In this document: piece by piece, positions 1 through 64,000 of the stretch | Numbering within the stretch: position 1 is the first letter of the stretch | Layout of the letters: the number at the start of each line of letters is the position of its first letter | Assembly (NCBI GenBank): GCA_028283625.1 | Contig: JAPWKG010000024.1 | Span: forward strand, 124,001 to 188,000 | Direction of reading: 5' to 3' | DNA length: 64,000 nt | Source: Acidobacteriaceae bacterium | GTDB lineage: Bacteria > Acidobacteriota > Terriglobia > Terriglobales > Acidobacteriaceae | Program-made: the position numbers and the translations under genes | Notes under the pieces: model-generated | Databases searched by the model: none | Seen by the model: only the letters and a program-made list of their open reading frames with translations | What the model was told of the DNA's origin: nothing

Positions 1-77
1 CCACTGAGGAGACGGCAAAGAACACGCTTTTCCGAGCCACACGCAAGCTGCGCGCGCGGCTCGCCGAGGTGCGCTAG
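1..77 (+). CDS. ECF-type RNA polymerase sigma factor, C-terminal fragment
   Basis: Only the last 24 codons are inside the window, read from base 3 to the TAG at 75-77. The peptide contains NTLFRATRKLRARL, which matches the recognition helix and tail of sigma-70 region 4 in ECF sigma factors. The next gene encodes a zinc-finger anti-sigma factor, the usual partner of such a gene, which supports the call. The 123 bases between the two genes carry no other coding signal. The group of ECF sigma factor cannot be told from this fragment. Confidence 0.75.
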   Translation, partial: TEETAKNTLFRATRKLRARLAEVR

Positions 78-200
78 CGCACCTGCCGGAAGCCCGGCAA
101 GCAGAAAAAACGAAGGCCGGCGGGGAAGTTCTTTTCCTACAGCCAGGCTATGCAGTACCAGTTTTGTGAGAGTGCCAGTAGTAGCTAAAGGAACGCAACC

Positions 201-1175
201 ATGACGTGTGATCGGGTCCAACATAACATCATCCTGGCGCAGTACGGAGAGCTGCCGGATGAGCTCGGCTTTCAGCTTGAGCAGCACCTGAACACCTGCG
301 AAGCGTGTCGTCGCGAGTGGACGGCGATCCAGATTCTGCATCAGGAATTAGCAATCGATCCGATGCTGGACCCAAGCCCGAATCTGCTGGCCTCGTCGCG
401 TATGCGGCTGGAAGAAGCGCTCGATGCGATGCCGCCGCGCAGTTTGTTCCAGCGCTTTGTGGGCAACGCGTTCCGTTGGCAGGGCATGTTGAAGAGTGCG
501 CCCGCGTTGGCGACGCTGTTGCTGGGGGTTGGTTTTGTGGGAGGTACGGGGCTGGCTCGTTACGAGGCTGCGCAACAGCCTCAGATGCCGCAGGCTGTGG
601 TGATGTCGAATGCGCAGCAGGGCGCAATCGCCAGTGTTTCCGGTATTGTGCAGACGCCGAACTCGCAGCTGGTGCAAGTGAAATACAACCGCCTGATCCC
701 CGAGACGGTACAGGGGTCTCTGGATGATCCGCAGATTCGTGAACTGCTGATGCTTGGCACCAAGCTTTCTACGGACAACGAGGTGCATGCTCAATCGGTG
801 GCAATGCTTTCGGATGAGTGTCGTGCGGGCCGTCACTGCGAGGAAGAGCCGCAGGGCGGAGCGACGGTGAGCACGGTGCGCGGCGCATTGTTGGCGTCGC
901 TGCACAGCGACCGGAATCCCTCGGTGCGCTTGAAGGCGCTCGATGGCCTGCAACCGTATGTAGCGAAGGACCAGCATGTGCGCGACGCCGTGCTCGATGC
1001 CATGATGCATGATGCCTCGCCCGATGTGCGCACCGAAGCGATTTCCCTGCTCTCGCCCGTAGGGGCGGATGCCAGCGTACGTCAGGCTTTGCGCACGGTC
1101 TCCACGGAGGACGTGAATCCAGCGATTCGGAATGCCTCGTTCCAGGCGTTGCAGAACGTGGGAGAGATCCAATAA
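201..1175 (+). CDS. Membrane anti-sigma factor: zf-HC2 zinc finger, one TM helix, C-terminal HEAT repeats
   Basis: The product has 324 residues. C3, H29, C33 and C36 form the zf-HC2 zinc-binding pattern of anti-sigma factors that hold an ECF sigma factor at the membrane. Residues about 99-118 form one hydrophobic helix, so the N-terminus is probably cytoplasmic and the rest periplasmic. Residues 225-322 contain three HEAT-like repeats (NPSVRLKAL, SPDVRTEAI, NPAIRNASF), a protein-protein interaction fold. It follows the sigma-factor fragment and is separated by 6 bp from a PDZ protein, so the three genes probably form one transcription unit. A HEAT sensor domain on an anti-sigma factor is less usual than a short or beta-rich periplasmic domain. 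The domain calls are strong; the signal sensed is unknown. Confidence 0.85.
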   Translation: MTCDRVQHNIILAQYGELPDELGFQLEQHLNTCEACRREWTAIQILHQELAIDPMLDPSPNLLASSRMRLEEALDAMPPRSLFQRFVGNAFRWQGMLKSAPALATLLLGVGFVGGTGLARYEAAQQPQMPQAVVMSNAQQGAIASVSGIVQTPNSQLVQVKYNRLIPETVQGSLDDPQIRELLMLGTKLSTDNEVHAQSVAMLSDECRAGRHCEEEPQGGATVSTVRGALLASLHSDRNPSVRLKALDGLQPYVAKDQHVRDAVLDAMMHDASPDVRTEAISLLSPVGADASVRQALRTVSTEDVNPAIRNASFQALQNVGEIQ

Positions 1176-1181
1176 CGCTCC

Positions 1182-2084
1182 ATGGCTTGGATCCAGCGAC
1201 AACTCGTTCTGTGCGCGCTGGCAATTCCTCTCACGGCCGTCGCGATGGCTGCTCCTTTGGGTTGGACACCTCTTCCTGGAAACGGTGGTCGTGCTGCGGC
1301 GCAACAGCGCTCACAGGGTTACCTCGGTATTGAGTTTCACGATCTGACAGACGATCAGCTTGCGGCGCTGCACCTGAAGGGAGTTCGCGGTGCGGAGATC
1401 GTCATGGTGGACCACGATGGACCTGCTGGCAAGGCCGGACTTTGTCCCCGCGATCTTGTGGTGGCGATCAACGGGCAGGCGGTTGAGAATGCTCCTGCAC
1501 TGCGCAAAATGATTCGCGACGTAGGCGCCGGGGCCTCCATTTCCATTGAGATTCTGCGGAACGGGCAAGCGATGACGCTCAATGCGCAGCTTGCGGACCG
1601 CGAAGAGGTAGAGCATCGTGCCGCGCTGGAGCATTTGACCCTGCACAGCGATGCTCTTAGCCCCTCGACCGGTGCTGAGTTGGCTCCTCCCTCTCCTGCA
1701 TCGAAAACACATAGTTTCATCTCGTCGATGCTGCACATGAGCCCGTTCACGGGGTTGGCGGTGGAGCTGATGGAGCCGCAGCTGGCTGCATATTTCGGGG
1801 CTCCCACCGGTGTGGGATTACTGGTGAATACGGTGATGGCGGGCAGCCCGGCAGCGCAGGCCGGACTGCGCGCAGGCGATGTTCTTCTGCGGGTCGATAG
1901 TGTGGCGCTGCGGTCGGTTACGGATTGGACGCGGCACCTGCGCGAGAGCAAAGCTCATGCCCTGACGTTGACTGTCCTGCGCGATCGCAGGGAGCAAACC
2001 GTGGTGCTTACTCCGGATCTGAAGCGTCATGCCTGCCTGATGCTGCCCGTGCTCTGGGCGATTCCTGACGCACTTCTGGCCTGA
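1182..2084 (+). CDS. Exported protein with two PDZ domains and no protease domain
   Basis: The 300-residue product starts with a signal peptide (charged start, hydrophobic residues 7-24). PDZ1 spans about 45-138, with the YLGI carboxylate-binding loop and GPAGKAGL. PDZ2 spans about 190-280, with GSPAAQAGLRAGDVLL. The HtrA/DegP trypsin-like domain and its His-Asp-Ser triad are absent, so this is not a protease by itself. PDZ domains bind exposed C-termini of proteins. The gene begins 6 bp after the anti-sigma gene, so it may present or protect a ligand for that regulator or deliver it to a separate protease. The role is inferred from context only. Confidence 0.8.
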   Translation: MAWIQRQLVLCALAIPLTAVAMAAPLGWTPLPGNGGRAAAQQRSQGYLGIEFHDLTDDQLAALHLKGVRGAEIVMVDHDGPAGKAGLCPRDLVVAINGQAVENAPALRKMIRDVGAGASISIEILRNGQAMTLNAQLADREEVEHRAALEHLTLHSDALSPSTGAELAPPSPASKTHSFISSMLHMSPFTGLAVELMEPQLAAYFGAPTGVGLLVNTVMAGSPAAQAGLRAGDVLLRVDSVALRSVTDWTRHLRESKAHALTLTVLRDRREQTVVLTPDLKRHACLMLPVLWAIPDALLA

Positions 2085-2194
2085 CGCGCAAAAAACGCGC
2101 TACACTCTCGGCAAGAATTACTTCATCTAAGAGCTTTCTCACCACGGGCCGCGGCTTTCTTAGCGTGTCCTGCAAAAATGCCGTGTCCCTTGGC

Positions 2195-5100
2195 ATGGGG
2201 ATCGCAACGGGAACGTGCGAGTCCCATGAGCGAATTGATTCTCATTTCTTTTGCCCGAGCCCGCCGTTGAGCCGTTTTGCGAGCCTTGCCCACTGTTTGC
2301 AGCGTCGTGCGTTTCCCAGCTCGCTTCGCCGCGTGTTGCGTCGAGTAGCCCTGTTTGTTTTCGGGGTGCCGCTCGTGCTGGCCTGTGTGCAGAGCAGTGG
2401 ACAGCAGCTTCGGCGCGAAGCGCAGCGGCATCGTCTGGAGCGTCGCAGCGTGCATGGGCTTTCGGCGGCTCAGGCGGTCCATGCGGCGCAGGCGCAGCAC
2501 AGCGCCTTTGGGCTCAAGCCGCGTTCGCAGAGCTTTGCGCAGGCCTGGACGCCGCTGGGACCGGTAACGGTCTCCTCGCCCGGCTTCGGAAACCTGACCG
2601 GTCGTGTCACATCCCTTGCCTTCGATCCGAACGATGCGACCGGCAATACGGTGTATCTCGGCACCGCAGACGGAGGTGTCTGGAAGTCGTCCAACGCCAC
2701 TGCAGCGGGGAATGTTCGCTTCACGCCGCTTACGGATACTCTTTCCGTCTTCAGCCAGAGCGCTGGAGCCAGTGTGACCCCTTCGCTTGCAATCGGCGCG
2801 CTTGCGGTCCAGCCAGCGGCGACAGCGGTGCTGCTGGCCGGTACAGGCGACCCCAACGACGCTACAGACTCGTTGTACGGAGAAGGCCTGCTGCGTTCGA
2901 CGGACGGTGGAGCGACCTGGACACTGATTGAGACCTCGCAGGATGGCAGCAACGGCAAGCATGCGTTTCTTGGCCTTGCGACGGCGGCTCTGGCCTGGAG
3001 CAGCGCGTCCCCTTCGCTGGTGGTGGCCGGGTTTTCCACCTCGGCGCAAGGACAGTTGGAGAACGCGGTGACCTCGATCTCCGTGCCGGGTCTTTACTAC
3101 TCGACGGACGCGGGTGTGAGCTGGAAGATGGCCACGGTGTATGACGGAGCCACCATCATCCAGACAGCGCAACCGCTTGGGAGCGGATCGGTCGGCTACC
3201 CGGCTACCAGTGTGGTGTGGGATGCGCAACGAGGCAGCTTTTATGCCGCTTTGCGTGGCCACGGGTACTACTCCAGCACTGACGGCGCGAACTGGAAACG
3301 TCTTACAGCGCAGCCGGGCACAGGGCTCACGCTGAGCAACTGTCCGTCGAACGCCACCCTGGCTCCGGCAGCCACGTGCCCGCTCTTTCGAGGCACGCTG
3401 GCGGTACAGCCGGCAACCGGCGATCTGTATGCGTTGAGCGTGGACGCCAACAATCAGGATCAGGGGCTTTGGCAGGATCTATGCAACGCCAGTAACGGTC
3501 TTTGCAGTAACAATGCACCCAGCTTTGCCACACGGTTGGACGGCGCGCAGCTGGAGGCCGGCTCTGGCAGTACGGTCATCCCGCAAGGGGATTACAACCT
3601 CAGTCTGGCGGCGGTTCCCACGGCGTCCAACGGAACGCTGTTGCTGGCGGGCACGGTGGATCTCTATCGCTGTGCTTTGGCTGCTGGTGCCAGTAGTTGC
3701 ACCTGGCGCAACACGACGAATGCGCTTAACGGTTGTAATGCTCCCGCTGGTGTGGCTCCTGCGCAGCACGCACTGGCAGTCAACGTCACAGCCGGCAGCA
3801 CGTTGCTGCTGATCGGCAACGATGGTGGATTGTGGAGTTCGACCGACGGTGTGGCAGAGACAGGCAGCGTGTGCGCGGCCACGGACAGTCAGCACTTTCA
3901 GAACCTGAACAGCGCAATCGCCACAGGCGGATCGTTGGCGCAGGTGCTTTCTCTGGCGCAGGCAAGCGACCTGGCTGACTCTCTGATGGTCGGGCTGGGA
4001 GGCAACGGCGCGGCGATGACCGAGGCCGCGTCTTCGCTTGTGGCGTGGTCGCAGCTCTCGACAGGAGAAAGCGGAGCGGTTGCCATCGACCCATCCAACA
4101 GCGCGAACCGCTATGCCATGGTGGGCGCCGGCATTCGCTGGAAGGCCTGTACGCTGGGCTCTGGCTGCAGCGCGCAGCAGTTTGGGGGAACCCCGACCGT
4201 GGGGGTGGACCAGACCTCTAAGGACGTTGCGCTCTATCATGCTCCCGCCATCCTTGACCCTGCAGCGCCGTCGAACCTGATCACCGCAAGCTGCCGCATC
4301 TGGCGAGGTCCGGCGGCGGATGGAAGCACCTGGTCGAGCGCAAATGCGTTGTCGACTCCGGTTGGAGCCTCGGTCGCCTCCGTTTGCACGTCGTCCAACC
4401 CGATGGTGCGCTCTCTGGGGGCTGGTGGGGGTGCGAGTACCTCAAGCCTGTCCCAGAACACCGGCTCCCAGCAGCTCTACGCCGGGCTGGCCGGTGCTTT
4501 GGATGGGGGTGGCTCACAGCTGGGAGGTCACCTCTTTGCTACCAGTCGCGCGGATCTAGCCACCAGCATGACGGCGTGGAACGATCTTGCGCTGAACGCT
4601 GTCAGCAATGACAGCTCGAACGGCTACCTCTTCAACCCGGGGCAGCTGGACGTCTCTTCCGTGGTGGTTGATACGCACGACAGCACCGGCAAAACGGTCT
4701 ACGCCACAGTCATGGGCTTTGGTGGAGATCTTGTATTGCCTCACGTCTATCGTTCGATGGATGGCGGCGCGCACTGGTTGAATCTTTCGGCAAACCTGCC
4801 GAACGCTCCTGTCTCGGCGCTCGTGGTGGACCCGAACGACGCCAATACGGTGTACGTGGCGACGGATGCCGGGGTGTATGCCACGCAGGCCATCACGAGC
4901 TGCAGCACCGCGCAGTGCTGGAATCTGCTTGGCACTGGCCTGCCCAACGCTCCGGTAACCTCTCTGGTTGCGGCCGCGCAACTGAGCACACCGGATGGTC
5001 GCCTGGGCATGCTGCGCGCGGGAACCTACGGTCGAGGTCTGTGGCAGACTCCGCTGCTGGCAGCGGTCAGCAACGCTCAGCCAGCGGTTGCGCTTTCCTC

Positions 5101-6823
5101 TGTTCTGCTGGACTTTGGCAGCGTGCAGGTCGCAACGCAAAGCGGAGCGCAGAGCGTGACGGTGACCAATACCGGCAACGCGGTGCTAAGCGTGAGCAGT
5201 GTGCAGCTTACCGGAGACTTTACGGAAAGCGATACCTGCGTAGGGCAAAGCATTGCGGTGAACGCAAGCTGCACGCTCAGTGTGGTGTTTGCCCCGACCA
5301 TTACGGGAAGCCGTACCGGCGGTCTCACGCTTTATGCCAACATTAGCGGCGGCCAGGCTACGGTAGCGCTTAGCGGAGTGGGGCTTGCTCCCGCAGCCGT
5401 TACGCTTACGCCGGTGGCTCTCAGCTTTCCGGCCACCGTAGTGAACCAGACAGCCGCTGCGCAGATTGTGACGGTGGCCAATACCGGCGGCAGCAGCGCG
5501 ACGCTGGGAACGCCGGTGCTTGTCGGGGACTTTGCTCTTGCTGCCAATACCTGCACCGGCTCGCTCACCGCCAATACCGCCTGTGCGCTTTCAATCACCT
5601 TCACCCCAACAACGAGTGGCACGCGCAACGGCAGCTTGAGCCTGAGCAGCAGTGCTGGTGCGCTAACGGCAACGCTGACCGGAAGTGGAAACGCTCCAGC
5701 GACCGACACGCTCTCTCCTGCCTCGTTGAGTTTTGGTTCTCAGGTGCTCGATTCAGCCAGCAACGCGCAAAGCGTTTTACTGACGAACAGTGGAGACGCA
5801 GCGTTGACGTTGATTACGGCGGCAAGCGATTCCACAGAGTTCGCGGTCACCAATGGCTGCGGCGCCTCGCTTGCAGGCCACAGCACCTGCGCCCTCTCCG
5901 TTGTCTTTGCGCCAAACACTATCGGCTCGCGTTCGGCAACGCTGCTTGTCACCGATCAGTTCCGGAGCCAGAGCGTTGCGCTGAACGGTACCGGGCTTGC
6001 CCCTGCGGGCGTGAGTGTGACGCCTTCAGCGCTAAGCTTCGGCGAGATCGGCGTGGGGTTGAGCTCAGCGGTGCAGAGCGTGACGTTGACCAACAACGGC
6101 GGCAGCACGTTGACGCTTTCCGGTCTAACACCCTCCGGCGATTTTGTTCTCGTAAGCAATCGCTGCCCGACGGCATTACCCGCGGGCGCTTCCTGCTCTG
6201 TGTCGCTCCTGTTTGCGCCGACACAGGCGGGAGGCCGCGTGGGCAGCCTGAGCGTGCTGGACAGCGTCGGCACCCAAACGGTTGCGCTCAACGGTACCGG
6301 AGCGGACTTTACACTTGCTGCCGACGGCACGACGACGGCCACGCTGGGTGGTAGCTCCGGTACGGCAAGCTATGCGGTGTTGCTGAGTTCGGTGAGCGGT
6401 CTGCACAGTGCGCTGGCGATCGGCTGCACCGGCGCACCAGCGCATGCGCTCTGTGCGGTCACGCCATCAAGCGCCACTCTGGGCTCGAACTACGTTGTCA
6501 CGGTTGTGGTGAGCACAGGGATCGCGGCGCTGTCACCCGCAGAGCAACGGCCACTGTGGCGGCGTGGAGCGCCATTGGAGCTGGCCTGTCTGTTGATGTT
6601 TCCGCTATGGAAGCGCAGGCGTTCTCGGTTGAGCGGCGGCCTGTTTCTTCTGCCTGTGCTGCTGTGCTGCGTTTCCGGCTGCGGTGCGGGCCGAGTAATT
6701 CCTGGGGATACGGGTGGTTCCAGCAGCGCAGCGAAGACGCCTGCGGGCGTTTATACGCTAACGATCTCAGCCAGCGCTGCCGGTCTGACCCGCAGTGTGC
6801 CGCTGACGCTTACCGTGCAATAG
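2195..6823 (+). CDS. Large exported BNR/propeller-like protein with four ASH (choice-of-anchor D) domains and a hydrophobic Cys-containing tail
   Basis: From the ATG at 2195 the product has about 1542 residues. The start is uncertain: no clear ribosome-binding site is visible, and TTG or GTG starts closer to the hydrophobic segment RRVALFVFGVPLVLAC are possible. Residues about 110-950 contain repeated BNR/sialidase-type blades (YYSTDAGVSWK, VYRSMDGGAHW), usual in extracellular propellers. Four ASH/HYDIN-like immunoglobulin domains follow, encoded at about 5080-6310, each with a LDFGSV- or LSFG-type opening and a CTLSVVFAP-type strand. The tail holds two hydrophobic segments separated by KRRRSR, a Cys in VSGCGAG, and a final short beta-rich module ending in TLTVQ. 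No catalytic motif was recognised. An adhesin or substrate-binding role is possible. Confidence 0.75.
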   Translation: MGIATGTCESHERIDSHFFCPSPPLSRFASLAHCLQRRAFPSSLRRVLRRVALFVFGVPLVLACVQSSGQQLRREAQRHRLERRSVHGLSAAQAVHAAQAQHSAFGLKPRSQSFAQAWTPLGPVTVSSPGFGNLTGRVTSLAFDPNDATGNTVYLGTADGGVWKSSNATAAGNVRFTPLTDTLSVFSQSAGASVTPSLAIGALAVQPAATAVLLAGTGDPNDATDSLYGEGLLRSTDGGATWTLIETSQDGSNGKHAFLGLATAALAWSSASPSLVVAGFSTSAQGQLENAVTSISVPGLYYSTDAGVSWKMATVYDGATIIQTAQPLGSGSVGYPATSVVWDAQRGSFYAALRGHGYYSSTDGANWKRLTAQPGTGLTLSNCPSNATLAPAATCPLFRGTLAVQPATGDLYALSVDANNQDQGLWQDLCNASNGLCSNNAPSFATRLDGAQLEAGSGSTVIPQGDYNLSLAAVPTASNGTLLLAGTVDLYRCALAAGASSCTWRNTTNALNGCNAPAGVAPAQHALAVNVTAGSTLLLIGNDGGLWSSTDGVAETGSVCAATDSQHFQNLNSAIATGGSLAQVLSLAQASDLADSLMVGLGGNGAAMTEAASSLVAWSQLSTGESGAVAIDPSNSANRYAMVGAGIRWKACTLGSGCSAQQFGGTPTVGVDQTSKDVALYHAPAILDPAAPSNLITASCRIWRGPAADGSTWSSANALSTPVGASVASVCTSSNPMVRSLGAGGGASTSSLSQNTGSQQLYAGLAGALDGGGSQLGGHLFATSRADLATSMTAWNDLALNAVSNDSSNGYLFNPGQLDVSSVVVDTHDSTGKTVYATVMGFGGDLVLPHVYRSMDGGAHWLNLSANLPNAPVSALVVDPNDANTVYVATDAGVYATQAITSCSTAQCWNLLGTGLPNAPVTSLVAAAQLSTPDGRLGMLRAGTYGRGLWQTPLLAAVSNAQPAVALSSVLLDFGSVQVATQSGAQSVTVTNTGNAVLSVSSVQLTGDFTESDTCVGQSIAVNASCTLSVVFAPTITGSRTGGLTLYANISGGQATVALSGVGLAPAAVTLTPVALSFPATVVNQTAAAQIVTVANTGGSSATLGTPVLVGDFALAANTCTGSLTANTACALSITFTPTTSGTRNGSLSLSSSAGALTATLTGSGNAPATDTLSPASLSFGSQVLDSASNAQSVLLTNSGDAALTLITAASDSTEFAVTNGCGASLAGHSTCALSVVFAPNTIGSRSATLLVTDQFRSQSVALNGTGLAPAGVSVTPSALSFGEIGVGLSSAVQSVTLTNNGGSTLTLSGLTPSGDFVLVSNRCPTALPAGASCSVSLLFAPTQAGGRVGSLSVLDSVGTQTVALNGTGADFTLAADGTTTATLGGSSGTASYAVLLSSVSGLHSALAIGCTGAPAHALCAVTPSSATLGSNYVVTVVVSTGIAALSPAEQRPLWRRGAPLELACLLMFPLWKRRRSRLSGGLFLLPVLLCCVSGCGAGRVIPGDTGGSSSAAKTPAGVYTLTISASAAGLTRSVPLTLTVQ

Positions 6824-8020
6824 CTATACGCTGCGTCCGGCGGCAACAGCGCTGGACCAGGCCCACTGAAAGTTGAACCCGCCCAGCCATCCGGTCACAT
6901 CCACCACTTCGCCGATGAAGTAGAGCCTTTCGACGCGGCGGGATTCGAGCGTGCGGGCATCCAGCTCCTGCGTGTTGACGCCGCCGGCGGTTACCTCGGC
7001 CTTCACAAAGCCTTCGTCTCCGGCTGGCATCACCTGCCATTCGTGCAGATCGCGCTCCAGTGCCTCCAGCGCCTGATTGGTAAAGCGAAGACCTGCCTCT
7101 CGCAGCAGGAGCCACCGTTCCGCCATGCGCTGCGGAAGCGCCGTGCGCAAAGCCTGTAGCAGTACGTTGCGATCGCGTGGGGTGTTCTGTGCCGTAAGCG
7201 GCAGAAAGATCTCGCGGCCCGGTGCCAGATCGAGCGTGACAGGTTGGCCCTGTTGCCAGTAGGAGGAGATCTGCAGGATCGCCGGGCCACTCAGGCCGCG
7301 GTGCGTCAGCAGCATTTTTTCGCGAAAAGCCGGTGGCTTGCTGTTACGGCGCGTGGTTCGGGCAGGAGCCGTTGCGACGACCTCGCACGAGCTTCCGGTC
7401 AGATCGCACCAGGCTTCGCGGTCCTGGGGGGTGAAGACGAGCGGCACCAGAGCCGGTCGAGTCGGAACGATCGTATGGCCAAACTGCTGTGCGAGCTCAT
7501 AGCCCAGCCCGGTTGCACCCAGCTTCGGGATAGAAAGCCCACCGGTAGCAATAACCAGCGCACGCGCCTTCTCTGTACCGTGAGAGGTTTCGACGAGGAA
7601 GTGCTCTTCCTCTTTCCGAACGCTCAGAATCTGCGTGCCGCAGCGAATTGCAACGCCTGCTTCTCCGCATTCTCGTTCGAGAAGTGTGACGAGATCGCGT
7701 GCAGAACGATCGAAGAAAAGCTGGCCGAGGGTCTTTTCGTGAAAACTCAGGCCGTGCTTTTCCACCAGTGCAACCATCTCCTGTGGAGAAAACCCGGCGA
7801 GAGCTGACTTGGCGAAGTGAGGGTTTTCGCCAAGGTAGTTGTTGGCACCGGCGTGCAGGTTTGTAAAATTGGCCCGCCCGCCGCCGGAGATAAGGATTTT
7901 GCGCCCGGGGGCGGGACCATGATCAAGCAGCAACACACGTTTGCCGCGGCGGCCGGCCTCAAACGAGCACATCATGCCCGCTGCACCGGCGCCGAGCACG
8001 AGAACGTCATACGCGGCCAT
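6824..8020 (-). CDS. HI0933/YhiN-family FAD-dependent oxidoreductase
   Basis: The 398-residue product opens with an FAD-binding Rossmann motif, VLGAGAAGMM, followed by GRKILISGGGRANFTN, the signature of the HI0933 flavoprotein family. A second nucleotide-binding feature, VIATGGLSIPKLGATG, is near residue 155, and the C-terminal motif VTAGGVNTQELD is typical of the family. Length fits the usual 390-420. The physiological substrate of most members is not known. It starts 3 bp after the malic enzyme stop, so the two are probably cotranscribed. Its stop codon directly abuts the stop of the convergent gene ending at 6823. Confidence 0.9.
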   Translation of the reverse strand: MAAYDVLVLGAGAAGMMCSFEAGRRGKRVLLLDHGPAPGRKILISGGGRANFTNLHAGANNYLGENPHFAKSALAGFSPQEMVALVEKHGLSFHEKTLGQLFFDRSARDLVTLLERECGEAGVAIRCGTQILSVRKEEEHFLVETSHGTEKARALVIATGGLSIPKLGATGLGYELAQQFGHTIVPTRPALVPLVFTPQDREAWCDLTGSSCEVVATAPARTTRRNSKPPAFREKMLLTHRGLSGPAILQISSYWQQGQPVTLDLAPGREIFLPLTAQNTPRDRNVLLQALRTALPQRMAERWLLLREAGLRFTNQALEALERDLHEWQVMPAGDEGFVKAEVTAGGVNTQELDARTLESRRVERLYFIGEVVDVTGWLGGFNFQWAWSSAVAAGRSV

Positions 8021-8023
8021 GCG

Positions 8024-9721
8024 TTAGCGACGCCGCCTGTAAGGCAGGTACTCCGGCTTCCAGACGCCGACGTGCAGCGCTTCTTCGAAGGCCTCTCCAC
8101 GTACCGCCGCGAGGCCTTCTTCCGCTGCCTGGCGTCCAACGGCGCGGGCCACAGCCTGCGAGACGTCGCGCAGCGTATTGAGCGGAGGAAGCAGGGGCGC
8201 GGTCGAATCCTTCACCGTCGGAGAGAGAGCAGCCAGGGCCTCCGCAGCAGCCATAATCATGCCATCGCTCACGCGGCGCGAGCGCGAGGAGACAATACCC
8301 AGGGCCAGCCCGGGAAAGATGTAGGAGTTATTTGTCTGAACGGTGCGGTGCGTTTCTCCGTTGAACTCTACCGGAGGATACGGGCTACCGGTTCCGATAA
8401 TGGCGGCGCCGTTGGTCCAGTGCAGCAGGTCGGAGGGAGACGCCTCAGAGCGAGAGGTCGGGTTTGAGAGGGGCAGGATCACCGGGCGCGGCGTATTGGC
8501 GGCCATCGCTCGGACGACTTCCTCGGTAAACGCCCCGGGCTGTCCGCTTACGCCGATCATCACGGTCGGCTTCGCCTGCTTGACCGTTTCCAGCAGCGAG
8601 ATGCCACCCTCCGGGGTGTGCTCCCAGCCTGCGGTCTCCGCAGAGGTACGGGCAAAGGGAGCTTGCGAAGGATGCATGCCTGGAGTGGAGTCCAGCAGCA
8701 GGCCTGGCCGGTCGACCGCATAGAAACGCGAGCGCACCTCATCTTCGGAAAGCCCGGCTTTTCTGAGCGCGAGGGCCAGAAAGCTGGCGATCCCGCAGCC
8801 TGCAGCTCCGAATCCCACAAAGAGGAAGCGGTGATCGCGCAGAGGAACGCTGGTAGCGTTGGCTGCAGCGAGAATGGTGGCGAGCGCTACGGCCGCGGTG
8901 CCCTGAATATCGTCGTTGAAGCTGGGCAGCGAGCTACGGTAGCGCTCCAGCAGCTTGCCTGCGTTGGCACCGGCAAAGTCTTCCCATTGCAGCAGCACAT
9001 GCGGCCAGCGCTTTTTCACTGTGCGGACAAAGCGGTCGACAAAGATGTCGTACTCCGCACCGCGGACGCGTTCGTGCTTCCAGCCCAGGTACAGCGGATC
9101 GTTGATGCGGTCCTGATTGTCGGTGCCGACGTCGAGGAAGACCGGCAGGCAGCTCAGTGGGTGAATACCCGCCAGAGCGGTGTAGAGCGCCAGCTTGCCG
9201 ATGGGGATTCCCATACCACCAGCACCCTGATCGCCGAGGCCGAGAATACGCTCGCCGTCGGAGACGACGATGCAGCGGACACCGTCATAGCGTGGGTGGC
9301 TCAGAATGCGCTCGATGCGGTCGCTGTTCGGATAGCTGAGAAAAACGCCGCGCGGCTTGCGCCAGATTTCAGAGAAGCGTTGGCAGCCCTCACCTACGGC
9401 CGGGGTGTAGACCACCGGCAGCATTTCCTCCACGTTGCGGGTGATGAGCGCGTAGAAGAGTGTCTCGTTCACATCCTGCAGGTCGCGCATGAAGGTGTAC
9501 TTGGCGAAATCGTCCGGCAGCGCGCGGAAAGCCTTCAAGCGTCGCGTCACCTGCTGGTCGAGCGTACCGATCTGCGGTGGCAGAAGGCCGTGCAGGGAGA
9601 ACTCATCCCGCTCTTCCTCAGGAAACGCTGTCCCTTTGTTGAAGATAGGGGTGTTCAGCAGACCGAGGCCGGTGAGGGCTGTTTCGACGAATTCCGGGGT
9701 TGCTCGCGGGGTAGGTGCCAT
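8024..9721 (-). CDS. maeA: NAD-dependent malic enzyme
   Basis: The enzyme oxidatively decarboxylates malate to pyruvate with NAD reduction. From the ATG at 9721 it has 565 residues, the length of the large-subunit bacterial NAD-malic enzymes. Diagnostic motifs are YTPAVGEGCQ (catalytic Tyr), GERILGLGDQGAGGMGI, WEDFAGANA, FNDDIQGTAAVALA (metal-binding Asp pair) and VGFGAAGCGIA (dinucleotide fold). The reading frame stays open upstream to 9868, but that extension is basic, unlike the family, and overlaps the iscS terminator, so 9721 was chosen. It lies downstream of iscS on the same strand with an intrinsic terminator between them, and probably forms a separate unit with the flavoprotein gene. 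Confidence 0.95.
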   Translation of the reverse strand: MAPTPRATPEFVETALTGLGLLNTPIFNKGTAFPEEERDEFSLHGLLPPQIGTLDQQVTRRLKAFRALPDDFAKYTFMRDLQDVNETLFYALITRNVEEMLPVVYTPAVGEGCQRFSEIWRKPRGVFLSYPNSDRIERILSHPRYDGVRCIVVSDGERILGLGDQGAGGMGIPIGKLALYTALAGIHPLSCLPVFLDVGTDNQDRINDPLYLGWKHERVRGAEYDIFVDRFVRTVKKRWPHVLLQWEDFAGANAGKLLERYRSSLPSFNDDIQGTAAVALATILAAANATSVPLRDHRFLFVGFGAAGCGIASFLALALRKAGLSEDEVRSRFYAVDRPGLLLDSTPGMHPSQAPFARTSAETAGWEHTPEGGISLLETVKQAKPTVMIGVSGQPGAFTEEVVRAMAANTPRPVILPLSNPTSRSEASPSDLLHWTNGAAIIGTGSPYPPVEFNGETHRTVQTNNSYIFPGLALGIVSSRSRRVSDGMIMAAAEALAALSPTVKDSTAPLLPPLNTLRDVSQAVARAVGRQAAEEGLAAVRGEAFEEALHVGVWKPEYLPYRRRR

Positions 9722-9802
9722 GACTTGACGATGATACAGAAGCCTTGCCGGGCGGCCTCGCTGCTGCTCCCTGTTTTGCACCGAGTATCGGCCCGTGGAG
9801 GC

Positions 9803-9836
9803 AAAAAAGCCGCCCCGTTTCCGGAGCGGCTTTTCT
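9803..9836 (-). terminator. Intrinsic terminator of iscS
   Basis: A hairpin with the arms AAAAGCCGC/GCGGCTTTT plus a further CCG/CGG pairing lies 17 bp past the iscS stop. On the minus strand it is followed by a run of six T. It separates iscR-iscS from the malic enzyme gene. Confidence 0.85.
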
Positions 9837-9852
9837 TTCAGTCGGTTGTAGC

Positions 9853-11124
9853 TTAGTGAGCAGCCCACTCGATCTTGGTCAGATCAATACCTTCTTTCAC
9901 CATCTCGTAGAGCGGCGAAAGCTCGCGCAGTTTCTGCACCACGTCGATCAGCTTGTCTGCAACGTAGTCCACCTCTGCCTTGGTGTTGAAGCGGCCGAGA
10001 CCGAAGCGGATGGAGCTGTGTGCCACGTCGTCGCCCAGTCCGAGCGCCTTGAGGACGTAGGAAGGCTCCAGCGTGGCCGAGGTGCAGGCCGAACCCGACG
10101 ATACCGCAATGTCGTTGATTCCCATCAGCAGGCTCTCGCCTTCGACGTAAACGAAGGACATGTTCAGGTTGCCGGGCAGATGGTGCTCCATGTTGCCGTT
10201 GACCTGCGTGTAGTCCAGGGCTGTTTCCAGCTTGTTCTTCAGGTACTCGCGCAGTTCGAACTCACGCTTGCCTTCGGCTTCCATCTCGTTCATGCAGATC
10301 TCGCAGGCTGCGCCGAGTCCGACGATGCCCGGAACGTTCAGTGTGCCGGAACGCATACCGCGCTCGTGACCGCCGCCGTTGATCTGCTCGGTGAGCTGTA
10401 CGCGCGGGTTACGGCGGCGAACATAGAGCGCACCGACACCCTTCGGGCCGTAGAGCTTGTGACCGGAGAGCGAAAGCAGGTCGATATTGTCAGTCTGCAC
10501 GTTGACGGGAATCTTGCCCACAGCCTGAACAGCGTCTGTGTGGAAGATGATGCCCTTTTCATGGCAGAGCGCGCCGATTTCCTTGACCGGCTGAATCACG
10601 CCGATCTCGTTGGAGGCGTACATGATCGAAACCAGGATGGTCTGGTCGTCGATGGCGCGCTTGAGGTCTTCAATATCGACCAGGCCGTCGGCCTGTACGG
10701 GCAGGTACGTCACGCGGAAGCCCTGCTTTTCGAGCTTCTTGCAGGTATCCAGCACAGCCTTGTGCTCGGTGACCTGGGTGATGATGTGGTTGCCCTTTTC
10801 CTTGTACATCTCCGCCACGCCCTTGATGGCGAGGTTGTCGGACTCGGTGGCGCCTGAGGTGAAGATGATCTCCTTGGCGGTACAGCCGATGAGCTTGGCA
10901 ATCTGCTCGCGCGCCTTGTCCACGGCCTGTTCGGCTTCCCAGCCGAAGGAGTGGTTACGGCTGGCAGCGTTGCCGAAGATGCCGGTCAGGTAAGGCATCA
11001 TGGCTTCGAGAACGCGCGGATCCAGCGGCGTGGTGGCATGGTTGTCCATGTAGATCGGCAGCTTCACGCCTTCCGGAAGCGGCTTGGTGGACTGGGTGAT
11101 GTTCATTCCGATGGATTCGGGCAT
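9853..11124 (-). CDS. iscS: Cysteine desulfurase IscS
   Basis: A PLP enzyme that takes sulfur from cysteine (giving alanine) and passes it as persulfide to Fe-S cluster assembly and tRNA thiolation. The 423-residue product has the group I layout: [14 protein letters not shown] near the start, [28 protein letters not shown], the PLP lysine in [12 protein letters not shown], and the long catalytic loop [20 protein letters not shown] with the persulfide Cys. A second in-frame ATG lies at 11106. It sits 87 bp after iscR on the same strand, the standard order. No iscU, iscA, hscA/B or fdx gene follows; a terminator comes next. Scaffold functions must therefore be encoded elsewhere, for instance by a suf system. 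Confidence 0.96.
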
Positions 11125-11211
11125 TGGTCTTTGGACTCCTCGAAAACTCTTCTCGTGCAGCAGGCGCGGCGGTGTAGCCGCGAAATCTTTGGGTTGATGC
11201 GCTGGGGCTAA

Positions 11212-11682
11212 CTAGAGCGCGATGGATACCAGACCACCGGCCAGAGCCTGCGCTGGTGTGGCGTCGGCTTCGACCAGATCGGCAATGCGGATACCGCTGA
11301 GCAGGTCTTTGATTGCGTCGTTGACCTTGCGCAGTGGTTCTTTGATGGTGCAATGCCCCGCCAGGTCGCAGGTTCCGTGGATGGTGATGCAGCTGGTAAT
11401 AAACAGAGGACCGTCGATGGCGCGAATGACTTCAAACGCGTTGATCTCGGTCGCCGGCCGGGCAAGAGCATAGCCTCCGTTCGTACCGGCATGAGAAACC
11501 AGAATACCGGCCTTGGCCAGCGTCTGCAGAATCTTGGCCAGCAGTTGTGGAGGAATGTGATAGGCCTCGGCGATCGCCTTTGCAGAAGCCGCAGCAACGC
11601 CGCTTTCGGCAAACTGCGCCTGCTCGGCGAGGTACTTCAGCGCCATCAAGCCATAATCCGCTTTTTTGGTCAGTCGCAGCAT
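11212..11682 (-). CDS. iscR: Rrf2-family Fe-S regulator, IscR-like
   Basis: A 156-residue transcription factor. The N-terminus MLRLTKKADYGLMALKYLAE is the classic Rrf2 winged-helix opening, and IPPQLLAKILQTLAKAGILVS is the recognition region. Three cysteines in CITIHGTCDLAGHC can ligate a [2Fe-2S] cluster, with spacing C-x6-C-x5-C rather than the C-x5-C-x5-C of E. coli IscR. In known systems the holo form represses iscR-iscS and the apo form relieves this. The frame remains open upstream to 12207, but homology begins at the ATG at 11682, so that start was chosen. It is divergent from the DUF3861 gene, with 108 bp between. Confidence 0.93.
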   Translation of the reverse strand: MLRLTKKADYGLMALKYLAEQAQFAESGVAAASAKAIAEAYHIPPQLLAKILQTLAKAGILVSHAGTNGGYALARPATEINAFEVIRAIDGPLFITSCITIHGTCDLAGHCTIKEPLRKVNDAIKDLLSGIRIADLVEADATPAQALAGGLVSIAL

Positions 11683-11790
11683 AAGAGGGATCCGCCGAAA
11701 ATCGGCTGTTTCCAGTGTACGTTCGTGCTCCCGGGGAGGGCAAGAAGCGTTTTTATCGCAACCACAGCCTTTTGGTCGCGTCCCATAGCC

Positions 11791-12120
11791 ATGGGAATGT
11801 ATGGATACCAGGTAACCGTTGAGCGTCACCTGAATACAGGTGGCGAAATGCGTGGTGAGGCAGGCGATCGTCTCTCGTTTCTGGCGGAAAATCATGACGA
11901 TCTTTTCCGCATTCTTGAGCTGATGCGCTCCAAAAACACTTGGGACGAAGACATGGCCGCTCAGCTGGCCATCGGGCTCAAGCTTTTTAGCGAGGTCGTC
12001 ATCAAGCACCGGAACGATCCTCTTTTTGAGCCGTTGATGCTGCCGATCCGTGAATTTATCGGACGCTTGAAGGCCATGCCCGCCGCGGAAGCATCCGCGA
12101 TCGAGCCAGCCCGCTCGTAA
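11791..12120 (+). CDS. DUF3861-family protein
   Basis: A 109-residue soluble protein. It matches the compact DUF3861 family as I remember it: MYGYQVTVERH, a conserved ENHDDLF segment, then AIGLKLFSEVVIKHR and REFIGRLK. It starts at the ATG at 11791 (a second ATG lies 6 bp on). The function of the family is not known. It is divergent from iscR, and the shared 108-bp region could be under IscR control, but no IscR site was recognised. Confidence 0.75.
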   Translation: MGMYGYQVTVERHLNTGGEMRGEAGDRLSFLAENHDDLFRILELMRSKNTWDEDMAAQLAIGLKLFSEVVIKHRNDPLFEPLMLPIREFIGRLKAMPAAEASAIEPARS

Positions 12121-12172
12121 CCGATAGGAGGAGTGCGATAGCATTGGCCTTGGTTCTACTGCTTTTTCCTGC

Positions 12173-12754
12173 TTGAATACTCTGCGCCAATTCGGAGCTG
12201 CGCCCAACCTTCTTACGCTGCTTCGTCTCTTCGTTCTTCCTTATCTCGTGATTGAGATTCTGGATAGCGAGTGGAAGCTGGCGTTCATTCTGCTTTGGAT
12301 TGCGGGCATTACCGATGGGCTGGATGGGCTGCTGGCCAGAAAACTTGGTCAGACGACCACGCTGGGGCAGTACCTGGATCCGATTGCGGACAAGCTGCTG
12401 CTTTCAACGCTTTTTCTGGTGCTGACGCATGTGGAGCTGATTCCCCGCTATGTCACCGTGCTGGTCTTCTCACGCGATCTCGGTATTTTGCTGATCTCCA
12501 TGCTGCTCTACATCACGAATACGTTGCGTGATTTCCGGCCAAGTGGGCTGGGCAAGGTCAATACCGCGGTCCAGATTGTGACGGTGCTGTTGGTGATGAC
12601 CTCACAGGTTTTTCTCACGCATCGCCTGCATACGGTCTGTCACTGGTTGCTGATTGCGGTGGCCTGGCTGGCGCCGATGTCCGCAGCGCAGTATGCATGG
12701 CTGGTGATGCGGCGTGTGCAAAGCCCTGGAACGCAGAACCCCACGGCTGCCTGA
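12173..12754 (+). CDS. CDP-alcohol phosphatidyltransferase (PgsA-like)
   Basis: An integral membrane enzyme of phospholipid synthesis that joins a CDP-diacylglycerol headgroup to an alcohol, most often glycerol 3-phosphate. The 193-residue product carries the complete family signature DG-x2-AR-x8-G-x3-D-x3-D in TDGLDGLLARKLGQTTTLG and QYLDPIADK. Five or so hydrophobic helices follow the usual layout, and APNLLTLLRL near the N-terminus is typical of PgsA. The start used is TTG at 12173. The frame is open back to 12128, where a GGAGGAG lies, so an ATT start at 12143 is an alternative. Headgroup specificity cannot be decided by eye. Confidence 0.85.
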   Translation: MNTLRQFGAAPNLLTLLRLFVLPYLVIEILDSEWKLAFILLWIAGITDGLDGLLARKLGQTTTLGQYLDPIADKLLLSTLFLVLTHVELIPRYVTVLVFSRDLGILLISMLLYITNTLRDFRPSGLGKVNTAVQIVTVLLVMTSQVFLTHRLHTVCHWLLIAVAWLAPMSAAQYAWLVMRRVQSPGTQNPTAA

Positions 12755-12799
12755 GGCTCGCCGCGGGGCATTGCCTGCGTTTCGTTCTTACCGGACCAC

Positions 12800-13684
12800 T
12801 CAGGAAATGACTGCGCTTACGGCTCTCTGTAGGTCGGGGTTGCTGGAGCTGGCCGGTGTGTGCGGAATGGCGAGGATGCCGGTACGCAGGGAGCGGAAGG
12901 CTCTGCTGATGGAAGGTCCAAGCCAGCCCGGGGCTACAAAGCTTTCTCTGTTGGCGATGAGCAGATCCGCACCTGTCCGGTGCATCAGCTCCGGCAATTG
13001 TTTGCGCAGTGAGCCGCGCTCGATGTGTACCTGCAGCCTTTCCACCGGTTCCAGGCATTCGGCCATCTCGTTCATCCAGTGGGTTGCGGTCTCTAACCCG
13101 AGCGGAGCGCCGGAGTCGATGGTGTGGGTGAGCGTGCGTTCGTCGATCTCAGGCAGAACGTGCAGCAGGTGCAGGGTGGCGCCGGTGCGCGCGGCGTAGC
13201 GAGCGGCCTGTCGCAGGTGAGCGGTTCCCTCCTCCGGGGTTCGCATCAGCACCGCCAGATGCCCGGCCGCGAGCGGCATGGGGGAGCCGACCATTGTTCT
13301 GCCGAGCGTCCAGACCGGAATATCGAGACGTTTCAGCATTTGGGCACGCAGCGATTTATGCCATGGGCGCGGAAGCCCTGCCTGGTCGGTAGGCGGCAGC
13401 AGCAGCAGCGCGTTGCTCTGCTTACGGCAGTAGGCCGCGATTCCCTCTGCGGCATCGCCGGAGATCAGCACGCGGTCGCAAGCCGGGTAGTTATTGGCTT
13501 CGGCGAAGAACGAGTTGAGCAACCGTTCGGCATCGCGATACAGGAGCTTCTCCGGATCGTAGACGTGCAGAATCGTCAGGCGGCAGTGCAGCTGGTCCAC
13601 CCAGCGTGCGACGGCGGGAATGGCCGCGTGGCAGGCATCGGAGAAGTTGGTGGCGAAGATGAGGTGGCAGTTCTGGTCAAACAT
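12800..13684 (-). CDS. Tandem universal stress protein (two UspA domains)
   Basis: The 294-residue product contains two UspA-like alpha/beta domains. The first begins with LIFATNFSDACHAAIPAVA and ends about residue 130; the second runs about 140-275, with LHLLHVLPEIDE and GADLLIAN. The ATP-binding loop G-x2-G-x9-G(S/T) is not clear in the first domain; the second has GPSISRAFRS at the expected place, without the full glycine pattern. Tandem Usp proteins are general stress, hypoxia or starvation factors. It lies directly downstream of the bestrophin gene on the same strand (36 bp), so the two may be cotranscribed. Confidence 0.82.
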   Translation of the reverse strand: MFDQNCHLIFATNFSDACHAAIPAVARWVDQLHCRLTILHVYDPEKLLYRDAERLLNSFFAEANNYPACDRVLISGDAAEGIAAYCRKQSNALLLLPPTDQAGLPRPWHKSLRAQMLKRLDIPVWTLGRTMVGSPMPLAAGHLAVLMRTPEEGTAHLRQAARYAARTGATLHLLHVLPEIDERTLTHTIDSGAPLGLETATHWMNEMAECLEPVERLQVHIERGSLRKQLPELMHRTGADLLIANRESFVAPGWLGPSISRAFRSLRTGILAIPHTPASSSNPDLQRAVSAVIS

Positions 13685-13720
13685 GACGGGCTCCTTGCAA
13701 TGAGGAAGAGAGGGGTACGT

Positions 13721-14644
13721 TTAGAAGACGAAGCCTTCGACCGGCTGCACGTCGCCCAGGCTGCGCGAGGGTGCCTGCAACGGCCGTTCATCGAGTCGCA
13801 TCTGTTCCCGAAGGTTGAGCTCGATGGTGCGGGAGAGCGCGGTCATTGGGGTGTCGTGGATTGTGTTCTCGAAGGGGTTGGCGATCTCGCGGCTCATCAG
13901 GTCTGCGGCGATGAAGGTGAACGAGATGAGCGTGGAGGCGATAGGCGTCATCAGGCCAAGGTCATCGACAATGGCCAGAGGAAGCAGCCAGCAGAAAACA
14001 TCCACCAGAATCCGCGGAAGATAGTCGAACTGCCGCGGCAACGGCGTGTTCTTGATGCGTTCGCAGGCACCCTGGATGTTGGCCAGCGTGGTCATGTTCT
14101 CGTCCATGGCCACCCAACGGTAGCTGTCGACCAGATCGAGTTGCTTGGCCCGGCGCAGCAGGTTGCCCATGTGGACCAGCAACGCCGCTGGCACGTTGTT
14201 GTAGCCGCGCAGGTGCGCAGCCTGCTCCTTGCCTAGTACTGTTTCAAGCTCAGGGAACGGAGTCTGCTTGCGCAGGTGGCAGCGCAGGGCATGGGGGAAC
14301 GCAATCATGTGCAGCATCAGGTTGCGCCGCAGCGTTTCCCCCTCTCCATCGTCATCGATCATGGTGAGGAACTGTCTTGCCAGCGCGCGTGAGGTGTTTA
14401 CGAGCGAACCCCAAAGCTGACGCGCTTCCCACCAGCGTCCGTAGGCGGCGTTGGTACGGAACGCCAGGAAGATGGTGAGCGCGGAGGCCAGAGGGGCAAC
14501 GGGCAGGCCGTTGAGCGAGATCTTGTGATAGCCCAGCACCGAATAGATGACGGCAACGGTGCAGTCAAAGATCAGCAGCACGAGCAGACGCTTCCAGGCG
14601 AACGGCCAGATACGCTTCAAGGGGATGCGGTCGGTAACAATCAC
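13721..14644 (-). CDS. Bestrophin-family (UPF0187) ion channel
   Basis: The 307-residue membrane protein has the bestrophin signature FRTNAAYGRWWEARQLWGSL after two N-terminal hydrophobic helices (about 16-40 and 48-64), and a later DDLGLMTPIASTLISFTFIAADLMS segment forming the last helices. Bacterial bestrophins are pentameric channels passing cations or anions. Length fits the family (290-310). It is divergent from the histidine kinase gene at 14717, with 72 bp between, and upstream of the stress protein gene. Confidence 0.9.
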   Translation of the reverse strand: MIVTDRIPLKRIWPFAWKRLLVLLIFDCTVAVIYSVLGYHKISLNGLPVAPLASALTIFLAFRTNAAYGRWWEARQLWGSLVNTSRALARQFLTMIDDDGEGETLRRNLMLHMIAFPHALRCHLRKQTPFPELETVLGKEQAAHLRGYNNVPAALLVHMGNLLRRAKQLDLVDSYRWVAMDENMTTLANIQGACERIKNTPLPRQFDYLPRILVDVFCWLLPLAIVDDLGLMTPIASTLISFTFIAADLMSREIANPFENTIHDTPMTALSRTIELNLREQMRLDERPLQAPSRSLGDVQPVEGFVF

Positions 14645-14716
14645 GGTCGGGTCCTTCCTTCTGCCTGATTAGACTGTGGTCCGTGGCTGCGTGAGAGCTA
14701 TCTTGCGGGTGCTCTT

Positions 14717-16282
14717 GTGAGCCCATCGGGCGAGAGGGGCGGAGACTATCTTTCGGTCATAAGCCGCGCTCGAGTGAGGCAATTGGCGTCTAAGCTCAGG
14801 AGGTACATGCTGCAGTTACCGACAACCCCACCGCGTCGCCGCCACCTGCGTCTGCGTTCGCAACTTCGCTGGCTTGCTGCCAGCCGCCTGCGTGTGCTGG
14901 GACTCGCAGGTGCTTGTGTCAGCGTTCTTGTGTTGCTGGAGTGGCGGCTCGACTTCGACTTCTCACTCGGCATCCTGTATGTGCTGCCGGTTATGATCGC
15001 CAGCACCGTACTGCCGCGTTGGCAGATCATCCTCACCGCCATCTTCTGTGCCTATACCCGTGGGCTGTTTACCGCAGACGAAACGCATCTGGAGCATCTT
15101 CTGCGTTTCTGCATGGCGACGATTGCGTATACCGGCTGCGGGCTGCTCATCTACCAGATCGTCGACTCCCGCCGTACCGTGCTGAGCCACTATGCGCGGA
15201 TTCGCTTTGAGCAGAAGCTGCGTCGCAGCGCTGAAGAGCAGCTGAGGCTGCTGGCGCAGAGCAGTCCCGCGGCGATTCTGACGATCAGCGGTAACGGCGA
15301 AGTGCTGGCTGCCAATGACTCCGCCCAACAGCTTTTTGCAGAAGGAGAAACGCTGCTGGGGCACTCTGTACGTTCGCTGGTGCCTCTGTTTGCCGATGCA
15401 CTCAGCCTGCCGGATGAGATCTCCGGGGTGCGCACGCAGGCCAGCACCTGGGCGCAACGCCGCGATGGCACGCGCTTCCCTGCTACGGCGTGGTTCTCCA
15501 TCTACGGCAGCGGTGAGGCCAAGCGCCTCGCCGCGATTCTTGTCGATGTTTCGACCGAGGTGCGTGAACGAGAGCACGCGCATTTTGAAGATCTCGTGCA
15601 ACAGAATCGCGTGTTGGCTGGGGCGGTCTCCCACGAGATTCGTAACCTGTGCGCATCCATCTCGGTGGTGCAGCGCAACCTTGCCGCCAGCACCTCGCTC
15701 AAGGGCAATGAAGACTTTGACGCTCTCACGCGTTTGATTCAAGGGTTGAGTGATATCTCCACCTTCGACCTACGCAACCAGAGCCGAGCATCGCTGGCGG
15801 CGGTGCAGCTGCATCGCATGGTGGAGCAGCTGCGTGTGGTGATTGATCAGGACTGGAAGGAGATCGACGGCCGGTTTGAATCGCGTATTCCGCTTGATTT
15901 TCCTCTCGTGCAGGCCGAACGCCAGGGCTTGTTGCAGGTGCTGCTCAACCTTGCACAGAACTCGCTGCGCGCTGTGGAAGATGCGGAGGAACGGTTGCTG
16001 GTGATCGAAGCCTCGCATGACTCCAGTTATGCGAGGCTGCGTGTGATGGATACGGGGCCAGGAGTCGCTCACCCGGAGCAATTGTTCCAGGCTTTCCAGA
16101 CTGGAGCGCGAGAGCGAGGAGGCTCCGGGCTGGGGCTGTACGTTTCGCGTGCCATTGCCAAGAGCTTTGGAGCTACGCTGGAGCACACGCCCACGACAAG
16201 CGGCTGCTGTTTTACTCTGACGCTGCGGCTGGCGGTTCTAACAGAGACCGAAGCGTCTGCAACGGAGGTTTCTCTTGGCTGA
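14717..16282 (+). CDS. Membrane-bound PAS sensor histidine kinase
   Basis: The product has 521 residues from the GTG at 14717. An ATG at 14807 preceded closely by AGGAGG would give 491 and is a good alternative. Several TM helices lie at about 57-145 (RVLGLAGACVSVLVLLEW, LGILYVLPVMIAS, FCMATIAYTGCGLLIYQIV). A PAS domain follows at about 170-275 (LAQSSPAAILTISGNGEVLAAN). The H box is AVSHEIRN, followed by an ATPase domain with LLQVLLNLAQNSLRAV (N box), VMDTGPGV (G1) and RGGSGLGLYV (G2). It overlaps the response regulator gene by 8 bp, so the two are a cognate pair. The stimulus is unknown. Confidence 0.9.
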   Translation: MSPSGERGGDYLSVISRARVRQLASKLRRYMLQLPTTPPRRRHLRLRSQLRWLAASRLRVLGLAGACVSVLVLLEWRLDFDFSLGILYVLPVMIASTVLPRWQIILTAIFCAYTRGLFTADETHLEHLLRFCMATIAYTGCGLLIYQIVDSRRTVLSHYARIRFEQKLRRSAEEQLRLLAQSSPAAILTISGNGEVLAANDSAQQLFAEGETLLGHSVRSLVPLFADALSLPDEISGVRTQASTWAQRRDGTRFPATAWFSIYGSGEAKRLAAILVDVSTEVREREHAHFEDLVQQNRVLAGAVSHEIRNLCASISVVQRNLAASTSLKGNEDFDALTRLIQGLSDISTFDLRNQSRASLAAVQLHRMVEQLRVVIDQDWKEIDGRFESRIPLDFPLVQAERQGLLQVLLNLAQNSLRAVEDAEERLLVIEASHDSSYARLRVMDTGPGVAHPEQLFQAFQTGARERGGSGLGLYVSRAIAKSFGATLEHTPTTSGCCFTLTLRLAVLTETEASATEVSLG

Positions 16283-16913
16283 AGTGCGCCCGGTGCGGCT
16301 CTTTCTGCTCGATGATCATGCGCTCTTCCGCGAGGGCTTGCTGCGGTTGCTTGGCAGTGATCCGCGTTATGCGCTGGTAGGCCACAGCGGCACATCTGCA
16401 ACGGCGTTGGAAGAGATTGTGGCTGCAGCTCCCGACGTTCTGATGCTGGACTACGATCTTGGCCAGGAGACGGCGCTGCAGTTCATGGAGCGCCTTCGCG
16501 GGAGCAGCTTTGCAGGACGCGTTCTGCTGGTGACTGCGGGACTTCCGGACGCCGATGCGCTGAAGCTGATCCAGATGGGGCTTTCCGGTATCTTCCACAA
16601 ACAGCAATCGACCGAGGACCTGCAGCGCGCCATTGTGGAGGTCGCGGGCGGACGAGTGTTGATCGATCAGGAGTATCTGCAGGCGATTCTTGCTACTGGG
16701 CAGACTCCGGTGGTGCCTCGCTTTACGGAACGCGAACGCGCAACGATGAGGCTTCTGCTGCAAGGCAAAGCGAATAAAGAGATCGCGGCGGAGTTCGGTA
16801 TCTCCGAAAGTGCGGTGAAGGCAACACTTCAGCAATTGTTTTCAAAGACGGGCGTGCGAACGCGCTCACAGCTGGTTCTTTTGGCTATCGAGCGCTATCG
16901 CAATGAGCTCTGA
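16275..16913 (+). CDS. LuxR/NarL-family response regulator
   Basis: The 212-residue product starts with the TTG at 16275, preceded by GGAGG inside the kinase gene. The overlap of 8 bp suggests coupled translation. The receiver domain has LFLLDDHALFREGL and the phospho-acceptor Asp in VLMLDYDLG. A C-terminal HTH runs from about residue 145 (TERERATMRLLLQGKANKEIAAEFGIS with VKATLQQLF). Partner of the kinase just upstream. The gene's final codons and stop lie in the left arm and loop of a perfect 15-bp inverted repeat that reaches the tRNA promoter. Confidence 0.92.
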   Translation: MAEVRPVRLFLLDDHALFREGLLRLLGSDPRYALVGHSGTSATALEEIVAAAPDVLMLDYDLGQETALQFMERLRGSSFAGRVLLVTAGLPDADALKLIQMGLSGIFHKQQSTEDLQRAIVEVAGGRVLIDQEYLQAILATGQTPVVPRFTERERATMRLLLQGKANKEIAAEFGISESAVKATLQQLFSKTGVRTRSQLVLLAIERYRNEL

Positions 16914-16935
16914 GCAGGGTTCATTGCGATAGCGC
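16892..16935. repeat. Perfect 15-bp inverted repeat spanning the response regulator stop and the tRNA-Val promoter
   Basis: The left arm GCGCTATCGCAATGA (16892-16906) and right arm TCATTGCGATAGCGC (16921-16935) are exact reverse complements with a 14-base loop. No T run follows, so it is not a textbook terminator. The right arm contains the -35 box of the tRNA-Val promoter. Confidence 0.85.
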
Positions 16936-16952
16936 CCCGTATGGGCTATAAT
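16924..16952 (+). promoter_or_regulatory. Sigma-70-type promoter of tRNA-Val
   Basis: TTGCGA at 16924-16929 and TATAAT at 16947-16952 are separated by 17 bp. The predicted start, near 16959, is about 8 bases before the mature tRNA 5' end. The -10 box is a perfect match and the spacing is ideal. Confidence 0.85.
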
Positions 16953-16966
16953 GAAATACGGTTTGC

Positions 16967-17043
16967 AGGCGCGTAGCTCAGTTGGTTAGAGCGCTACCTT
17001 GACACGGTAGAGGTCGTTGGTTCGAATCCAATCGTGCCTACCA
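16967..17043 (+). tRNA. tRNA-Val (anticodon GAC)
   Basis: A full cloverleaf can be drawn. The acceptor arm AGGCGCG pairs with CGTGCCT, followed by discriminator A and an encoded CCA at 17041-17043. The D arm is GCTC..GAGC with loop AGTTGGTTA. The anticodon stem is CTACC/GGTAG with loop TTGACAC and anticodon GAC at 17001-17003. The T arm contains GGTTCGAATCC. It decodes GUC and GUU. A short inverted repeat (TTTGATC at 17044 and GATCAAA at 17062) follows immediately and may mark the 3' trailer. Confidence 0.97.
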
Positions 17044-17088
17044 TTTGATCCAGTTCACTTCGATCAAAATTCAGCGGAAAGACACACT

Positions 17089-17122
17089 CTCGTTCCCCTT
17101 TAGCCTGGGACGAGGGTTTTTT
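17089..17122 (+). terminator. Probable intrinsic terminator of tRNA-Val
   Basis: CTCGT(T)CCC at 17089-17097 pairs with GGGACGAG at 17107-17114, with one bulged T. It is followed by GG and six T at 17117-17122. Confidence 0.6.
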
Positions 17123-17350
17123 ACGTCCTCGCATGTTCTTGACGTTCTGGATGTCTGAGCGCTTCGTGAGAGATAGCTTTTACCGTTAGCAGCATCCATT
17201 GCTGCTTGTCTCTGGTCTTGAGAGAAGCGGCTACCTGTTTTCATCAGGTCAGTAACAGCGGCTTCCTTCACAGCAGCTCAAGGCATGTTTCGATTGCTCT
17301 GCCGATCACGACCGTTGGACCAGTAGAAGGCTCAGCGATACCGCCTCTGT
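17123..17350. other. Intergenic stretch with no recognised gene
   Basis: Between the tRNA terminator and the 3' end of the Lrp-family gene I see no convincing coding frame and no second copy of the tRNA 3' end that would mark an integrated element. A 66-codon minus-strand frame at 17071-17271 overlaps the terminator and has no family likeness. Confidence 0.6.
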
Positions 17351-17857
17351 TTACAGAATTCCGAGCACTTCGCGCAGAGCAAAGCTCGACTCAATGCGTT
17401 GGACGCCAGGTAGACGAGAGAGTTCCTGCTGATGAAGGCGTTCGTACTCTGCCATGTCCGCGACCTTCACCAGCAGCAGGTAGTCGAAGTCTCCTGCCAT
17501 GAGATAGCAGAAGCTGATGGCGGCGAGTCTGCGCGCTTTTTGCTCAAAGCTTTGCATGGCGTTGGCGGTCTGCCGGTCGATGCGTACGCGCACGAAGGCA
17601 AAGAGTCCGATACCCACCTTGTTATCGCTTACGATCGCGCGGTATCCCTTGATGATCTTTCGCCGCTCCATCGCGGCGATGCGTCGTGAGACGGCAGAGG
17701 CGGAAAGACCGACAGCCTTACCCACCGCGGCGTTGGAGGCCCGCCCGTTCTGTTGCAGCACGCGCAGAATCTCGCGATCGATCTCTTCCGTTTCTGCGCT
17801 GGATGAATTGTGCGAATCCTGCTCGCTTTGTGCACGATCTTTGCGGTAAATAGCCAT
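17351..17857 (-). CDS. Lrp/AsnC-family transcriptional regulator
   Basis: The 168-residue product has an AsnC-type HTH (residues about 28-75: EIDREILRVLQQNGRASNAAVG, then LSASAVSRRIAAME) and a RAM ligand-binding domain with the conserved YLMAGDFDYLLLV. The start was set at the ATG at 17857; the frame runs back to 17923 without family likeness. It is divergent from alanine dehydrogenase with 83 bp between. Lrp relatives next to ald usually activate it in response to alanine or leucine, so that is the most likely target. Confidence 0.9.
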   Translation of the reverse strand: MAIYRKDRAQSEQDSHNSSSAETEEIDREILRVLQQNGRASNAAVGKAVGLSASAVSRRIAAMERRKIIKGYRAIVSDNKVGIGLFAFVRVRIDRQTANAMQSFEQKARRLAAISFCYLMAGDFDYLLLVKVADMAEYERLHQQELSRLPGVQRIESSFALREVLGIL

Positions 17858-17940
17858 ACAGGCTAGAAATAGCACGCACCGTGCGTTCGGAAAAGCATAA
17901 TCTCGGCTTGCAGCACCATACATAACCTGGAGACAGAGCG

Positions 17941-19050
17941 ATGATCCTCGGTGTACCGAAGGAAGTAAAGATTCTTGAGACGCGTGTGTCGATTACGCCC
18001 GCAGGCGTAGATGCGTTGCGTGAAGCTGGGCACACAGTTCTCGTGGAGACGAACGCCGGGGCCGCTTCGGGCTTTAGTGATGCGGACTATAAAGCCGTAG
18101 GTGCCGAGGTGCTTGCAACGGCGGCAGAGGTTTGGAGCCGTTCGGAGATGGTCGTGAAGGTGAAGGAGCCGCTGCCCTCAGAGTTCGGCTTTTTCCGGAA
18201 GGATCTGATTCTATTCACCTACCTGCATCTGGCTCCGTTGCCTGAGCTTACCGATGAGTTGCTGAAGGCAGGCGTGACGGCGATCGCCTATGAGACCGTC
18301 ACCGACGCACGCGGCCAGCTGCCGTTGCTGGTGCCGATGTCAGAGGTTGCAGGCCGTCTCTCGGTGCAGGTTGGCGCGAGCTATCTGGAAAAGAGCAAGG
18401 GTGGCCGTGGTCTTCTGCTGGGTGGTGTTCCGGGTGTGCTTCCGGCAAAGGTTGTTATCGTCGGCGGTGGTGTGGTCGGCATCAATGCTGCGAAGATGGC
18501 CAGCGGTCTCGGCGCGCGTGTCACCATTCTGGATCGCGATCCCAGCCGTCTCCGTCAGCTCGACGACATCTTTGCAGGACGGATTGCGACGCTGGCCTCA
18601 AACCAGTACAACCTGACCGAAGCCGTAGCGGACGCAGACCTGGTGATCGGTGGTGTGTTGATTCCCGGAAGCAACGCGCCGAAGCTTGTGACCGCTGAGA
18701 TGGTCAAGAAGATGCGTGAAGGCTCGGTAATCGTCGATGTAGCGATTGACCAGGGTGGCTGCCTGGAGACGGCACGGCCGACCTCGCACACCGACCCTTC
18801 CTACGTGGTCGACGGCGTGGTGCACTACTGCGTGACGAACATGCCGGCGGCGGTTCCGAATACCTCCACCTTGGCGCTGACCAATGCGACGTTGCCCTAC
18901 GTGCTGCGGTTGGCCACCTTCGGAACGCTGGCGCTTTCCGATGCGCATCTTCGTGAAGGGCTGAACACTTATGCGGGCAAGCTTACCTGCAAGGCTGTTG
19001 CTGAGTCGCAGAATCGCGAGTACACCGAAGCACTCTCTCTCCTGCAGTAG
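17941..19050 (+). CDS. ald: Alanine dehydrogenase
   Basis: The enzyme converts L-alanine reversibly to pyruvate and ammonium with NAD. The 369-residue product shows the family features: [10 protein letters not shown] start, catalytic lysine region VVKVKEP (K73/K75) and His96 in YLHLAP, and a Rossmann motif [30 protein letters not shown] segment and the C-terminal [16 protein letters not shown] complete the family pattern. Length fits the usual 360-375. Likely controlled by the divergent Lrp-family regulator; ended by a strong hairpin at 19064. Confidence 0.97.
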
Positions 19051-19063
19051 GAAGCGGCAGATC

Positions 19064-19105
19064 AAAAAAACGGGGCGCCTCGGTTGAGAGGCGCCCCGTT
19101 TTTTT
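19064..19105. terminator. Bidirectional intrinsic terminator between ald and the amidohydrolase gene
   Basis: ACGGGGCGCCTC and GAGGCGCCCCGT form a perfect stem around GGTTGA. It is preceded by seven A and followed by seven T, so it can stop transcription from both convergent genes. Confidence 0.93.
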
Positions 19106-19114
19106 GCGGAGGGG

Positions 19115-20836
19115 TTAGGGCTCGCGCTTGTAGAGAACTTCATCTTGCTTGATAGTCTCAAGCACGCGAATCTCTCGAAGGTGGTCCGGGTTTGCCTTGA
19201 GCGGGTCTTCTTCGAGCAGCACGAAGTCGGCGTATTTTCCGGGCTCGATGGAGCCCTTGATGTTGTCGTCGAACTGCTGATAGGCCGGCCAGAGGGTGAG
19301 AGCCTTGAGTGCGGTCATCGCATCAATCCGTTGGTCAGGACCCAGCACGAAGCCACTACGCGTTTTACGGTTCACCGCGCACCACCACAGCATCATGGGG
19401 TTTGGCGGGATGATCGGAGCATCGGAGTGCAGGCTGAACAGGATGTGGTGATCCAGGGCCGAGTGCAACGGTGAGATATAGGCTGCGCGTTGCTCCCCGA
19501 GAATTTCCTTGCGGTGCCAGTCGCCCCAGTAAAAAGTGTGGGCTTCAAAGAAGGAAGGGAAGACGTGTAGCTGCACATAGCGGTCGAACTGATCGGGCCG
19601 CATGACCTGCGAGTGAATGATGACGGGGCGGCGGTCATTGGCGCCGTACTTGGCTTCAGCTTTCTGCAGTGCATTGAGCACTTCGTCGATAGCGGCATCT
19701 CCGTTTGCGTGCGTAATGACCTGCCAGTCTTTGCTGTACGCGTGGTCATATACTGCGTCCATCTGTTCCTGGCTCATGTTTGGAAAGCCACGGTACTCGT
19801 TGCTGGCTCCATCGGGAGGATGCACGTACGCCGTTGTAAACCATGCGGTTTTGCCCTGCGGAGAGCCATCGGCGAAGACCTTGACTCCCTGGAACTTCAG
19901 GTGGCCAGTGTACTGCTTGCTGAAGGTGATGCCGAGTTGGCTCACAAAGGCGTCGGCGCCGGCGTACACGGGGTAGGCAATGACATCTAGCTTCAGCAGG
20001 CCCTTGCTGTTGGCTGTCTGTAGCATCTTGATCATATCGGCGGGACCGGTCGCTCCGTCCTGCACGGTGGTGTAGCCAAAGCCTGCGTAATACGTTTGTG
20101 CGGCCTGCAGGGATTGTGCCATCTGCTGGGGCGAGGGAGGGGGAATGAACTTGCGAATGCCAGCCGCCGCGGCATCGGCAAGTACGCCGTTCAGCTCTCC
20201 GGTCGATGGATCGTGAAAGAGCTTGCCTCCCTCAGGATCGGGCGTATTCCGGTCGTAGCCAAGCGTTTTCAGCGCGAGACTGTTGCAGGTGGCAAGGTGT
20301 CCGGAGGCGTGCTGCAGGCAGAGAGGGTAGGTTGTGGTGATGGCATCCAGATCCTGACGCATGGGGTGGCGATGTTCTGCCAGTTCGGCGTCATCGTACC
20401 CGAAGGCGTAAGCAAACTCGCCGGGCTTGGGCGGATGCGCAGCAATGTGCTCACGCATGATGTGTTGAATATCCGCGACAGTACGCACTGAGCCAACCGG
20501 TGGCGGATTGAGATTCGGAATGCCCCACAGTGCGGCGACCATGGTGAAGTGGGAGTGGCCGTCCACAAATCCGGGGAGCATAGTTTTGCCGTGCAGATCG
20601 ACGACCCTGGTTGTTGCTGCTTTATACGCCAGAATCTGCTGGTCTGTACCAACCGCGAGGATCTGACCTTTGGCCACGGCCACGGCCTCTGCCTTTGGCT
20701 GTGCATCGTTTACGGTGATCACATTGCCATGCAGGTAAATCGTATCGGCCGGCGTGTTCTGTTGGCTCCATGCGGAGGCGGCATGGAGAAGGATGCAACA
20801 GGCTGTCGTGCGTATGCAGCGAACGAGGTAGTCCAT
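19115..20836 (-). CDS. Exported YtcJ-like amidohydrolase (amidohydrolase family 3)
   Basis: The 573-residue product begins with a short signal peptide (MDYLVRCIRTTACCILLHAASAWS), placing it in the periplasm or outside. The metal-dependent hydrolase fold is shown by GFVDGHSHF (first His pair), a later VFADGSPQGK, THANGDAAIDEVL and FSLHSDAPIIPPNPM, and the IKGSIEPGKYADFVLLEEDP ending of this family. The substrate is unknown: relatives act on cyclic amides, formamides or ureas, and most are unassigned. It lies convergent to ald; upstream is the MocR regulator gene on the same strand, 167 bp away. Confidence 0.85.
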   Translation of the reverse strand: MDYLVRCIRTTACCILLHAASAWSQQNTPADTIYLHGNVITVNDAQPKAEAVAVAKGQILAVGTDQQILAYKAATTRVVDLHGKTMLPGFVDGHSHFTMVAALWGIPNLNPPPVGSVRTVADIQHIMREHIAAHPPKPGEFAYAFGYDDAELAEHRHPMRQDLDAITTTYPLCLQHASGHLATCNSLALKTLGYDRNTPDPEGGKLFHDPSTGELNGVLADAAAAGIRKFIPPPSPQQMAQSLQAAQTYYAGFGYTTVQDGATGPADMIKMLQTANSKGLLKLDVIAYPVYAGADAFVSQLGITFSKQYTGHLKFQGVKVFADGSPQGKTAWFTTAYVHPPDGASNEYRGFPNMSQEQMDAVYDHAYSKDWQVITHANGDAAIDEVLNALQKAEAKYGANDRRPVIIHSQVMRPDQFDRYVQLHVFPSFFEAHTFYWGDWHRKEILGEQRAAYISPLHSALDHHILFSLHSDAPIIPPNPMMLWWCAVNRKTRSGFVLGPDQRIDAMTALKALTLWPAYQQFDDNIKGSIEPGKYADFVLLEEDPLKANPDHLREIRVLETIKQDEVLYKREP

Positions 20837-21003
20837 AAGGTATCTCCAGGAAGTGAGAAGAGGAGGCCTTGTGTGGCAACGTGCCGTGCCATCAAGGCAG
20901 ATCGTGGCCTATGAAGAGATTGTTCGGAGCGTAGCAAAAAGCATCAGGCCATTTAAGGCCAGTGCGTTCAATCGTTAGATCCAATTGAACTGCTGGGTAT
21001 GGG

Positions 21004-22533
21004 CTAACGGGACCGAACCTGTGCTGTGTCACGTCTTTGCCGCATGCCGCGCACGATGCGAGAAAGGCGTTCGATCCCCGGCTCTATCGATTCGAGGGGG
21101 ATGGTGGAGTAGGCGAGGCGCAGATAGTTGCCCGGTGGCTCTTCCGCGAAGAAGACCGTCCCGCTTTCAAGCAAAATGCCATGCGATCGTGCCTGTTGGG
21201 TCACTTTGAGCATGTTCATATGCTCGGGAGCTCGTAGCCAGAGCGCTGACCCGCCCATTGGCTCACGGAACTGCCAGCGCGGCAGGTGTTTTCGACACGC
21301 GTCGGTGATGCGGCGGGCGCGTTGCTCAAGTGAGGCGCGGTTGGACGCAAGCAGAACTTCGTAGTGACCCTGAGCGATAAAGAGTGCCATTGCACGCTGG
21401 TTATTCGTCGGTGGATGGCGAATAATCAGTCGCCGCAGCAGGCGTGCCTTTTGAATCAGCTGTGCAGGCGCCACGATGTAGCCAATACGCAGGCCGGGGG
21501 AAAGGATTTTGGAAAAGCTGCCCACGTAGATCACTCGACCTGAACGGTCCATTGCTTTGAGCGCAGGTGAGGGTTGGCCTACGAACTGGGTTTCGGCATC
21601 GTAATCGTCTTCGATCAGAACGAAGTCGTGCTGCTCAGCCAGACGCAGCAGCTCAAGGCGGCTTTCGAGCGGTAGCGTTGCGCCGGTGGGGCATTGATGG
21701 CTGGGCGTGCAGTAAACGTAGTCGCACTCGTGCAGGCGGTCAGAGAGTTCGATTCCGTTTTCACCTACGGGCAAGCGTTGCAGCTTGGCTCCACGGCGCA
21801 GAAAAATATTGCGTGCGTCCATGTAGCCGGGGTCTTCAATGCCTACGGTCGAGCTGGTCCCGAGCAGAAGCTCAGAGAGAAGAAAAAGCGCCATTTGTGT
21901 CCCGAGCGTAACGATGACTTCGTCGGCCTGCGCGACGATGCCACGCTTTGGCAGCACGCGAGTCAGAATCTCGGAGACAAGCATTGGATCGTCAAGATCA
22001 ATTGCATCAGCGGCCCAACGCGAGCTATCTGGTACGGCCTGCGCAAGACGGCTACACTCACGCCACTCCGCGAGAGGGAAAAGCTTCGGGTCCAGCTGCC
22101 CGTAGACGAAAGGGAAGGGGTAGCTTTGCCAGTCGCGCGGTTTCTCGAGCCACTTGTCCTGCACGATCCCCGTTACGACGCGCTGCTCCCAGTCCGGCGC
22201 AGCGGTCTGCTCGGCGCGGAGCTTTAGTCGTGTTGCCGAGTGCTCTCCTCTGGGAGCGACGAAGTAGCCACGTCGTTCGCGCGACTCCAGGAAGCCTTGC
22301 GTGGCAAGCCGCTCATAGGTGAGAGCTACCGTGATGCGCGCAATCTTGAGCAGCTGGGCCAGCTCACGCGTAGAAGGCAAGCGTTCCCCGGCAGGGAGCT
22401 TACCGCTAAGGATGGCTTCCACAAGGCTCATCCGCAGGGCGTCCTGCAAGGTGTGGTGTTTGCGCAGCGAGTCCGGAAGAATTTGTCCCCAAAGAACTTC
22501 GCTTTGGATTTTGCGGCTAGGCTTGGTGCGCAT
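21004..22533 (-). CDS. MocR/PdxR-type regulator: GntR HTH fused to aminotransferase domain
   Basis: The 509-residue product has an N-terminal GntR winged helix (about 27-95: ALRMSLVEAILSGKLPAGER, LPSTRELAQLLKIARITV) and a C-terminal class I aminotransferase fold. The fold carries IEDDYDAE and the PLP lysine in VGSFSKILSPGLRIGY. MocR proteins use PLP or its adducts as effectors; studied members (GabR, TauR, PdxR) activate neighbouring amino-acid or vitamin B6 genes. It is divergent, by 82 bp, from an omega-aminotransferase gene, which is the likely target. The nearby reductase and exporter make a TauR-like role the best guess. Confidence 0.92.
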   Translation of the reverse strand: MRTKPSRKIQSEVLWGQILPDSLRKHHTLQDALRMSLVEAILSGKLPAGERLPSTRELAQLLKIARITVALTYERLATQGFLESRERRGYFVAPRGEHSATRLKLRAEQTAAPDWEQRVVTGIVQDKWLEKPRDWQSYPFPFVYGQLDPKLFPLAEWRECSRLAQAVPDSSRWAADAIDLDDPMLVSEILTRVLPKRGIVAQADEVIVTLGTQMALFLLSELLLGTSSTVGIEDPGYMDARNIFLRRGAKLQRLPVGENGIELSDRLHECDYVYCTPSHQCPTGATLPLESRLELLRLAEQHDFVLIEDDYDAETQFVGQPSPALKAMDRSGRVIYVGSFSKILSPGLRIGYIVAPAQLIQKARLLRRLIIRHPPTNNQRAMALFIAQGHYEVLLASNRASLEQRARRITDACRKHLPRWQFREPMGGSALWLRAPEHMNMLKVTQQARSHGILLESGTVFFAEEPPGNYLRLAYSTIPLESIEPGIERLSRIVRGMRQRRDTAQVRSR

Positions 22534-22615
22534 GTGGCCTCACAGGAAGCAGATGCTGGCTCTATTGCGGTGTATGCCCATGTTTACCATAAGCCCTACC
22601 TGATGAGGTCCATCC

Positions 22616-23956
22616 ATGTTTGAACCAACTGCAAGCGCTAAAAAACTACCACGCTCCATGAACGCGCAATGGCTCCCGTTTACCCCGAACCGAGACTTCC
22701 TGCGTGACCCGAAAATGTTTGCCCGTGCCAGCGGGGTCTTCTACACGGATGTGGAAGGACGAAGTGTTCTTGACGGCGCCTCTGGCCTCTTTACAACACC
22801 GGCGGGACACGCTCGAGTAGAGATAGCCGATGCGGTTCGCGAGCAGATGCTGGCGTTGGACTTTACCCCGAGCTTTTTACGTGGGCATAACGGATCGTTC
22901 GCACTCGCTGAGCAAATTGTCGAAATCCTGCCGAAGGGAATGGAGCGCGTCTTTTTCGTAAACTCTGGCTCCGAAGCGGTGGATACGGCGTTAAAGATTT
23001 GTCTGGCCTACCATCGTGCACGCCGCGACTCTGGCCGACAAATGTTTGTTTCGCGCGAGCGGGCGTATCACGGCGTGAACTTTGGCGGTGTGGCGCTTGC
23101 AGGTATGGTGAACAACCGTCGTGCGTTTGGTGCGCCGGCGCTTCCAGTAGCGCACATGCGCCACACCTGGCAGGAGCAAAGCCGCTTTACGCGTGGTCAG
23201 GCGACTACGGGGGCCGAGCTCGCGGACGACCTGCTGCGCATGATCCGTCTCTACGGTGCGGAGAACATTGCAGCGTGCGTTGTTGAGCCGATTGCTGGCT
23301 CTACCGGGGTTCTGGTTCCGCCGGTAGGCTATCTGGAGCGCTTGCGTGCAATCTGTGATGAGTATGGTCTTCTGCTGGTCTTCGATGAGGTGATCTGCGG
23401 CTTCGGGCGCACGGGAAAAGCCTTTGCTGCGCAGAGCTTCGGCGTGACTCCGGACATCATCACAATGGCAAAGGCCATCACCAATGGGTGTGTTCCGATG
23501 GGGGCAGTGGCTGTGGGCAAGCACGTATATGAAGCGGTCGTGGAGGCCGCTGCGCCGGATGCTATTGAGCTCTTCCATGGCTATACATGGTCTGCTCATC
23601 CTGTAGCGTGTGCCGCGGGAATTGCCACGCAAACGATCTTTCAGCAGGAGAAACTATTCGCTCGTTCACAACATCTCTCGGGTGTGTTTCTGGAAACGCT
23701 ATACGGGCTTGAAGATCTGCCGGGCGTCACGGACATTCGCGGCTTTGGCATGTTGGGGGGAGTTGATACAGACCCAAAGGTGCTAGGCGTTGATGGGTAC
23801 GTCCTGCAGAAACGTCTCTTTGATCGTGGTCTGCACATTAAGACCACGGGTGACTGCGCCATCTTCGCTCCCCCGTTTGTGAGCACGAGCGAACAGATCC
23901 AAAGCATGATCGGCATCTTCCGCGATACGGTGGGGGATTTGGTTCGGGGGGCCTGA
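22616..23956 (+). CDS. Class III omega-aminotransferase (beta-alanine/taurine-pyruvate type)
   Basis: The 446-residue PLP enzyme moves the terminal amino group of an omega-amino acid to pyruvate or 2-oxoglutarate. Family motifs are FFVNSGSEAVDTALK, RAYHGVNFGGVALAG, VVEPIAGSTGVLVPP, LVFDEVICGFGRTGKAF and the PLP lysine in IITMAKAITNGCVPMGAV. The YTWSAHPVACAAG segment resembles omega-amino acid:pyruvate transaminases. The downstream genes (IsfD-like reductase, TauE-like exporter) favour taurine as donor, giving sulfoacetaldehyde. Beta-alanine or GABA remain possible. The stop is 8 bp before the next gene, so this is an operon. Confidence 0.9.
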   Translation: MFEPTASAKKLPRSMNAQWLPFTPNRDFLRDPKMFARASGVFYTDVEGRSVLDGASGLFTTPAGHARVEIADAVREQMLALDFTPSFLRGHNGSFALAEQIVEILPKGMERVFFVNSGSEAVDTALKICLAYHRARRDSGRQMFVSRERAYHGVNFGGVALAGMVNNRRAFGAPALPVAHMRHTWQEQSRFTRGQATTGAELADDLLRMIRLYGAENIAACVVEPIAGSTGVLVPPVGYLERLRAICDEYGLLLVFDEVICGFGRTGKAFAAQSFGVTPDIITMAKAITNGCVPMGAVAVGKHVYEAVVEAAAPDAIELFHGYTWSAHPVACAAGIATQTIFQQEKLFARSQHLSGVFLETLYGLEDLPGVTDIRGFGMLGGVDTDPKVLGVDGYVLQKRLFDRGLHIKTTGDCAIFAPPFVSTSEQIQSMIGIFRDTVGDLVRGA

Positions 23957-23964
23957 GAGAGCGT

Positions 23965-24717
23965 ATGGTCGTTTTCGTTACAGGCGCAAGCTCAGGGTTT
24001 GGCGCCAGCATCGCACGTTCTCTTGCGGGGGACGGTCATACGGTGATTGCAGCAGGCCGGCGTAAGGAAAAGCTTGAGGCGCTCGCGGCAGAGGATGAGC
24101 GGTTCCATATCTTGCCGGTCGTGCTCGACGTCTGCGACCGGGGCTCTGTTGCGCGGGTGATGGCTCAGGTTGAGTCCGAGATCGATGTGATCGATTGCCT
24201 GATCAACAATGCGGGGCTTGCTCTCGGTGTTGATCCTGCGTATCAGGCGTCTTTGGATGAGTGGGTACAGATGGTGAACACGAATGTGCTTGGGGTTCTG
24301 TATTGCACGCATGCGGTGCTGCCGGGCATGGTGCGGCGGAACTTCGGAAGAATCATCAACCTCGGTTCCGTTGCTGGAGCCTATCCGTATCCCGGCGGCA
24401 ATGTGTATGGGGCTACCAAGGCCTTTGTGCGCCAGCTAAGCCTGAACCTGCGAGCTGATCTTACAGGCAAAAATATCCATGTCACGAATATTGAGCCAGG
24501 GCTTTGCGGTGGGACGGAGTTTTCCATAACGCGTTTTCACGGTGACGCGAAGAAGGCAGAAGAACTCTATCGGCAAACGCAACCACTGCAGGCAGAAGAC
24601 ATTGCCGAAGTTGTGCGGTGGCTGCTTTCCCTGCCGGAGCATGTGAATATCAACGATCTTTCCATGATGCCCACCTGCCAGGGGTTCGGCCACTTCAACG
24701 TTGTGCGGAATGCCTGA
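23965..24717 (+). CDS. Short-chain dehydrogenase, YdfG/IsfD type (possible sulfoacetaldehyde reductase)
   Basis: The 250-residue NAD(P) enzyme has VTGASSGFGASIA (cofactor loop), AAGRR, NNAGLAL, catalytic Ser in NLGSVAGAYPYPG, and Tyr/Lys in VYGATKAF. EPGLCGGTEFS and HVNINDLSMMPT are typical of the YdfG branch (3-hydroxy acid and malonic semialdehyde dehydrogenases), which also holds IsfD, the enzyme that reduces sulfoacetaldehyde to isethionate. Placed between an omega-aminotransferase and a TauE-like exporter, it most likely reduces the aldehyde made by the aminotransferase. Malonic semialdehyde from beta-alanine is the main alternative. It overlaps the next gene by 8 bp. Confidence 0.9.
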   Translation: MVVFVTGASSGFGASIARSLAGDGHTVIAAGRRKEKLEALAAEDERFHILPVVLDVCDRGSVARVMAQVESEIDVIDCLINNAGLALGVDPAYQASLDEWVQMVNTNVLGVLYCTHAVLPGMVRRNFGRIINLGSVAGAYPYPGGNVYGATKAFVRQLSLNLRADLTGKNIHVTNIEPGLCGGTEFSITRFHGDAKKAEELYRQTQPLQAEDIAEVVRWLLSLPEHVNINDLSMMPTCQGFGHFNVVRNA

Positions 24718-25432
24718 TTCCTTACTTCTGCTTCTGCTCGGAGCAGGCTCTCTGTGCGCAGGCGCGGTAAAGGGAATGACTGGATTTGGTGGAGCGCTCA
24801 TGTTGGCGCCTCTGCTGACCTGGTGCCTGGGGGCGCGTGAAAGTGCTGTACTTCTTGTTGGCGTGCACGCAATCACAGGCGCGCAAGGAATTCGCGGCAG
24901 CGCTGCGCATATTCGTTGGCGGTCCATTACAGTCTGTTGCTTAGCCGCACTACTTGCTGCTGCGATGGTTGCGCCGAGGATGCAGCATATACGCCAGGCG
25001 GTACTGCGTCGCGAAGTTGCTGCCACGATTGTGGTGCTGTCACTTTTGCATCTACTGGGTGTCCGTCTTCGAAACCGCGGAGGTGTGTTGCTTTCGCTCG
25101 GGGTGGGCTTGTTGAGCGGAGCGATGACTGCGGCCAGCGGTTTGGGAGGGCCACCCGCTGCGATGTTTCTCGCAGGTCAGTCGGAGGAGAAACACTTCCT
25201 GCGCGGTAACCTGACCGCATACTTCATGATTCTCTACATCTCGACCTTTGCTCTTTTTCTCTTACACCATCAGGTATCTTTCTCGATGTTGCGCTATCTC
25301 GCTGTGCTCACACCGGCCTTTGCATTGGGAAATGTATGCGGAGAACGTCTCTTTCACCGCCTGCCGACTTTCTGGTTTGATCGCGGTGTAGGGCTTCTGT
25401 TGATGGCTGCTGGTGTTGCGATGTTGTTCTAG
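24710..25432 (+). CDS. TauE/SafE-family membrane exporter (IsfE-like)
   Basis: A 240-residue membrane protein with seven or eight hydrophobic helices and the two internal repeats of the TauE/SafE (DUF81) family: AGAVKGMTGFGGALMLAPLL in the first half, and GVGLLSGAMTAASGLGGPPA in the second. Members export sulfite, sulfoacetate or isethionate. The ATG at 24710 was chosen because it overlaps the reductase stop by 8 bp (coupled translation); a TTG at 24701 is in frame. In taurine-nitrogen pathways a protein of this kind exports isethionate, consistent with its neighbours. Confidence 0.9.
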   Translation: MPDSLLLLLLGAGSLCAGAVKGMTGFGGALMLAPLLTWCLGARESAVLLVGVHAITGAQGIRGSAAHIRWRSITVCCLAALLAAAMVAPRMQHIRQAVLRREVAATIVVLSLLHLLGVRLRNRGGVLLSLGVGLLSGAMTAASGLGGPPAAMFLAGQSEEKHFLRGNLTAYFMILYISTFALFLLHHQVSFSMLRYLAVLTPAFALGNVCGERLFHRLPTFWFDRGVGLLLMAAGVAMLF

Positions 25433-25738
25433 TTGCAGGAGAAGGGTAGGGCTGCGAGGCTGCATTTTTGAAGGAGAATCTGGTGGGTCTTTCTGGCTCT
25501 ATTCAAAGATGCTCTTGGTACTAGAGAAGAGGACGAAAGAAATCTACGATCTTTTTATTCGTTGCCAACTGCATATTCATCAGTCTTCGGCCCGCACTTC
25601 TTGCAGCATCCGATATCGAAGCCGCTGCATTCGTCAGCGAGTGAGGATAACGGACACATCTATTCAGAACCATGGTGATTCTGCGGTCCTTCCGCAGGTT
25701 GTGGATGTACGTCTTTTGATGGAATTCAAAGGAGTTCT
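25433..25738. promoter_or_regulatory. Intergenic region upstream of a TonB receptor gene
   Basis: This 306-bp stretch must hold the receptor's promoter, because the upstream operon ends at 25432. I see an AAAGGAG ribosome-binding site just before the ATG at 25739, but no clear -35/-10 pair. The 37-bp element found upstream of the galactan genes is not present here. Confidence 0.5.
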
Positions 25739-28700
25739 ATGCGCACTCGCCTTCTTCTTGTTGCCTGTATTTTTTTTCTTGTTCTGAGCGCTGTGCGTCT
25801 TGATGCGCAGGCTACCGCGACCTTGACCGGTATCTCGACGGATGCAAACGGTGCGCGTTTATCCCACGCCACGGTGGTGTTGACTGGAAAGCAGACCGGT
25901 ATTGCGCGATCGGTACAGACCAACGAAGTTGGCGAGTACACCATCCCTCTGCTCCTGCCGGGCGAGTACAGCGTGCGCGTGAGCCAGACAGGATTTACGA
26001 GCAAAGTGGTTGAGTCCATCGTGCTGCAGGTGGGGCAGGTGTCTCGCCTCGATGTGGCGCTCAGTGTTGGCGAGAGTGTGACGTCGGTGGACGTGCGAGG
26101 TGGGCAGGTCGATCTCGATACGGACTCTGCATCGGTCGGCACAACCATTACGAATCGGACCGTGGTCAATATGCCGCTGAATGGACGCCAGTTCTACACG
26201 TTGGCTTTGCTGGTACCGGGTGTTTATCCTCCGGTGCAGAACTCCACGCTTGGTTTTCGCGGCGGCTTCAACGTTGCTGGATCGTCAGAAGTGGCTAACT
26301 ACTTTACCTTGGACGGATTCAATAACGTTGACGGTGCCAATGGGTCGCCGACTGTTCGTCCATCGATCGACGATATTCAAGAGTTCCACGTACAGACAGG
26401 CGTTTATCAGGCGGAGTATGGCCATAACAATGGTGGCCAGGTAACCGTGTTAACCAAGCAGGGAAGTAACGCCTGGCACGGAACAGCCTATGAGTTTCTT
26501 CGCAACGATATTTTTGATGCCAGAAACTATTTTTCTCTGCGAAGCGCGCCGAACCAGTTGAAGAGAAATGATTTCGGTGGAACATTCTCTGGCCCTATCC
26601 GCTCAAATAAAACCTTCTTCTTCTTTAGCTATGAGGGGTTGCGCCTGGTGCAGTCGGTTACCACGTTGGGCAATGTGCCGACGCCGCAGGAGCAGGCAGG
26701 CAACTTCAGTGCCCTGGCCTCGTTATCCACCCCCACGGGGTACTCTCCGTTAGTCGTTGCCGATAATCAGATCAATACGGCGTATATGACTGCGTCGCAG
26801 CTGCAGGCCTATACCGTTGGCAAGGCATTGCTCTCGTATTATCCGCAGCAGAACACAACAGGGACAAATAACTACTCGTTTACAGGAAAGCGCACAGAGC
26901 ACAGTAACCAGTACAGTATGCGCCTCGACCATACCTTCAATGAGAAGGACAGCCTGTACGCAACGCTCCAGTACTTCGACGATCCGTCATTTGAGCCATC
27001 CAACGCGCTATGTGGATCAGCTCAGATTCCGGGTTTCGGTTGCAGCTCTCCTTACACCGGGCAGCTCTACGGAGGAGCCTGGAACCATATGTTTTCTTCA
27101 ACGCTTTATAACCAGTTGCGGATCGGGTTCCAGCGTGCGCGCGGTGCTCGTTATGGTGAGGACGATACGATTCCGTTCAACGAAACCTATGGAATTAATG
27201 CCTTTGACAACCCGTCATATCCGAATAATGGCGGTTTGCCGTACACGCTGATCACAGGCTTTGCTACGCTGGGCAGCTACGTCAATGTGCCGCAGGATCG
27301 CCGAGACAATCTCTACGAATACGCCGACGATCTTCTGTGGACTCTGGGGCGTCATAGCATTAAATTCGGTTTCGACGCGCAGCGTTTCCAGAACAATGAT
27401 CTCTTCACGCTTTACGGTCGAGGAGTCATGCAGTTCACCTCAGCCAATACCGGTGGCGGAACCGGTAATGCTTTGGCGGATGCGTTGCTGGGAATTCCTG
27501 CGGTAACGCTCAAGACGCCCACCGCGCCCCAGAGCTATGTGCGTGAGAACTACTTTGCAGCCTATGCCCAGGACGATTTCAAAGTGACACCGCATCTTGC
27601 GTTGAACTTCGGCCTGCGTTGGGAGCTTTTCGGCCCCCCAAACGATACCCAGAATAACTTCGCTAACTTCAATACAACCACGGGTACACCCTACAAGTTA
27701 GGCACCGATGGAACCTCGCGTCTTCCCTGGCCGAATATCTGGCACAACTTCGGACCACGTGTGGGTTTCTCGTATCAGCCACCCCTCTCCCGCACGACGG
27801 TGATTCGTGGTGGATTTGGCGTTATGTACAACCAGCAGCCTACAGAAAATGGTCTCTTCAACCTGATCACGAGCACTCCTGTACGGCAGTCTCAGACTTT
27901 TGTTTCCATTCCGTCACTACCGCTTTCGCTGGCCAACCCTTTCCCGACGAATGCGTATACAACAGCGCTTACCCCCGGAGGTATTGCAAAATCCTTTCAG
28001 GCCGCGCAGATTTATGAGTGGAGCTTCGGCGTACAGCATCAGTTCGGCTCTACGCTGCTGGATGTGGCCTACTTTGGTTCCATCGGCAGGCATATTCCGA
28101 ACGAGATCAACCTGAACCAGCCAGCAGAAGGTTACGCCAGCACAACGCTGGCAACCGCAGGCCGCCCGTATCCGAAGTACGGCAACATTACCTGGGATGA
28201 GAGTGAAGGAGCTTCCAACTTCAATTCTCTACAGGTGAAGGTGCAGCGCAATGTGGGGCATGGACTCAACATGGTCGCGTCCTACACGTACGGTCGTTCG
28301 CTGGACAATACACCGGGCATTGCAACGAGCGATAACGCGTCGCCTTCTTTTCCGCAAAACTCGCATGACCTGAATGCCGATTATGGTCGCTCGGGTTTTG
28401 ATATCAAGCATCGTTTTGTCATTAGCCCGGTCTATGAGCTTCCTTTTGGCGCGGGCAAGCGCTATGCGACGCATGGTATTCCGGGGGTACTCTTTGGCGG
28501 CTTCCAACTCTCCGGCATCCTTACGGTGCAAAGCGGAACTCCGGCAACGCCAACGTATGCCAGCAATATCAGCAACACCTTCAACAGTTCTCTGGGATCA
28601 GGAATCGACCGGCCAAACGTTCATGGAAATCCGAACGATGGTCCCAGGAACGTTTCGGAGTGGTTCGACACCAGCGTATACAGCAAGCCGCAGAGCGGAT

Positions 28701-28945
28701 ACTTTGGCGATGCAGGACGGAACAGCATCGATGGCCCGGGATATACGGATCTTGATATTGCCGCGGCCAAGAACTTTGCCCTCACCAGCAAGCTCCAGAT
28801 GCAGGCAAAGGGAGAGGCCTTCAATCTGTTCAATCATCCGAACTTCTACCTGCCTGTGACCAAGGTGGATAGCTCTACCTTCGGATCGATCACCACGGCC
28901 TACGACCCAAGACAGATCCAGCTTTCTCTCAGGCTCTTGTTCTAA
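25739..28945 (+). CDS. Oar-like TonB-dependent receptor with N-terminal carboxypeptidase-regulatory domain
   Basis: The 1068-residue outer membrane protein has a signal peptide (1-22), a carboxypeptidase-regulatory-like beta-sandwich (about 25-110: GISTDANGARLSHATVVLTG, GEYTIPLLLPGEYSVRVSQTGF) and a plug region (about 130-240, ending EYGHNNGGQVTVLTK). The rest is a long barrel ending in aromatic Phe (QLSLRLLF). Proteins of this layout are abundant in acidobacteria and resemble the Oar adhesin/secretion protein of myxobacteria. The substrate is unknown. It stands alone between the taurine-like operon and an amino-acid permease. Confidence 0.9.
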   Translation: MRTRLLLVACIFFLVLSAVRLDAQATATLTGISTDANGARLSHATVVLTGKQTGIARSVQTNEVGEYTIPLLLPGEYSVRVSQTGFTSKVVESIVLQVGQVSRLDVALSVGESVTSVDVRGGQVDLDTDSASVGTTITNRTVVNMPLNGRQFYTLALLVPGVYPPVQNSTLGFRGGFNVAGSSEVANYFTLDGFNNVDGANGSPTVRPSIDDIQEFHVQTGVYQAEYGHNNGGQVTVLTKQGSNAWHGTAYEFLRNDIFDARNYFSLRSAPNQLKRNDFGGTFSGPIRSNKTFFFFSYEGLRLVQSVTTLGNVPTPQEQAGNFSALASLSTPTGYSPLVVADNQINTAYMTASQLQAYTVGKALLSYYPQQNTTGTNNYSFTGKRTEHSNQYSMRLDHTFNEKDSLYATLQYFDDPSFEPSNALCGSAQIPGFGCSSPYTGQLYGGAWNHMFSSTLYNQLRIGFQRARGARYGEDDTIPFNETYGINAFDNPSYPNNGGLPYTLITGFATLGSYVNVPQDRRDNLYEYADDLLWTLGRHSIKFGFDAQRFQNNDLFTLYGRGVMQFTSANTGGGTGNALADALLGIPAVTLKTPTAPQSYVRENYFAAYAQDDFKVTPHLALNFGLRWELFGPPNDTQNNFANFNTTTGTPYKLGTDGTSRLPWPNIWHNFGPRVGFSYQPPLSRTTVIRGGFGVMYNQQPTENGLFNLITSTPVRQSQTFVSIPSLPLSLANPFPTNAYTTALTPGGIAKSFQAAQIYEWSFGVQHQFGSTLLDVAYFGSIGRHIPNEINLNQPAEGYASTTLATAGRPYPKYGNITWDESEGASNFNSLQVKVQRNVGHGLNMVASYTYGRSLDNTPGIATSDNASPSFPQNSHDLNADYGRSGFDIKHRFVISPVYELPFGAGKRYATHGIPGVLFGGFQLSGILTVQSGTPATPTYASNISNTFNSSLGSGIDRPNVHGNPNDGPRNVSEWFDTSVYSKPQSGYFGDAGRNSIDGPGYTDLDIAAAKNFALTSKLQMQAKGEAFNLFNHPNFYLPVTKVDSSTFGSITTAYDPRQIQLSLRLLF

Positions 28946-28961
28946 GAAGAGAGAATCCCGG

Positions 28962-28988
28962 GTGGCCTGTTTGTACTGGACAGGTCAC
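28962..28988 (+). terminator. Weak hairpin after the TonB receptor gene
   Basis: GTGGCCTGT and ACAGGTCAC pair over 9 bp (one G-T). Only a short T-rich tail follows, so termination strength is doubtful. Confidence 0.35.
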
Positions 28989-29045
28989 TGATTTCTTGAT
29001 GCTCTTGAAGCAACAAGCTATGCAGAAAGCCGGAGGACTCCGTTG

Positions 29046-30551
29046 ATGCGGAATGGGGATGAGGCGAGTTCTGAAAAACGCCTGGGATTGCTTGACGCCA
29101 CGATGATTGTTGCGGGGTCGATGGTTGGCTCGGGCATCTTTCTGGTGACGGCGCAGATGGCGCGCGATGTGAGCGGTGCGGGTTGGCTGATGCTTGCCTG
29201 GGGAATTACGACGGCGTTGACGCTTGCGGCCGCGCTTTCCTACGGAGAGCTGGCGGCCATGATGCCTCTCGCCGGTGGGCAGTACGTCTTCCTACGCGAA
29301 GCGTATTCGCGCTTCTGGGCCTTCCTCTATGGCTGGACGCTGTTCTTCATTATGCAGACGGGCCTGATCGATGCGGTGACGATTGGCTTTGCGCGTTATT
29401 TAGGCGTGCTATGGCCTGCGGTCGCTGAAGATCACTATCTGGTGGCACCAATTGCTCTCGGTAAGCACTATGCGCTTTCTCTATCTACAACACAGTTGAC
29501 GGCGCTGTTGTTGATCGTTGTGTTGAGCTGGGTCAACGCGCGTGGCGTGGACTACGGCAAGCTGGTGCAGAACGTTTTCACGCTCGCAAAGCTTGGAGCG
29601 CTGGTAGTGGTCATAGCGTTTGGTCTGCTTGTCGGCTGCAATCATGCGGTGATTCATGCCAATTACGTGCATGCCTGGCAGCTGAGTTCGCCTGCTGGTG
29701 CAGGTGCTCCATTGTGGTGGAAGGCGCTGGTTGCGGTCTGTGTCGCACAGGTCGGTTCGTTATTTGCAGCCGATGCATGGAACAACGTGACCTTTGTGGC
29801 AGGGGAGATTCGCCGGCCGCAAAGGAACCTTCCGCTGGCGTTGCTGCTTGGCACCGGAGGAGTGATGCTGATCTACATTGGAGCCAACCTGGCTTACACC
29901 TTCGTTCTACCGATGCAGGCAATTCAAAGTGTTCCTGCGGACCGTGTGGGTGCAGCGATGCTCAACGCGATTTATCCGCGATACGGAAGCACGATCATGG
30001 CAGTGCTGATTCTGGTGGCTGCTGCTGGCTGTGTAAACGGCATCATCCTTTCAGGAAGCCGGACCTTTGCGACGATGGCGCGCGACGGACTTTTCCTGGA
30101 ATCGGCAGCAAAGCTTAACCGGGCCGGAGTACCCGGCGTTGCGCTCTGGGTACAGGCTGCGTGGGCGGTGCTGCTTCTGCTGGTGCGCACGCATGATCCG
30201 GTTCGGAACACGTATGGCAACCTCTACAGCAATCTGCTGGACTATGTCATCTCCGCAGCGCTCTTCTTCTATGTGCTGACGGTGGCGGCGGTGTGGCGAC
30301 TGCGGCGCAAGCGGCCGGAGGCGGAACGTCCTTACAAAACCTGGGGATACCCTCTTGTTCCAGGGGTGTACTGCGTCTTCGCCGGTCTGATCCTGCTGGT
30401 GCTTTGCTGGTATAGAGCTGCGACGGCTCTGCCGGGGTTTGGCCTGATTGCCTGTTGTGCGGTTGTTTATTTTCTGCTCTATCGCCGTGCTTCTTCTTCG
30501 GGGACAAGAGAGCGGAGAGCGGAGTTGCAGCAGGCTTTGCCACCGGCCTGA
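29046..30551 (+). CDS. APC-family amino-acid permease
   Basis: The 501-residue product has about twelve hydrophobic helices. The first holds the family motif ATMIVAGSMVGSGIFL, where the unwound GSGIF segment binds the amino-acid backbone, and a second conserved piece is SYGELAAMMPLAGGQYVFLREAY. It resembles the LAT/SteT group of amino-acid exchangers and importers. A TTG at 29043 directly precedes the ATG; the ATG follows CGGAGGA at a good distance. Substrate is not predictable. It is 100 bp downstream of the TonB receptor and may share transcription through a weak hairpin. Confidence 0.9.
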   Translation: MRNGDEASSEKRLGLLDATMIVAGSMVGSGIFLVTAQMARDVSGAGWLMLAWGITTALTLAAALSYGELAAMMPLAGGQYVFLREAYSRFWAFLYGWTLFFIMQTGLIDAVTIGFARYLGVLWPAVAEDHYLVAPIALGKHYALSLSTTQLTALLLIVVLSWVNARGVDYGKLVQNVFTLAKLGALVVVIAFGLLVGCNHAVIHANYVHAWQLSSPAGAGAPLWWKALVAVCVAQVGSLFAADAWNNVTFVAGEIRRPQRNLPLALLLGTGGVMLIYIGANLAYTFVLPMQAIQSVPADRVGAAMLNAIYPRYGSTIMAVLILVAAAGCVNGIILSGSRTFATMARDGLFLESAAKLNRAGVPGVALWVQAAWAVLLLLVRTHDPVRNTYGNLYSNLLDYVISAALFFYVLTVAAVWRLRRKRPEAERPYKTWGYPLVPGVYCVFAGLILLVLCWYRAATALPGFGLIACCAVVYFLLYRRASSSGTRERRAELQQALPPA

Positions 30552-30612
30552 GGCGGGCGCAGAAGGGGCTGCGTTTGCTCATCGTGCCTTTTTTTTGTGA
30601 GCATGGGTGGGT

Positions 30613-33576
30613 ATGTTGCGTGCTTCCTCATTCAAGCGCTCTCTGCGGTGGAGCGTCTTCGCTCTCTCGCTGACGTTGCCCGCCGGCAGCCTGCGAGCGC
30701 AGTTTGCCGGCGAGGCGACACAATACACGCGCACGGTTTGGCGTCTTCCGGAAGGGCTCCCGGAGGACACTGTCCAGGCGGTTGCTGCGTCTGAGGCCGG
30801 GGAACTCTGGGTCGGAACAACCGGGGGCCTGGCGATTTCCTCGGGTGGTGTCTTTCACGCGTTTCGTGCCAGTCGTGGTCCTTCCATGGAGGGGCAGAGT
30901 ATTTTCTGCCTTACTCTAAGCCGCGACGGAAGTTTGTGGGCAGGCACTGAAGGCGGCGGCCTGTTGCGAATTCGCAATGGTGTAGTGCGCAGTTACGGTG
31001 TGGCAGATGGTTTAACCGATGGCTTTGTGCGCAGCGTTCTGGAAGATGTGCAGGGCCGTCTCTGGGTGGGCACCGATAACGGGTTATTTCTACTGCAGGA
31101 CAATCAACTTCACCGTATAGATCACCAGGATGGCGTGCCGGAGATTGCGGTCCACTCTATTTTGGAGGATCGTGCGCACCGTATTTGGGTGGGTGGTTCG
31201 CGTTTGCTGCGCATTGATCCTGATGGAGCTCGGAAGTTGATTCCGCTTCCCGGGCAGTACAGCCAGAATCGCGTAAAGAAAATTCTGCAGACTGACGATG
31301 GCACGGTTTGGGTGGGCACCGTGGGAGGGCTGCAGCGTTTTGATGGAACTGCTTTTCGCCGCGTTCCTGGAGTGGATGCTACGGTGCGAACCTTGCTGGA
31401 AGGGCATGACGGCGCCCTGTGGATTGGCACAATCGGCCAGGGGTTGTGGAAGCTGCATGACGGCCAGCTACACCGTGTACAGCCAGAGGGCTTGTTGCCG
31501 AGCCAGACCGTGCTGAGTCTTTCGCAGGATGAGAGCGGCAATCTCTGGGTGGGAACGCAGGGCGGCCTGGTTCGTTTAGGAAGCACTCCTGTTTCGTTGT
31601 TGCCTTTACCGAAGGCCAGCGACGTAGATTTTGAGACGATCTCCGGTAATCGCGAAGGGCATGTATGGGTTGCGATGGGCAATCTCTATGTGATCGAAAA
31701 CGGCAAGGCGCGCGAGGCAGAGTACGATCTTGCCGGGGTGAGCGTGCGAAATGTGTATCAGGCTCACGATGGAGCGTTATGGATCGGTACTGATGGTAGT
31801 GGGGCGTACCGGTTGAGCGCAGGGCAGACACAGCATTTCTCTGTCCCCGGCGAGCTGACCAACAACTTTATTCGTGGCTTTACTGAGAGTCGCGATGGCC
31901 GCATGTGGATCGCTACCGACGAAGGCGTGAGTGTTCTTGGAGCGCACGGTGCCAAGAAGCTGACTGAGGCCGATGGGTTGGCCTACTTCAGTATTCGCAG
32001 CCTTTGTCAGGATCATGCGGGTGTCATCTGGATCGGCACGGATCGTGGGCTAAGCGCATGGAGCAACGGTTCGTTTGTGCAGAATGGCGCAACGCTTGCT
32101 CTACGGCAGGAGAAGGTCTGGTCAATTCTCGAAGATCGTCAAGGCACGTTGTGGTTTGGCACGCGCGAGCATGGTCTCTTCCGTTACAAGGCGGGTCACC
32201 TGGATCAGTTCACCAAGGAGCAGGGGCTTCCGGGCAACAGCATCTATCAGCTACTGCAGGATCATCAGGGTCGCTTCTGGATTACAGGGCCGAACTCCAT
32301 TGCCTCGGCTCCCGAGAGCGAGATGGAGAGTGCGGTGCCCTCGCTGGAAAGGCCGCTGAGCGTCACGCTCTACTCCATGCCGTATGGCGCAGAGGATGCA
32401 CAGCTTTATGGCGGTCGCCAGCCGGAGGGTTATCTTGCTCCGGACGATTCGGTATGGTTTCCTACGACGGTTGGCGTAGCGCATGTTGTGCTGCGCAAAG
32501 ACGCTCCGATACCGCGGCCGCCTCATGTTTTGATCGACAACGTACTGCAGGACGGCTTTCCGTTGCATCGCAGCGCGGAGCTGCATATTGCAGCGCCGGC
32601 AACCCGTCTCAGCTTCCACTTTTCCACGATGGATCTGAGACCGCAAAGCGAGGTGCACTTCCGCTATCGGCTCGAAGGCTTCGATGCTCACTGGACAAGT
32701 TCCGGCCCGGAACAGACCGCGACCTATACGAACCTGAAACCAGGGCGGTATCGCTTCCGAGTGCAGGCATTTGATTCGGCGCAGCCCTCTGCGGTGACAG
32801 AAGACGCCATCGCTTTGCGCAAAGCGCCTTTGTTCTACCAGGCATGGTGGTTCTACGTCGCCTGCACTGTGCTGTTGTTGGTGCTGGTGTGGAGCATCTA
32901 TCGCTTACGTCTGCGTGCGGTGCATCAGCGTTATGCTGCTGTGCTGGAAGAGCGTGGGCGTCTGGCGCGTGAGTTGCATGACACCGTCATTCAGGGCTGT
33001 ACCGGCGTCTCTGCCTTGCTGGAGGCTGTGGCCAGTACGGCGGAGCTGGGTGCTCCTGTCGATCTTGACCTGCTGAATTACGCACGCGAGCAAACGCGCG
33101 CCACCATTCACGAAGCAAGGCAGGCGGTCTGGGATCTGCGTTCCGGACAAAAAGACAAGCTCGATCTTGCGGCGGCTTTGAAGGCGCTGGGTACGCAGCT
33201 GGCTCGCGAAAATCGCGATTTTGTTTTTACGGTGGAGGCGCAGCAGCCTGTACTTCTTCGTGCCTCGATTGTGCATGAGTTGACGATGGCCGCTCGTGAA
33301 GCGGTGTTGAATGCGATGAAGCACAGCGGCAGCCGCCGCATTGAGCTCAGGCTTGACCGCAGCGCGCACGAGCTGCGTCTTTCCGTAAAAGACTTCGGCT
33401 GCGGTATCGTGGCAGGAGAAGCTGCTGCTAAGACAGGGCACTACGGCATCATCGGGATGCGTGAACGCGTGGAGCGCGTTGGCGGCAGCCTGGAGATTGC
33501 AAGCGCACCGTCTGAGGGAACCACCGTTACATTCTTCCTGTTGCCGCCATCCAGATTGAGAGCTCCTGAAGCATGA
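30613..33576 (+). CDS. Periplasmic-propeller sensor histidine kinase (Reg_prop, Y_Y_Y, HisKA_3, ATPase)
   Basis: From the ATG at 30613 the product has 987 residues: signal peptide (1-30), then about thirteen propeller blades recognised by repeated LWVGT..GGL motifs (for example RLWVGTDNGL, NLWVGTQGGL, VIWIGTDRGL). A Y_Y_Y domain follows at about 660-735 (FRYRLEGFDAHW and NLKPGRYRFRVQAFD), then one TM helix (WWFYVACTVLLLVLVWSIY). The HisKA_3 box is RLARELHDTVIQGCTG, and the ATPase ends GHYGIIGMRERVERVGGSL. The periplasmic part is that of Bacteroidetes hybrid two-component systems that sense glycans. ATGA overlap with the response regulator gene proves pairing. Downstream lie galactan-degrading enzymes. 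Confidence 0.93.
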   Translation: MLRASSFKRSLRWSVFALSLTLPAGSLRAQFAGEATQYTRTVWRLPEGLPEDTVQAVAASEAGELWVGTTGGLAISSGGVFHAFRASRGPSMEGQSIFCLTLSRDGSLWAGTEGGGLLRIRNGVVRSYGVADGLTDGFVRSVLEDVQGRLWVGTDNGLFLLQDNQLHRIDHQDGVPEIAVHSILEDRAHRIWVGGSRLLRIDPDGARKLIPLPGQYSQNRVKKILQTDDGTVWVGTVGGLQRFDGTAFRRVPGVDATVRTLLEGHDGALWIGTIGQGLWKLHDGQLHRVQPEGLLPSQTVLSLSQDESGNLWVGTQGGLVRLGSTPVSLLPLPKASDVDFETISGNREGHVWVAMGNLYVIENGKAREAEYDLAGVSVRNVYQAHDGALWIGTDGSGAYRLSAGQTQHFSVPGELTNNFIRGFTESRDGRMWIATDEGVSVLGAHGAKKLTEADGLAYFSIRSLCQDHAGVIWIGTDRGLSAWSNGSFVQNGATLALRQEKVWSILEDRQGTLWFGTREHGLFRYKAGHLDQFTKEQGLPGNSIYQLLQDHQGRFWITGPNSIASAPESEMESAVPSLERPLSVTLYSMPYGAEDAQLYGGRQPEGYLAPDDSVWFPTTVGVAHVVLRKDAPIPRPPHVLIDNVLQDGFPLHRSAELHIAAPATRLSFHFSTMDLRPQSEVHFRYRLEGFDAHWTSSGPEQTATYTNLKPGRYRFRVQAFDSAQPSAVTEDAIALRKAPLFYQAWWFYVACTVLLLVLVWSIYRLRLRAVHQRYAAVLEERGRLARELHDTVIQGCTGVSALLEAVASTAELGAPVDLDLLNYAREQTRATIHEARQAVWDLRSGQKDKLDLAAALKALGTQLARENRDFVFTVEAQQPVLLRASIVHELTMAAREAVLNAMKHSGSRRIELRLDRSAHELRLSVKDFGCGIVAGEAAAKTGHYGIIGMRERVERVGGSLEIASAPSEGTTVTFFLLPPSRLRAPEA

Positions 33577-34211
33577 GTAGAAGTTTTGAAACAGATCCAA
33601 TCCGCGTGTTGATAGTGGACGACCATCCGATCATGCGCTTCGGCATCGCGGCCATCATCAATGCGCAGCAAAATATGGAGGTTGTCGCGCAGGCGGGCTC
33701 CGCGACGGAGGCGGTGCAGATGTTCAAGCGCCTGCTGCCGGATATTACGCTCATGGATCTTCGCCTGCCGGACAGGAGCGGTGTTGAGGCGATTCGAGAG
33801 ATCTGTGCGGGCACCCCGGATGCTCGTGTCGTGGTGCTTACGACGTATGAAGGCGATGAGGATATCCATCAGGCGCTTGCTGCAGGCGCCCGCGGCTACC
33901 TGATCAAAGGGATGTCGCATGACACTCTGCTCAATGCGCTGCAGCGCGTGCACTCTGGTCAGCGCTTTCTTCCTGCGGCGGTGACGGAAGCTCTTTCCTT
34001 ACGGCCGCCGGGCTCACACCTGAGCCAGAGGGAGCTGGAGGTCCTGCAGCTGATGTTTGCCGGGAAAAGTAACCGTGAAATCGCCGAAGAGCTCAGAATC
34101 AAGGAAGCCACGGTGAAGACACATGTGAGCGTCATTCTCACGAGGTTGAACGTGCAGGATCGCACTCAGGCGGTGGTTGAAGGTTTGAAACGCGGCCTGA
34201 TTCACCTGTGA
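33573..34211 (+). CDS. NarL/LuxR-family response regulator
   Basis: The 212-residue product starts within the kinase stop (4-base ATGA overlap). The receiver has LIVDDHPIMRFGI and phospho-acceptor Asp in ITLMDLRLPD. The HTH has LSQRELEVLQLMFAGKSNRE and ATVKTHVSVILTRL. It is the output of the propeller kinase. A 37-bp conserved element begins 34 bp after this gene, in front of the GH53 gene, and is a candidate binding site. Confidence 0.93.
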   Translation: MSRSFETDPIRVLIVDDHPIMRFGIAAIINAQQNMEVVAQAGSATEAVQMFKRLLPDITLMDLRLPDRSGVEAIREICAGTPDARVVVLTTYEGDEDIHQALAAGARGYLIKGMSHDTLLNALQRVHSGQRFLPAAVTEALSLRPPGSHLSQRELEVLQLMFAGKSNREIAEELRIKEATVKTHVSVILTRLNVQDRTQAVVEGLKRGLIHL

Positions 34212-34244
34212 AAATAGGGCAAAATGCTGCTCTCCTACTTTCGA

Positions 34245-34281
34245 CGGATACGAAACGTTATCGCGCGTTCGTATAGTTCCG
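34245..34281 (+). promoter_or_regulatory. Conserved 37-bp upstream element, copy A (before GH53)
   Basis: Matches copy B (37941-37977) without gaps at 24 of 37 positions: CGGATA-N4-ACGTTAT-N10-TAYAGTTCCG, with two isolated matches besides. It contains TATAGT at 34272-34277, a possible -10 box, and a 7-bp inverted repeat ATACGAA/TTCGTAT. If TATAGT is used, transcription would start near the GTG at 34286. Confidence 0.65.
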
Positions 34282-34285
34282 TTCT

Positions 34286-35416
34286 GTGTTTAGAACTGCA
34301 AAAATCCCGTGCTCAATTTTCCGGCAACTGACCGTTTGTGGGTTTTTGTCGGCGGGCCTGGCAATCGCCCAGGCGTCCCCTGCTCCGCAGGGCACAGCAC
34401 CGGCAAATCCGTTGGGCGCCTGCCCCCCCATCGCTTTGGGCGCAGATGTTTCTTTTGCTCCGCAGGCAGAGCAGCAGGGAACGGTGTTTACCGATCACGG
34501 TGTTGCGAGACCGCTGCTGGAGACGCTGCGGCAGCATGGCTACGGCTGGGTAAGGCTCCGTTTATTCAATAATCCGACGACGCTTCCCAACAATCTTGAG
34601 TACACCCTGGCGGAGGCCAAGAAGGCGAAAGCTCTTGGCTTTGGGCTCGTGCTCGATCTTCATTACTCCGATGACTGGGGCGATCCGCAGCACCAGATCA
34701 CTCCGCTTGCCTGGCAGAAGATGAAGCACGAAGAGCTGACCAACGCTGTCTTCACTTACACGCGCGATACAATTGCGCGCTTTCGTGAAGAAGGGGTGAT
34801 GCCGGATATCGTTCAGACTGGAAATGAAATCACCTCTGGCATGATGTGGCCTGACGGCAAGCTGCCTGACCAGTGGCCGCACATGATTGAGCTGCTTTCC
34901 GCCGCTGGCCGCGGTGTGGTTGCCGGCACGGGCAATGCCCGTCGGCCGAGCATCATGCTGCACATCGACCAGGGGGGCAACATTGAAACCACGCGCTGGT
35001 TCTTCTCGCACATCCTTGCGGCGCACGTTCCGTTCGATGTGATTGGCCAGTCGTATTACCCCTGGTGGGAGGGAAGTCTGGCGGATCTGAAGGCCAACCT
35101 CGCCTTCATGGCCAATGAGTACCACAAGCCGATCGTCGTGATTGAGACGGCCTACAGCTGGCGCCCTGACAACTACATCGGCAAGAAAGCTCCGTACCCG
35201 GAAACGCCGGAAGGTCAGCGTGAGTTTTTGCAGGCCGTAGCGCAGACCGTGGCGGAAACGCCCAATCACCTTGGCCGCGGCCTTTTCTGGTGGGAGCCCG
35301 CAGTGCGCGGCCCGCTCGCCCGCCGCGGACTTTTTGACGATGATGGCAAGTCGCTTCCCGCACTCAATGTCTTCGACGCTTGCATGCAACCGGTTTCACC
35401 AAAGGCTCAACCATGA
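34286..35416 (+). CDS. Arabinogalactan endo-beta-1,4-galactanase, GH53
   Basis: The enzyme cuts beta-1,4-galactan chains such as those of pectin. The 376-residue product has a signal peptide (cut near AIAQA|S) and the GH53 barrel: LGADVSFAPQAEQQG, GWVRLRLFNNP, VLDLHYSDDWGDP, the acid/base Glu181 in VQTGNEITSGMMWP, GQSYYPWWEG, and the nucleophile Glu287 in VVIETAYSW. The GTG start at 34286 has no Shine-Dalgarno sequence and lies about 8 bases after a possible -10 box. It overlaps the GH35 gene by 4 bases (ATGA). Product galactooligosaccharides would feed that enzyme. Confidence 0.93.
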   Translation: MFRTAKIPCSIFRQLTVCGFLSAGLAIAQASPAPQGTAPANPLGACPPIALGADVSFAPQAEQQGTVFTDHGVARPLLETLRQHGYGWVRLRLFNNPTTLPNNLEYTLAEAKKAKALGFGLVLDLHYSDDWGDPQHQITPLAWQKMKHEELTNAVFTYTRDTIARFREEGVMPDIVQTGNEITSGMMWPDGKLPDQWPHMIELLSAAGRGVVAGTGNARRPSIMLHIDQGGNIETTRWFFSHILAAHVPFDVIGQSYYPWWEGSLADLKANLAFMANEYHKPIVVIETAYSWRPDNYIGKKAPYPETPEGQREFLQAVAQTVAETPNHLGRGLFWWEPAVRGPLARRGLFDDDGKSLPALNVFDACMQPVSPKAQP

Positions 35417-37896
35417 TGTCCTCCTCCTCCTTGCTTCGTTTCTTTTGTTTGTCCGCAATCTCGGCTGCATCGTTTACTGCTGCTGCACAGGTACCTTCTT
35501 CAAGAATTTCGATCGATGCTTCTGCGCCACAGGCTGCGCCGCAGCCGGTACAAGCCAGGCTGGGTACGGATCGGAATCCGCAGGGGGACGTAATCAGTGT
35601 CAATTCGCAGTACCTGACCTATGACGGAAAGCCCTGGCTTCCGGTCATGGGAGAGTTCCACTTCTCGCGTTATCCGGAGTCAGAGTGGGAGCGAGAGATT
35701 TTGAAGATGAAGGCCGCCGGTGTGGACATCGTTGCCACCTACCTCATCTGGATCCACCATGAAGAGTACGAAGGCAAGTTTGACTGGAGCGGCCAGCGTG
35801 ACTTCCGCCGCTTCGTGCAGCTATGCGCCAAGCATGGCATGTACGTTTATCCGCGCATCGGGCCCTGGGCGCACGGCGAGGTCCGCAACGGTGGTCTGCC
35901 GGACTGGGTGCTGAAGAACAGCCCCACTCGTCAGAACAACCCTATCTATTTGCGCGAGGTCGATGCGTTTTACAAGCAGATCGGCGACCAGATGAAGGGG
36001 CTGCTCTGGAAAAACGGCGGTCCTATCATCGGCATCCAGGTTGAAAATGAGTACCGCGCGACGGGTGAGGGAGAAGGGTCTGACCACATCCGTACTCTGA
36101 AGCAGATGGCCATTGAAGACGGCATGGATGTGCCGCTGTACACGGTTACCGGGTGGGATGGTGCAAGTATTCCTCTGGACGCGGTTCTGCCCGTCTTCGG
36201 TGGGTATCCGGACGCTCCCTGGGATAGCTCTCCCAAGGCGCTGCCGCCGAACGAGGTCTATGCCTTCCGCTTTGCAAACCGTAGCGCCGGCAACATGGGC
36301 GCAATTGGTGGCAAGGGGCAAAGCCCGGCGTCGGTTTACGCGGGCACTCCTTTTCTTACGGCAGAGGTCGGCGACGGAATTCAGGACACGTACTTCCGGC
36401 GTCCTGCGCTGTCTACGGACGACGTCGCGGCGATTGCTCCCGTGATGTTGGGCAGCGGCGTGAACATGCTTGGCTACTACATGTTCCATGGCGGACGGAA
36501 TCCAGACGGCGGTGCGATTACGCTGCAGGAGTCACAACGTACCGGCTATCCGACCGATGTCCCGGTAAAGTCCTATGACTTCCAGGCGCCGCTTGGTGAG
36601 TTCGGCCAGCCGCGCGAGTCGTTGCGGAAGCTGAAGCTGGTGCACTACTTCCTGCAGGACTTTGGCGATGAGCTTGCACCGATGGCCCCCCATGCGCCTT
36701 CTGTGCAGCCTTCCAGCCCGTCGGATGTCAGCGTGCCTCGGGTCTCTGCGCGCACGAACGGCGACGCAGGGTTTGTCTTCTTCAACAACCATGTGCGTGA
36801 CCTGGCGATGCCAGCTCGTTCCGGCTTCCAGGTAGAGCTGCATCTGCCTTCCGGCGTGGTGCGTGTGCCGGAGCAGCCGATCTCGCTGGCAGCCGATTCC
36901 TTTGGCATCTGGCCGGTGAACTTCAAGCTGGGCAGCGCTACGCTGCGCTACAGCACGGCCCAGCTCTTCAAGAAGCAGACCGTCGCAGGCAAAACGACGT
37001 ACTTTTTCTTTGCGATTCCCGGGGTAGAGCCTGAGTTCTCCTGGAGCGAGGCGAACGCGGTGCGTCACGCGGAGGGTGTTCTCGGGGAACGTCAGGACGG
37101 CACAGCCAGAACGCTGCTCTTCAGTGAGAACAAGAGCGCTGTTCTGGAGCTCGCGGACGGTTCCCGTGTTGTGCTGCTGCCAGAGGCCAAGGCAGAGCAG
37201 GCCTGGAGCAGCGGCCAAAGCGCAGCTCCGTTGTTGTTCACCTCGGCTGACGCGTTTGCCGACGAGCAGGGCTGGACGCTCGACACCTATGGCGACCCCA
37301 ACTTCGCTGTCGATGTGCTGGGAGCCCACCAGGCACCTAAGGTGATCGGAGATATTCCGGTAGCGAGCAAGTCGGTGGAAGGTCTGTTTACTTCATACCG
37401 CTTTGCGCTCAAGCCGGTTGCGCTTCCCGTGACGGTTACCCAACAGCAGCAGGCTAAGCCGCGCGGCGCCTTTGAGATGGGGCCAACGCTCTCCTGGCGA
37501 GCGGCCATTGCCATGGCCCCCGATGAGGAGGAGTTTGCTGGAGCGGCTTCCTGGAAGCTTGCGCTGCCTGCGGTTCCGGAGCATAGCCATGTAACCGATG
37601 CGCTGTTGCGTGTGCGGTACTCGGGTGATGTGGCACGGCTGTACCAGCAGGGCGTCCTGGTGGATGACAACTTCTGGAATGGTTTGCCCTGGGAGATCGG
37701 TCTGCGTGAGACCAGTACCGGTTGGCGGCAGGCCTCCTCGGCAGAGATTAAGGTTCTACCGTTACCGGAGAAATATCCCATGTATCTGGAAAAATCAGCG
37801 CTGCTTGAGTTCCAGCACGGAGTCGCGGCTTCACTGCAGAAGGTCGAGCTTATCCCGCGTTACGAATTGCACTTGCAGCTTTCAGAGAAGCGCTAG
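35413..37896 (+). CDS. Exported beta-galactosidase, GH35
   Basis: The 827-residue product has a signal peptide (RFFCLSAISAASFTAAA) and an N-terminal GH35 barrel: GEFHFSRYPESEWEREI, YPRIGPWAHGEVRNGGLPDW, catalytic acid Glu213 in IGIQVENEY, and probable nucleophile Glu318 in FLTAEVGDG. Beta-rich accessory domains occupy about 440-827. It removes terminal beta-galactose. ATG 35413 overlaps the GH53 stop (ATGA), so translation is coupled and the two enzymes act on the same glycan: endo cuts first, then release of galactose. The TonB receptor gene follows after its own upstream element. Confidence 0.92.
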   Translation: MMSSSSLLRFFCLSAISAASFTAAAQVPSSRISIDASAPQAAPQPVQARLGTDRNPQGDVISVNSQYLTYDGKPWLPVMGEFHFSRYPESEWEREILKMKAAGVDIVATYLIWIHHEEYEGKFDWSGQRDFRRFVQLCAKHGMYVYPRIGPWAHGEVRNGGLPDWVLKNSPTRQNNPIYLREVDAFYKQIGDQMKGLLWKNGGPIIGIQVENEYRATGEGEGSDHIRTLKQMAIEDGMDVPLYTVTGWDGASIPLDAVLPVFGGYPDAPWDSSPKALPPNEVYAFRFANRSAGNMGAIGGKGQSPASVYAGTPFLTAEVGDGIQDTYFRRPALSTDDVAAIAPVMLGSGVNMLGYYMFHGGRNPDGGAITLQESQRTGYPTDVPVKSYDFQAPLGEFGQPRESLRKLKLVHYFLQDFGDELAPMAPHAPSVQPSSPSDVSVPRVSARTNGDAGFVFFNNHVRDLAMPARSGFQVELHLPSGVVRVPEQPISLAADSFGIWPVNFKLGSATLRYSTAQLFKKQTVAGKTTYFFFAIPGVEPEFSWSEANAVRHAEGVLGERQDGTARTLLFSENKSAVLELADGSRVVLLPEAKAEQAWSSGQSAAPLLFTSADAFADEQGWTLDTYGDPNFAVDVLGAHQAPKVIGDIPVASKSVEGLFTSYRFALKPVALPVTVTQQQQAKPRGAFEMGPTLSWRAAIAMAPDEEEFAGAASWKLALPAVPEHSHVTDALLRVRYSGDVARLYQQGVLVDDNFWNGLPWEIGLRETSTGWRQASSAEIKVLPLPEKYPMYLEKSALLEFQHGVAASLQKVELIPRYELHLQLSEKR

Positions 37897-37940
37897 GTCG
37901 AGCGCTCGGTTTGGAAAAAAACGGGCGCTCCCCCTTTTGG

Positions 37941-37977
37941 CGGATATCAGACGTTATTCGCAACACATACAGTTCCG
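37941..37977 (+). promoter_or_regulatory. Conserved 37-bp upstream element, copy B (before TonB receptor)
   Basis: Ungapped partner of copy A at 34245-34281, sharing CGGATA, ACGTTAT and AGTTCCG at identical spacing. TACAGT at 37968-37973 sits where copy A has TATAGT. The 7-bp inverted repeat of copy A is not kept, so the shared blocks rather than the palindrome are the conserved part. Confidence 0.65.
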
Positions 37978-38054
37978 CTGTTCTTCTTCCTGCGAAGAAT
38001 CGGTACGCGAAAAAAACAAGCGCAGGTCTTGGCAGGAACATCAGGAGGCAGTAC

Positions 38055-41000
38055 ATGCAAGTTTGCTCAGAGAGCTTTTCCCCCCGGCGCGCGTCTGTGC
38101 GGCTGCTTCGGCAGCTCGGCTGCGTCGTGGCTATGCTGGTAGTGCTGAGCCTACCGGCAATGGCGCAGGTTGGTCAGTCCGTTGTGAGCGGTACGGTGGA
38201 AGACTCCACCGGCGCAATTATTCCCGGCGCAACGATCACGTTGACGGACGTTACGAATGGTGTAACGCGGACCGCCAAGTCGGACGGCCGAGGTTACTTC
38301 TCGTTCTCCATGCTGCCGGCGTCCACGTTCCAGGTCTCGTTGCACATGGACGGCTTTACCGACCTGGTTCGCAAGAACATCGTGCTGCACATCGGCGACC
38401 ACCAGGACGTCCCGCAGCTCAAGATGGAGCCTGCAACGGCGACGCAGACGGTCGATGTTTCCGCCGAGTCGGACAGCATCACGCCGACGACCAGCGGAGA
38501 AAGCGCTTACACGATCTCCAGCAAACAGATCCAGAACCTGAATATTCAGGGGCGTAGCGCGATGGAGCTCCTCGGACTGGTTCCGGGTGCAGCGAACGCG
38601 GGCAACTTCAACTCGAGCCAGTACTCAGGGACGACCGCTGGTTTTTCGAATAATTCGAGCGGCTTCAGCATCAACGGTAATCGCTTTGACCAGACGCAGA
38701 TCGTCAGCGATGGCGCCGCGGTAACGGACATCAACACGGCTGGCGCTGCTGCTGTTACGCCGAACGTCGACATGGTTTCCGAAGCAAAGGTTGAAACCTC
38801 GGCGTTTCTTCCGGAAAATCCGAATGGCCCGGTTGTCGTCAACACCGAAACGAAGTCCGGTGGTCATGACTACCACGGCGAACTTTATGCCAGCGTTCGT
38901 AACGCTGCGCTAAATACGACCGATTGGCGCGTCAAGAACGAGCTGCTGCCCAAGCCGAACGAGGCGTACTACTATCCGGGCGTCAACATCGGTGGCCCTG
39001 TACTCTTCCCGGGCTTCAACAAAAATCGCGATAAGCTCTTTTTCTTTGCGGGTTTTGAGAAGTCGCTGCAGTATGTTCAGGATCCGCTGCTGGATATCCG
39101 TGAAACGGTCTCTCCTACCGCCGCGATGCGTACGGGTGACTTTACCGACACGGCATACCTTTCCAGCCTGAACTCGAGCGCCTCCTGGTATGCCACCCAG
39201 GTTCCTTGCGCCTCCTCGGGTGACAACGCTGCTCTCTGTACCTCGCCCGGCACGATTGATCCGTCGCAGATCGACCCCAACGGCAAGCTGCTGCTGAACA
39301 AGCTGCCGCTTCCGAACGTGGATCCTACGCAGCACAATGGTTACAACCTTGTGTCCAGCGCGCAGACCTTTCAGCCACGCGATCAGGAAAACCTGAAGAT
39401 TGACTATAACGTCAACAACAATAACCACTTCTCGGCTCGTTATAACCATGAGGCGGAGAGCATCCCTTTCCCGTACGGGTACTACAACACCTTTACGACA
39501 GACCTGTATCCGGCTGGGCAGTTCAATCACAACGACTCGAACTCGGTTGTGGGCAACCTCGCTTCGGCTTTCTCGGCGTCCTTGAGCAATCAGTTGGTGT
39601 TCTCGTATACACGCCTCAATATGCAGACGTATCTGCACAATGAGTCGGCGGTCTCTCGTTCCGTCAGCGGATACACCGGACCGGATCTCTACAACAACAA
39701 CACGGATATTTTGCCGAACGTTCAGCCCGGTTACGGCGGCGGTGGTTACGCTTCGCTCTATACCGTAGGCGGAAGCTATCCGACGACGAACGCTCCTCAG
39801 GAAACCTATTCGGTCAATGAGAGCATTACGAAAATGCTGGCGAGCCACACGATCAAGGCCGGCTTCTACTATGCCCAGCAAGGCTTTGGACAGTTGACGC
39901 ACGGTCTCGAAAATGGCCTGATGCAAACCGGTGAGTACGGAAACTCCTACCAGACCGGTAACATCTTCGCCGATCTTCTCGTGGGTCGCATTGCTTACTT
40001 CCAGCAGAGTTCAAAGAACTTTGTTGCGTACCTGAAAGAACGCCGCAGCGACTTCTTTGTGCAGGATCAATGGAAGGTAACGCAACGTTTCAACCTGAAC
40101 TACGGTGTACGAGTCAACCACATCGGGTCCTGGTATGAACAGAATGGACGCATGGTCGTATTCGATCCGAGTCTGTATAGCTCAAGCGATACGTTCGCTG
40201 ATGCTCCCGGGCTTGTGACGCATGCCACGCACCCCTCCACGCCGATCAGCGGTAACCCCGGTCTCGGCTTCCAGATTGCTCCCGACGTAGGTTTCGCGTG
40301 GGACTTCTTTGGTACCGGTATGACCATCCTGCGCGGTGGCTTTGGTACGAACAACTACGTGGATCCTGGCAACAATGCGTTTTCTACCGTGCAGGCGCCT
40401 CCGAACCAGAACTTTACCAGCTACTACGGTCTGACCACGATTTCCAATATTCCCAACCTGCAGACCTACCTGCCGCTTGGTGTCTATGGCATCGCGGATC
40501 GTACGAATACCAAGCTGCCTGTCACTCGTTCGTATACCCTGGCGCTTTCGCAGGGGCTTCCCGGCGGAATGAACATGGAGCTTTCCTACAACGGCAACGC
40601 GTCGAAATACCTGGTGGGCTATCTGAACACCAACCCGGTGCCGGAAGGCTGCCCCAATGAATATCTTGGCTACACTCCGGGAACCTACAACGATACGCTT
40701 TGCCGACCGTATGGCCTGCTCGATGCTCTGAGCACGGAGAAGCATAACCTCAGCTCGTACTACAACTCCCTGCAGGCCACAGCTTCCAAGCGTACCGGTG
40801 TGGTCAACTTCTGGCTTACCTATACCTGGGGTAAGACCATGGCCTATAACTGCGAAAACGCATTCGACGAGCGTCGTTGCTACAATCCTGCGCCGTTTGA
40901 TATCAGCCAGAATCTGAACATCTCCTATGTAATCAATCTGCCTAGCGTGGGTGCGCATCATCTCGGAAATCACAAGGTGGTCAACGGCATTCTCGACGGC

Positions 41001-41597
41001 TGGCAGATTACGGGAATTGAACAGTTCTCCTCGGGCGCGCCGTTGGGCGTGAGTGCGGCTGCTTCGGCAAACGGGAACAGCAGCATCGAGTATGACGGTA
41101 CGCATACACGCACGCTAAACTTCTACGGCGTGTCGGACGCAGCGAATAATTACTCGTCGCCGAACTTCGATAACCGCATCACGGTTGGTACTCCCGATGA
41201 GCAGGGTGTGCCGACGCTGGTCTGCGATCCTCGAGCCAACCTTGCTCCGCACCAGTACTTCAAGGCTTCGTGCTTCCGTGCACCCAACTACGGAACAGCG
41301 AACTCTCCGAGTATCGGTACCTATCGCTTGCCGTACATCCACGGACCGCGCGCCGAGTCGGACACCATTGGTCTCTACAAGTCCTTCAAGTTCTCAGGAC
41401 AGCGTAGCTTCCAATTGCGCGCGCAGGTGTTTGACATGTTCAACCACGCATACGACTCGTTTGTGCAGTACGATCCTAACCTGTACCTGGAGTATGACGC
41501 CTATGGTGGTTTGCCGGTCAACACCGCGAAAACCGGTTATGCCAGCACCCGTATCGGTCATCGTACGGTGCAGCTTGAAGGCAAGATCTACTTCTAA
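38055..41597 (+). CDS. Oar-like TonB-dependent receptor, galactan locus
   Basis: The start is the ATG at 38055, 6 bases after an AGGAGG; the frame is open upstream without signal features. The 1180-residue product has a signal peptide (RLLRQLGCVVAMLVVLSLPAMA), a carboxypeptidase-regulatory domain (VVSGTVEDSTGAIIPGATIT, DGRGYFSFSMLPAST), a plug with NIQGRSAMELLGLVPGA and NGNRFDQTQIVSDG, and a long barrel ending VQLEGKIYF. Co-occurrence with GH53/GH35 and a shared upstream element suggest uptake or binding of galactan oligosaccharides. Substrate assignment is by context only. Confidence 0.9.
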   Translation: MQVCSESFSPRRASVRLLRQLGCVVAMLVVLSLPAMAQVGQSVVSGTVEDSTGAIIPGATITLTDVTNGVTRTAKSDGRGYFSFSMLPASTFQVSLHMDGFTDLVRKNIVLHIGDHQDVPQLKMEPATATQTVDVSAESDSITPTTSGESAYTISSKQIQNLNIQGRSAMELLGLVPGAANAGNFNSSQYSGTTAGFSNNSSGFSINGNRFDQTQIVSDGAAVTDINTAGAAAVTPNVDMVSEAKVETSAFLPENPNGPVVVNTETKSGGHDYHGELYASVRNAALNTTDWRVKNELLPKPNEAYYYPGVNIGGPVLFPGFNKNRDKLFFFAGFEKSLQYVQDPLLDIRETVSPTAAMRTGDFTDTAYLSSLNSSASWYATQVPCASSGDNAALCTSPGTIDPSQIDPNGKLLLNKLPLPNVDPTQHNGYNLVSSAQTFQPRDQENLKIDYNVNNNNHFSARYNHEAESIPFPYGYYNTFTTDLYPAGQFNHNDSNSVVGNLASAFSASLSNQLVFSYTRLNMQTYLHNESAVSRSVSGYTGPDLYNNNTDILPNVQPGYGGGGYASLYTVGGSYPTTNAPQETYSVNESITKMLASHTIKAGFYYAQQGFGQLTHGLENGLMQTGEYGNSYQTGNIFADLLVGRIAYFQQSSKNFVAYLKERRSDFFVQDQWKVTQRFNLNYGVRVNHIGSWYEQNGRMVVFDPSLYSSSDTFADAPGLVTHATHPSTPISGNPGLGFQIAPDVGFAWDFFGTGMTILRGGFGTNNYVDPGNNAFSTVQAPPNQNFTSYYGLTTISNIPNLQTYLPLGVYGIADRTNTKLPVTRSYTLALSQGLPGGMNMELSYNGNASKYLVGYLNTNPVPEGCPNEYLGYTPGTYNDTLCRPYGLLDALSTEKHNLSSYYNSLQATASKRTGVVNFWLTYTWGKTMAYNCENAFDERRCYNPAPFDISQNLNISYVINLPSVGAHHLGNHKVVNGILDGWQITGIEQFSSGAPLGVSAAASANGNSSIEYDGTHTRTLNFYGVSDAANNYSSPNFDNRITVGTPDEQGVPTLVCDPRANLAPHQYFKASCFRAPNYGTANSPSIGTYRLPYIHGPRAESDTIGLYKSFKFSGQRSFQLRAQVFDMFNHAYDSFVQYDPNLYLEYDAYGGLPVNTAKTGYASTRIGHRTVQLEGKIYF

Positions 41598-41614
41598 CGC
41601 GTAGCTGTAGCTCC

Positions 41615-41653
41615 AAAATAAGCGGCTTCTCCTCTCCGGAGAAGCCGCTTATT
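41615..41653. terminator. Strong intrinsic terminator, bidirectional
   Basis: AAATAAGCGGCTTCTCC pairs perfectly with GGAGAAGCCGCTTATTT around TCTCC. The flanks are A-rich and T-rich, so it can serve both the TonB receptor gene and the minus-strand ribbon-helix-helix gene. Confidence 0.92.
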
Positions 41654-41715
41654 TCTTTTGGAGCCGCTCCGCTAGGAACTCGATAGAGGCTGGTGAAGCG
41701 TAGTGGAGGATCGAA

Positions 41716-41982
41716 TCAGCTGCCAGAGGCTGAGTTGCCACCGGCTGAAGAGCCCCCTGTAGGCTTGCGCGGTGTGACCAAAGCCAGAGCCGGGCGGTTG
41801 CGTTCGCCCATGCGCAGGGTCTCATCATTGGTGTGCATGCGGCTGATCTTCTCCGCAATGGCAAGGCCGATGAAGTGATTCAGAGAGATGCCTTCCTGGC
41901 GCGCGAGGTCGGTCGATTGCCGGCGCAACGAAGGAGGCAATCGCAAGGGGAAGCTTTTGTGGCGCGCGTCATCTGTAGTCAT
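41716..41982 (-). CDS. Orphan ribbon-helix-helix protein (HicB-antitoxin-like), copy 1
   Basis: The 88-residue product starts at ATG 41982, preceded by AAAGGAA at good spacing. Its core, KSFPLRLPPSLRRQSTDLAR followed by EGISLNHFIGLAIAEKISR, is a ribbon-helix-helix DNA-binding fold of the kind seen at the end of HicB antitoxins. The C-terminus is a low-complexity Gly/Ser tail. There is no HicA-like toxin gene beside it. A close paralogue lies at 43643-43882 on the same strand, on the other side of the HD gene. It may act as a transcriptional regulator rather than an antitoxin. Confidence 0.75.
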   Translation of the reverse strand: MTTDDARHKSFPLRLPPSLRRQSTDLARQEGISLNHFIGLAIAEKISRMHTNDETLRMGERNRPALALVTPRKPTGGSSAGGNSASGS

Positions 41983-42217
41983 CCGTCTGTTCCTTTCCGG
42001 GTTCACCTGTGGATCATCGGCCAAATTCTTCTCGAACTTGAGAGCATCGCTTCGTTTCAGGCTTGGACAGAATAACCAGCGTGATAAGGAGCAGAACGGT
42101 ATTCGACGAACTCCAGACCCAAATTGATATCAAAAGGGGAAAAAAAATCATCTGATTCTCATTTGTGCTCAATGCACGCCGATATTTGGATCATGCTTAC
42201 AATTGAAAGGGGGGAGT

Positions 42218-43567
42218 ATGTCATCGCCGGACCGTAGTATCGCTGTATTCCCCTCTGCATCTTCAGAGCCCTCTTTGGCTGAGTTGATCGGTGCGTTTAG
42301 TCGCGCGCTGGATATTGCTCTAGGCCATACAGATGGCCATACCCTGCGCAGCTGCGTCTTAGGCATGAAGCTCGCAGAGTGTGTCGGTCTGAACAGCGCA
42401 CAGCAACGCAATCTTTACTATTCTCTTTTGCTGAAAGACCTCGGCATCACGGGCGATTTCGTTCGCGGCATGCGCTATGGAGGGTTTGCCGGATCGGAGC
42501 CTGCCCTGGCCTGGAGCTATGGCAAAGAGGTATTGCCAAAGCGACGTATCCTTCCGGTTCTGGCTGATTTGCTACTCCAGCGGGAGACGAAGCTCCCCTT
42601 CCGCCAGATTGTTCGGCGTGTATTTGCCTCGCAATCGCAAACAGGCGACTTTCTGCGCAACAACCGTATGCTGGCTTTTCACCGCACGATTAATGCTGGC
42701 TTTTCGCGTGATGTTGCCGACACTGTCGCATATATCGACACTCGGTGGGATGGCCGCGGGCTTCCGTTGACGCGCCGGGCCTCGGTCTCTCTCCAGTCTC
42801 AGCTGGTCAAAATGGCGCAGACCCTGGAGAGCCTGTATGAGGTTTACGGAGCCAATCTTGCTCTGGATATCATCTATCGGCGTTGCAAGGGGTGGTTCGA
42901 TCCCGGTGTGATTGCTGCGGCGATGATCACGTTCCGTCTTCCGGAGTCCTGGGAAGACCTTGAGCGTCCCAATCTGCTGAGCTATGTTGCGCGTCTGGAG
43001 CCTGAGGATGGAGATCCTGAGACCGCTCCGGAGAACATCGACGGCATATGCGAGATCTTTGCGGACCTGATTGATAGCTTCACGCATAATAAGACGCGTC
43101 ACTCACATCGCGTCATGCGTCTTGCTCTCCAGATCGGTTCCCGCATGGGGCTGCCGCAGGAAAAACTGACAACGATTCGTCGCGCAGCCTTGATGCATGA
43201 CCTCGGATGCATGGGAGTGGAGTGTTCCTCTGGGGAACTGCAGCGCGATATGGCGAAAACGCAAAGGCTCGCGCTGGAGTGGCTTTCCTCAGTACAAGGA
43301 TTCGAAGAAGTGGCCACTACGGTTGCGATGCACGGAGAGTATCTTGATGGTTCAGGAGCACCCTTCGGATTGCGTGGCGATGAAATTGCTTTGTGCGCCC
43401 GGGTGTTGGCTGTAGCTGAAGCAAGCATTCTGATCAGCGAACAGAGCGATGATGTTACTCCGCCGGACTTTGACGCACTGGCGCATGAGTTGGAAGAGAC
43501 GATGCAGGGCAAGCTGGACGTGGTTTGTTTGAGAGCGCTGCAGGACGTTAGCAGAATTCAGGTGTAA
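42218..43567 (+). CDS. Tandem HD-GYP protein: degenerate N-terminal module and likely active C-terminal module
   Basis: The 449-residue product starts at ATG 42218 after AAAGGGGGGAG. Residues about 30-210 look like an HD-GYP module that has lost its metal ligands: KDLG (73-76) replaces HDLG, and DTRWDGRGLP (174-183) replaces HHExxDGxGYP. Residues about 285-420 keep THNKTRHSHRVMRLA, MHDLG (H327, D328) and MHGEYLDGSGAP (H372, E374), close to the HD-GYP pattern except HGE for HHE and GAP for GYP. HD-GYP domains hydrolyse cyclic di-GMP or related dinucleotides. No signal peptide or TM helix is present. It is flanked by the two ribbon-helix-helix genes. Confidence 0.8.
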   Translation: MSSPDRSIAVFPSASSEPSLAELIGAFSRALDIALGHTDGHTLRSCVLGMKLAECVGLNSAQQRNLYYSLLLKDLGITGDFVRGMRYGGFAGSEPALAWSYGKEVLPKRRILPVLADLLLQRETKLPFRQIVRRVFASQSQTGDFLRNNRMLAFHRTINAGFSRDVADTVAYIDTRWDGRGLPLTRRASVSLQSQLVKMAQTLESLYEVYGANLALDIIYRRCKGWFDPGVIAAAMITFRLPESWEDLERPNLLSYVARLEPEDGDPETAPENIDGICEIFADLIDSFTHNKTRHSHRVMRLALQIGSRMGLPQEKLTTIRRAALMHDLGCMGVECSSGELQRDMAKTQRLALEWLSSVQGFEEVATTVAMHGEYLDGSGAPFGLRGDEIALCARVLAVAEASILISEQSDDVTPPDFDALAHELEETMQGKLDVVCLRALQDVSRIQV

Positions 43568-43590
43568 GTCGCACGATTGTCCGCGAAAGC

Positions 43591-43635
43591 AAAATAAGCA
43601 GGCCGCACAGAATCTCTGTGCGGCCTGCTTGTTTT
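43591..43635. terminator. Strong intrinsic terminator, bidirectional
   Basis: AAGCAGGCCGCACAG pairs perfectly with CTGTGCGGCCTGCTT around AATCT. It is flanked by AAAAT and GTTTT, and lies between the convergent HD-GYP and ribbon-helix-helix genes. Confidence 0.9.
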
Positions 43636-43642
43636 GCTGCGC

Positions 43643-43882
43643 TTAGCGGTACAGAGGTGCGTTGACGACACGCGGAAGCCCATTCGTCGCTTCGCGCTGT
43701 ATAGCTGCCTGCCGGCGAAGCCATACACGACGCTCAGCGCGGCTGAGTTGTTCCGCGACTGCAATCGCGATGAAGTGGTTGAGGGATAGCCCTTCGCTCT
43801 CAGCAGCGTCGCGTGCTTGCTGGAGTGCGGCGGGTGAAAGTCGTAGGGGAAAGCTCTGCGATCGTTTGGCCTGCGAATTCAT
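43643..43882 (-). CDS. Orphan ribbon-helix-helix protein (HicB-antitoxin-like), copy 2
   Basis: The 79-residue product shares its core with copy 1: QSFPLRLSPAALQQARDAAE followed by EGLSLNHFIAIAVAEQLSR. The tail differs and is basic (ERRVWLRRQAA). No toxin gene is adjacent. Upstream, 14 bp before the start codon, lies a perfect inverted repeat (11-bp arms) that could be an operator for it or a hairpin in its leader. It is divergent from the giant lipoprotein gene at 44286. Confidence 0.75.
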   Translation of the reverse strand: MNSQAKRSQSFPLRLSPAALQQARDAAESEGLSLNHFIAIAVAEQLSRAERRVWLRRQAAIQREATNGLPRVVNAPLYR

Positions 43883-44285
43883 AGTTCAACTCGTTTCTTC
43901 TGACTACAACATGGGAGCAGCGGAGTAGTCAGAAGACTATCGCTGGCCGATGCAGGCAGCAAGCATCACTTTGCGACACTTTATCCCTGAACTAACACTT
44001 TGGGAGTAGAAGGTAGGCGCCGCCGGCGATATCACGACTTACTCGACGAGTAATTGCAATCCTCTTGTAAGGGGCGGCAAGCGCGTTTTTCTCTTCGATC
44101 CGGTACGGAAATAGGCGCTAAGTGAGGGTGAGATATCCAAGACGATATCACCTTGAAGCTTTATTGCTTCAGACCCCCTAGACGTCTCATTTTGCTGACT
44201 TATAGTTGGCCTCCGAGTCCACGGATTTTTGCCACCAGATGTTGTGAGTAACGGCAAACGGATGGGAACTTTCAGGAGGAACGTT
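43883..44285. promoter_or_regulatory. Divergent regulatory region between RHH copy 2 and the giant lipoprotein gene
   Basis: This 403-bp stretch has no recognised gene but three symmetric elements: the inverted repeat CTTCTGACTAC (43897-43907)/GTAGTCAGAAG (43925-43935), the perfect 15-bp palindrome TTACTCGACGAGTAA (44040-44054), and an imperfect repeat GGTGAGATATC/GATATCACC at about 44127-44152. AGGAGG lies before the ATG at 44286. Confidence 0.6.
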
Positions 44286-47200
44286 ATGACCTATTTTGCG
44301 GCAAAGCGATTCGAATCTTCGCAGAACGAGCAGAGTGCCGCTGTTGCATCTTCGGCTCCGAATACATCAATTGAATTCCTCGATCCCTCTTTTGAGCGGT
44401 GGCTTGGTGGGGGACAAAGAGAGGATGTCCGTTCTGCGGTAACACGCGTTTCGCGCATCTATCATCTGGCTTGCTTCGGCCTTCTCCTGCTGCTGCTGGT
44501 GGGAGCGTTGTTTGGCTGCGGCGGCGGTTATGCCGGTACGGGTCTCGATAGCATTACCTCGTCGGCTCATACCATTGACGCTACGCAAGCGGTTACGCTG
44601 CAGACCTCGAGCTCGGCAACGGTGCCCGTGCAATGGTCGATGAAGGGCGATACCTGCGGGGACACCTGCGGCAGTCTTTCCTCCTCGGGCCACTCGGCGG
44701 TCTACGCCGCTCCTGCCAGCCTGGACGCTGCGATCCACGTAGCGGTCACAGCGGGCATCAGCGGAACGCAAAGCAAGCAGAGCACAACCATTACGGTCAA
44801 TCCGGCGGTCGCGTTCGTCGGTACGCCTGCGAGCGGTATCGTTGGAACTCCTTACTCCTACACTGTGGCTACGACCGGTGGCACGGGTTCGGTTGCTTTG
44901 AGTCTGGTCTCCGGCACTCTGCCGGATGGACTTGCTTTCAACAGCGCCACTGGCCTTATCTCAGGCACGCCGACGACAGAAGGCACCTTCACCTTCGTGT
45001 TGCGTGCGTTAGACCAGAGCGATCTTCCTTTCTCCATCAACCTCACCGCGACGATTGTGATTACAACGGCCGCAACGCCGCTCGCTGTTACCCCGGTTAC
45101 GCTTCCGGTTGGAACTGTGGGGACGGCATACTCTGCGGGCCTGACCGCAACGGGAGGCGCGGCACCCTACACCTGGACCGTTGCAAGCGGTTCACTGCCG
45201 AGCGGCCTTGCGCTGACCTCCGGTGGCGTTGTGACCGGAACACCCACGGCTGCCGGTACGTCCAGCTTTACCGCGCAGGTTGCTGACAGTAAGGGCGCAA
45301 CGGTGACTGAGTCTCTGAGCATTACGGTGAACCCTGCCGCCTCGCCGTTGTCGATTACTTCAGGTGCACCGCCGATCGGCACTGTAGGCGTTGCCTACAC
45401 AATGGCTCTGGCAGCTGACGGTGGTACAACGCCGTACACCTGGAGCCTGCTGGCCGGCAGCTTGCCCGCCGGACTTACTCTCTCCTCCGCCGGAGCCATC
45501 ACCGGCACACCCACAGCGCAGGGCACCTCGAACTTTACGGTACAGGTCGCAGATAGCGCGGGTGCAACGGCAACGGCGACGCTGAGCATTACTGTGGATG
45601 CAGAGGTGACAACGCCTCTGGTCATCACCTCTGGTGCGCCACCTTCGGGCACCGTTGGCACAGCGTACACCATGACTCTCGGCGCGAGCGGTGGAACTCT
45701 GCCCTACGCATGGAGCCTGAGCTCGGGCAGTCTGCCCTCCGGGCTCGGTCTTTCTACCGCGGGTGTGATTGCTGGCACGCCTATCGCAAAGGGTACGTCG
45801 AGCTTTGTGGTGCAAGTGACAGACTCTACCGGCGCCACGGCGACAGCGACGCTGAGCATTACCATCAACGCCGCCACAACAACCCTCTCTATTCCTGCAA
45901 TTACGCTGCCTGCCGGTACGGTCGGTAGCGTGTACGCCAGCTCGCTCAGCGCAACGGGAGGCACCACGCCTTATACATGGGGGCTGGCCTCGGGTAGCGT
46001 GCCGGCGGGTCTTACGCTCTCTTCCACCGGCTCTATCGCAGGCACACCGACGACGAAGGGTACTGAGAGCTTTGTGGCTCAGGTGACGGACTCGACCGGT
46101 GCAACGGCGACGGTTTCGCTGAGCATTACGATCAACGCGGCGACGATTGTGCTCAGCATTCCTGCCACCACGCTGCCTTCCGGTACGGTTGGCACAACGT
46201 ACACCAGCTCGCTGAGCGCAACGGGCGGTTCTTCACCGTATACGTGGAGCACCGCATCCGGCAGCCTGCCTGCTGGCCTTACGCTCTCTTCCAGCGGTGC
46301 AATCGTCGGTACGCCAACGACGAAGGGAACAGCAAGCTTTGTGGCACAGGTGACGGACTCAGCTGCAGCCACAGCGACGGTTTCCCTCAGCATTACCGTC
46401 AACGATGCGGCAACGCCGCTGTCCATCCCCGCAGCCACGCTGCCGGGCGGTACGGTCGGCACCGCGTATACCAGCAGTCTGGTGGCTGCAGGCGGCAGTA
46501 CACCTTACGCCTGGAGCGTGCTCTCCGGAACCCTGCCTCCTGGTCTGTCTCTCTCTTCGACGGGTGCCATCACCGGCACGCCAACGACGACGGGAAGCTA
46601 TAGCTTCGTGACGCAGGTCAAGGACTCGCTTGAGGCCAGCGCTTCTGCAACCTTCAGCATTGCGGTGCAAAGCGGAACAACGCTTGCGTTGACCGTCTCC
46701 ACCCTACCTGAGGGCACGGTCGGCGTCGCCTACCAGCAATCGATCGGAGTTACGGGCGGCACGAGTGCTTACGCTTGCTCGCTGGTCTCCGGTGCATTGC
46801 CTGCGGGGCTTAATCTTGGCTCAAGCTGCGTTGTAAGTGGTACGCCTTCTGCCTCAGGCTCTTCGAGCTTTGAGGTCAAGGTGACCGACAGCAGCACGCC
46901 GACGCAGACCATTACCGGCACACTCACCATGACCATTGTGCCGGCCACCATAGTGCTGAACATCGGTGTCCCACCGGTCGCCGTGGTAGGCACACCCTAT
47001 ACCGGCAGCATTCCGGTTACCGGAGGAACGGGGCCGTATAGCTGCACCATAACCGCCGGCACGCTTCCGGACGGCCTCTCACTGGGGGCGGCCTGCAGCA
47101 TCACCGGTACACCGACCACTGTGCAGACCAGCCTGGTTACGGTCAATGTGACGGACTCGGCTTCGCCTGCGAACACTGGTTCCTCAACGGTCACCTTCAC

Positions 47201-49094
47201 GGTGCAGGCTCCGGCAGCGCTCTCGCTCACCGGATCTCTGCCGAATGCAACGCTCGGACAGGCTTATCGCCAGAAGCTGACGGCGACCGGCGGTGTTGCA
47301 CCCTATACCTACGCGGTCACTGCCGGCAGCCTGCCAAGCGGACTGATGTTGTCCACGGACGGTACGGTCAGCGGTACGCCGACGGCTCCGGGTGCGACCA
47401 GCTTTACGGTCACGGCAACGGATAGTGAGAAGACGCCGCAAACGGCAAGCCTGTCTCTGGTTCTTCTAGTCACCTATCCCAGCACACCGTATGACGATGC
47501 TCTGAAAGGGCCGTATGCCTTCCTGATGCAGGGTTATGACGATGTACTGCTAGGTGTGCTGGCTTACCAGACGGCAACGGTTGGAAGCTTTACCGCGGAT
47601 GGTACCGGCGGTTTGACCGCTGGCGAGCAGGACAGCAATCACCAGTCTTCAAACCCGACCTCTCCGACGGTTGCAACGGAGCACGTCCTCGGTACCTACA
47701 CCTTGAGCTCGGATTACCGTGGATCGCTCACGCTGACCACGCTCAAAGCAGACGGAACCGTTGATGGAACGATCTCCTACGCGATCGCAGCCAAGGTTCC
47801 TTCAGCAATCGAGCCGGTTACCACGAACGGAACGCTGATTGAAGACGACGGCAACGGTCTGGTCGGTTCCAGGGGCAGCGGTACCTTCGAGGCGCAGACA
47901 GCGCTGGCGACGGCAACTTCGCTCAGCGGTGGCTATGCCTTCGGTCTCCAGGGCGATACGCCTTGCCTGCCGTCCTGCACGCTCAACCTCAGCGCAGGGC
48001 CGGTTGCCGCTGTCGGCCAGTTCACGGTGCTTTCTGACGGCTCCTTGAGCGGCGAAGAAGATGCCAACATCTCGTCTGTGAACTATCCCGAAGCTGGGTT
48101 GCAGGGCTCTGCAAGCTCGGCGGACGGAAGCGGACGTATCCAACTCACTCTGTCTAACAGCAAGATCAACTTTGCTGCCTTCCCCACGGACTATGCGGTG
48201 TACATGATTGATGCAACCCACGCATACGTTCTGTCCACGGACAAGCACTCCTCGTACGTGATGCTGGCTGGTTCGATGAGCTCCCAGGCTCAAACAACCT
48301 TCAGCAACAATGCGATGAGCGGCGGTTATGTCGGCTACGAAAATACGGCCTCGAACCCCGGTTTGCTGGGCACAGTCTTGAATAACGTGCTGAACCTGAG
48401 CTCGGCGACTGTCTTCCGCGGAGTTGCTACAGGCACGGGAACCTGCAACACCACCAACGTAGAAACTGGCGGTCTTACAGGCTTGATCAATGGCTTGACC
48501 GGGTTGGGCAGCGGCGTTCCGCTCCTGAACGCTTTGCTTGGAACCTATCAATCCACGGGGAACAGCAACTGCCAGGTCGGCAGCAACGGCCGCGTCGTGC
48601 TGAACTACCCGGTACCGAACAACCTGCTTACCGGTCTGTTGCAGTTGTTGGGGCTTTCGACCACGCCTCCTCCGGCGCGCATCGTTTACCTCAGCAGCAA
48701 CAGCACGGGCTACTTCCTCGAGTCGGGTTACGCCGGTATCGGGCACATCGAGAAGCAGACGGGTGCTCCGTACACGCTGGGTTCGCTCAAAGGAACGTTC
48801 ATCTATGGCACGCAACCGGCGGCTTCACTGGCAACGATCAATGCCAGCGGAACCGTGATCGCCGATGGCAATGGGAAAGCGGTCTCCGATCTCGATCTGA
48901 ACGTCGGTGTCGGCAACCTGAACGTGATTCAGCTGGGTGTGAGCGGGAACTACACCTACAAGATGAGCGACGCCAGCGCTGGTCGCTACACGCTTGGCAC
49001 CGATCACGTGATCTACGCTATCTCGCCCAGCCGGTTCGTGGTGATTGACACGAACATCCTCACCACTTCGCCTTCTGTCGCGCTGATTTACTAG
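44286..49094 (+). CDS. Giant He_PIG-repeat surface lipoprotein with long N-terminal extension
   Basis: The product has 1602 residues from ATG 44286 (AGGAGG upstream). Residues 1-57 are polar, then a hydrophobic helix (about 60-77) ends in ALFGC with Cys78, a lipobox-like site far from the start for a lipoprotein. Ten He_PIG immunoglobulin-like domains of about 90 residues follow (to about residue 1065), each with a GTVGTAYT-type turn, GLTLSSTGAISGTPT-type centre and ADSKGATVT-type end. The last 540 residues contain diverged modules (GSFTADGTGGLTAG, GQFTVLSDGSLSGEEDAN, GTVIADGNGKAVSDL) of a type common in acidobacterial surface proteins. A role as adhesin or cell-surface fibre is likely; no enzyme motif was seen. 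OmpA-like gene follows. Confidence 0.8.
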   Translation: MTYFAAKRFESSQNEQSAAVASSAPNTSIEFLDPSFERWLGGGQREDVRSAVTRVSRIYHLACFGLLLLLLVGALFGCGGGYAGTGLDSITSSAHTIDATQAVTLQTSSSATVPVQWSMKGDTCGDTCGSLSSSGHSAVYAAPASLDAAIHVAVTAGISGTQSKQSTTITVNPAVAFVGTPASGIVGTPYSYTVATTGGTGSVALSLVSGTLPDGLAFNSATGLISGTPTTEGTFTFVLRALDQSDLPFSINLTATIVITTAATPLAVTPVTLPVGTVGTAYSAGLTATGGAAPYTWTVASGSLPSGLALTSGGVVTGTPTAAGTSSFTAQVADSKGATVTESLSITVNPAASPLSITSGAPPIGTVGVAYTMALAADGGTTPYTWSLLAGSLPAGLTLSSAGAITGTPTAQGTSNFTVQVADSAGATATATLSITVDAEVTTPLVITSGAPPSGTVGTAYTMTLGASGGTLPYAWSLSSGSLPSGLGLSTAGVIAGTPIAKGTSSFVVQVTDSTGATATATLSITINAATTTLSIPAITLPAGTVGSVYASSLSATGGTTPYTWGLASGSVPAGLTLSSTGSIAGTPTTKGTESFVAQVTDSTGATATVSLSITINAATIVLSIPATTLPSGTVGTTYTSSLSATGGSSPYTWSTASGSLPAGLTLSSSGAIVGTPTTKGTASFVAQVTDSAAATATVSLSITVNDAATPLSIPAATLPGGTVGTAYTSSLVAAGGSTPYAWSVLSGTLPPGLSLSSTGAITGTPTTTGSYSFVTQVKDSLEASASATFSIAVQSGTTLALTVSTLPEGTVGVAYQQSIGVTGGTSAYACSLVSGALPAGLNLGSSCVVSGTPSASGSSSFEVKVTDSSTPTQTITGTLTMTIVPATIVLNIGVPPVAVVGTPYTGSIPVTGGTGPYSCTITAGTLPDGLSLGAACSITGTPTTVQTSLVTVNVTDSASPANTGSSTVTFTVQAPAALSLTGSLPNATLGQAYRQKLTATGGVAPYTYAVTAGSLPSGLMLSTDGTVSGTPTAPGATSFTVTATDSEKTPQTASLSLVLLVTYPSTPYDDALKGPYAFLMQGYDDVLLGVLAYQTATVGSFTADGTGGLTAGEQDSNHQSSNPTSPTVATEHVLGTYTLSSDYRGSLTLTTLKADGTVDGTISYAIAAKVPSAIEPVTTNGTLIEDDGNGLVGSRGSGTFEAQTALATATSLSGGYAFGLQGDTPCLPSCTLNLSAGPVAAVGQFTVLSDGSLSGEEDANISSVNYPEAGLQGSASSADGSGRIQLTLSNSKINFAAFPTDYAVYMIDATHAYVLSTDKHSSYVMLAGSMSSQAQTTFSNNAMSGGYVGYENTASNPGLLGTVLNNVLNLSSATVFRGVATGTGTCNTTNVETGGLTGLINGLTGLGSGVPLLNALLGTYQSTGNSNCQVGSNGRVVLNYPVPNNLLTGLLQLLGLSTTPPPARIVYLSSNSTGYFLESGYAGIGHIEKQTGAPYTLGSLKGTFIYGTQPAASLATINASGTVIADGNGKAVSDLDLNVGVGNLNVIQLGVSGNYTYKMSDASAGRYTLGTDHVIYAISPSRFVVIDTNILTTSPSVALIY
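44796..47480 (+). repeat. Ten tandem He_PIG coding repeats (about 270 bp each)
   Basis: The repeats encode beta-sandwich domains. Repeats 2-7 are closest to one another; 5 and 6 are nearly the same over the ACGACGAAGGG...GTGACGGACTC portion. The outer repeats are more diverged, two of them carrying extra Cys pairs (repeats 8 and 9). Confidence 0.85.
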
Positions 49095-49138
49095 CGCGGC
49101 AGAAGGTCCGCCTTCAGCTTCTCGTGGAAAGGACCGAG

Positions 49139-50437
49139 ATGAATCGCACAATTTGGATGCTTGCTCTCATGAGCGTAATGACCACTGCGGTAAAGGGGCA
49201 GGTCCGCACAGACCCCACACCGTTTATTCCGCGCACCAGTGTTGCGGTTGGCTACAGCCTGCTCAACGCAAATGCGCCTCCAGGCAACAGCGAAGGGTTT
49301 CATGCGCAAGGCGGCTTTGCTTCGGTCGCCGTGCGCACCAAGGACTGGTTGAGCGTTGCGGGTGAGGTGAACGGCGTCCGCGCGACAAAGATCAGTACCT
49401 ATGGCCAGAACCTGACTCTGCTGACCTACACTGCAGGGCCCCGCTTCTCTCTTCATCAGCGTCGTATGTCGGAGTTCGCGCAGGCAATGTTTGGTGCTGC
49501 GCAGGCACGGGACTCCTATTTTCCAACAGCCACCTCGTACACCACTTCAGCAAACAGCTTTGCGCTAACGCTGGGGGGGGGATGGGATATTGAGCTTTCT
49601 CATCACTTCGCTCTGCGTGCCTTTCAGGCACAGTATCTGCACACGGCGTTGCCAAACGCTGTGAACGGATCGCAGAACCAGCTACTGCTCGGAGCTGGTA
49701 TTGTTGCGAAGTTTGGTGGCCACTATGGCACAGCTCGCGGCATGGTGTCGAACGCGACGAAGAAGAGGCTTTCGATTACGTGTTCGGCCAGCGTGAGGAA
49801 CGTGCTGGCGGGGGAATCGCTTGAGGTCGCGGCCATTACCCGTCCTTCGGAGGGTGAAGATGTGGAGTTCGTCTGGACGTCGAACGCGGGGGTTCTCTCA
49901 CGCAATACCCCGGTCATCAGTGTAGAGACAACGGGGCTGGCTCCAGGGCAGTATCACGTGACGGCCCATGCGGAGCTTGTGCAGGATAACTCAGTGGTTG
50001 CAACGTGCGAGGTGCCTTTCCGCGTAGTAGCGCCTCCACCGCCTCCTCCTGCCCCGGTTCCCGCTCCGACGCCTGCGCCGCCCGTAGAGGAAAGTGTCTT
50101 TCATGATCACGTGAAAGACGTCTACTTCGATTACGACAAGTGGGCCATTAAGCCTGAGGCTGCGAACTCGCTGGCGGAAGCGGCTGTTTATCTCAAAGAT
50201 CACCCGCAGCTCCGAATTTTGTTGGGCGGCTTTTCGGATGAACGGGGATCGACCTCTTACAACATCACGCTGGGGCTCAAGCGTGCCAATGCCGTGCGCG
50301 ATGTGTTGGTCAACGCAGGCGTCCCGGAGGATCGTTTGGCTGTGGTGAGCTATGGCAAGGGCGTACAGGTATGCACAAAGCCTGCTGAGTCCTGCTACCA
50401 CCGGAATCGGCGAACCGCTTTTCAGATTCAGCCGTAA
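49139..50437 (+). CDS. OmpA-family protein: N-terminal beta-barrel, Ig-like linker, C-terminal peptidoglycan-binding domain
   Basis: From ATG 49139 (AAAGGA upstream) the product has 432 residues. Signal peptide 1-20 is followed by a barrel-like segment of alternating residues (about 30-205), an immunoglobulin-like piece (215-305), a proline-rich hinge (VAPPPPPPAPVPAPTPAP) and an OmpA domain (about 330-432). The OmpA domain has VYFDYDKWAIKPEA and GGFSDERGSTSYNITLGLKRA, the Asp and Arg that hold diaminopimelate. It ties the outer membrane to the cell wall. The gene starts 44 bp after the giant lipoprotein gene, so both may be cotranscribed; a strong terminator follows. Confidence 0.9.
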   Translation: MNRTIWMLALMSVMTTAVKGQVRTDPTPFIPRTSVAVGYSLLNANAPPGNSEGFHAQGGFASVAVRTKDWLSVAGEVNGVRATKISTYGQNLTLLTYTAGPRFSLHQRRMSEFAQAMFGAAQARDSYFPTATSYTTSANSFALTLGGGWDIELSHHFALRAFQAQYLHTALPNAVNGSQNQLLLGAGIVAKFGGHYGTARGMVSNATKKRLSITCSASVRNVLAGESLEVAAITRPSEGEDVEFVWTSNAGVLSRNTPVISVETTGLAPGQYHVTAHAELVQDNSVVATCEVPFRVVAPPPPPPAPVPAPTPAPPVEESVFHDHVKDVYFDYDKWAIKPEAANSLAEAAVYLKDHPQLRILLGGFSDERGSTSYNITLGLKRANAVRDVLVNAGVPEDRLAVVSYGKGVQVCTKPAESCYHRNRRTAFQIQP

Positions 50438-50450
50438 TCAAGTTTCGGGC

Positions 50451-50495
50451 AGCTGGCTTCTTACGAGCGAAGCGTAGGAAGCCAGCTCTTTTTTT
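50451..50495 (+). terminator. Intrinsic terminator after the OmpA-family gene
   Basis: AGCTGGCTTCTTACG pairs with CGTAGGAAGCCAGCT (one mismatch) and is followed by seven T at 50489-50495. It also separates this transcript from the convergent Tad operon. Confidence 0.9.
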
Positions 50496-50503
50496 GCCCG
50501 ACC

Positions 50504-51028
50504 CTAGAAGGAAACCGTTCCAGTTGTTGTACTGCTCATCGGAAACGTCCGTGTTGGAATCGGGAGCAGGATCGTATACGGATAGGTCACGGTCACGCTG
50601 ACAGCGCAGCCTGCTGAGTTATTGCCGTTGCTGGTATCGCAGGCTGTGCCGTCGGCTCCGATGCCTGGCCAGGAAGCCGTAATGACCAGCTGCGTCGGGT
50701 CGATCCCCGGTGTAACGGTACTCAAGACATACTTACTCACATCAGAGGAAGACGCCGTGCAGCTTGGAGAGCTCGCTGCCGCGCACGCCGTGCCTTGCCA
50801 TCCGGACCCGCGCACGATGGCATAGCGCATCCCTTCGCGTGCAGCGTTAGCGACAAAATGATTCACATACATGGCGCGCGAGATCTCCATGATTCCAATC
50901 ATGGAGAGCAGAATGACCATAGCGGATGCGGCGAACTCGATCGTCGTGTTTCCTTCATCGCTTCGGGCAACACTCCGACGATTAGCGTGCTGCACGAAGC
51001 CTCGCTTTCCCGTGAAGAACAAAGCCAT
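50504..51028 (-). CDS. TadE/TadF-like pseudopilin (last gene of the Tad operon)
   Basis: The 174-residue product has a short basic leader, then SDEGNTTIEFAASAMVILLSMIGIMEISRAMYVNH, the single N-terminal helix of TadE-type minor pilins with the processing-site Glu (TTIEF). Paired cysteines occur in the exported part. The gene overlaps its upstream neighbour by 47 bases, which indicates tight coupling. TadE/F pseudopilins are matured by the prepilin peptidase and are needed for Flp pilus assembly. Confidence 0.82.
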   Translation of the reverse strand: MALFFTGKRGFVQHANRRSVARSDEGNTTIEFAASAMVILLSMIGIMEISRAMYVNHFVANAAREGMRYAIVRGSGWQGTACAAASSPSCTASSSDVSKYVLSTVTPGIDPTQLVITASWPGIGADGTACDTSNGNNSAGCAVSVTVTYPYTILLPIPTRTFPMSSTTTGTVSF

Positions 51029-51443
51029 CCGTAAGGCCTGGGTATGGAATCAGAGGGGTGTAAACGTAAGTGGTATCCAGCTCGACGTAATAAATGGAGT
51101 TGAACGCGCAGATGGGAACAATTGAACAGCTCCCGACAGCGCTTGAACCATCGCTGCACTCGCAACCGTAGGTAGCAACCGGAACAAGCGTGGGTAAAGA
51201 CGGAGCACTTGTGCGCGCGGCCTGCACCATGCCCGCCGTATCAGTAGGGTTCGCTGTGCCGTAGAGTGCTCCAGCATGAGCCGCGGAGGCTGTGGTGATG
51301 GCAGCGGTACAAGCGTTTCCTAGGTCAACGGCTACTGCAAGTAGCAGGACAAGCAAAGGAAGAACGATCGCTACCTCAAGCAGACTGGACCCTTTCTGGT
51401 CGGCACCAAGGCGCAGATTGTTGATTGCATCCTGCTTTAGCAT
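50982..51443 (-). CDS. TadE-like pseudopilin
   Basis: The 153-residue product starts at ATG 51443, with GGAAGGA at good spacing; an in-frame ATG 24 bases upstream is less well placed. The N-terminal helix KGSSLLEVAIVLPLLVLLLAVAVDLG has the TadE pattern (Gly before the cleavage site and Glu within LLEVA). The exported portion has several cysteines (CECSDG, CSIVPIC). It lies 20 bp after the TadG-like gene and overlaps the next TadE-like gene. Confidence 0.85.
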   Translation of the reverse strand: MLKQDAINNLRLGADQKGSSLLEVAIVLPLLVLLLAVAVDLGNACTAAITTASAAHAGALYGTANPTDTAGMVQAARTSAPSLPTLVPVATYGCECSDGSSAVGSCSIVPICAFNSIYYVELDTTYVYTPLIPYPGLTDGFVLHGKARLRAAR

Positions 51444-51463
51444 TTCTTTTCCTTCCCTCAGCC

Positions 51464-52870
51464 TCATTGCACAAGGAACGAAGTGTCTCCGTTGAGCGGC
51501 GACCCATTCTGAAGGGTTGAATAGTCGTTATTGATCACGCTGAGAATATTCGCGGTGAACTGAATTCGATCGGCAACAATAAAGTTGTAGCTTCTTGCTC
51601 CGGAGATAACGCCTACACCCCAGGAGACCAGCGCGTCCGGCATATAGATACCGCCGTTCATGTGGCTACCCTCAAGCAGGCTAATAAGAAACGTGCCTGT
51701 GTTGGTTACTCCGTGCGCCTGAAAGAAAAGGATGCCGCCGTAGGGCCCGCTTGTCGGAGCACTCAGGGTAACGCTGGAGAGCCCAATTAACGGCGGAAAG
51801 CCTGTAATGGAAAAGCTGCCCGCATTGCCCTGGTTGTAGAACATCACGCCTTCTCCCTGGATAATGCTGAGTAGGCTCACCGTCATCGTAAGACCACTGG
51901 TATCCGGTCCTGGAATTCCAAGCACTGTGTAGTGTCCGTTTCGTAGAACGTACACGCCCGGGTTGAAGGTGATGTAAGACAACACGGATGCGGTAATGCT
52001 GATCCCCCCGCAATAGACACCGGGGTTAAACACGATGTGTTGTAGTAATCCGGTAATAATTGTGACTGGCTGTTGCGAGCCGTAGTACGTGTCGCCGGAG
52101 GAGTAACCGCATCCGTCCGTGGCTGAAGCGGGTGGTGTCAGGTAGGCCAAGGGGTCGGCTGGGGTTGGTACCGCGACATGAGTCTGAGCACGGGAATTGA
52201 GCAGGCAGAGTAGGCCTGCAGTTCCGCCGGTGACATGGATCGAGGGTGCGTACATGAGAGCGCCGATCAGGCATGTCACGGCTGCAGGGGATGTCGATTC
52301 CACCACTATGCCGCAGTTCACAACAAAACCAATACCGGCGACGATATTCAACGCTCCCGCGGCACTGGGGTTGAGCGCATAGAGACACGGTCCCCCAAGA
52401 CCTCGCCCCGCTTCAGCCCGCGCGCTGATGTGAAAGCTATTAAAGCCTGCGAACCGCGCGAAGTATGTCGTTATGCTTTCCGAAACGACGGCTTCCACAT
52501 AATTGGTTTTACCGCGATTAGGGTCACTTGAAGAAAGGCAAGGCGGGTTATTGAGTGTTAGCGTCAGCGTCGTTGCAGTTGGGGTTGTGCAGCCCGTGGT
52601 AACGGTGCTGCTGGTGTAACCGTTCTCCGTCAGCGCATTGCGTGCGGCGGTTTGCATCGCAAGGCAGTTTGCGGTTCCCGAGCAGACTCTTCCTTCCAGC
52701 GACGCGGCTAAAGCAGCAGCGTCGGCAGCGGTTTGTAGTCTTCGCTTCTCAAAACGAACGCGGCCGATATCGACCGCCAGACCAAGAAAAAGCATCAGCA
52801 CTAACATGCTGATTGCCACCAGCACGAGTGACTGTCCGTTTTCCTCAGTTATCTCCCGCAGCGATCGCAT
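51464..52870 (-). CDS. TadG-like pilus-assembly protein
   Basis: The 468-residue product opens with ENGQSLVLVAISMLVLMLFLGLAVDIGRV and the coupled FEKRRLQTAADAAALAAS, the TadG/Tad domain hallmark. The long C-terminal part is rich in beta strands and small residues (GVYCGGISITASVLSYITFNP) and lacks the von Willebrand domain of longer TadG proteins. It probably sits in the inner membrane with its bulk in the periplasm, linked to Flp fibre assembly. The start overlaps the DUF192 gene by 22 bases. Confidence 0.85.
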   Translation of the reverse strand: MRSLREITEENGQSLVLVAISMLVLMLFLGLAVDIGRVRFEKRRLQTAADAAALAASLEGRVCSGTANCLAMQTAARNALTENGYTSSTVTTGCTTPTATTLTLTLNNPPCLSSSDPNRGKTNYVEAVVSESITTYFARFAGFNSFHISARAEAGRGLGGPCLYALNPSAAGALNIVAGIGFVVNCGIVVESTSPAAVTCLIGALMYAPSIHVTGGTAGLLCLLNSRAQTHVAVPTPADPLAYLTPPASATDGCGYSSGDTYYGSQQPVTIITGLLQHIVFNPGVYCGGISITASVLSYITFNPGVYVLRNGHYTVLGIPGPDTSGLTMTVSLLSIIQGEGVMFYNQGNAGSFSITGFPPLIGLSSVTLSAPTSGPYGGILFFQAHGVTNTGTFLISLLEGSHMNGGIYMPDALVSWGVGVISGARSYNFIVADRIQFTANILSVINNDYSTLQNGSPLNGDTSFLVQ

Positions 52871-53238
52871 AAAAATTCGTTAGCACCCTGGTCATCGTCT
52901 TCGAGAAACAAAACATCTCCCGTCTGTATTCCGGTCTGCTCAATCGAGCCGGCGGACAGCTCCAATGCGCTTCTCATGCGCAGCACAAGAGCGGTTGCGC
53001 GTTGAGGCGGGATCGACTTCCAGAGGCGAATCACTTTGCCCTGGGCGTCGAGCCCAATGACGTCGATGGGAAAGCGCATCCCTACGGTATGGATGCCGGA
53101 ACTCGGTGTGATCCAAAGCCCGGTGCATCGATCGAGAGCTGGCCTGCCGAGGAGACCCTTTGCGCGTCGCCAGGAGCTATCGGCCATCTCCACATTGCAG
53201 GCTAGAGTTCGACCGCTTCTCAAGTGGCGAACGCGCAT
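52849..53238 (-). CDS. DUF192-family protein inside the Tad operon
   Basis: The 129-residue product has the DUF192 signature: GLLGRPALDRCTGLWITPSS, IHTVGMRFPIDVIGLDAQG, a mid-region LELSAGSIEQTGIQTGD. Unlike many DUF192 proteins, no signal peptide is seen. A Cys pair (CDRC) closes the protein. The family has no firmly established function. Its overlap with the TadG-like gene and position after a tiny membrane-protein gene make it part of the Tad transcript. Confidence 0.88.
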   Translation of the reverse strand: MRVRHLRSGRTLACNVEMADSSWRRAKGLLGRPALDRCTGLWITPSSGIHTVGMRFPIDVIGLDAQGKVIRLWKSIPPQRATALVLRMRSALELSAGSIEQTGIQTGDVLFLEDDDQGANEFLCDRCGR

Positions 53239-53260
53239 AACGAACCTCTTTGTCTTCGGT

Positions 53261-53353
53261 TTAGTGTGCGCGGCTGCGGCGATAGACGATGATGCCGAGA
53301 ACGGTAACGGTGAGAACGGCGGCTACGATGCGGAGAATATTGACTGAGTCCAT
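53261..53353 (-). CDS. Putative 30-residue single-helix membrane protein
   Basis: ATG at 53353 is preceded by GAAAGGAAGAAC, a good ribosome-binding site, and the frame ends with TAA at 53261. The product starts MDSVNILRIV, continues as one hydrophobic helix through about residue 24 and ends with YRRSRAH, so an inside-positive C-terminus is expected. It fills the otherwise empty 178-bp gap between the TadC-like and DUF192 genes. I do not recognise a family. The ribosome-binding site, the amphipathic layout and the operon position support it; the shortness makes chance possible. Confidence 0.55.
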   Translation of the reverse strand: MDSVNILRIVAAVLTVTVLGIIVYRRSRAH

Positions 53354-53416
53354 GATGTTCTTCCTTTCAGGAGACTGCTTCTACGGAGTTATCGGCAAAA
53401 TTCGCCTACGCTTGAG

Positions 53417-54331
53417 TTACTTTGTGATCCCTCCTACCAGCCCGGCAAAGTCCATCAATGCCGGAGCCAGAAGAACGAGGAACAGGCAGGGGAAGATAAA
53501 GAAAACCAGAGGGAAGACAATCTTGACGCGCGTTTTTGCCGCAGCTTCTTCAGCACGCTGCCGTCGCTTGGCGCGTAGTTCGTCAGCAAACTCCGCTAAG
53601 GCTTTAGCGATCGGTGTACCAAAGCGCTCGGTCTGATGAAGCATGCTGACAAAGGTAGAGATCTCCGGAACCTTGACACGGTGAACGAAGTGATCCCAGG
53701 CTTCAAGCCGAGGTACGCCTGCGCGTTGCTCAAGATTGACGCGGATAAACTCCTGTTGAATATCACGATGACTCACGCCCAGCTCATCGCCGATGCGCAG
53801 CAAGGCCTGGTCCAGACCAAGACCTGCGTCAACGCAGATCACCAGAAGATCCATTGCATCCGGCAGAGCACGCACAATTCGTTCGCGTCTTTGCTTTACT
53901 TTTACCGTGAGCACAAGGTTCGGTACGAGGAAACCTGTAGCCGAAAGAGCCACCATCCAGAACAGGGTGTTACTCGGTACGAGGCTTCCGAGCAAAACTC
54001 CAAGCAGCGGAGTCAGGGTCTGCAACGCGAAGAAGATATCTGCTGCGTAGCGTCCCCGATACCCGCCGGCTTGCAGATCTTCCTGTGATTTCGCGCTGAG
54101 CTTGAGGCCCAGCTTTCTCCTCAAGGCTGCCGCAGAGTCCGCAAGCCTTGCCTCCATCTGCTGGCGTCGCGTACGAGTCATGGTCTGTCCTCGCTGAGAC
54201 GGGCCAACAATGGTCAGCAAACGTTCTGACTCACGAGAAGGCTGTATGAGCCATGGCAAAAATGCCAGGAAAAGAGCGCAGAAGAACGTGAGCCCAAGCA
54301 GTAAGAAAAAAAGGATTTGGATAACGCTCAT
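53417..54331 (-). CDS. tadC: TadC-like inner-membrane platform protein (type II secretion F family)
   Basis: The 304-residue product has an N-terminal helix (ILFFLLLGLTFFCALFLAFL), a middle pair of helices and the T2SF domain with RALPDAMDLLVICVDAGLGLDQALLRI and the closing helix VKIVFPLVFFIFPCLFLVLLAPAL. It forms the membrane platform on which the CpaF ATPase acts, together with TadB. It overlaps tadB by four bases. Confidence 0.92.
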   Translation of the reverse strand: MSVIQILFFLLLGLTFFCALFLAFLPWLIQPSRESERLLTIVGPSQRGQTMTRTRRQQMEARLADSAAALRRKLGLKLSAKSQEDLQAGGYRGRYAADIFFALQTLTPLLGVLLGSLVPSNTLFWMVALSATGFLVPNLVLTVKVKQRRERIVRALPDAMDLLVICVDAGLGLDQALLRIGDELGVSHRDIQQEFIRVNLEQRAGVPRLEAWDHFVHRVKVPEISTFVSMLHQTERFGTPIAKALAEFADELRAKRRQRAEEAAAKTRVKIVFPLVFFIFPCLFLVLLAPALMDFAGLVGGITK

Positions 54332-55296
54332 ACTTCAATCCCTCGTACGATCCGTCGAATCGTAAAGGCTCCCATCGCGAGCAGAACAATGCCGATGGAA
54401 AGCAATTTCTTCCCGGAATCGGTTTGAAAGAGAACGCGCGAGTAGCCCGGGTCGAGCAGATTGATGATGACCAGCAAGATGACTGGAAGCATGCAAAGAA
54501 TCCACCCGGTCATGCGTCCCTGTGCGGTGTGGGTGCGAACCTCGCGCTGGATTCGTGCTCGATCGCGAATCAGACTTGCCAGGCGTTCCATAATTTCCAC
54601 AAGGTTTCCGCCGGTTTCTTTCTGTACGAGCATGCCTGTGATGACAACCTGAAGATCGGTTGAGGGCATTCTTTGGAGCGACTCCATCAGAGCATCGCGT
54701 AGGCCCAGACCGTAGCTCTGCTTGCGAAAGATCTCTGTGAACTCAGTCTTGGCCGGTTCGGGAGCATCATCGGCCACCATACCGATTGCGCTCGTCAGTG
54801 AGTGGCCGGCTCGTAGCGCCCGTGCGCACATCTCGATGCAGTCAGCCAAAACGGCATCGAAGGCTGCTAGACGTCTGCGTGCCTGAATCTGCAGCATCAG
54901 AATGGGGAGATAGCCTGCGCAGACACCTGCGGCGATGGCCGCTGTCAGCATCCAGGTCAGAACGTATGTGAGCATGCTTACGCCAATTGCCAGCAACAGG
55001 CTCAGACCAAGGACTGCTCCAGGATGAAGCTTGCTCTGCGCACGTAACAGCAGACTCTCCAGCTTCATCAGCAGATTCGTTCCCTTCAGCGCCTCTTCCA
55101 GCCACAGATAGAGACGCGTTGTCTGCTTGGTATCTTTGGCCTCGGATCGCGGATGGGCTGCGGTGACTTTGATCGCAACGAGGGAATCCAGGCGCTTTTC
55201 CATCGCTGTTTGTTCCTTGGTTGGACGCATGGCAACGTACACCAGGAAAAAAACGATGCTGGAAAGAAGAAGAAATGCAAGGAGGAGGACAAGCAT
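54328..55296 (-). CDS. tadB: TadB-like inner-membrane platform protein
   Basis: The start was set at ATG 55296, after a GGAGG inside the cpaF end; the longer open frame to 55446 has no family likeness. The 322-residue product has the first helix MLVLLLAFLLLSSIVFFLVYVAM, further helices, and the T2SF signature FDAVLADCIEMCARALRAGHS with ETGGNLVEIMERLASLIRDR. It starts 7 bp after cpaF and overlaps tadC. Confidence 0.92.
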   Translation of the reverse strand: MLVLLLAFLLLSSIVFFLVYVAMRPTKEQTAMEKRLDSLVAIKVTAAHPRSEAKDTKQTTRLYLWLEEALKGTNLLMKLESLLLRAQSKLHPGAVLGLSLLLAIGVSMLTYVLTWMLTAAIAAGVCAGYLPILMLQIQARRRLAAFDAVLADCIEMCARALRAGHSLTSAIGMVADDAPEPAKTEFTEIFRKQSYGLGLRDALMESLQRMPSTDLQVVITGMLVQKETGGNLVEIMERLASLIRDRARIQREVRTHTAQGRMTGWILCMLPVILLVIINLLDPGYSRVLFQTDSGKKLLSIGIVLLAMGAFTIRRIVRGIEV

Positions 55297-55303
55297 GATC
55301 GAG

Positions 55304-56647
55304 CTATACCTCCATGCTGTGATGGGTGAGGCCTGCTGGAAGCGGCAGTCCGGCAGCCTGCAGCTTTTCGCCGAAACGCGGAAGAATGCCTGTAGCGTGG
55401 AAACGGCCACGAATGCGTCCTTGCGGCCCGAGGCCCTTACGCTCAAAGAGGAAGAGATCCTGCATGCCGATCGTCTCGTTTTGAACCCCGGTCAGTTCGG
55501 AGATGTGCGTGATGCGTCGTGAGCCATCGCTCATGCGCGCGACCTGCACAATAAGGTGAACTGCGGAAGCAATCTGTGTGCGGATCGCGCGTTCCGGAAG
55601 CTTCAGTCCTCCCATCATGGCCATGGTCTCCATACGCGAGAGGGCATCGCGTGGTGTGTTGGCATGGATCGTTGTCAACGAACCATCGTGTCCTGTATTC
55701 ATTGCTTGCAGCATGTCGAGCGTTTCCTCGCCGCGGACTTCGCCGAGGACGATACGATCAGGACGCATACGCAATGCATTAATGACCAACTCGCGCTGAC
55801 GGACGGCCTTCTCGCCCTCCATATTTGGAGGCCGTGTCTCCAGCCGGACAACGTGCTCCTGGCGCAACATCAGTTCTGCAGAATCCTCAATGGTGACGAT
55901 GCGCTCACGTGGTGAAATGAACCCGGAGAGCATGTTGAGCAAGGTCGTTTTGCCTGCGCCCGTGCCGCCGGAGACCACGATGTTCAAGCGCGACTCTACT
56001 GCGAGTTGCAGCACCTCCAGCATGGGCTGCGTAAGCATTTGCGAGCGAAGAAGGTCCTCTGCCCGCAGTGGACCGGAGGAGAATCGGCGAATCGAGAGAA
56101 TTGGTCCATCGATGGCAAGAGGGGGAATAATGACATTCACGCGCGAGCCATCGCTCAGGCGAGCATCCACCATCGGCGAAGATTCATCCACGCGACGGCC
56201 AACCGCAGAAACAATGCGGTCGATAATATGCATAAGGTGTCGACTATCTTTGAACACAACATCTGTGCGTTCGAGAATCCCTTTGCGTTCGATATAGACC
56301 GCGCGGTGTGTGTTGACGAGGATATCGCTGATCGTCGGGTCATGCAGCAGAGGCTCGAGAGGGCCAAGGCCAAAGACTTCATTGACGACCTCTTGTGTGA
56401 GCTTGTCGCGCTCCGCACTGCTTAGCGGAACACCTTGCTCAACCATCAGGCGGCTGATGGTATTGAAAAGCTGTTGTTGTCCTGTGCGTGTCTCACTAAA
56501 CTCGTTGAGCCGTTCCAGATCCAGCCGGTTAATAAGCTCGCGATGTACTGCAGACTTGATCTTCTGCTGGACCGCATCCGGGATCGTTCGCACGGCCGCG
56601 GTTGCGGTTGGTTCCGGTTTATTGTTCGTCACTTCGAGCAGGTTCAT
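55304..56647 (-). CDS. cpaF: CpaF/TadA secretion ATPase
   Basis: A hexameric ATPase driving Flp pilus extension. From ATG 56647 it has 447 residues (GTG at 56656 also possible). It contains an N-terminal three-helix region, [16 protein letters not shown], Walker A in [14 protein letters not shown] (about residue 240), an Asp box ITIEDSAEL-like [11 protein letters not shown], Walker [17 protein letters not shown], and the His box [16 protein letters not shown]. Every element needed for activity is present. Confidence 0.95.
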
Positions 56648-56677
56648 AGCGGGCACTCTTGGATGAGGTAGTCTGCG

Positions 56678-57934
56678 TTATGAGGCGGAAGAGCTTTGTG
56701 CTGTAAGTGACTGCAGCCAGCCGGTGAGTCGTTTCTGTTCTTTACCCGCCTTAATGCGGCGTGCCGGGGCGCCAACGATCTCATCAGACCATTGCGCCAG
56801 CGCCAGAGGAACATCTCCATTGCTTCCTGGGCCAAGTGGTTCTCCCAGATTTGCTGCGCGAATCAACCCCGGATAAGCGTTGGGAATACGCACCGCAATG
56901 CGTTGCCGTGTCGCGCGCTCAATGTACTCCGCGTCGATCGCAAACGGAGAGTTACTGCGATTAAGAAGAATACGAGTTTTTTCACTGCTCTCTTCCAGAA
57001 CGACCAGCTCATCAATCATGCGCGCAAGGTCGCGCGCAGCGGCAACATCCGGAGAAGCAACCAGGTAAACCGTTTGTGACACGGAGAAGACAGGTTGGCT
57101 CAGCGCACGCTCCACCCGGTTGCAGTCGATAACGATGTACTCGTATTCGCTTGCCAGGAAGTCCAGGGCACGTCGAACTGCTTCAGGCTCCAGTTCGCGC
57201 TCGGTGCGAAAGGTGTCCGGGGAGGTAAGGACCTCCACACCGCTTTCGTGCTTGGCAACAAAGCGATGGAGTAGTTCGCTATCCATGCGAGCGAGGTTAC
57301 GAACGACCTCTTCGAAATGGTTGCCTGAGCTATCGAGCCCCAGGTAGACAGAAACGTGCCCGCCTGAAAGATGTTGGTCGATTAGCAGCGTTCGCTTGCC
57401 GTGGCGCTTTGCAAGGAAGATCGCCAAGTGGACCGCAAGTGTCGTTGTGCCGACACCCCCTTTTGCGCCGACGAGCGTAATGACTTTGGCGCGGTCCTCC
57501 TGCGAGTGGATGTTCGTTGCGCTTACGTTTTCCAGGCGATTCAGTACCGTGTCCAGGGCCGTTTGCTGAATCGGCTCCGAGATCAGCTCGCTGCAGCCTG
57601 CACGCAGCGCGGTCAGGATCAGATCGGAAGTGGCACTTTTCACTACGGCAATGGCCAGCACTTTGTTGCCGTATGCTTCATTCAGATAGCGAGTTGTTTC
57701 TGCAGCCTGTTCCGGATTTTTTTCAAAGTCGATCAAGACAATGCAGTAGTCGGCATCGTGCAGCTGAGGTCCGAAGGAAGGCCGCTTTTGAGCGGAGAAA
57801 TACTCTTCGGCGTGAACCTCTTCGATAAGCCACGCACGGCTCCGCACAATGCGCGTGACCTCATTGCGTGTTGCAGGATTGGTGCCAATGGTCAGCAGAA
57901 CGACGCTGGCAAAACCTGGAATCTTCTTCGTCAT
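56678..57934 (-). CDS. cpaE: CpaE/TadZ-like ParA-type ATPase
   Basis: The 418-residue product has an N-terminal receiver-like region without obvious phospho-acceptor site (about 1-135), then a MinD/ParA domain with deviant Walker A VGAKGGVGTTTLAVHLA and TLLIDQHLSGG. TadZ/CpaE proteins localise the pilus machine to the pole. Overlaps the secretin gene by 4 bases and lies 30 bp before cpaF. Absence of the conserved receiver Asp was judged by eye. Confidence 0.9.
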   Translation of the reverse strand: MTKKIPGFASVVLLTIGTNPATRNEVTRIVRSRAWLIEEVHAEEYFSAQKRPSFGPQLHDADYCIVLIDFEKNPEQAAETTRYLNEAYGNKVLAIAVVKSATSDLILTALRAGCSELISEPIQQTALDTVLNRLENVSATNIHSQEDRAKVITLVGAKGGVGTTTLAVHLAIFLAKRHGKRTLLIDQHLSGGHVSVYLGLDSSGNHFEEVVRNLARMDSELLHRFVAKHESGVEVLTSPDTFRTERELEPEAVRRALDFLASEYEYIVIDCNRVERALSQPVFSVSQTVYLVASPDVAAARDLARMIDELVVLEESSEKTRILLNRSNSPFAIDAEYIERATRQRIAVRIPNAYPGLIRAANLGEPLGPGSNGDVPLALAQWSDEIVGAPARRIKAGKEQKRLTGWLQSLTAQSSSAS

Positions 57935-59466
57935 CGTTGTGTGCCTCCCGTGACGGTGGTGCTCGGAGCAGACTGATCGTACTTCGGCAGAGAGTTATCG
58001 AACTTGTCCTGATTAATGCCAGGAACGGCCATCTTGGGTTGCATCAACGAGGTGTCCGGCGCCTTGAGCTCGGCATGGAGTGGATCGATCGTCTCGGGCG
58101 TGACGAGCACGATCAGCTCTGTGCGCGAATGGTTGATCGACTTCGATTTGAAGAGGTTCCCTAAAATGGGGACGTTTGCAATTCCAGGCGTACGGGAAAG
58201 CTGATCGGTCATCCGGTTGTCCAGAAGGCCGGAGATGGCAAAGGTCTGACCGTTCTGCAGTACGACCTGCGTCTCCGCGCGCCGGGTGGAGAGAGCAGGG
58301 ATGGTATAGCCACTGATCTGCACCGCATTGGTGTAGTCCAGCGCACTGACCTCAGGGGCAACCGTTAGCTGAATTGTGCCGTCGCTGTTTACGATCGGTG
58401 TGAAATCAAGGCGCACACCGTAGGGGCGGAACTGGATACTGATCGAGGTGAGACCGTTTGTGCTGCCTTGTACGACAGGGAAGGGGAACTCGCCGCCTGC
58501 GAGAAAGTTGGCTCTCTGTCCGCTGATCGCCGTAATGTTCGGCTCGGCCAGGATTTGCAGCACCTGCTTGGACTCCATGTCCTGCAGCATGGCGCCGATA
58601 TTGAGCGGTGCGTTATAGAGCAGAAAGTTCAAAGGGTTTGAGATCGTTACCGTCTTGTTGCCTGCAGTCACAGTCGTTCCGCTGCCGCTGCTGGTCTGGC
58701 TGTTTGTGGATGCGGCAAGGGAAGATGGAAACTGTGACGTGCTGGATTGAGCCAGCGTGTTGCCGCCAACGCTGAATAGGTTGATGCCCATTTGCTCCAG
58801 CTTGCTGCGGTCCACTTCCACAATGCGCACCTTCAGGCGCACCTGCTGCACTCCGTTGGAGTTGATGATCAGAGCGTTGGAGACATTTTTGGCGTAGAGT
58901 CCTGCCAGATGTTCGGCCTCGTCATAGCTTGCACGGGTTGAGACATTGCCGGAGAGGACGATATGGTCTTGTGCGGCGCGAACATGAATCTCATCGTGCG
59001 GCAGCGCATCTTTCAGTGCGGAACGAAGCTGTTCTGTGTCGAGATCGACGGCAAAGGTGTAGGTGCGAGACATCCCCCCCTCATCCCACACCATCAGTGA
59101 GCTTACGCCGGGCTGCTTGGCGGTAATGAGCACCTCACTGGGAGATGCCATGTAGGCATACAGCACGCCCGGGTCGGTAACGTAAATCTTGTTCAGTCGC
59201 TGCTTTGAGCTAACCGAGGCAGACCGGCCGACGAGCAGATGCGAGGCTTCTTCCGTAAGATTTGCGCTAACGAAGCCGGAGCTGCTCGTGCCTGCACCGT
59301 CTGAGGTTTCCGTCGCGCTTGTGCTCTCTTCGCCTGCGGCCTCATTGGTTGCAGCGTGCCGATGTGTGCTGCGATGCGTTGCGCCGTGCAGTGGCATCGC
59401 GATGACGGTTGTGGCTAACAGCACAGAAGCAAGGAGTGGAGAAGGGAAAAAGGTACTGAAGGTCAT
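57931..59466 (-). CDS. cpaC: CpaC/RcpA outer-membrane secretin
   Basis: The 511-residue product has a signal peptide, a low-complexity stretch, an N-terminal pilus domain (about 70-150: LLVGRSASVSSKQRLNKIYVTDPGV), a BON-like module (DEIHVRAAQDHIVLSGNVS), and a secretin core (about 280-470) with EPNITAISGQRANFLAGGEFPFPV and DQLSRTPGIANVPILGNLFKS. It forms the outer-membrane ring for pilus exit. It shares one base with cpaB. Confidence 0.95.
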   Translation of the reverse strand: MTFSTFFPSPLLASVLLATTVIAMPLHGATHRSTHRHAATNEAAGEESTSATETSDGAGTSSSGFVSANLTEEASHLLVGRSASVSSKQRLNKIYVTDPGVLYAYMASPSEVLITAKQPGVSSLMVWDEGGMSRTYTFAVDLDTEQLRSALKDALPHDEIHVRAAQDHIVLSGNVSTRASYDEAEHLAGLYAKNVSNALIINSNGVQQVRLKVRIVEVDRSKLEQMGINLFSVGGNTLAQSSTSQFPSSLAASTNSQTSSGSGTTVTAGNKTVTISNPLNFLLYNAPLNIGAMLQDMESKQVLQILAEPNITAISGQRANFLAGGEFPFPVVQGSTNGLTSISIQFRPYGVRLDFTPIVNSDGTIQLTVAPEVSALDYTNAVQISGYTIPALSTRRAETQVVLQNGQTFAISGLLDNRMTDQLSRTPGIANVPILGNLFKSKSINHSRTELIVLVTPETIDPLHAELKAPDTSLMQPKMAVPGINQDKFDNSLPKYDQSAPSTTVTGGTQR

Positions 59467-60296
59467 CAGAAGGTCTCCACGCTTTGTTTGTCGCCGCGAA
59501 GGATTTCAACGCTATAGCGCGGTGCTGGAGGTGCTTGGGAAACAATTCGCTGGCGAATGACAGTGGGTGTGCTGCGTGGGGCTACAGGAGTAATCGGAGC
59601 TTGCGATCCGAGTGCAGAAACACTGACCTCCTTGGCATCTGCAATGCTGTGGTCGCCTCCATTCCGCAGAATGAAGTGAACGCTACCCTGGCTGCTGGCT
59701 AATACGGCTCGCTCTGCATCCTGCGGTGTGACGAGCAGCGTAACCACATCCACATGGGTGGCTTTTCCTTCCGGGTCAGGCTGCATTTTCTGTCCGGCGG
59801 TGAGCACCTGTACGTTCTGGAGCACGATGGAGGTCGTTGCTTCTGCAGCGGCAGAGCTTGGCCGCAGCGTTACCAGTACGTCGACATGACTACCTGGAAG
59901 CAGATAACCGGCGACGCCGACCACCTCATCGGAACGCAGCGAGATCGCGCGCATCCCGTCCGGAATATGTGCGGAGAGCCCTGCACCAGCGATTCCCAGA
60001 TGGCGATCAAGGACGGGTTCTCCGGATGCAAGAGGATAGAGAACAACCTTTCCTGCGACATCTTCAATACGCGCAAAGCTTCCGCTGAGCGGCTGGTTAC
60101 TGTTCCAGTCGACAAACTGGAGATCTTCACTATTCAGGACCTCTCCCCCGCTCAGGCTGTGGCGAGTAGCGACATAGTGAAGCGTTCCGTGCTTCTTGGC
60201 AACAGAGTGCGCGAACATGCGGCTAAGCCAGAAGGTGAAAATGGCTGAGATAGCTAAAGCGGCTAGCAGAGCTGTGAGCAGGCGTCGAGTCTTCAT
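59466..60296 (-). CDS. cpaB: CpaB/RcpC-like Flp pilus assembly protein
   Basis: The 276-residue product has one N-terminal helix (LLTALLAALAISAIFTFWLS), a SAF domain (YVATRHSLSGGEVLNSEDLQ) and an RcpC-like region (LPGSHVDVLVTLRPSS, then VVTLLVTPQDAERAVLASSQGSVHFILRN). It stabilises the periplasmic part and secretin of the pilus machine. It starts 6 bp after cpaA. Confidence 0.93.
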   Translation of the reverse strand: MKTRRLLTALLAALAISAIFTFWLSRMFAHSVAKKHGTLHYVATRHSLSGGEVLNSEDLQFVDWNSNQPLSGSFARIEDVAGKVVLYPLASGEPVLDRHLGIAGAGLSAHIPDGMRAISLRSDEVVGVAGYLLPGSHVDVLVTLRPSSAAAEATTSIVLQNVQVLTAGQKMQPDPEGKATHVDVVTLLVTPQDAERAVLASSQGSVHFILRNGGDHSIADAKEVSVSALGSQAPITPVAPRSTPTVIRQRIVSQAPPAPRYSVEILRGDKQSVETF

Positions 60297-60302
60297 CGCA
60301 AT

Positions 60303-60839
60303 TTACCCCCTGCTCCCCTGCGCGAAAAACGAGAGAACTGTGCCGGCTGCAATCGCAATACCGTAGGGAAGCCGCAACGAAGTCGTGCTTTGTACGTGCA
60401 GCTCAGGATGGGGCTCTAGTCCAAAGTTTCTGTGGTGCACGGCAAGAGTTCCTACGTTGAGAAGCGTGCGTTGCAGTTGCTTGTGGCGCAGAGCCAGAGC
60501 GATGCCCATAACCCCTCCAACCAGCGCGGTGAAGACGAGCATGGAGGGAAGCCTTGCAAGCCCCACACCGGCGGCTGCAGCGGCGACCAGCTTTACATCG
60601 CCTCCGCCCATCCCTCCGGCGAGAAAGAAAAGCAGGAAGAATCCGCCTGCGATCAGGGCCGAGAGGAGCGACGTACCCAGGCTGGCTGCGCCAAACAGCA
60701 GCCCGTTCATCACAAGTGCGCCAGCGAGTGCGGGAAGTGTAAGCCAGTTGGGAATACGCCTGCACAGAAGATCCGTACAGGCGCCCAACAGGACAACGGT
60801 TGTGACACAAGCGATCTGGATGTGCGAGGGATGCATCAT
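60303..60839 (-). CDS. cpaA: CpaA prepilin peptidase (A24 aspartic protease)
   Basis: The 178-residue membrane protein has about six helices and both catalytic aspartates: CTDLLCRRIPNWLT and GGMGGGDVKLVAA (GxGD motif). It lacks the N-methylation domain of larger type IV prepilin peptidases, as expected for CpaA/TadV. It processes the Flp pilin and TadE/F pseudopilins of this operon. Starts 44 bp after flp. Confidence 0.93.
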   Translation of the reverse strand: MMHPSHIQIACVTTVVLLGACTDLLCRRIPNWLTLPALAGALVMNGLLFGAASLGTSLLSALIAGGFFLLFFLAGGMGGGDVKLVAAAAAGVGLARLPSMLVFTALVGGVMGIALALRHKQLQRTLLNVGTLAVHHRNFGLEPHPELHVQSTTSLRLPYGIAIAAGTVLSFFAQGSRG

Positions 60840-60883
60840 CGTTCGTTCAGCTCCAGGGAGCGCCTGGTTGGCGCGTGGACCGG

Positions 60884-61069
60884 TTACGAAATCGCGGAGT
60901 CAAGCTTGGTCTGAATCGCGGAGAAGACGTTCTGGATCGTCGTTGCGAGAGACTTTAGCGTTGCAACGGCGGCCAGACCGACCAGAGCTGCGATCAGCGC
61001 GTATTCGATCAGGTCCTGCCCGGACTCATCGGCGAGAAGCTGTTGTGACTTGAGGCGAAGTGTGTGCAT
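60884..61069 (-). CDS. flp: Flp/Fap major pilin
   Basis: The 61-residue prepilin starts at ATG 61069 after AAGGAG. Leader residues 1-17 end in ADESG, cleavage is expected before Gln18, and the mature start QDLIEYALIAALVGL has Glu at +5 and Tyr at +6, the Flp motif. The remainder is one hydrophobic helix and a short tail. First gene of the operon that reaches to 50504. Confidence 0.94.
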   Translation of the reverse strand: MHTLRLKSQQLLADESGQDLIEYALIAALVGLAAVATLKSLATTIQNVFSAIQTKLDSAIS

Positions 61070-61466
61070 GGTGGTGGCTCCTTGTGTGCGTGTTCTTTGG
61101 AATGATCTGTGGAACGAGAGGGACGTTCGTCCTGCTCTTCGCACCGGATTTTTGCTCCAAATACAGGCCATCCGTTGAGGAATGGCGCAAGCGTAACATC
61201 GGGCGGTTACCCAAAAACAGCAGGGAGTGACGAATTCGAGCGATGCGATATCGCCTGTGATATCGAAAGAGGAAAAATATTTTGAGCGAGACCCGAAAGG
61301 AGGTTCCGTGTGGGGAAAAAGCGATACAACTGTTTTCGAGCCTTGGTCATGTTGCGTCTATCGGCCGTTTTTGAAATCACGTTAGGCCGCAATCTGCCGA
61401 TAGAAGAAAAATGCAGTTTGGACGCCGTCTTACCTCAAAAAGACGAGCTGATGCAGGCAGGTACCT
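61070..61466. promoter_or_regulatory. Divergent region between flp and the GGDEF-EAL gene
   Basis: This 397-bp stretch should hold the promoters of the Tad operon and of the GGDEF-EAL gene. Visible features are a GCGATATCGC palindrome with a second GATATCG nearby (about 61246-61265), and a perfect AAAGGAGG at 61296-61303 followed by GTG codons, with only short frames behind it. No cyclic di-GMP riboswitch fold was recognised. Confidence 0.5.
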
Positions 61467-63101
61467 ATGAGCGATCTCGCGTGGAGTCAGATATCCCTGA
61501 GCGGTGGACGAAGCGGATACGTCCTTCTGCTCGCCTGCGTCTTCCTGTTGGGAGCTGTGTTGCTCTCTGGGCAGTGGTTTTTGATTGCCTTCGCGCGTAA
61601 GCGTAACCAAAGCGCGGACCATGAAAGTCGTCAGGAGAAAGAGCGTTTGGCCGCTGCGCTGGAGTCGCAGCACGTCACCTCACTGCGGAACGATGCGCTT
61701 GCGGCAGAGGTAAGAGAGCGGCAGAAGGCTGAGGCGCGCTTACAGCATCTCGCCTACCACGATCCCATGACAGGGCTCTACAACCGGGCTTATCTCAGCG
61801 AGCGAATGCAGCAGTATTTGCAGACGCGCCCAGTGCGTAAAGGTGCGCAGGCTGCTCTGTTGTATCTCGATCTCGATAACTTCAAAGCGGTGAATGACAC
61901 GCTTGGTCACGGTGCTGGGGATCGGCTGCTGGTTGAAATTGCCGCGCGCATACAACGCTGCGTAGGTGTGGAAAGCGTGGTCGCACGCATGGGAGGCGAT
62001 GAGTTCACGGTGCTGCTGCAGCGCGTGTATAACTCCGACAGCGCCTACCGCCTTGCGCAACGGTTGATTACGTTGATTGAAGAGCCGCTGGAGGTGGAAG
62101 GCAACCTCTTTACCATTTCCGCTTCGGTAGGTGTCTGCGGAGTGCATGAAGGCTACACGCAGGGAGATATGATTCTGCGCGATGCGGACCTCGCGCTTTA
62201 TCGCGCCAAACGCGATGGCGGAAGCCGCGCTGTGATCTTCAGCCCCTCGATCTATGAAGAGATGCTGCTCAGCACGCGCACCAAGCAGGAGATGAAAGAC
62301 GCGTTGAGTAATCAGGAGTATGAGGTCTACTACCAACCCCTGATCGATATGCGCGACAACACCATCTACGGTGTTGAAGCGTTGATTCGTTGGAATCATC
62401 CTCGTCGTGGGCTGCTGACTCCCGGAAATTTCATCCCTCTGGCGGAGGAGACGGGCCTGGTGGTGGAGATCGGAAACTGGTGTTTACGTAAAGCCTGCGA
62501 AGAGTATGGCCATATGCTGGACCACGCGGAAAACAACCTGTTGTTGAGCGTGAACGTCTCCACGCGCCAGCTCGAGTCGGGTGATTTTGTAGAGACTCTG
62601 CGAGAGGTTTTGCAGAAGAGTGTTCTGCGCGCAAGCTGTTTGCAGCTTGAGATCACGGAGAGCATTCTGGCCTCGGACCCGGTGCGGGTGGGGGCCTTAT
62701 TTCAGGAGATTCGGGCTCTGGGGGTAAAGATCGCGTTCGATGACTTCGGTACGGGGTATTCCTCGCTCAGCTATCTTGAGCGTTATCCGATCGATACGCT
62801 CAAGATCGATCAGTCGTTTGTGCAGGGCATGAAGGGGGCTCCGGTCAATCGGGATATTGTGCGCTTTATCGTGCAGCTCGCGCACGCGATTCATACCCGG
62901 GTGACTGCGGAGGGCGTTGAGACAAGTGAGCAGCAGGAGATGTTGCTTTCTTTGGGGTGCTTCACCGCGCAAGGTTTTCTTTACAGCCGCCCTGTACCGC
63001 TCGCGGCAACGCTTCAGTTGCTGGAGCAGGGGCTTCCCGGCGGCAGGCGCGAGTCGCGCGCAAAACTCTTTCGGCTACCGGCCCGGCCTGAGCCGGTATA
63101 G
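61467..63101 (+). CDS. Membrane GGDEF-EAL protein (cyclic di-GMP turnover)
   Basis: The 544-residue product has one N-terminal helix (about 17-42), a coiled segment (50-95), a GGDEF domain (96-255) with intact MGGDEF (176-180) and an EAL domain (about 275-525) with VEALIRWNHP (304-306), ITESILA, FDDFGTGYSSLSYL, LKIDQSF and AEGVET. Both motifs are complete, so synthesis and hydrolysis are both possible. The RxxD inhibitory site before GGDEF is missing. It is divergent from the Tad operon, whose pili are commonly controlled by cyclic di-GMP. Confidence 0.93.
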   Translation: MSDLAWSQISLSGGRSGYVLLLACVFLLGAVLLSGQWFLIAFARKRNQSADHESRQEKERLAAALESQHVTSLRNDALAAEVRERQKAEARLQHLAYHDPMTGLYNRAYLSERMQQYLQTRPVRKGAQAALLYLDLDNFKAVNDTLGHGAGDRLLVEIAARIQRCVGVESVVARMGGDEFTVLLQRVYNSDSAYRLAQRLITLIEEPLEVEGNLFTISASVGVCGVHEGYTQGDMILRDADLALYRAKRDGGSRAVIFSPSIYEEMLLSTRTKQEMKDALSNQEYEVYYQPLIDMRDNTIYGVEALIRWNHPRRGLLTPGNFIPLAEETGLVVEIGNWCLRKACEEYGHMLDHAENNLLLSVNVSTRQLESGDFVETLREVLQKSVLRASCLQLEITESILASDPVRVGALFQEIRALGVKIAFDDFGTGYSSLSYLERYPIDTLKIDQSFVQGMKGAPVNRDIVRFIVQLAHAIHTRVTAEGVETSEQQEMLLSLGCFTAQGFLYSRPVPLAATLQLLEQGLPGGRRESRAKLFRLPARPEPV

Positions 63102-63152
63102 GCCGCTTTGCAGGGGTGCTTTTACACTGGTGGCAGGAGCTCCCCGAACTTT

Positions 63153-64000
63153 TTGTATGCCAAGGCCAGTGTCGCGCTGTTTGTCTGCCTTTTGGGTGGA
63201 CAGAACGTTGCGTGTGCCCAAGCCGCCAATCCATTAGCGGAGCTAACGCTTTCAACCTGGACGACACAGCAAGGGTTGCCGCAGAACTTTATAACTGCCC
63301 TTGATCAGACCAACGATGGTTTTCTCTGGGTCGGTACGATGGGCGGCCTGGCTCGCTTCGATGGCCTGAGCTTTCGTACCAGTTTTGCCGGGGACGCCGG
63401 CATCCATGCAAACATCAGCTCTCTGGCGCATGATCGCAACGGAGATCTCTGGGTAGGAACCGCTTCCGGCCTGTATGTGGAGCACCGTGGCGTCTTTCAC
63501 AGCGTCGCTCTTCCGGAGCCGGCGCCGATGAGAATTGAAAAGCTACTTGAGGATGCTGAGGGCAATGTATGGCTTCGTACGCGCACGCATCTCTGGCGTG
63601 TACGTGCGGGGCAGCGGCGTTTTGATCTGGTTCTGGAGCATGCGGAGAGTGTTCATAGCTTTGCGCTCGATCAAGCCGGAAATCTTTGGTGTGCCACCGG
63701 CAATGAGCTGGAACGTCGTGGCCAGCAAGGGCGCGGCCCGGTAGAGAGGGTTGCGCTTCCAGGAGCGAAGTATGTTTTAAGCGCTTCCGATGGAAGGCTC
63801 TACGCAGGGGACAACCATAAGCTCTATCGCTACAACGACCATAAGTTTGTGCAGGTTCCCCGTGCCGGTGCTGAAGAGTTTGTCAGCGTTGCCACAACGC
63901 GGGATGGCGCGATTTGGATGGCAAGCGGCGGGCTGGAGGGCGTCTCCCGCAGAGCGAAGGATGGGACGCTCGCCATGCTTTCGGCGCACGACGGTTTAGC
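63153..64000 (+). CDS. Two-component regulator propeller protein, N-terminal part (cut by window end)
   Basis: The frame is open from the stop of the previous gene to the last base. A TTG at 63153 after CAGGAGC gives a signal peptide (KASVALFVCLLGGQNVACAQA). Propeller blades follow: LPQNFITALDQTNDGFLWVG, GDLWVGTASGL, GNVWLRTRTHLW, GNLWCATGNEL. The layout is that of the propeller sensor at 30613, so a kinase or GGDEF output domain is expected beyond the edge. The gene follows the GGDEF-EAL gene by 51 bp and may be cotranscribed. Confidence 0.8.
   Translation, partial: MYAKASVALFVCLLGGQNVACAQAANPLAELTLSTWTTQQGLPQNFITALDQTNDGFLWVGTMGGLARFDGLSFRTSFAGDAGIHANISSLAHDRNGDLWVGTASGLYVEHRGVFHSVALPEPAPMRIEKLLEDAEGNVWLRTRTHLWRVRAGQRRFDLVLEHAESVHSFALDQAGNLWCATGNELERRGQQGRGPVERVALPGAKYVLSASDGRLYAGDNHKLYRYNDHKFVQVPRAGAEEFVSVATTRDGAIWMASGGLEGVSRRAKDGTLAMLSAHDGL

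Follow-up and report, generated by a model that had tools for sequence, protein, structure and literature searches.

A conserved dyad as the probable operator of a two-component response regulator at two galactan-pathway promoters of an Acidobacteriaceae bacterium

Galactan genes and the element shared by their promoters

The window, that is, the whole 64,000-nt stretch of Acidobacteriaceae DNA that was analysed, contains genes for a two-component system followed by a GH53-GH35 operon and the gene of an outer-membrane receptor. The features of the locus are the following:

30607..33576, forward strand: sensor histidine kinase, the proposed sensor (Pfam: two-component propeller repeats, Y_Y_Y, HisKA_3, HATPase_c)
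33573..34211, forward strand: response regulator with receiver and GerE/LuxR DNA-binding domains, the proposed binder (Pfam Response_reg 9.5e-27, GerE 2.3e-20)
34232..34249, forward strand: putative operator dyad 1, CTCCTAC-TTTC-GACGGAT, before GH53-GH35; conserved at this promoter in relatives
34272..34277, forward strand: predicted -10 box TATAGT, at the conserved distance (22 nt) from dyad 1
34286..35416, forward strand: GH53 endo-galactanase, encoded directly downstream of dyad 1 (Pfam Glyco_hydro_53 1.4e-84)
35413..37896, forward strand: GH35 beta-galactosidase (Pfam Glyco_hydro_35 1.6e-56)
37928..37945, forward strand: putative operator dyad 2 of the receptor promoter, CTCCCCC-TTTT-GGCGGAT; relatives conserve it there
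37968..37973, forward strand: predicted -10 box TACAGT, at the conserved distance (22 nt) from dyad 2
38055..41597, forward strand: TonB-type outer-membrane receptor behind dyad 2 (Pfam OMP_b-brl_4 6.8e-119, CarboxypepD_reg)

The kinase stop codon overlaps the start of the regulator gene, and the GH35 ATG at 35413 shares bases with the GH53 stop codon, the longest listed GH35 frame beginning at TTG 35380. The GH53 start is listed as GTG and the true start may lie further in. The receptor ATG at 38055 is preceded by AGGAGG; the longest listed frame starts at TTG 37911 and would include the promoter. The regulator gene, left unnamed in the first-pass annotation, lies immediately upstream of the first element. 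Its product belongs to the NarL/FixJ type, with both Pfam domains above the cut-off and an alignment with VraR over residues 10-210. The nearest solved sequences are VraR (1.7e-41), DevR (1.1e-34), DesR (1.3e-33) and NarL (1.9e-31), and the recognition helix, from residue 178, reads EATVKTHVSVILTRL.

The first-pass annotation had described a promoter element common to the GH53-GH35 operon and the receptor gene. The two stretches concerned, 34245-34281 and 37941-37977, indeed align without gaps with 24 identities out of 37, and the dyad is kept at both promoters in relatives. The shared element is real, but its earlier framing was too far downstream. When the intergenic stretches 34212-34320 and 37897-38054 were resampled with a first-order Markov model (3000 trials), the best 37-nt match, which lies further upstream than the original alignment and has 25 identical letters, was equalled once, and the best 45-nt match (31/45) never.

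The dyad and its distance to the -10 box

Comparison with relatives showed that the unit consists of an 18-nt imperfect dyad, followed by 22 nt and a TAnnnT -10 box. The dyad consensus is ATCCNAC-TTTY-GNCGGAT, in a 7-4-7 layout, with 4/7 arm positions pairing in dyad 1 and 5/7 in dyad 2. The site is not CGGATA plus ACGTTAT, as had been proposed: the dyad starts 13 nt upstream of the earlier element and ends within CGGATA, which is its right arm, while ACGTTAT is mostly unconserved spacer, its columns holding merely 0.03 to 0.69 bits in 52 aligned sites.

The original full pattern, CGGATA-N4-ACGTTAT-N10-TAYAGTTCCG, matched twice in the window with up to 3 mismatches allowed and never in 100 shuffles, and a scan of the host genome assembly (3.0 Mb, 31 contigs, 84.8% complete) returned the same two copies alone, with 0 for the reversed pattern; these counts indicate uniqueness and not significance, because the pattern was derived from these two sites. 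With up to 2 mismatches allowed, its first half, CGGATA-N4-ACGTTAT, matched the genome 36 times and the reversed control did so 34 times. In 58 regulator loci, the full pattern had 7 matches at 4-6 mismatches against 1 for the control, and was far outperformed by a composite of dyad, spacing and -10 box, which at 0-1 mismatch had 38 matches in these loci plus the window and 0 in the reversed control. The distance to the -10 box is a necessary part of the search pattern, because the dyad on its own, at up to 2 mismatches, matched 136 times versus 106 for its control. In the host genome the composite occurred at these two promoters only at 0-2 mismatches, and at 3 mismatches there were 10 more matches against 7 for the control. 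Both copies found in the 84.8% complete assembly precede genes of the pathway, the outcome that the first-pass annotation had named as support for a regulon, and the same genome encodes one regulator of this sort at E ≤ 1e-60.

Promoter geometry was also conserved. Among 97 exact dyads, TAnnnT followed at 21 nt in 44 and at 22 nt in 49, so that nearly all of them keep the spacing on which the reading of TAYAGT as a putative -10 box rests. The hexamers found 17 nt upstream of the two boxes, TACGAA and TATCAG, are not -35-like, in line with the missing -35 box noted at first pass. The activator site postulated upstream of the -10 box would correspond to the conserved dyad.

Regulators and operators across related loci

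We then compared regulators and operators in relatives, taking regions for 20 of 30 regulator places in a first sample and for 40 of 53 in a second one; the window was represented by the stretch 30001-42000 in the helix/site, 99-regulator and arm-covariation counts. In loci whose regulator has an HVS-class helix, the composite matched 80 times, whereas none of 20 permuted cores matched more than once. Site presence tracked the recognition helix: the site was found in 35/41 HVS loci and in 1/17 others (loci of at least 12 kb, the Fisher test set), and in 38/51 versus 1/22 without the length cut. This count left out 3 duplicate loci, removed by hand, and 3 regulators truncated at the edge of a contig, of which 2 have the site. 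With the pattern fixed beforehand, new regulator loci showed sites in 19/21 cases with the HVS helix and 0/2 others, after 17 of 40 regions had been dropped, their aligned regulator being already in the earlier sample.

Reducing 119 loci to 99 distinct regulators, we found that operator letters follow the helix class with zero mismatched pairings, where type c matches were removed from type a by rule; the loci described by operator types b, c and d had in part also served to name these types. Regulators with the changed helix VKxRVS have the same GH53, GH35 and receptor genes beside them, and there the receptor promoter carries CATAC-TTTC-GTATG, likewise 22 nt before the -10 box. When dyads that have a -10 box and 6 or more paired positions were counted by core, C-TTT-N-G had 30, versus 0, 0, 1, 1, 0, 1, 6 (C-CTT-N-G) and 0 for eight others.

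Gene context was consistent with a common pathway. Behind 86/125 sites lies a gene related to the GH53, GH35 or receptor genes of the window, compared with 148/1000 random points in the same loci. Among the families listed (25 of 30, from scans of 124 proteins over their first 330 residues), the genes behind sites were mainly receptors, GH35, GH53 and GH2. Some loci count against a link with the neighbouring regulator: the strict site was absent in 20 of 70 class A loci, two of which (L036 and L040, 19-20.6 kb) had no site even at 1 mismatch, and the type c site was present in just 4 of 12 class C loci. The lack of covariation between the two arms within class A also speaks against it.

Proposed mode of action and related systems

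Taken from sequence, the dyad, its spacing, the gene context, the restriction to two copies in the host genome and the joint change of helix and operator make it very probable that the response regulator encoded at 33573-34211 uses the 18-nt dyad as its operator and thereby switches on GH53-GH35 and the receptor gene. We infer binding, phosphorylation, ligand and activation rather than repression as follows. The kinase would sense a galactan breakdown product through its propeller region and phosphorylate the regulator, a dimer of which would bind the dyad. With a start 6-8 nt past the -10 box and the fixed 21-22 nt to TAnnnT, the dyad centre would fall near -43; class II type activator sites are centred near -41 to -44 and replace the -35 box. 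The bound dimer would cover the missing -35 and help polymerase to use the TAYAGT box, so that one regulator would turn on two promoters, that of the galactanase and galactosidase and that of the outer-membrane receptor.

The same regulator might instead repress, or mainly compete with polymerase, since the right arm extends to the -35 position and position alone is no proof of activation. We regard this as unlikely: there is no -35-like hexamer left to compete for, and the distance to the -10 box is tightly kept, as expected for polymerase contact. Slightly less likely still is that a regulator encoded elsewhere, for example of the LacI, AraC or GntR type, binds the dyad and that the two-component pair is a mere neighbour. 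Binding by the neighbour is only predicted, and 7/16 sites of the family sample, counting against it, had no regulator match within 15 kb; yet the operator letters shift with the recognition helix of the neighbouring regulator while the pathway genes stay. An alternative (ECF-type) sigma promoter, with GGATTCG as -35 and TAnnGT as -10, would account for the asymmetric extension TCG, seen past the dyad in 37, 45 and 38 of 52 sites, but is improbable. The left arm TCC-N-A-C equals the right one in conservation and would not be part of such a promoter, about 19 nt separate the end of GGATTCG from the -10 box whereas ECF promoters have a spacing of roughly 16-17 nt, and it is the response regulator that the operator letters track. 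A role as an RNA hairpin, or as a terminator for the gene upstream, suggested by a short dyad with a T-rich centre directly past the stop codon in several loci, is very improbable given the few paired arm positions in the window, the lack of a T run after the dyad there, the fixed distance to the -10 box, and arms that in class A showed no covariation beyond independence (e.g. 60 paired versus 57.0 expected, and 63 versus 63.4; n = 125).

Read as the operator of the response regulator, the dyad is new, its kind is known, and the regulator-operator code is testable. Among the matches listed in literature searches, none described an operator for this regulator kind in Acidobacteria. The system resembles those of VraR, DevR, DesR and NarL in its receiver and GerE domains and dyadic site, but differs in having a kinase with a propeller sensor and galactan genes as targets. 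The NarL operator consists of inverted heptamers TACYYMT with a 2-nt gap (7-2-7), whereas here ATCCNAC and GNCGGAT arms are arranged 7-4-7. The lux box of LuxR, a dyad of about 20 bp near -42 that touches the -35 region, is similar in size, placement and GerE-type domain; its letters are different, and LuxR has an autoinducer domain in place of the receiver. In Bacteroides hybrid two-component systems such as HTCS_Pga, for pectic galactan, the sensor-regulator also adjoins presumed target receptor and glycosidase genes. Published accounts describe these systems as sensing oligosaccharides in the cases studied (PMC3878776), with kinase and regulator in one protein, an AraC-type domain and direct-repeat motifs (PMC3878776, PMC11253607). 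Here, in contrast, there are two separate genes, a GerE domain and a dyad.

The site ties together sensor, regulator, two promoters and substrate class, and offers a specific pattern with which to search an abundant soil phylum for galactan regulons; its natural helix-operator variants make LuxR-type DNA recognition directly testable. We further consider it reasonably probable that the propeller-kinase/LuxR-type regulator family, mostly from Acidobacteria, has a common operator architecture whose outer arm letters are set by few recognition-helix residues. The architecture could be a 7-4-7 dyad whose core, C-TTT-N-G, is constant and whose distance to the -10 box is 21-24 nt. In window numbering, residue 179 could be A, S or T with TCC, G with TCT, and I or V with CAT, and the choice of H or R at residue 184 and of S or N at residue 186 could contribute. 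If so, operators and regulons would be readable from the regulator sequence, and natural matched regulator-operator pairs would be available for testing LuxR-type DNA recognition.

In a midpoint-rooted tree of 95 regulators (from 99, after removing short rows), deep forks are unsure because of long branches. Type b regulators sit in two places of it and may have a single origin. Type d regulators form a single group within a fork that also holds carriers of type a; support is 100/100 for the d group with L170, and 93/96 and 92/84 for the enclosing forks.

The conserved unit before the galactan genes

The first-pass annotation had described a 37-nt element, composed of the blocks CGGATA, ACGTTAT and TAYAGTTCCG, before the GH53-GH35 operon and the TonB-type receptor gene. 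Both stretches were found at 34245-34281 and 37941-37977, with 24 of 37 letters identical, and a scan with the full pattern returned no third copy in the window or its genome at up to 3 mismatches. The best 37-nt match between the two intergenic stretches was equalled in 1 of 3000 resamplings and the best 45-nt match in 0 of 3000, and both matches begin 5′ of the frame proposed. We fetched 58 loci (L-numbers; 51 with acidobacterial titles, 7 otherwise labelled), each with a relative of the window's response regulator. Five of them (L033, L035, L037, L038 and L060) share the gene order kinase, regulator, GH53, GH35, receptor, and the promoters of these and of L034 and L065 conserve TCC-N-A-C-TTT-Y-G-N-C-GGAT, mostly followed directly by TCG, with 22 nt between GGAT and a -10 box that begins with TA. 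At the sequence level, the conserved unit is thus an 18-nt dyad, ATCCNAC-TTTY-GNCGGAT, located in the window as follows.

Dyad and -10 box in the window
34232-34249, dyad before GH53-GH35; -10 box at 34272-34277
37928-37945, dyad before the receptor gene; -10 box at 37968-37973

Several invariant columns of the 52 aligned sites had been fixed by the search pattern; outside it, A occupied column 5 in 46 sites, C column 13 in 39, and T-C-G columns 18-20 in 37, 45 and 38. The columns at ACGTTAT carried 0.03 to 0.69 bits each. The kind of element had been recognized correctly and TAYAGT is the -10 box, but the limits were wrong, CGGATA being only the right arm of the dyad and ACGTTAT spacer. The lack of a -35 box was borne out, since the hexamers 17 nt 5′ of the -10 boxes, TACGAA and TATCAG, are unlike TTGACA. 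Of 97 exact dyads, collected without a distance rule, 44 had TAnnnT at a distance of 21 nt and 49 at 22 nt; across the range of 5-45 nt, no other distance accounted for more than 6. The 21-nt spacing occurs at many sites (L042, L049, L055, L072, L073, L221, L230 and others), and the two spacings are apparently split by lineage.

The composite TCCNNCTTTYGNNGGAT-N22-TANNGT, that is, dyad, spacer and -10 box, gave 38 matches with 0-1 mismatch in the window and the 58 loci, and the reversed pattern none. A slightly wider pattern gave 80 matches in loci whose regulator has HVS in its recognition helix, while 20 permuted cores gave 0 or 1 each. A scan of 100 genomes from the family found 16 composite sites at 0-1 mismatch, spread over 10 genomes, against 2 for the reversed control; a regulator match lay no more than 15 kb away from 9 of these sites, but not from the other 7. 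The window's own genome has one such regulator (E<=1e-60) and two sites (0-2 mismatches), which are the only ones in the window at up to 3 mismatches; no composite copy precedes the second TonB-type receptor gene (25739-28945), 5′ of the permease and kinase genes. By these comparisons, the element is a real and conserved putative operator.

Recognition helix and operator

Site presence follows the recognition helix of the regulator: in loci of at least 12 kb, a site was present in 35 of 41 with the HVS helix vs 1 of 17 without it. Forty more regulator regions were fetched after the pattern had been fixed; 23 contained a new regulator, and sites were present in 19 of 21 HVS loci and 0 of 2 others. 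One HVS miss, L243, spans 11.5 kb, and its regulator lies close to the end; in the other, L224, the start of the helix is altered (GTVK) and the dyad reads CTCTGAC-TTTT-GGCAGAT, 22 nt before TAGAGT. L175 likewise combines a changed helix start with a changed dyad.

The joint change of helix and operator is the strongest evidence as to which protein would bind the dyad. The VKxRVS regulators L071 and L074, found first, and L215, found later, adjoin the same GH53, GH35 and receptor genes, and their loci lack the TCC..GGA site. Their receptor promoters instead carry CGCATAC-TTTC-GTATGTT (L071, L215) or GACATAC-TTTC-GTATATT (L074), 22 nt before TACTGT or TAGTGT, so that the outer arms differ while core, size and distance are the same. 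Among 99 distinct regulators, VKxHVS had type a (TCC..GGA) in 50 of 70 and types b, c and d in none; GTVKxHVS had type b (TCT-type arms) in 2 of 2; VKTH[IV]N had type c (TCCAYC..GRTGGA, 23-24 nt to the -10 box) in 4 of 12; and VKxRVS had type d (CATAC..GTATG) in 3 of 4, the fourth being a 3.4-kb contig. Because the type definitions derive in part from the very loci to which they are applied, the weight rests with the off-diagonal cells, all empty, and with the loci found later. Eight regulators had other helices, one of which, L242 (VKCHLS), has a CATAC-type dyad at 23 nt, and two of 3 cut regulators had type a. The regulator tree places the type d group within forks that also hold type a carriers.

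In four VKTH[IV]N loci (L177 6516, L180 7437, L181 13459, L185 6526) a related dyad, CTCCAYC-TTTN-GRTGGA, lies ~3 kb 5′ of the regulator, at the expected start of the kinase gene; only at the L185 site (L128) was a kinase match found directly behind it. Perhaps these loci regulate themselves through this dyad. In L080 (helix EGTVKWHVNVLLGHL), the off-type dyad CCCTAAC-TTTC-GATAGGT at 10630, directly behind the regulator and 5′ of a receptor gene, precedes TATTAT by 21 nt and is perhaps a further operator type. L033, L064, L074 and L077 are titled Verrucomicrobia, Betaproteobacteria, Rhodanobacteraceae and Formivibrio; their regulators and sites nest among acidobacterial ones, and these assemblies probably bear wrong labels or are mixtures.

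Target genes and proposed mechanism

The loci of the 99 regulators yielded 125 distinct sites, including one of type c (L185), and 124 of them were followed within 350 nt by the start of a frame on the same strand that was at least 100 aa long. These frames matched CarboxypepD_reg (48), the OMP_b-brl_4 barrel of TonB-type receptors (46), GH35 (18), GH53 (17), the GH2 sugar-binding domain (12), glyoxalase (3) and a xylose-isomerase-like barrel (2), the remainder not being listed individually. Of the 125 sites, 86 stood before a relative of GH53, GH35 or either of the two receptors of the window; for random points drawn from these loci, the figure was 148 of 1000. The targets are mainly genes for galactan or beta-galactoside use.

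The kinase carries propeller repeats, Y_Y_Y, HisKA_3 and HATPase_c, and the regulator a receiver and GerE. A galactan fragment would activate the kinase, the kinase would yield a phosphorylated regulator dimer, and the dimer, on occupying the dyad, would turn both promoters on. Given a transcription start 6-8 nt 3′ of TAYAGT, the dyad centre would lie near -43 and its right end at the -35 position, as is usual for an activator touching polymerase.

The proposed system is of a known kind, a response regulator of LuxR/NarL type paired with a pathway-specific operator. As far as excerpts of two papers describe them, Bacteroides systems for the same task use fused proteins with AraC-type domains and direct repeats (PMC3878776; PMC11253607), whereas in the window the kinase and the GerE regulator are separate and the operator is a dyad. 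For Acidobacteria, nothing pertinent was found among the matches listed from open-licence papers, and print may hold more; one of five literal 14-letter operator strings was present, in one Arabidopsis paper, among the matches listed.

The listed GTG start of GH53 lies 8 nt after the -10 box (34272-34286), and GTG follows it by ~7 nt in L033 and L060; the GH53 mRNA may be leaderless; alternatively, translation may begin further in. Finally, the window contains a 1621-residue frame (44229-49094) with many putative Ig domains (He_PIG, 10 stretches).
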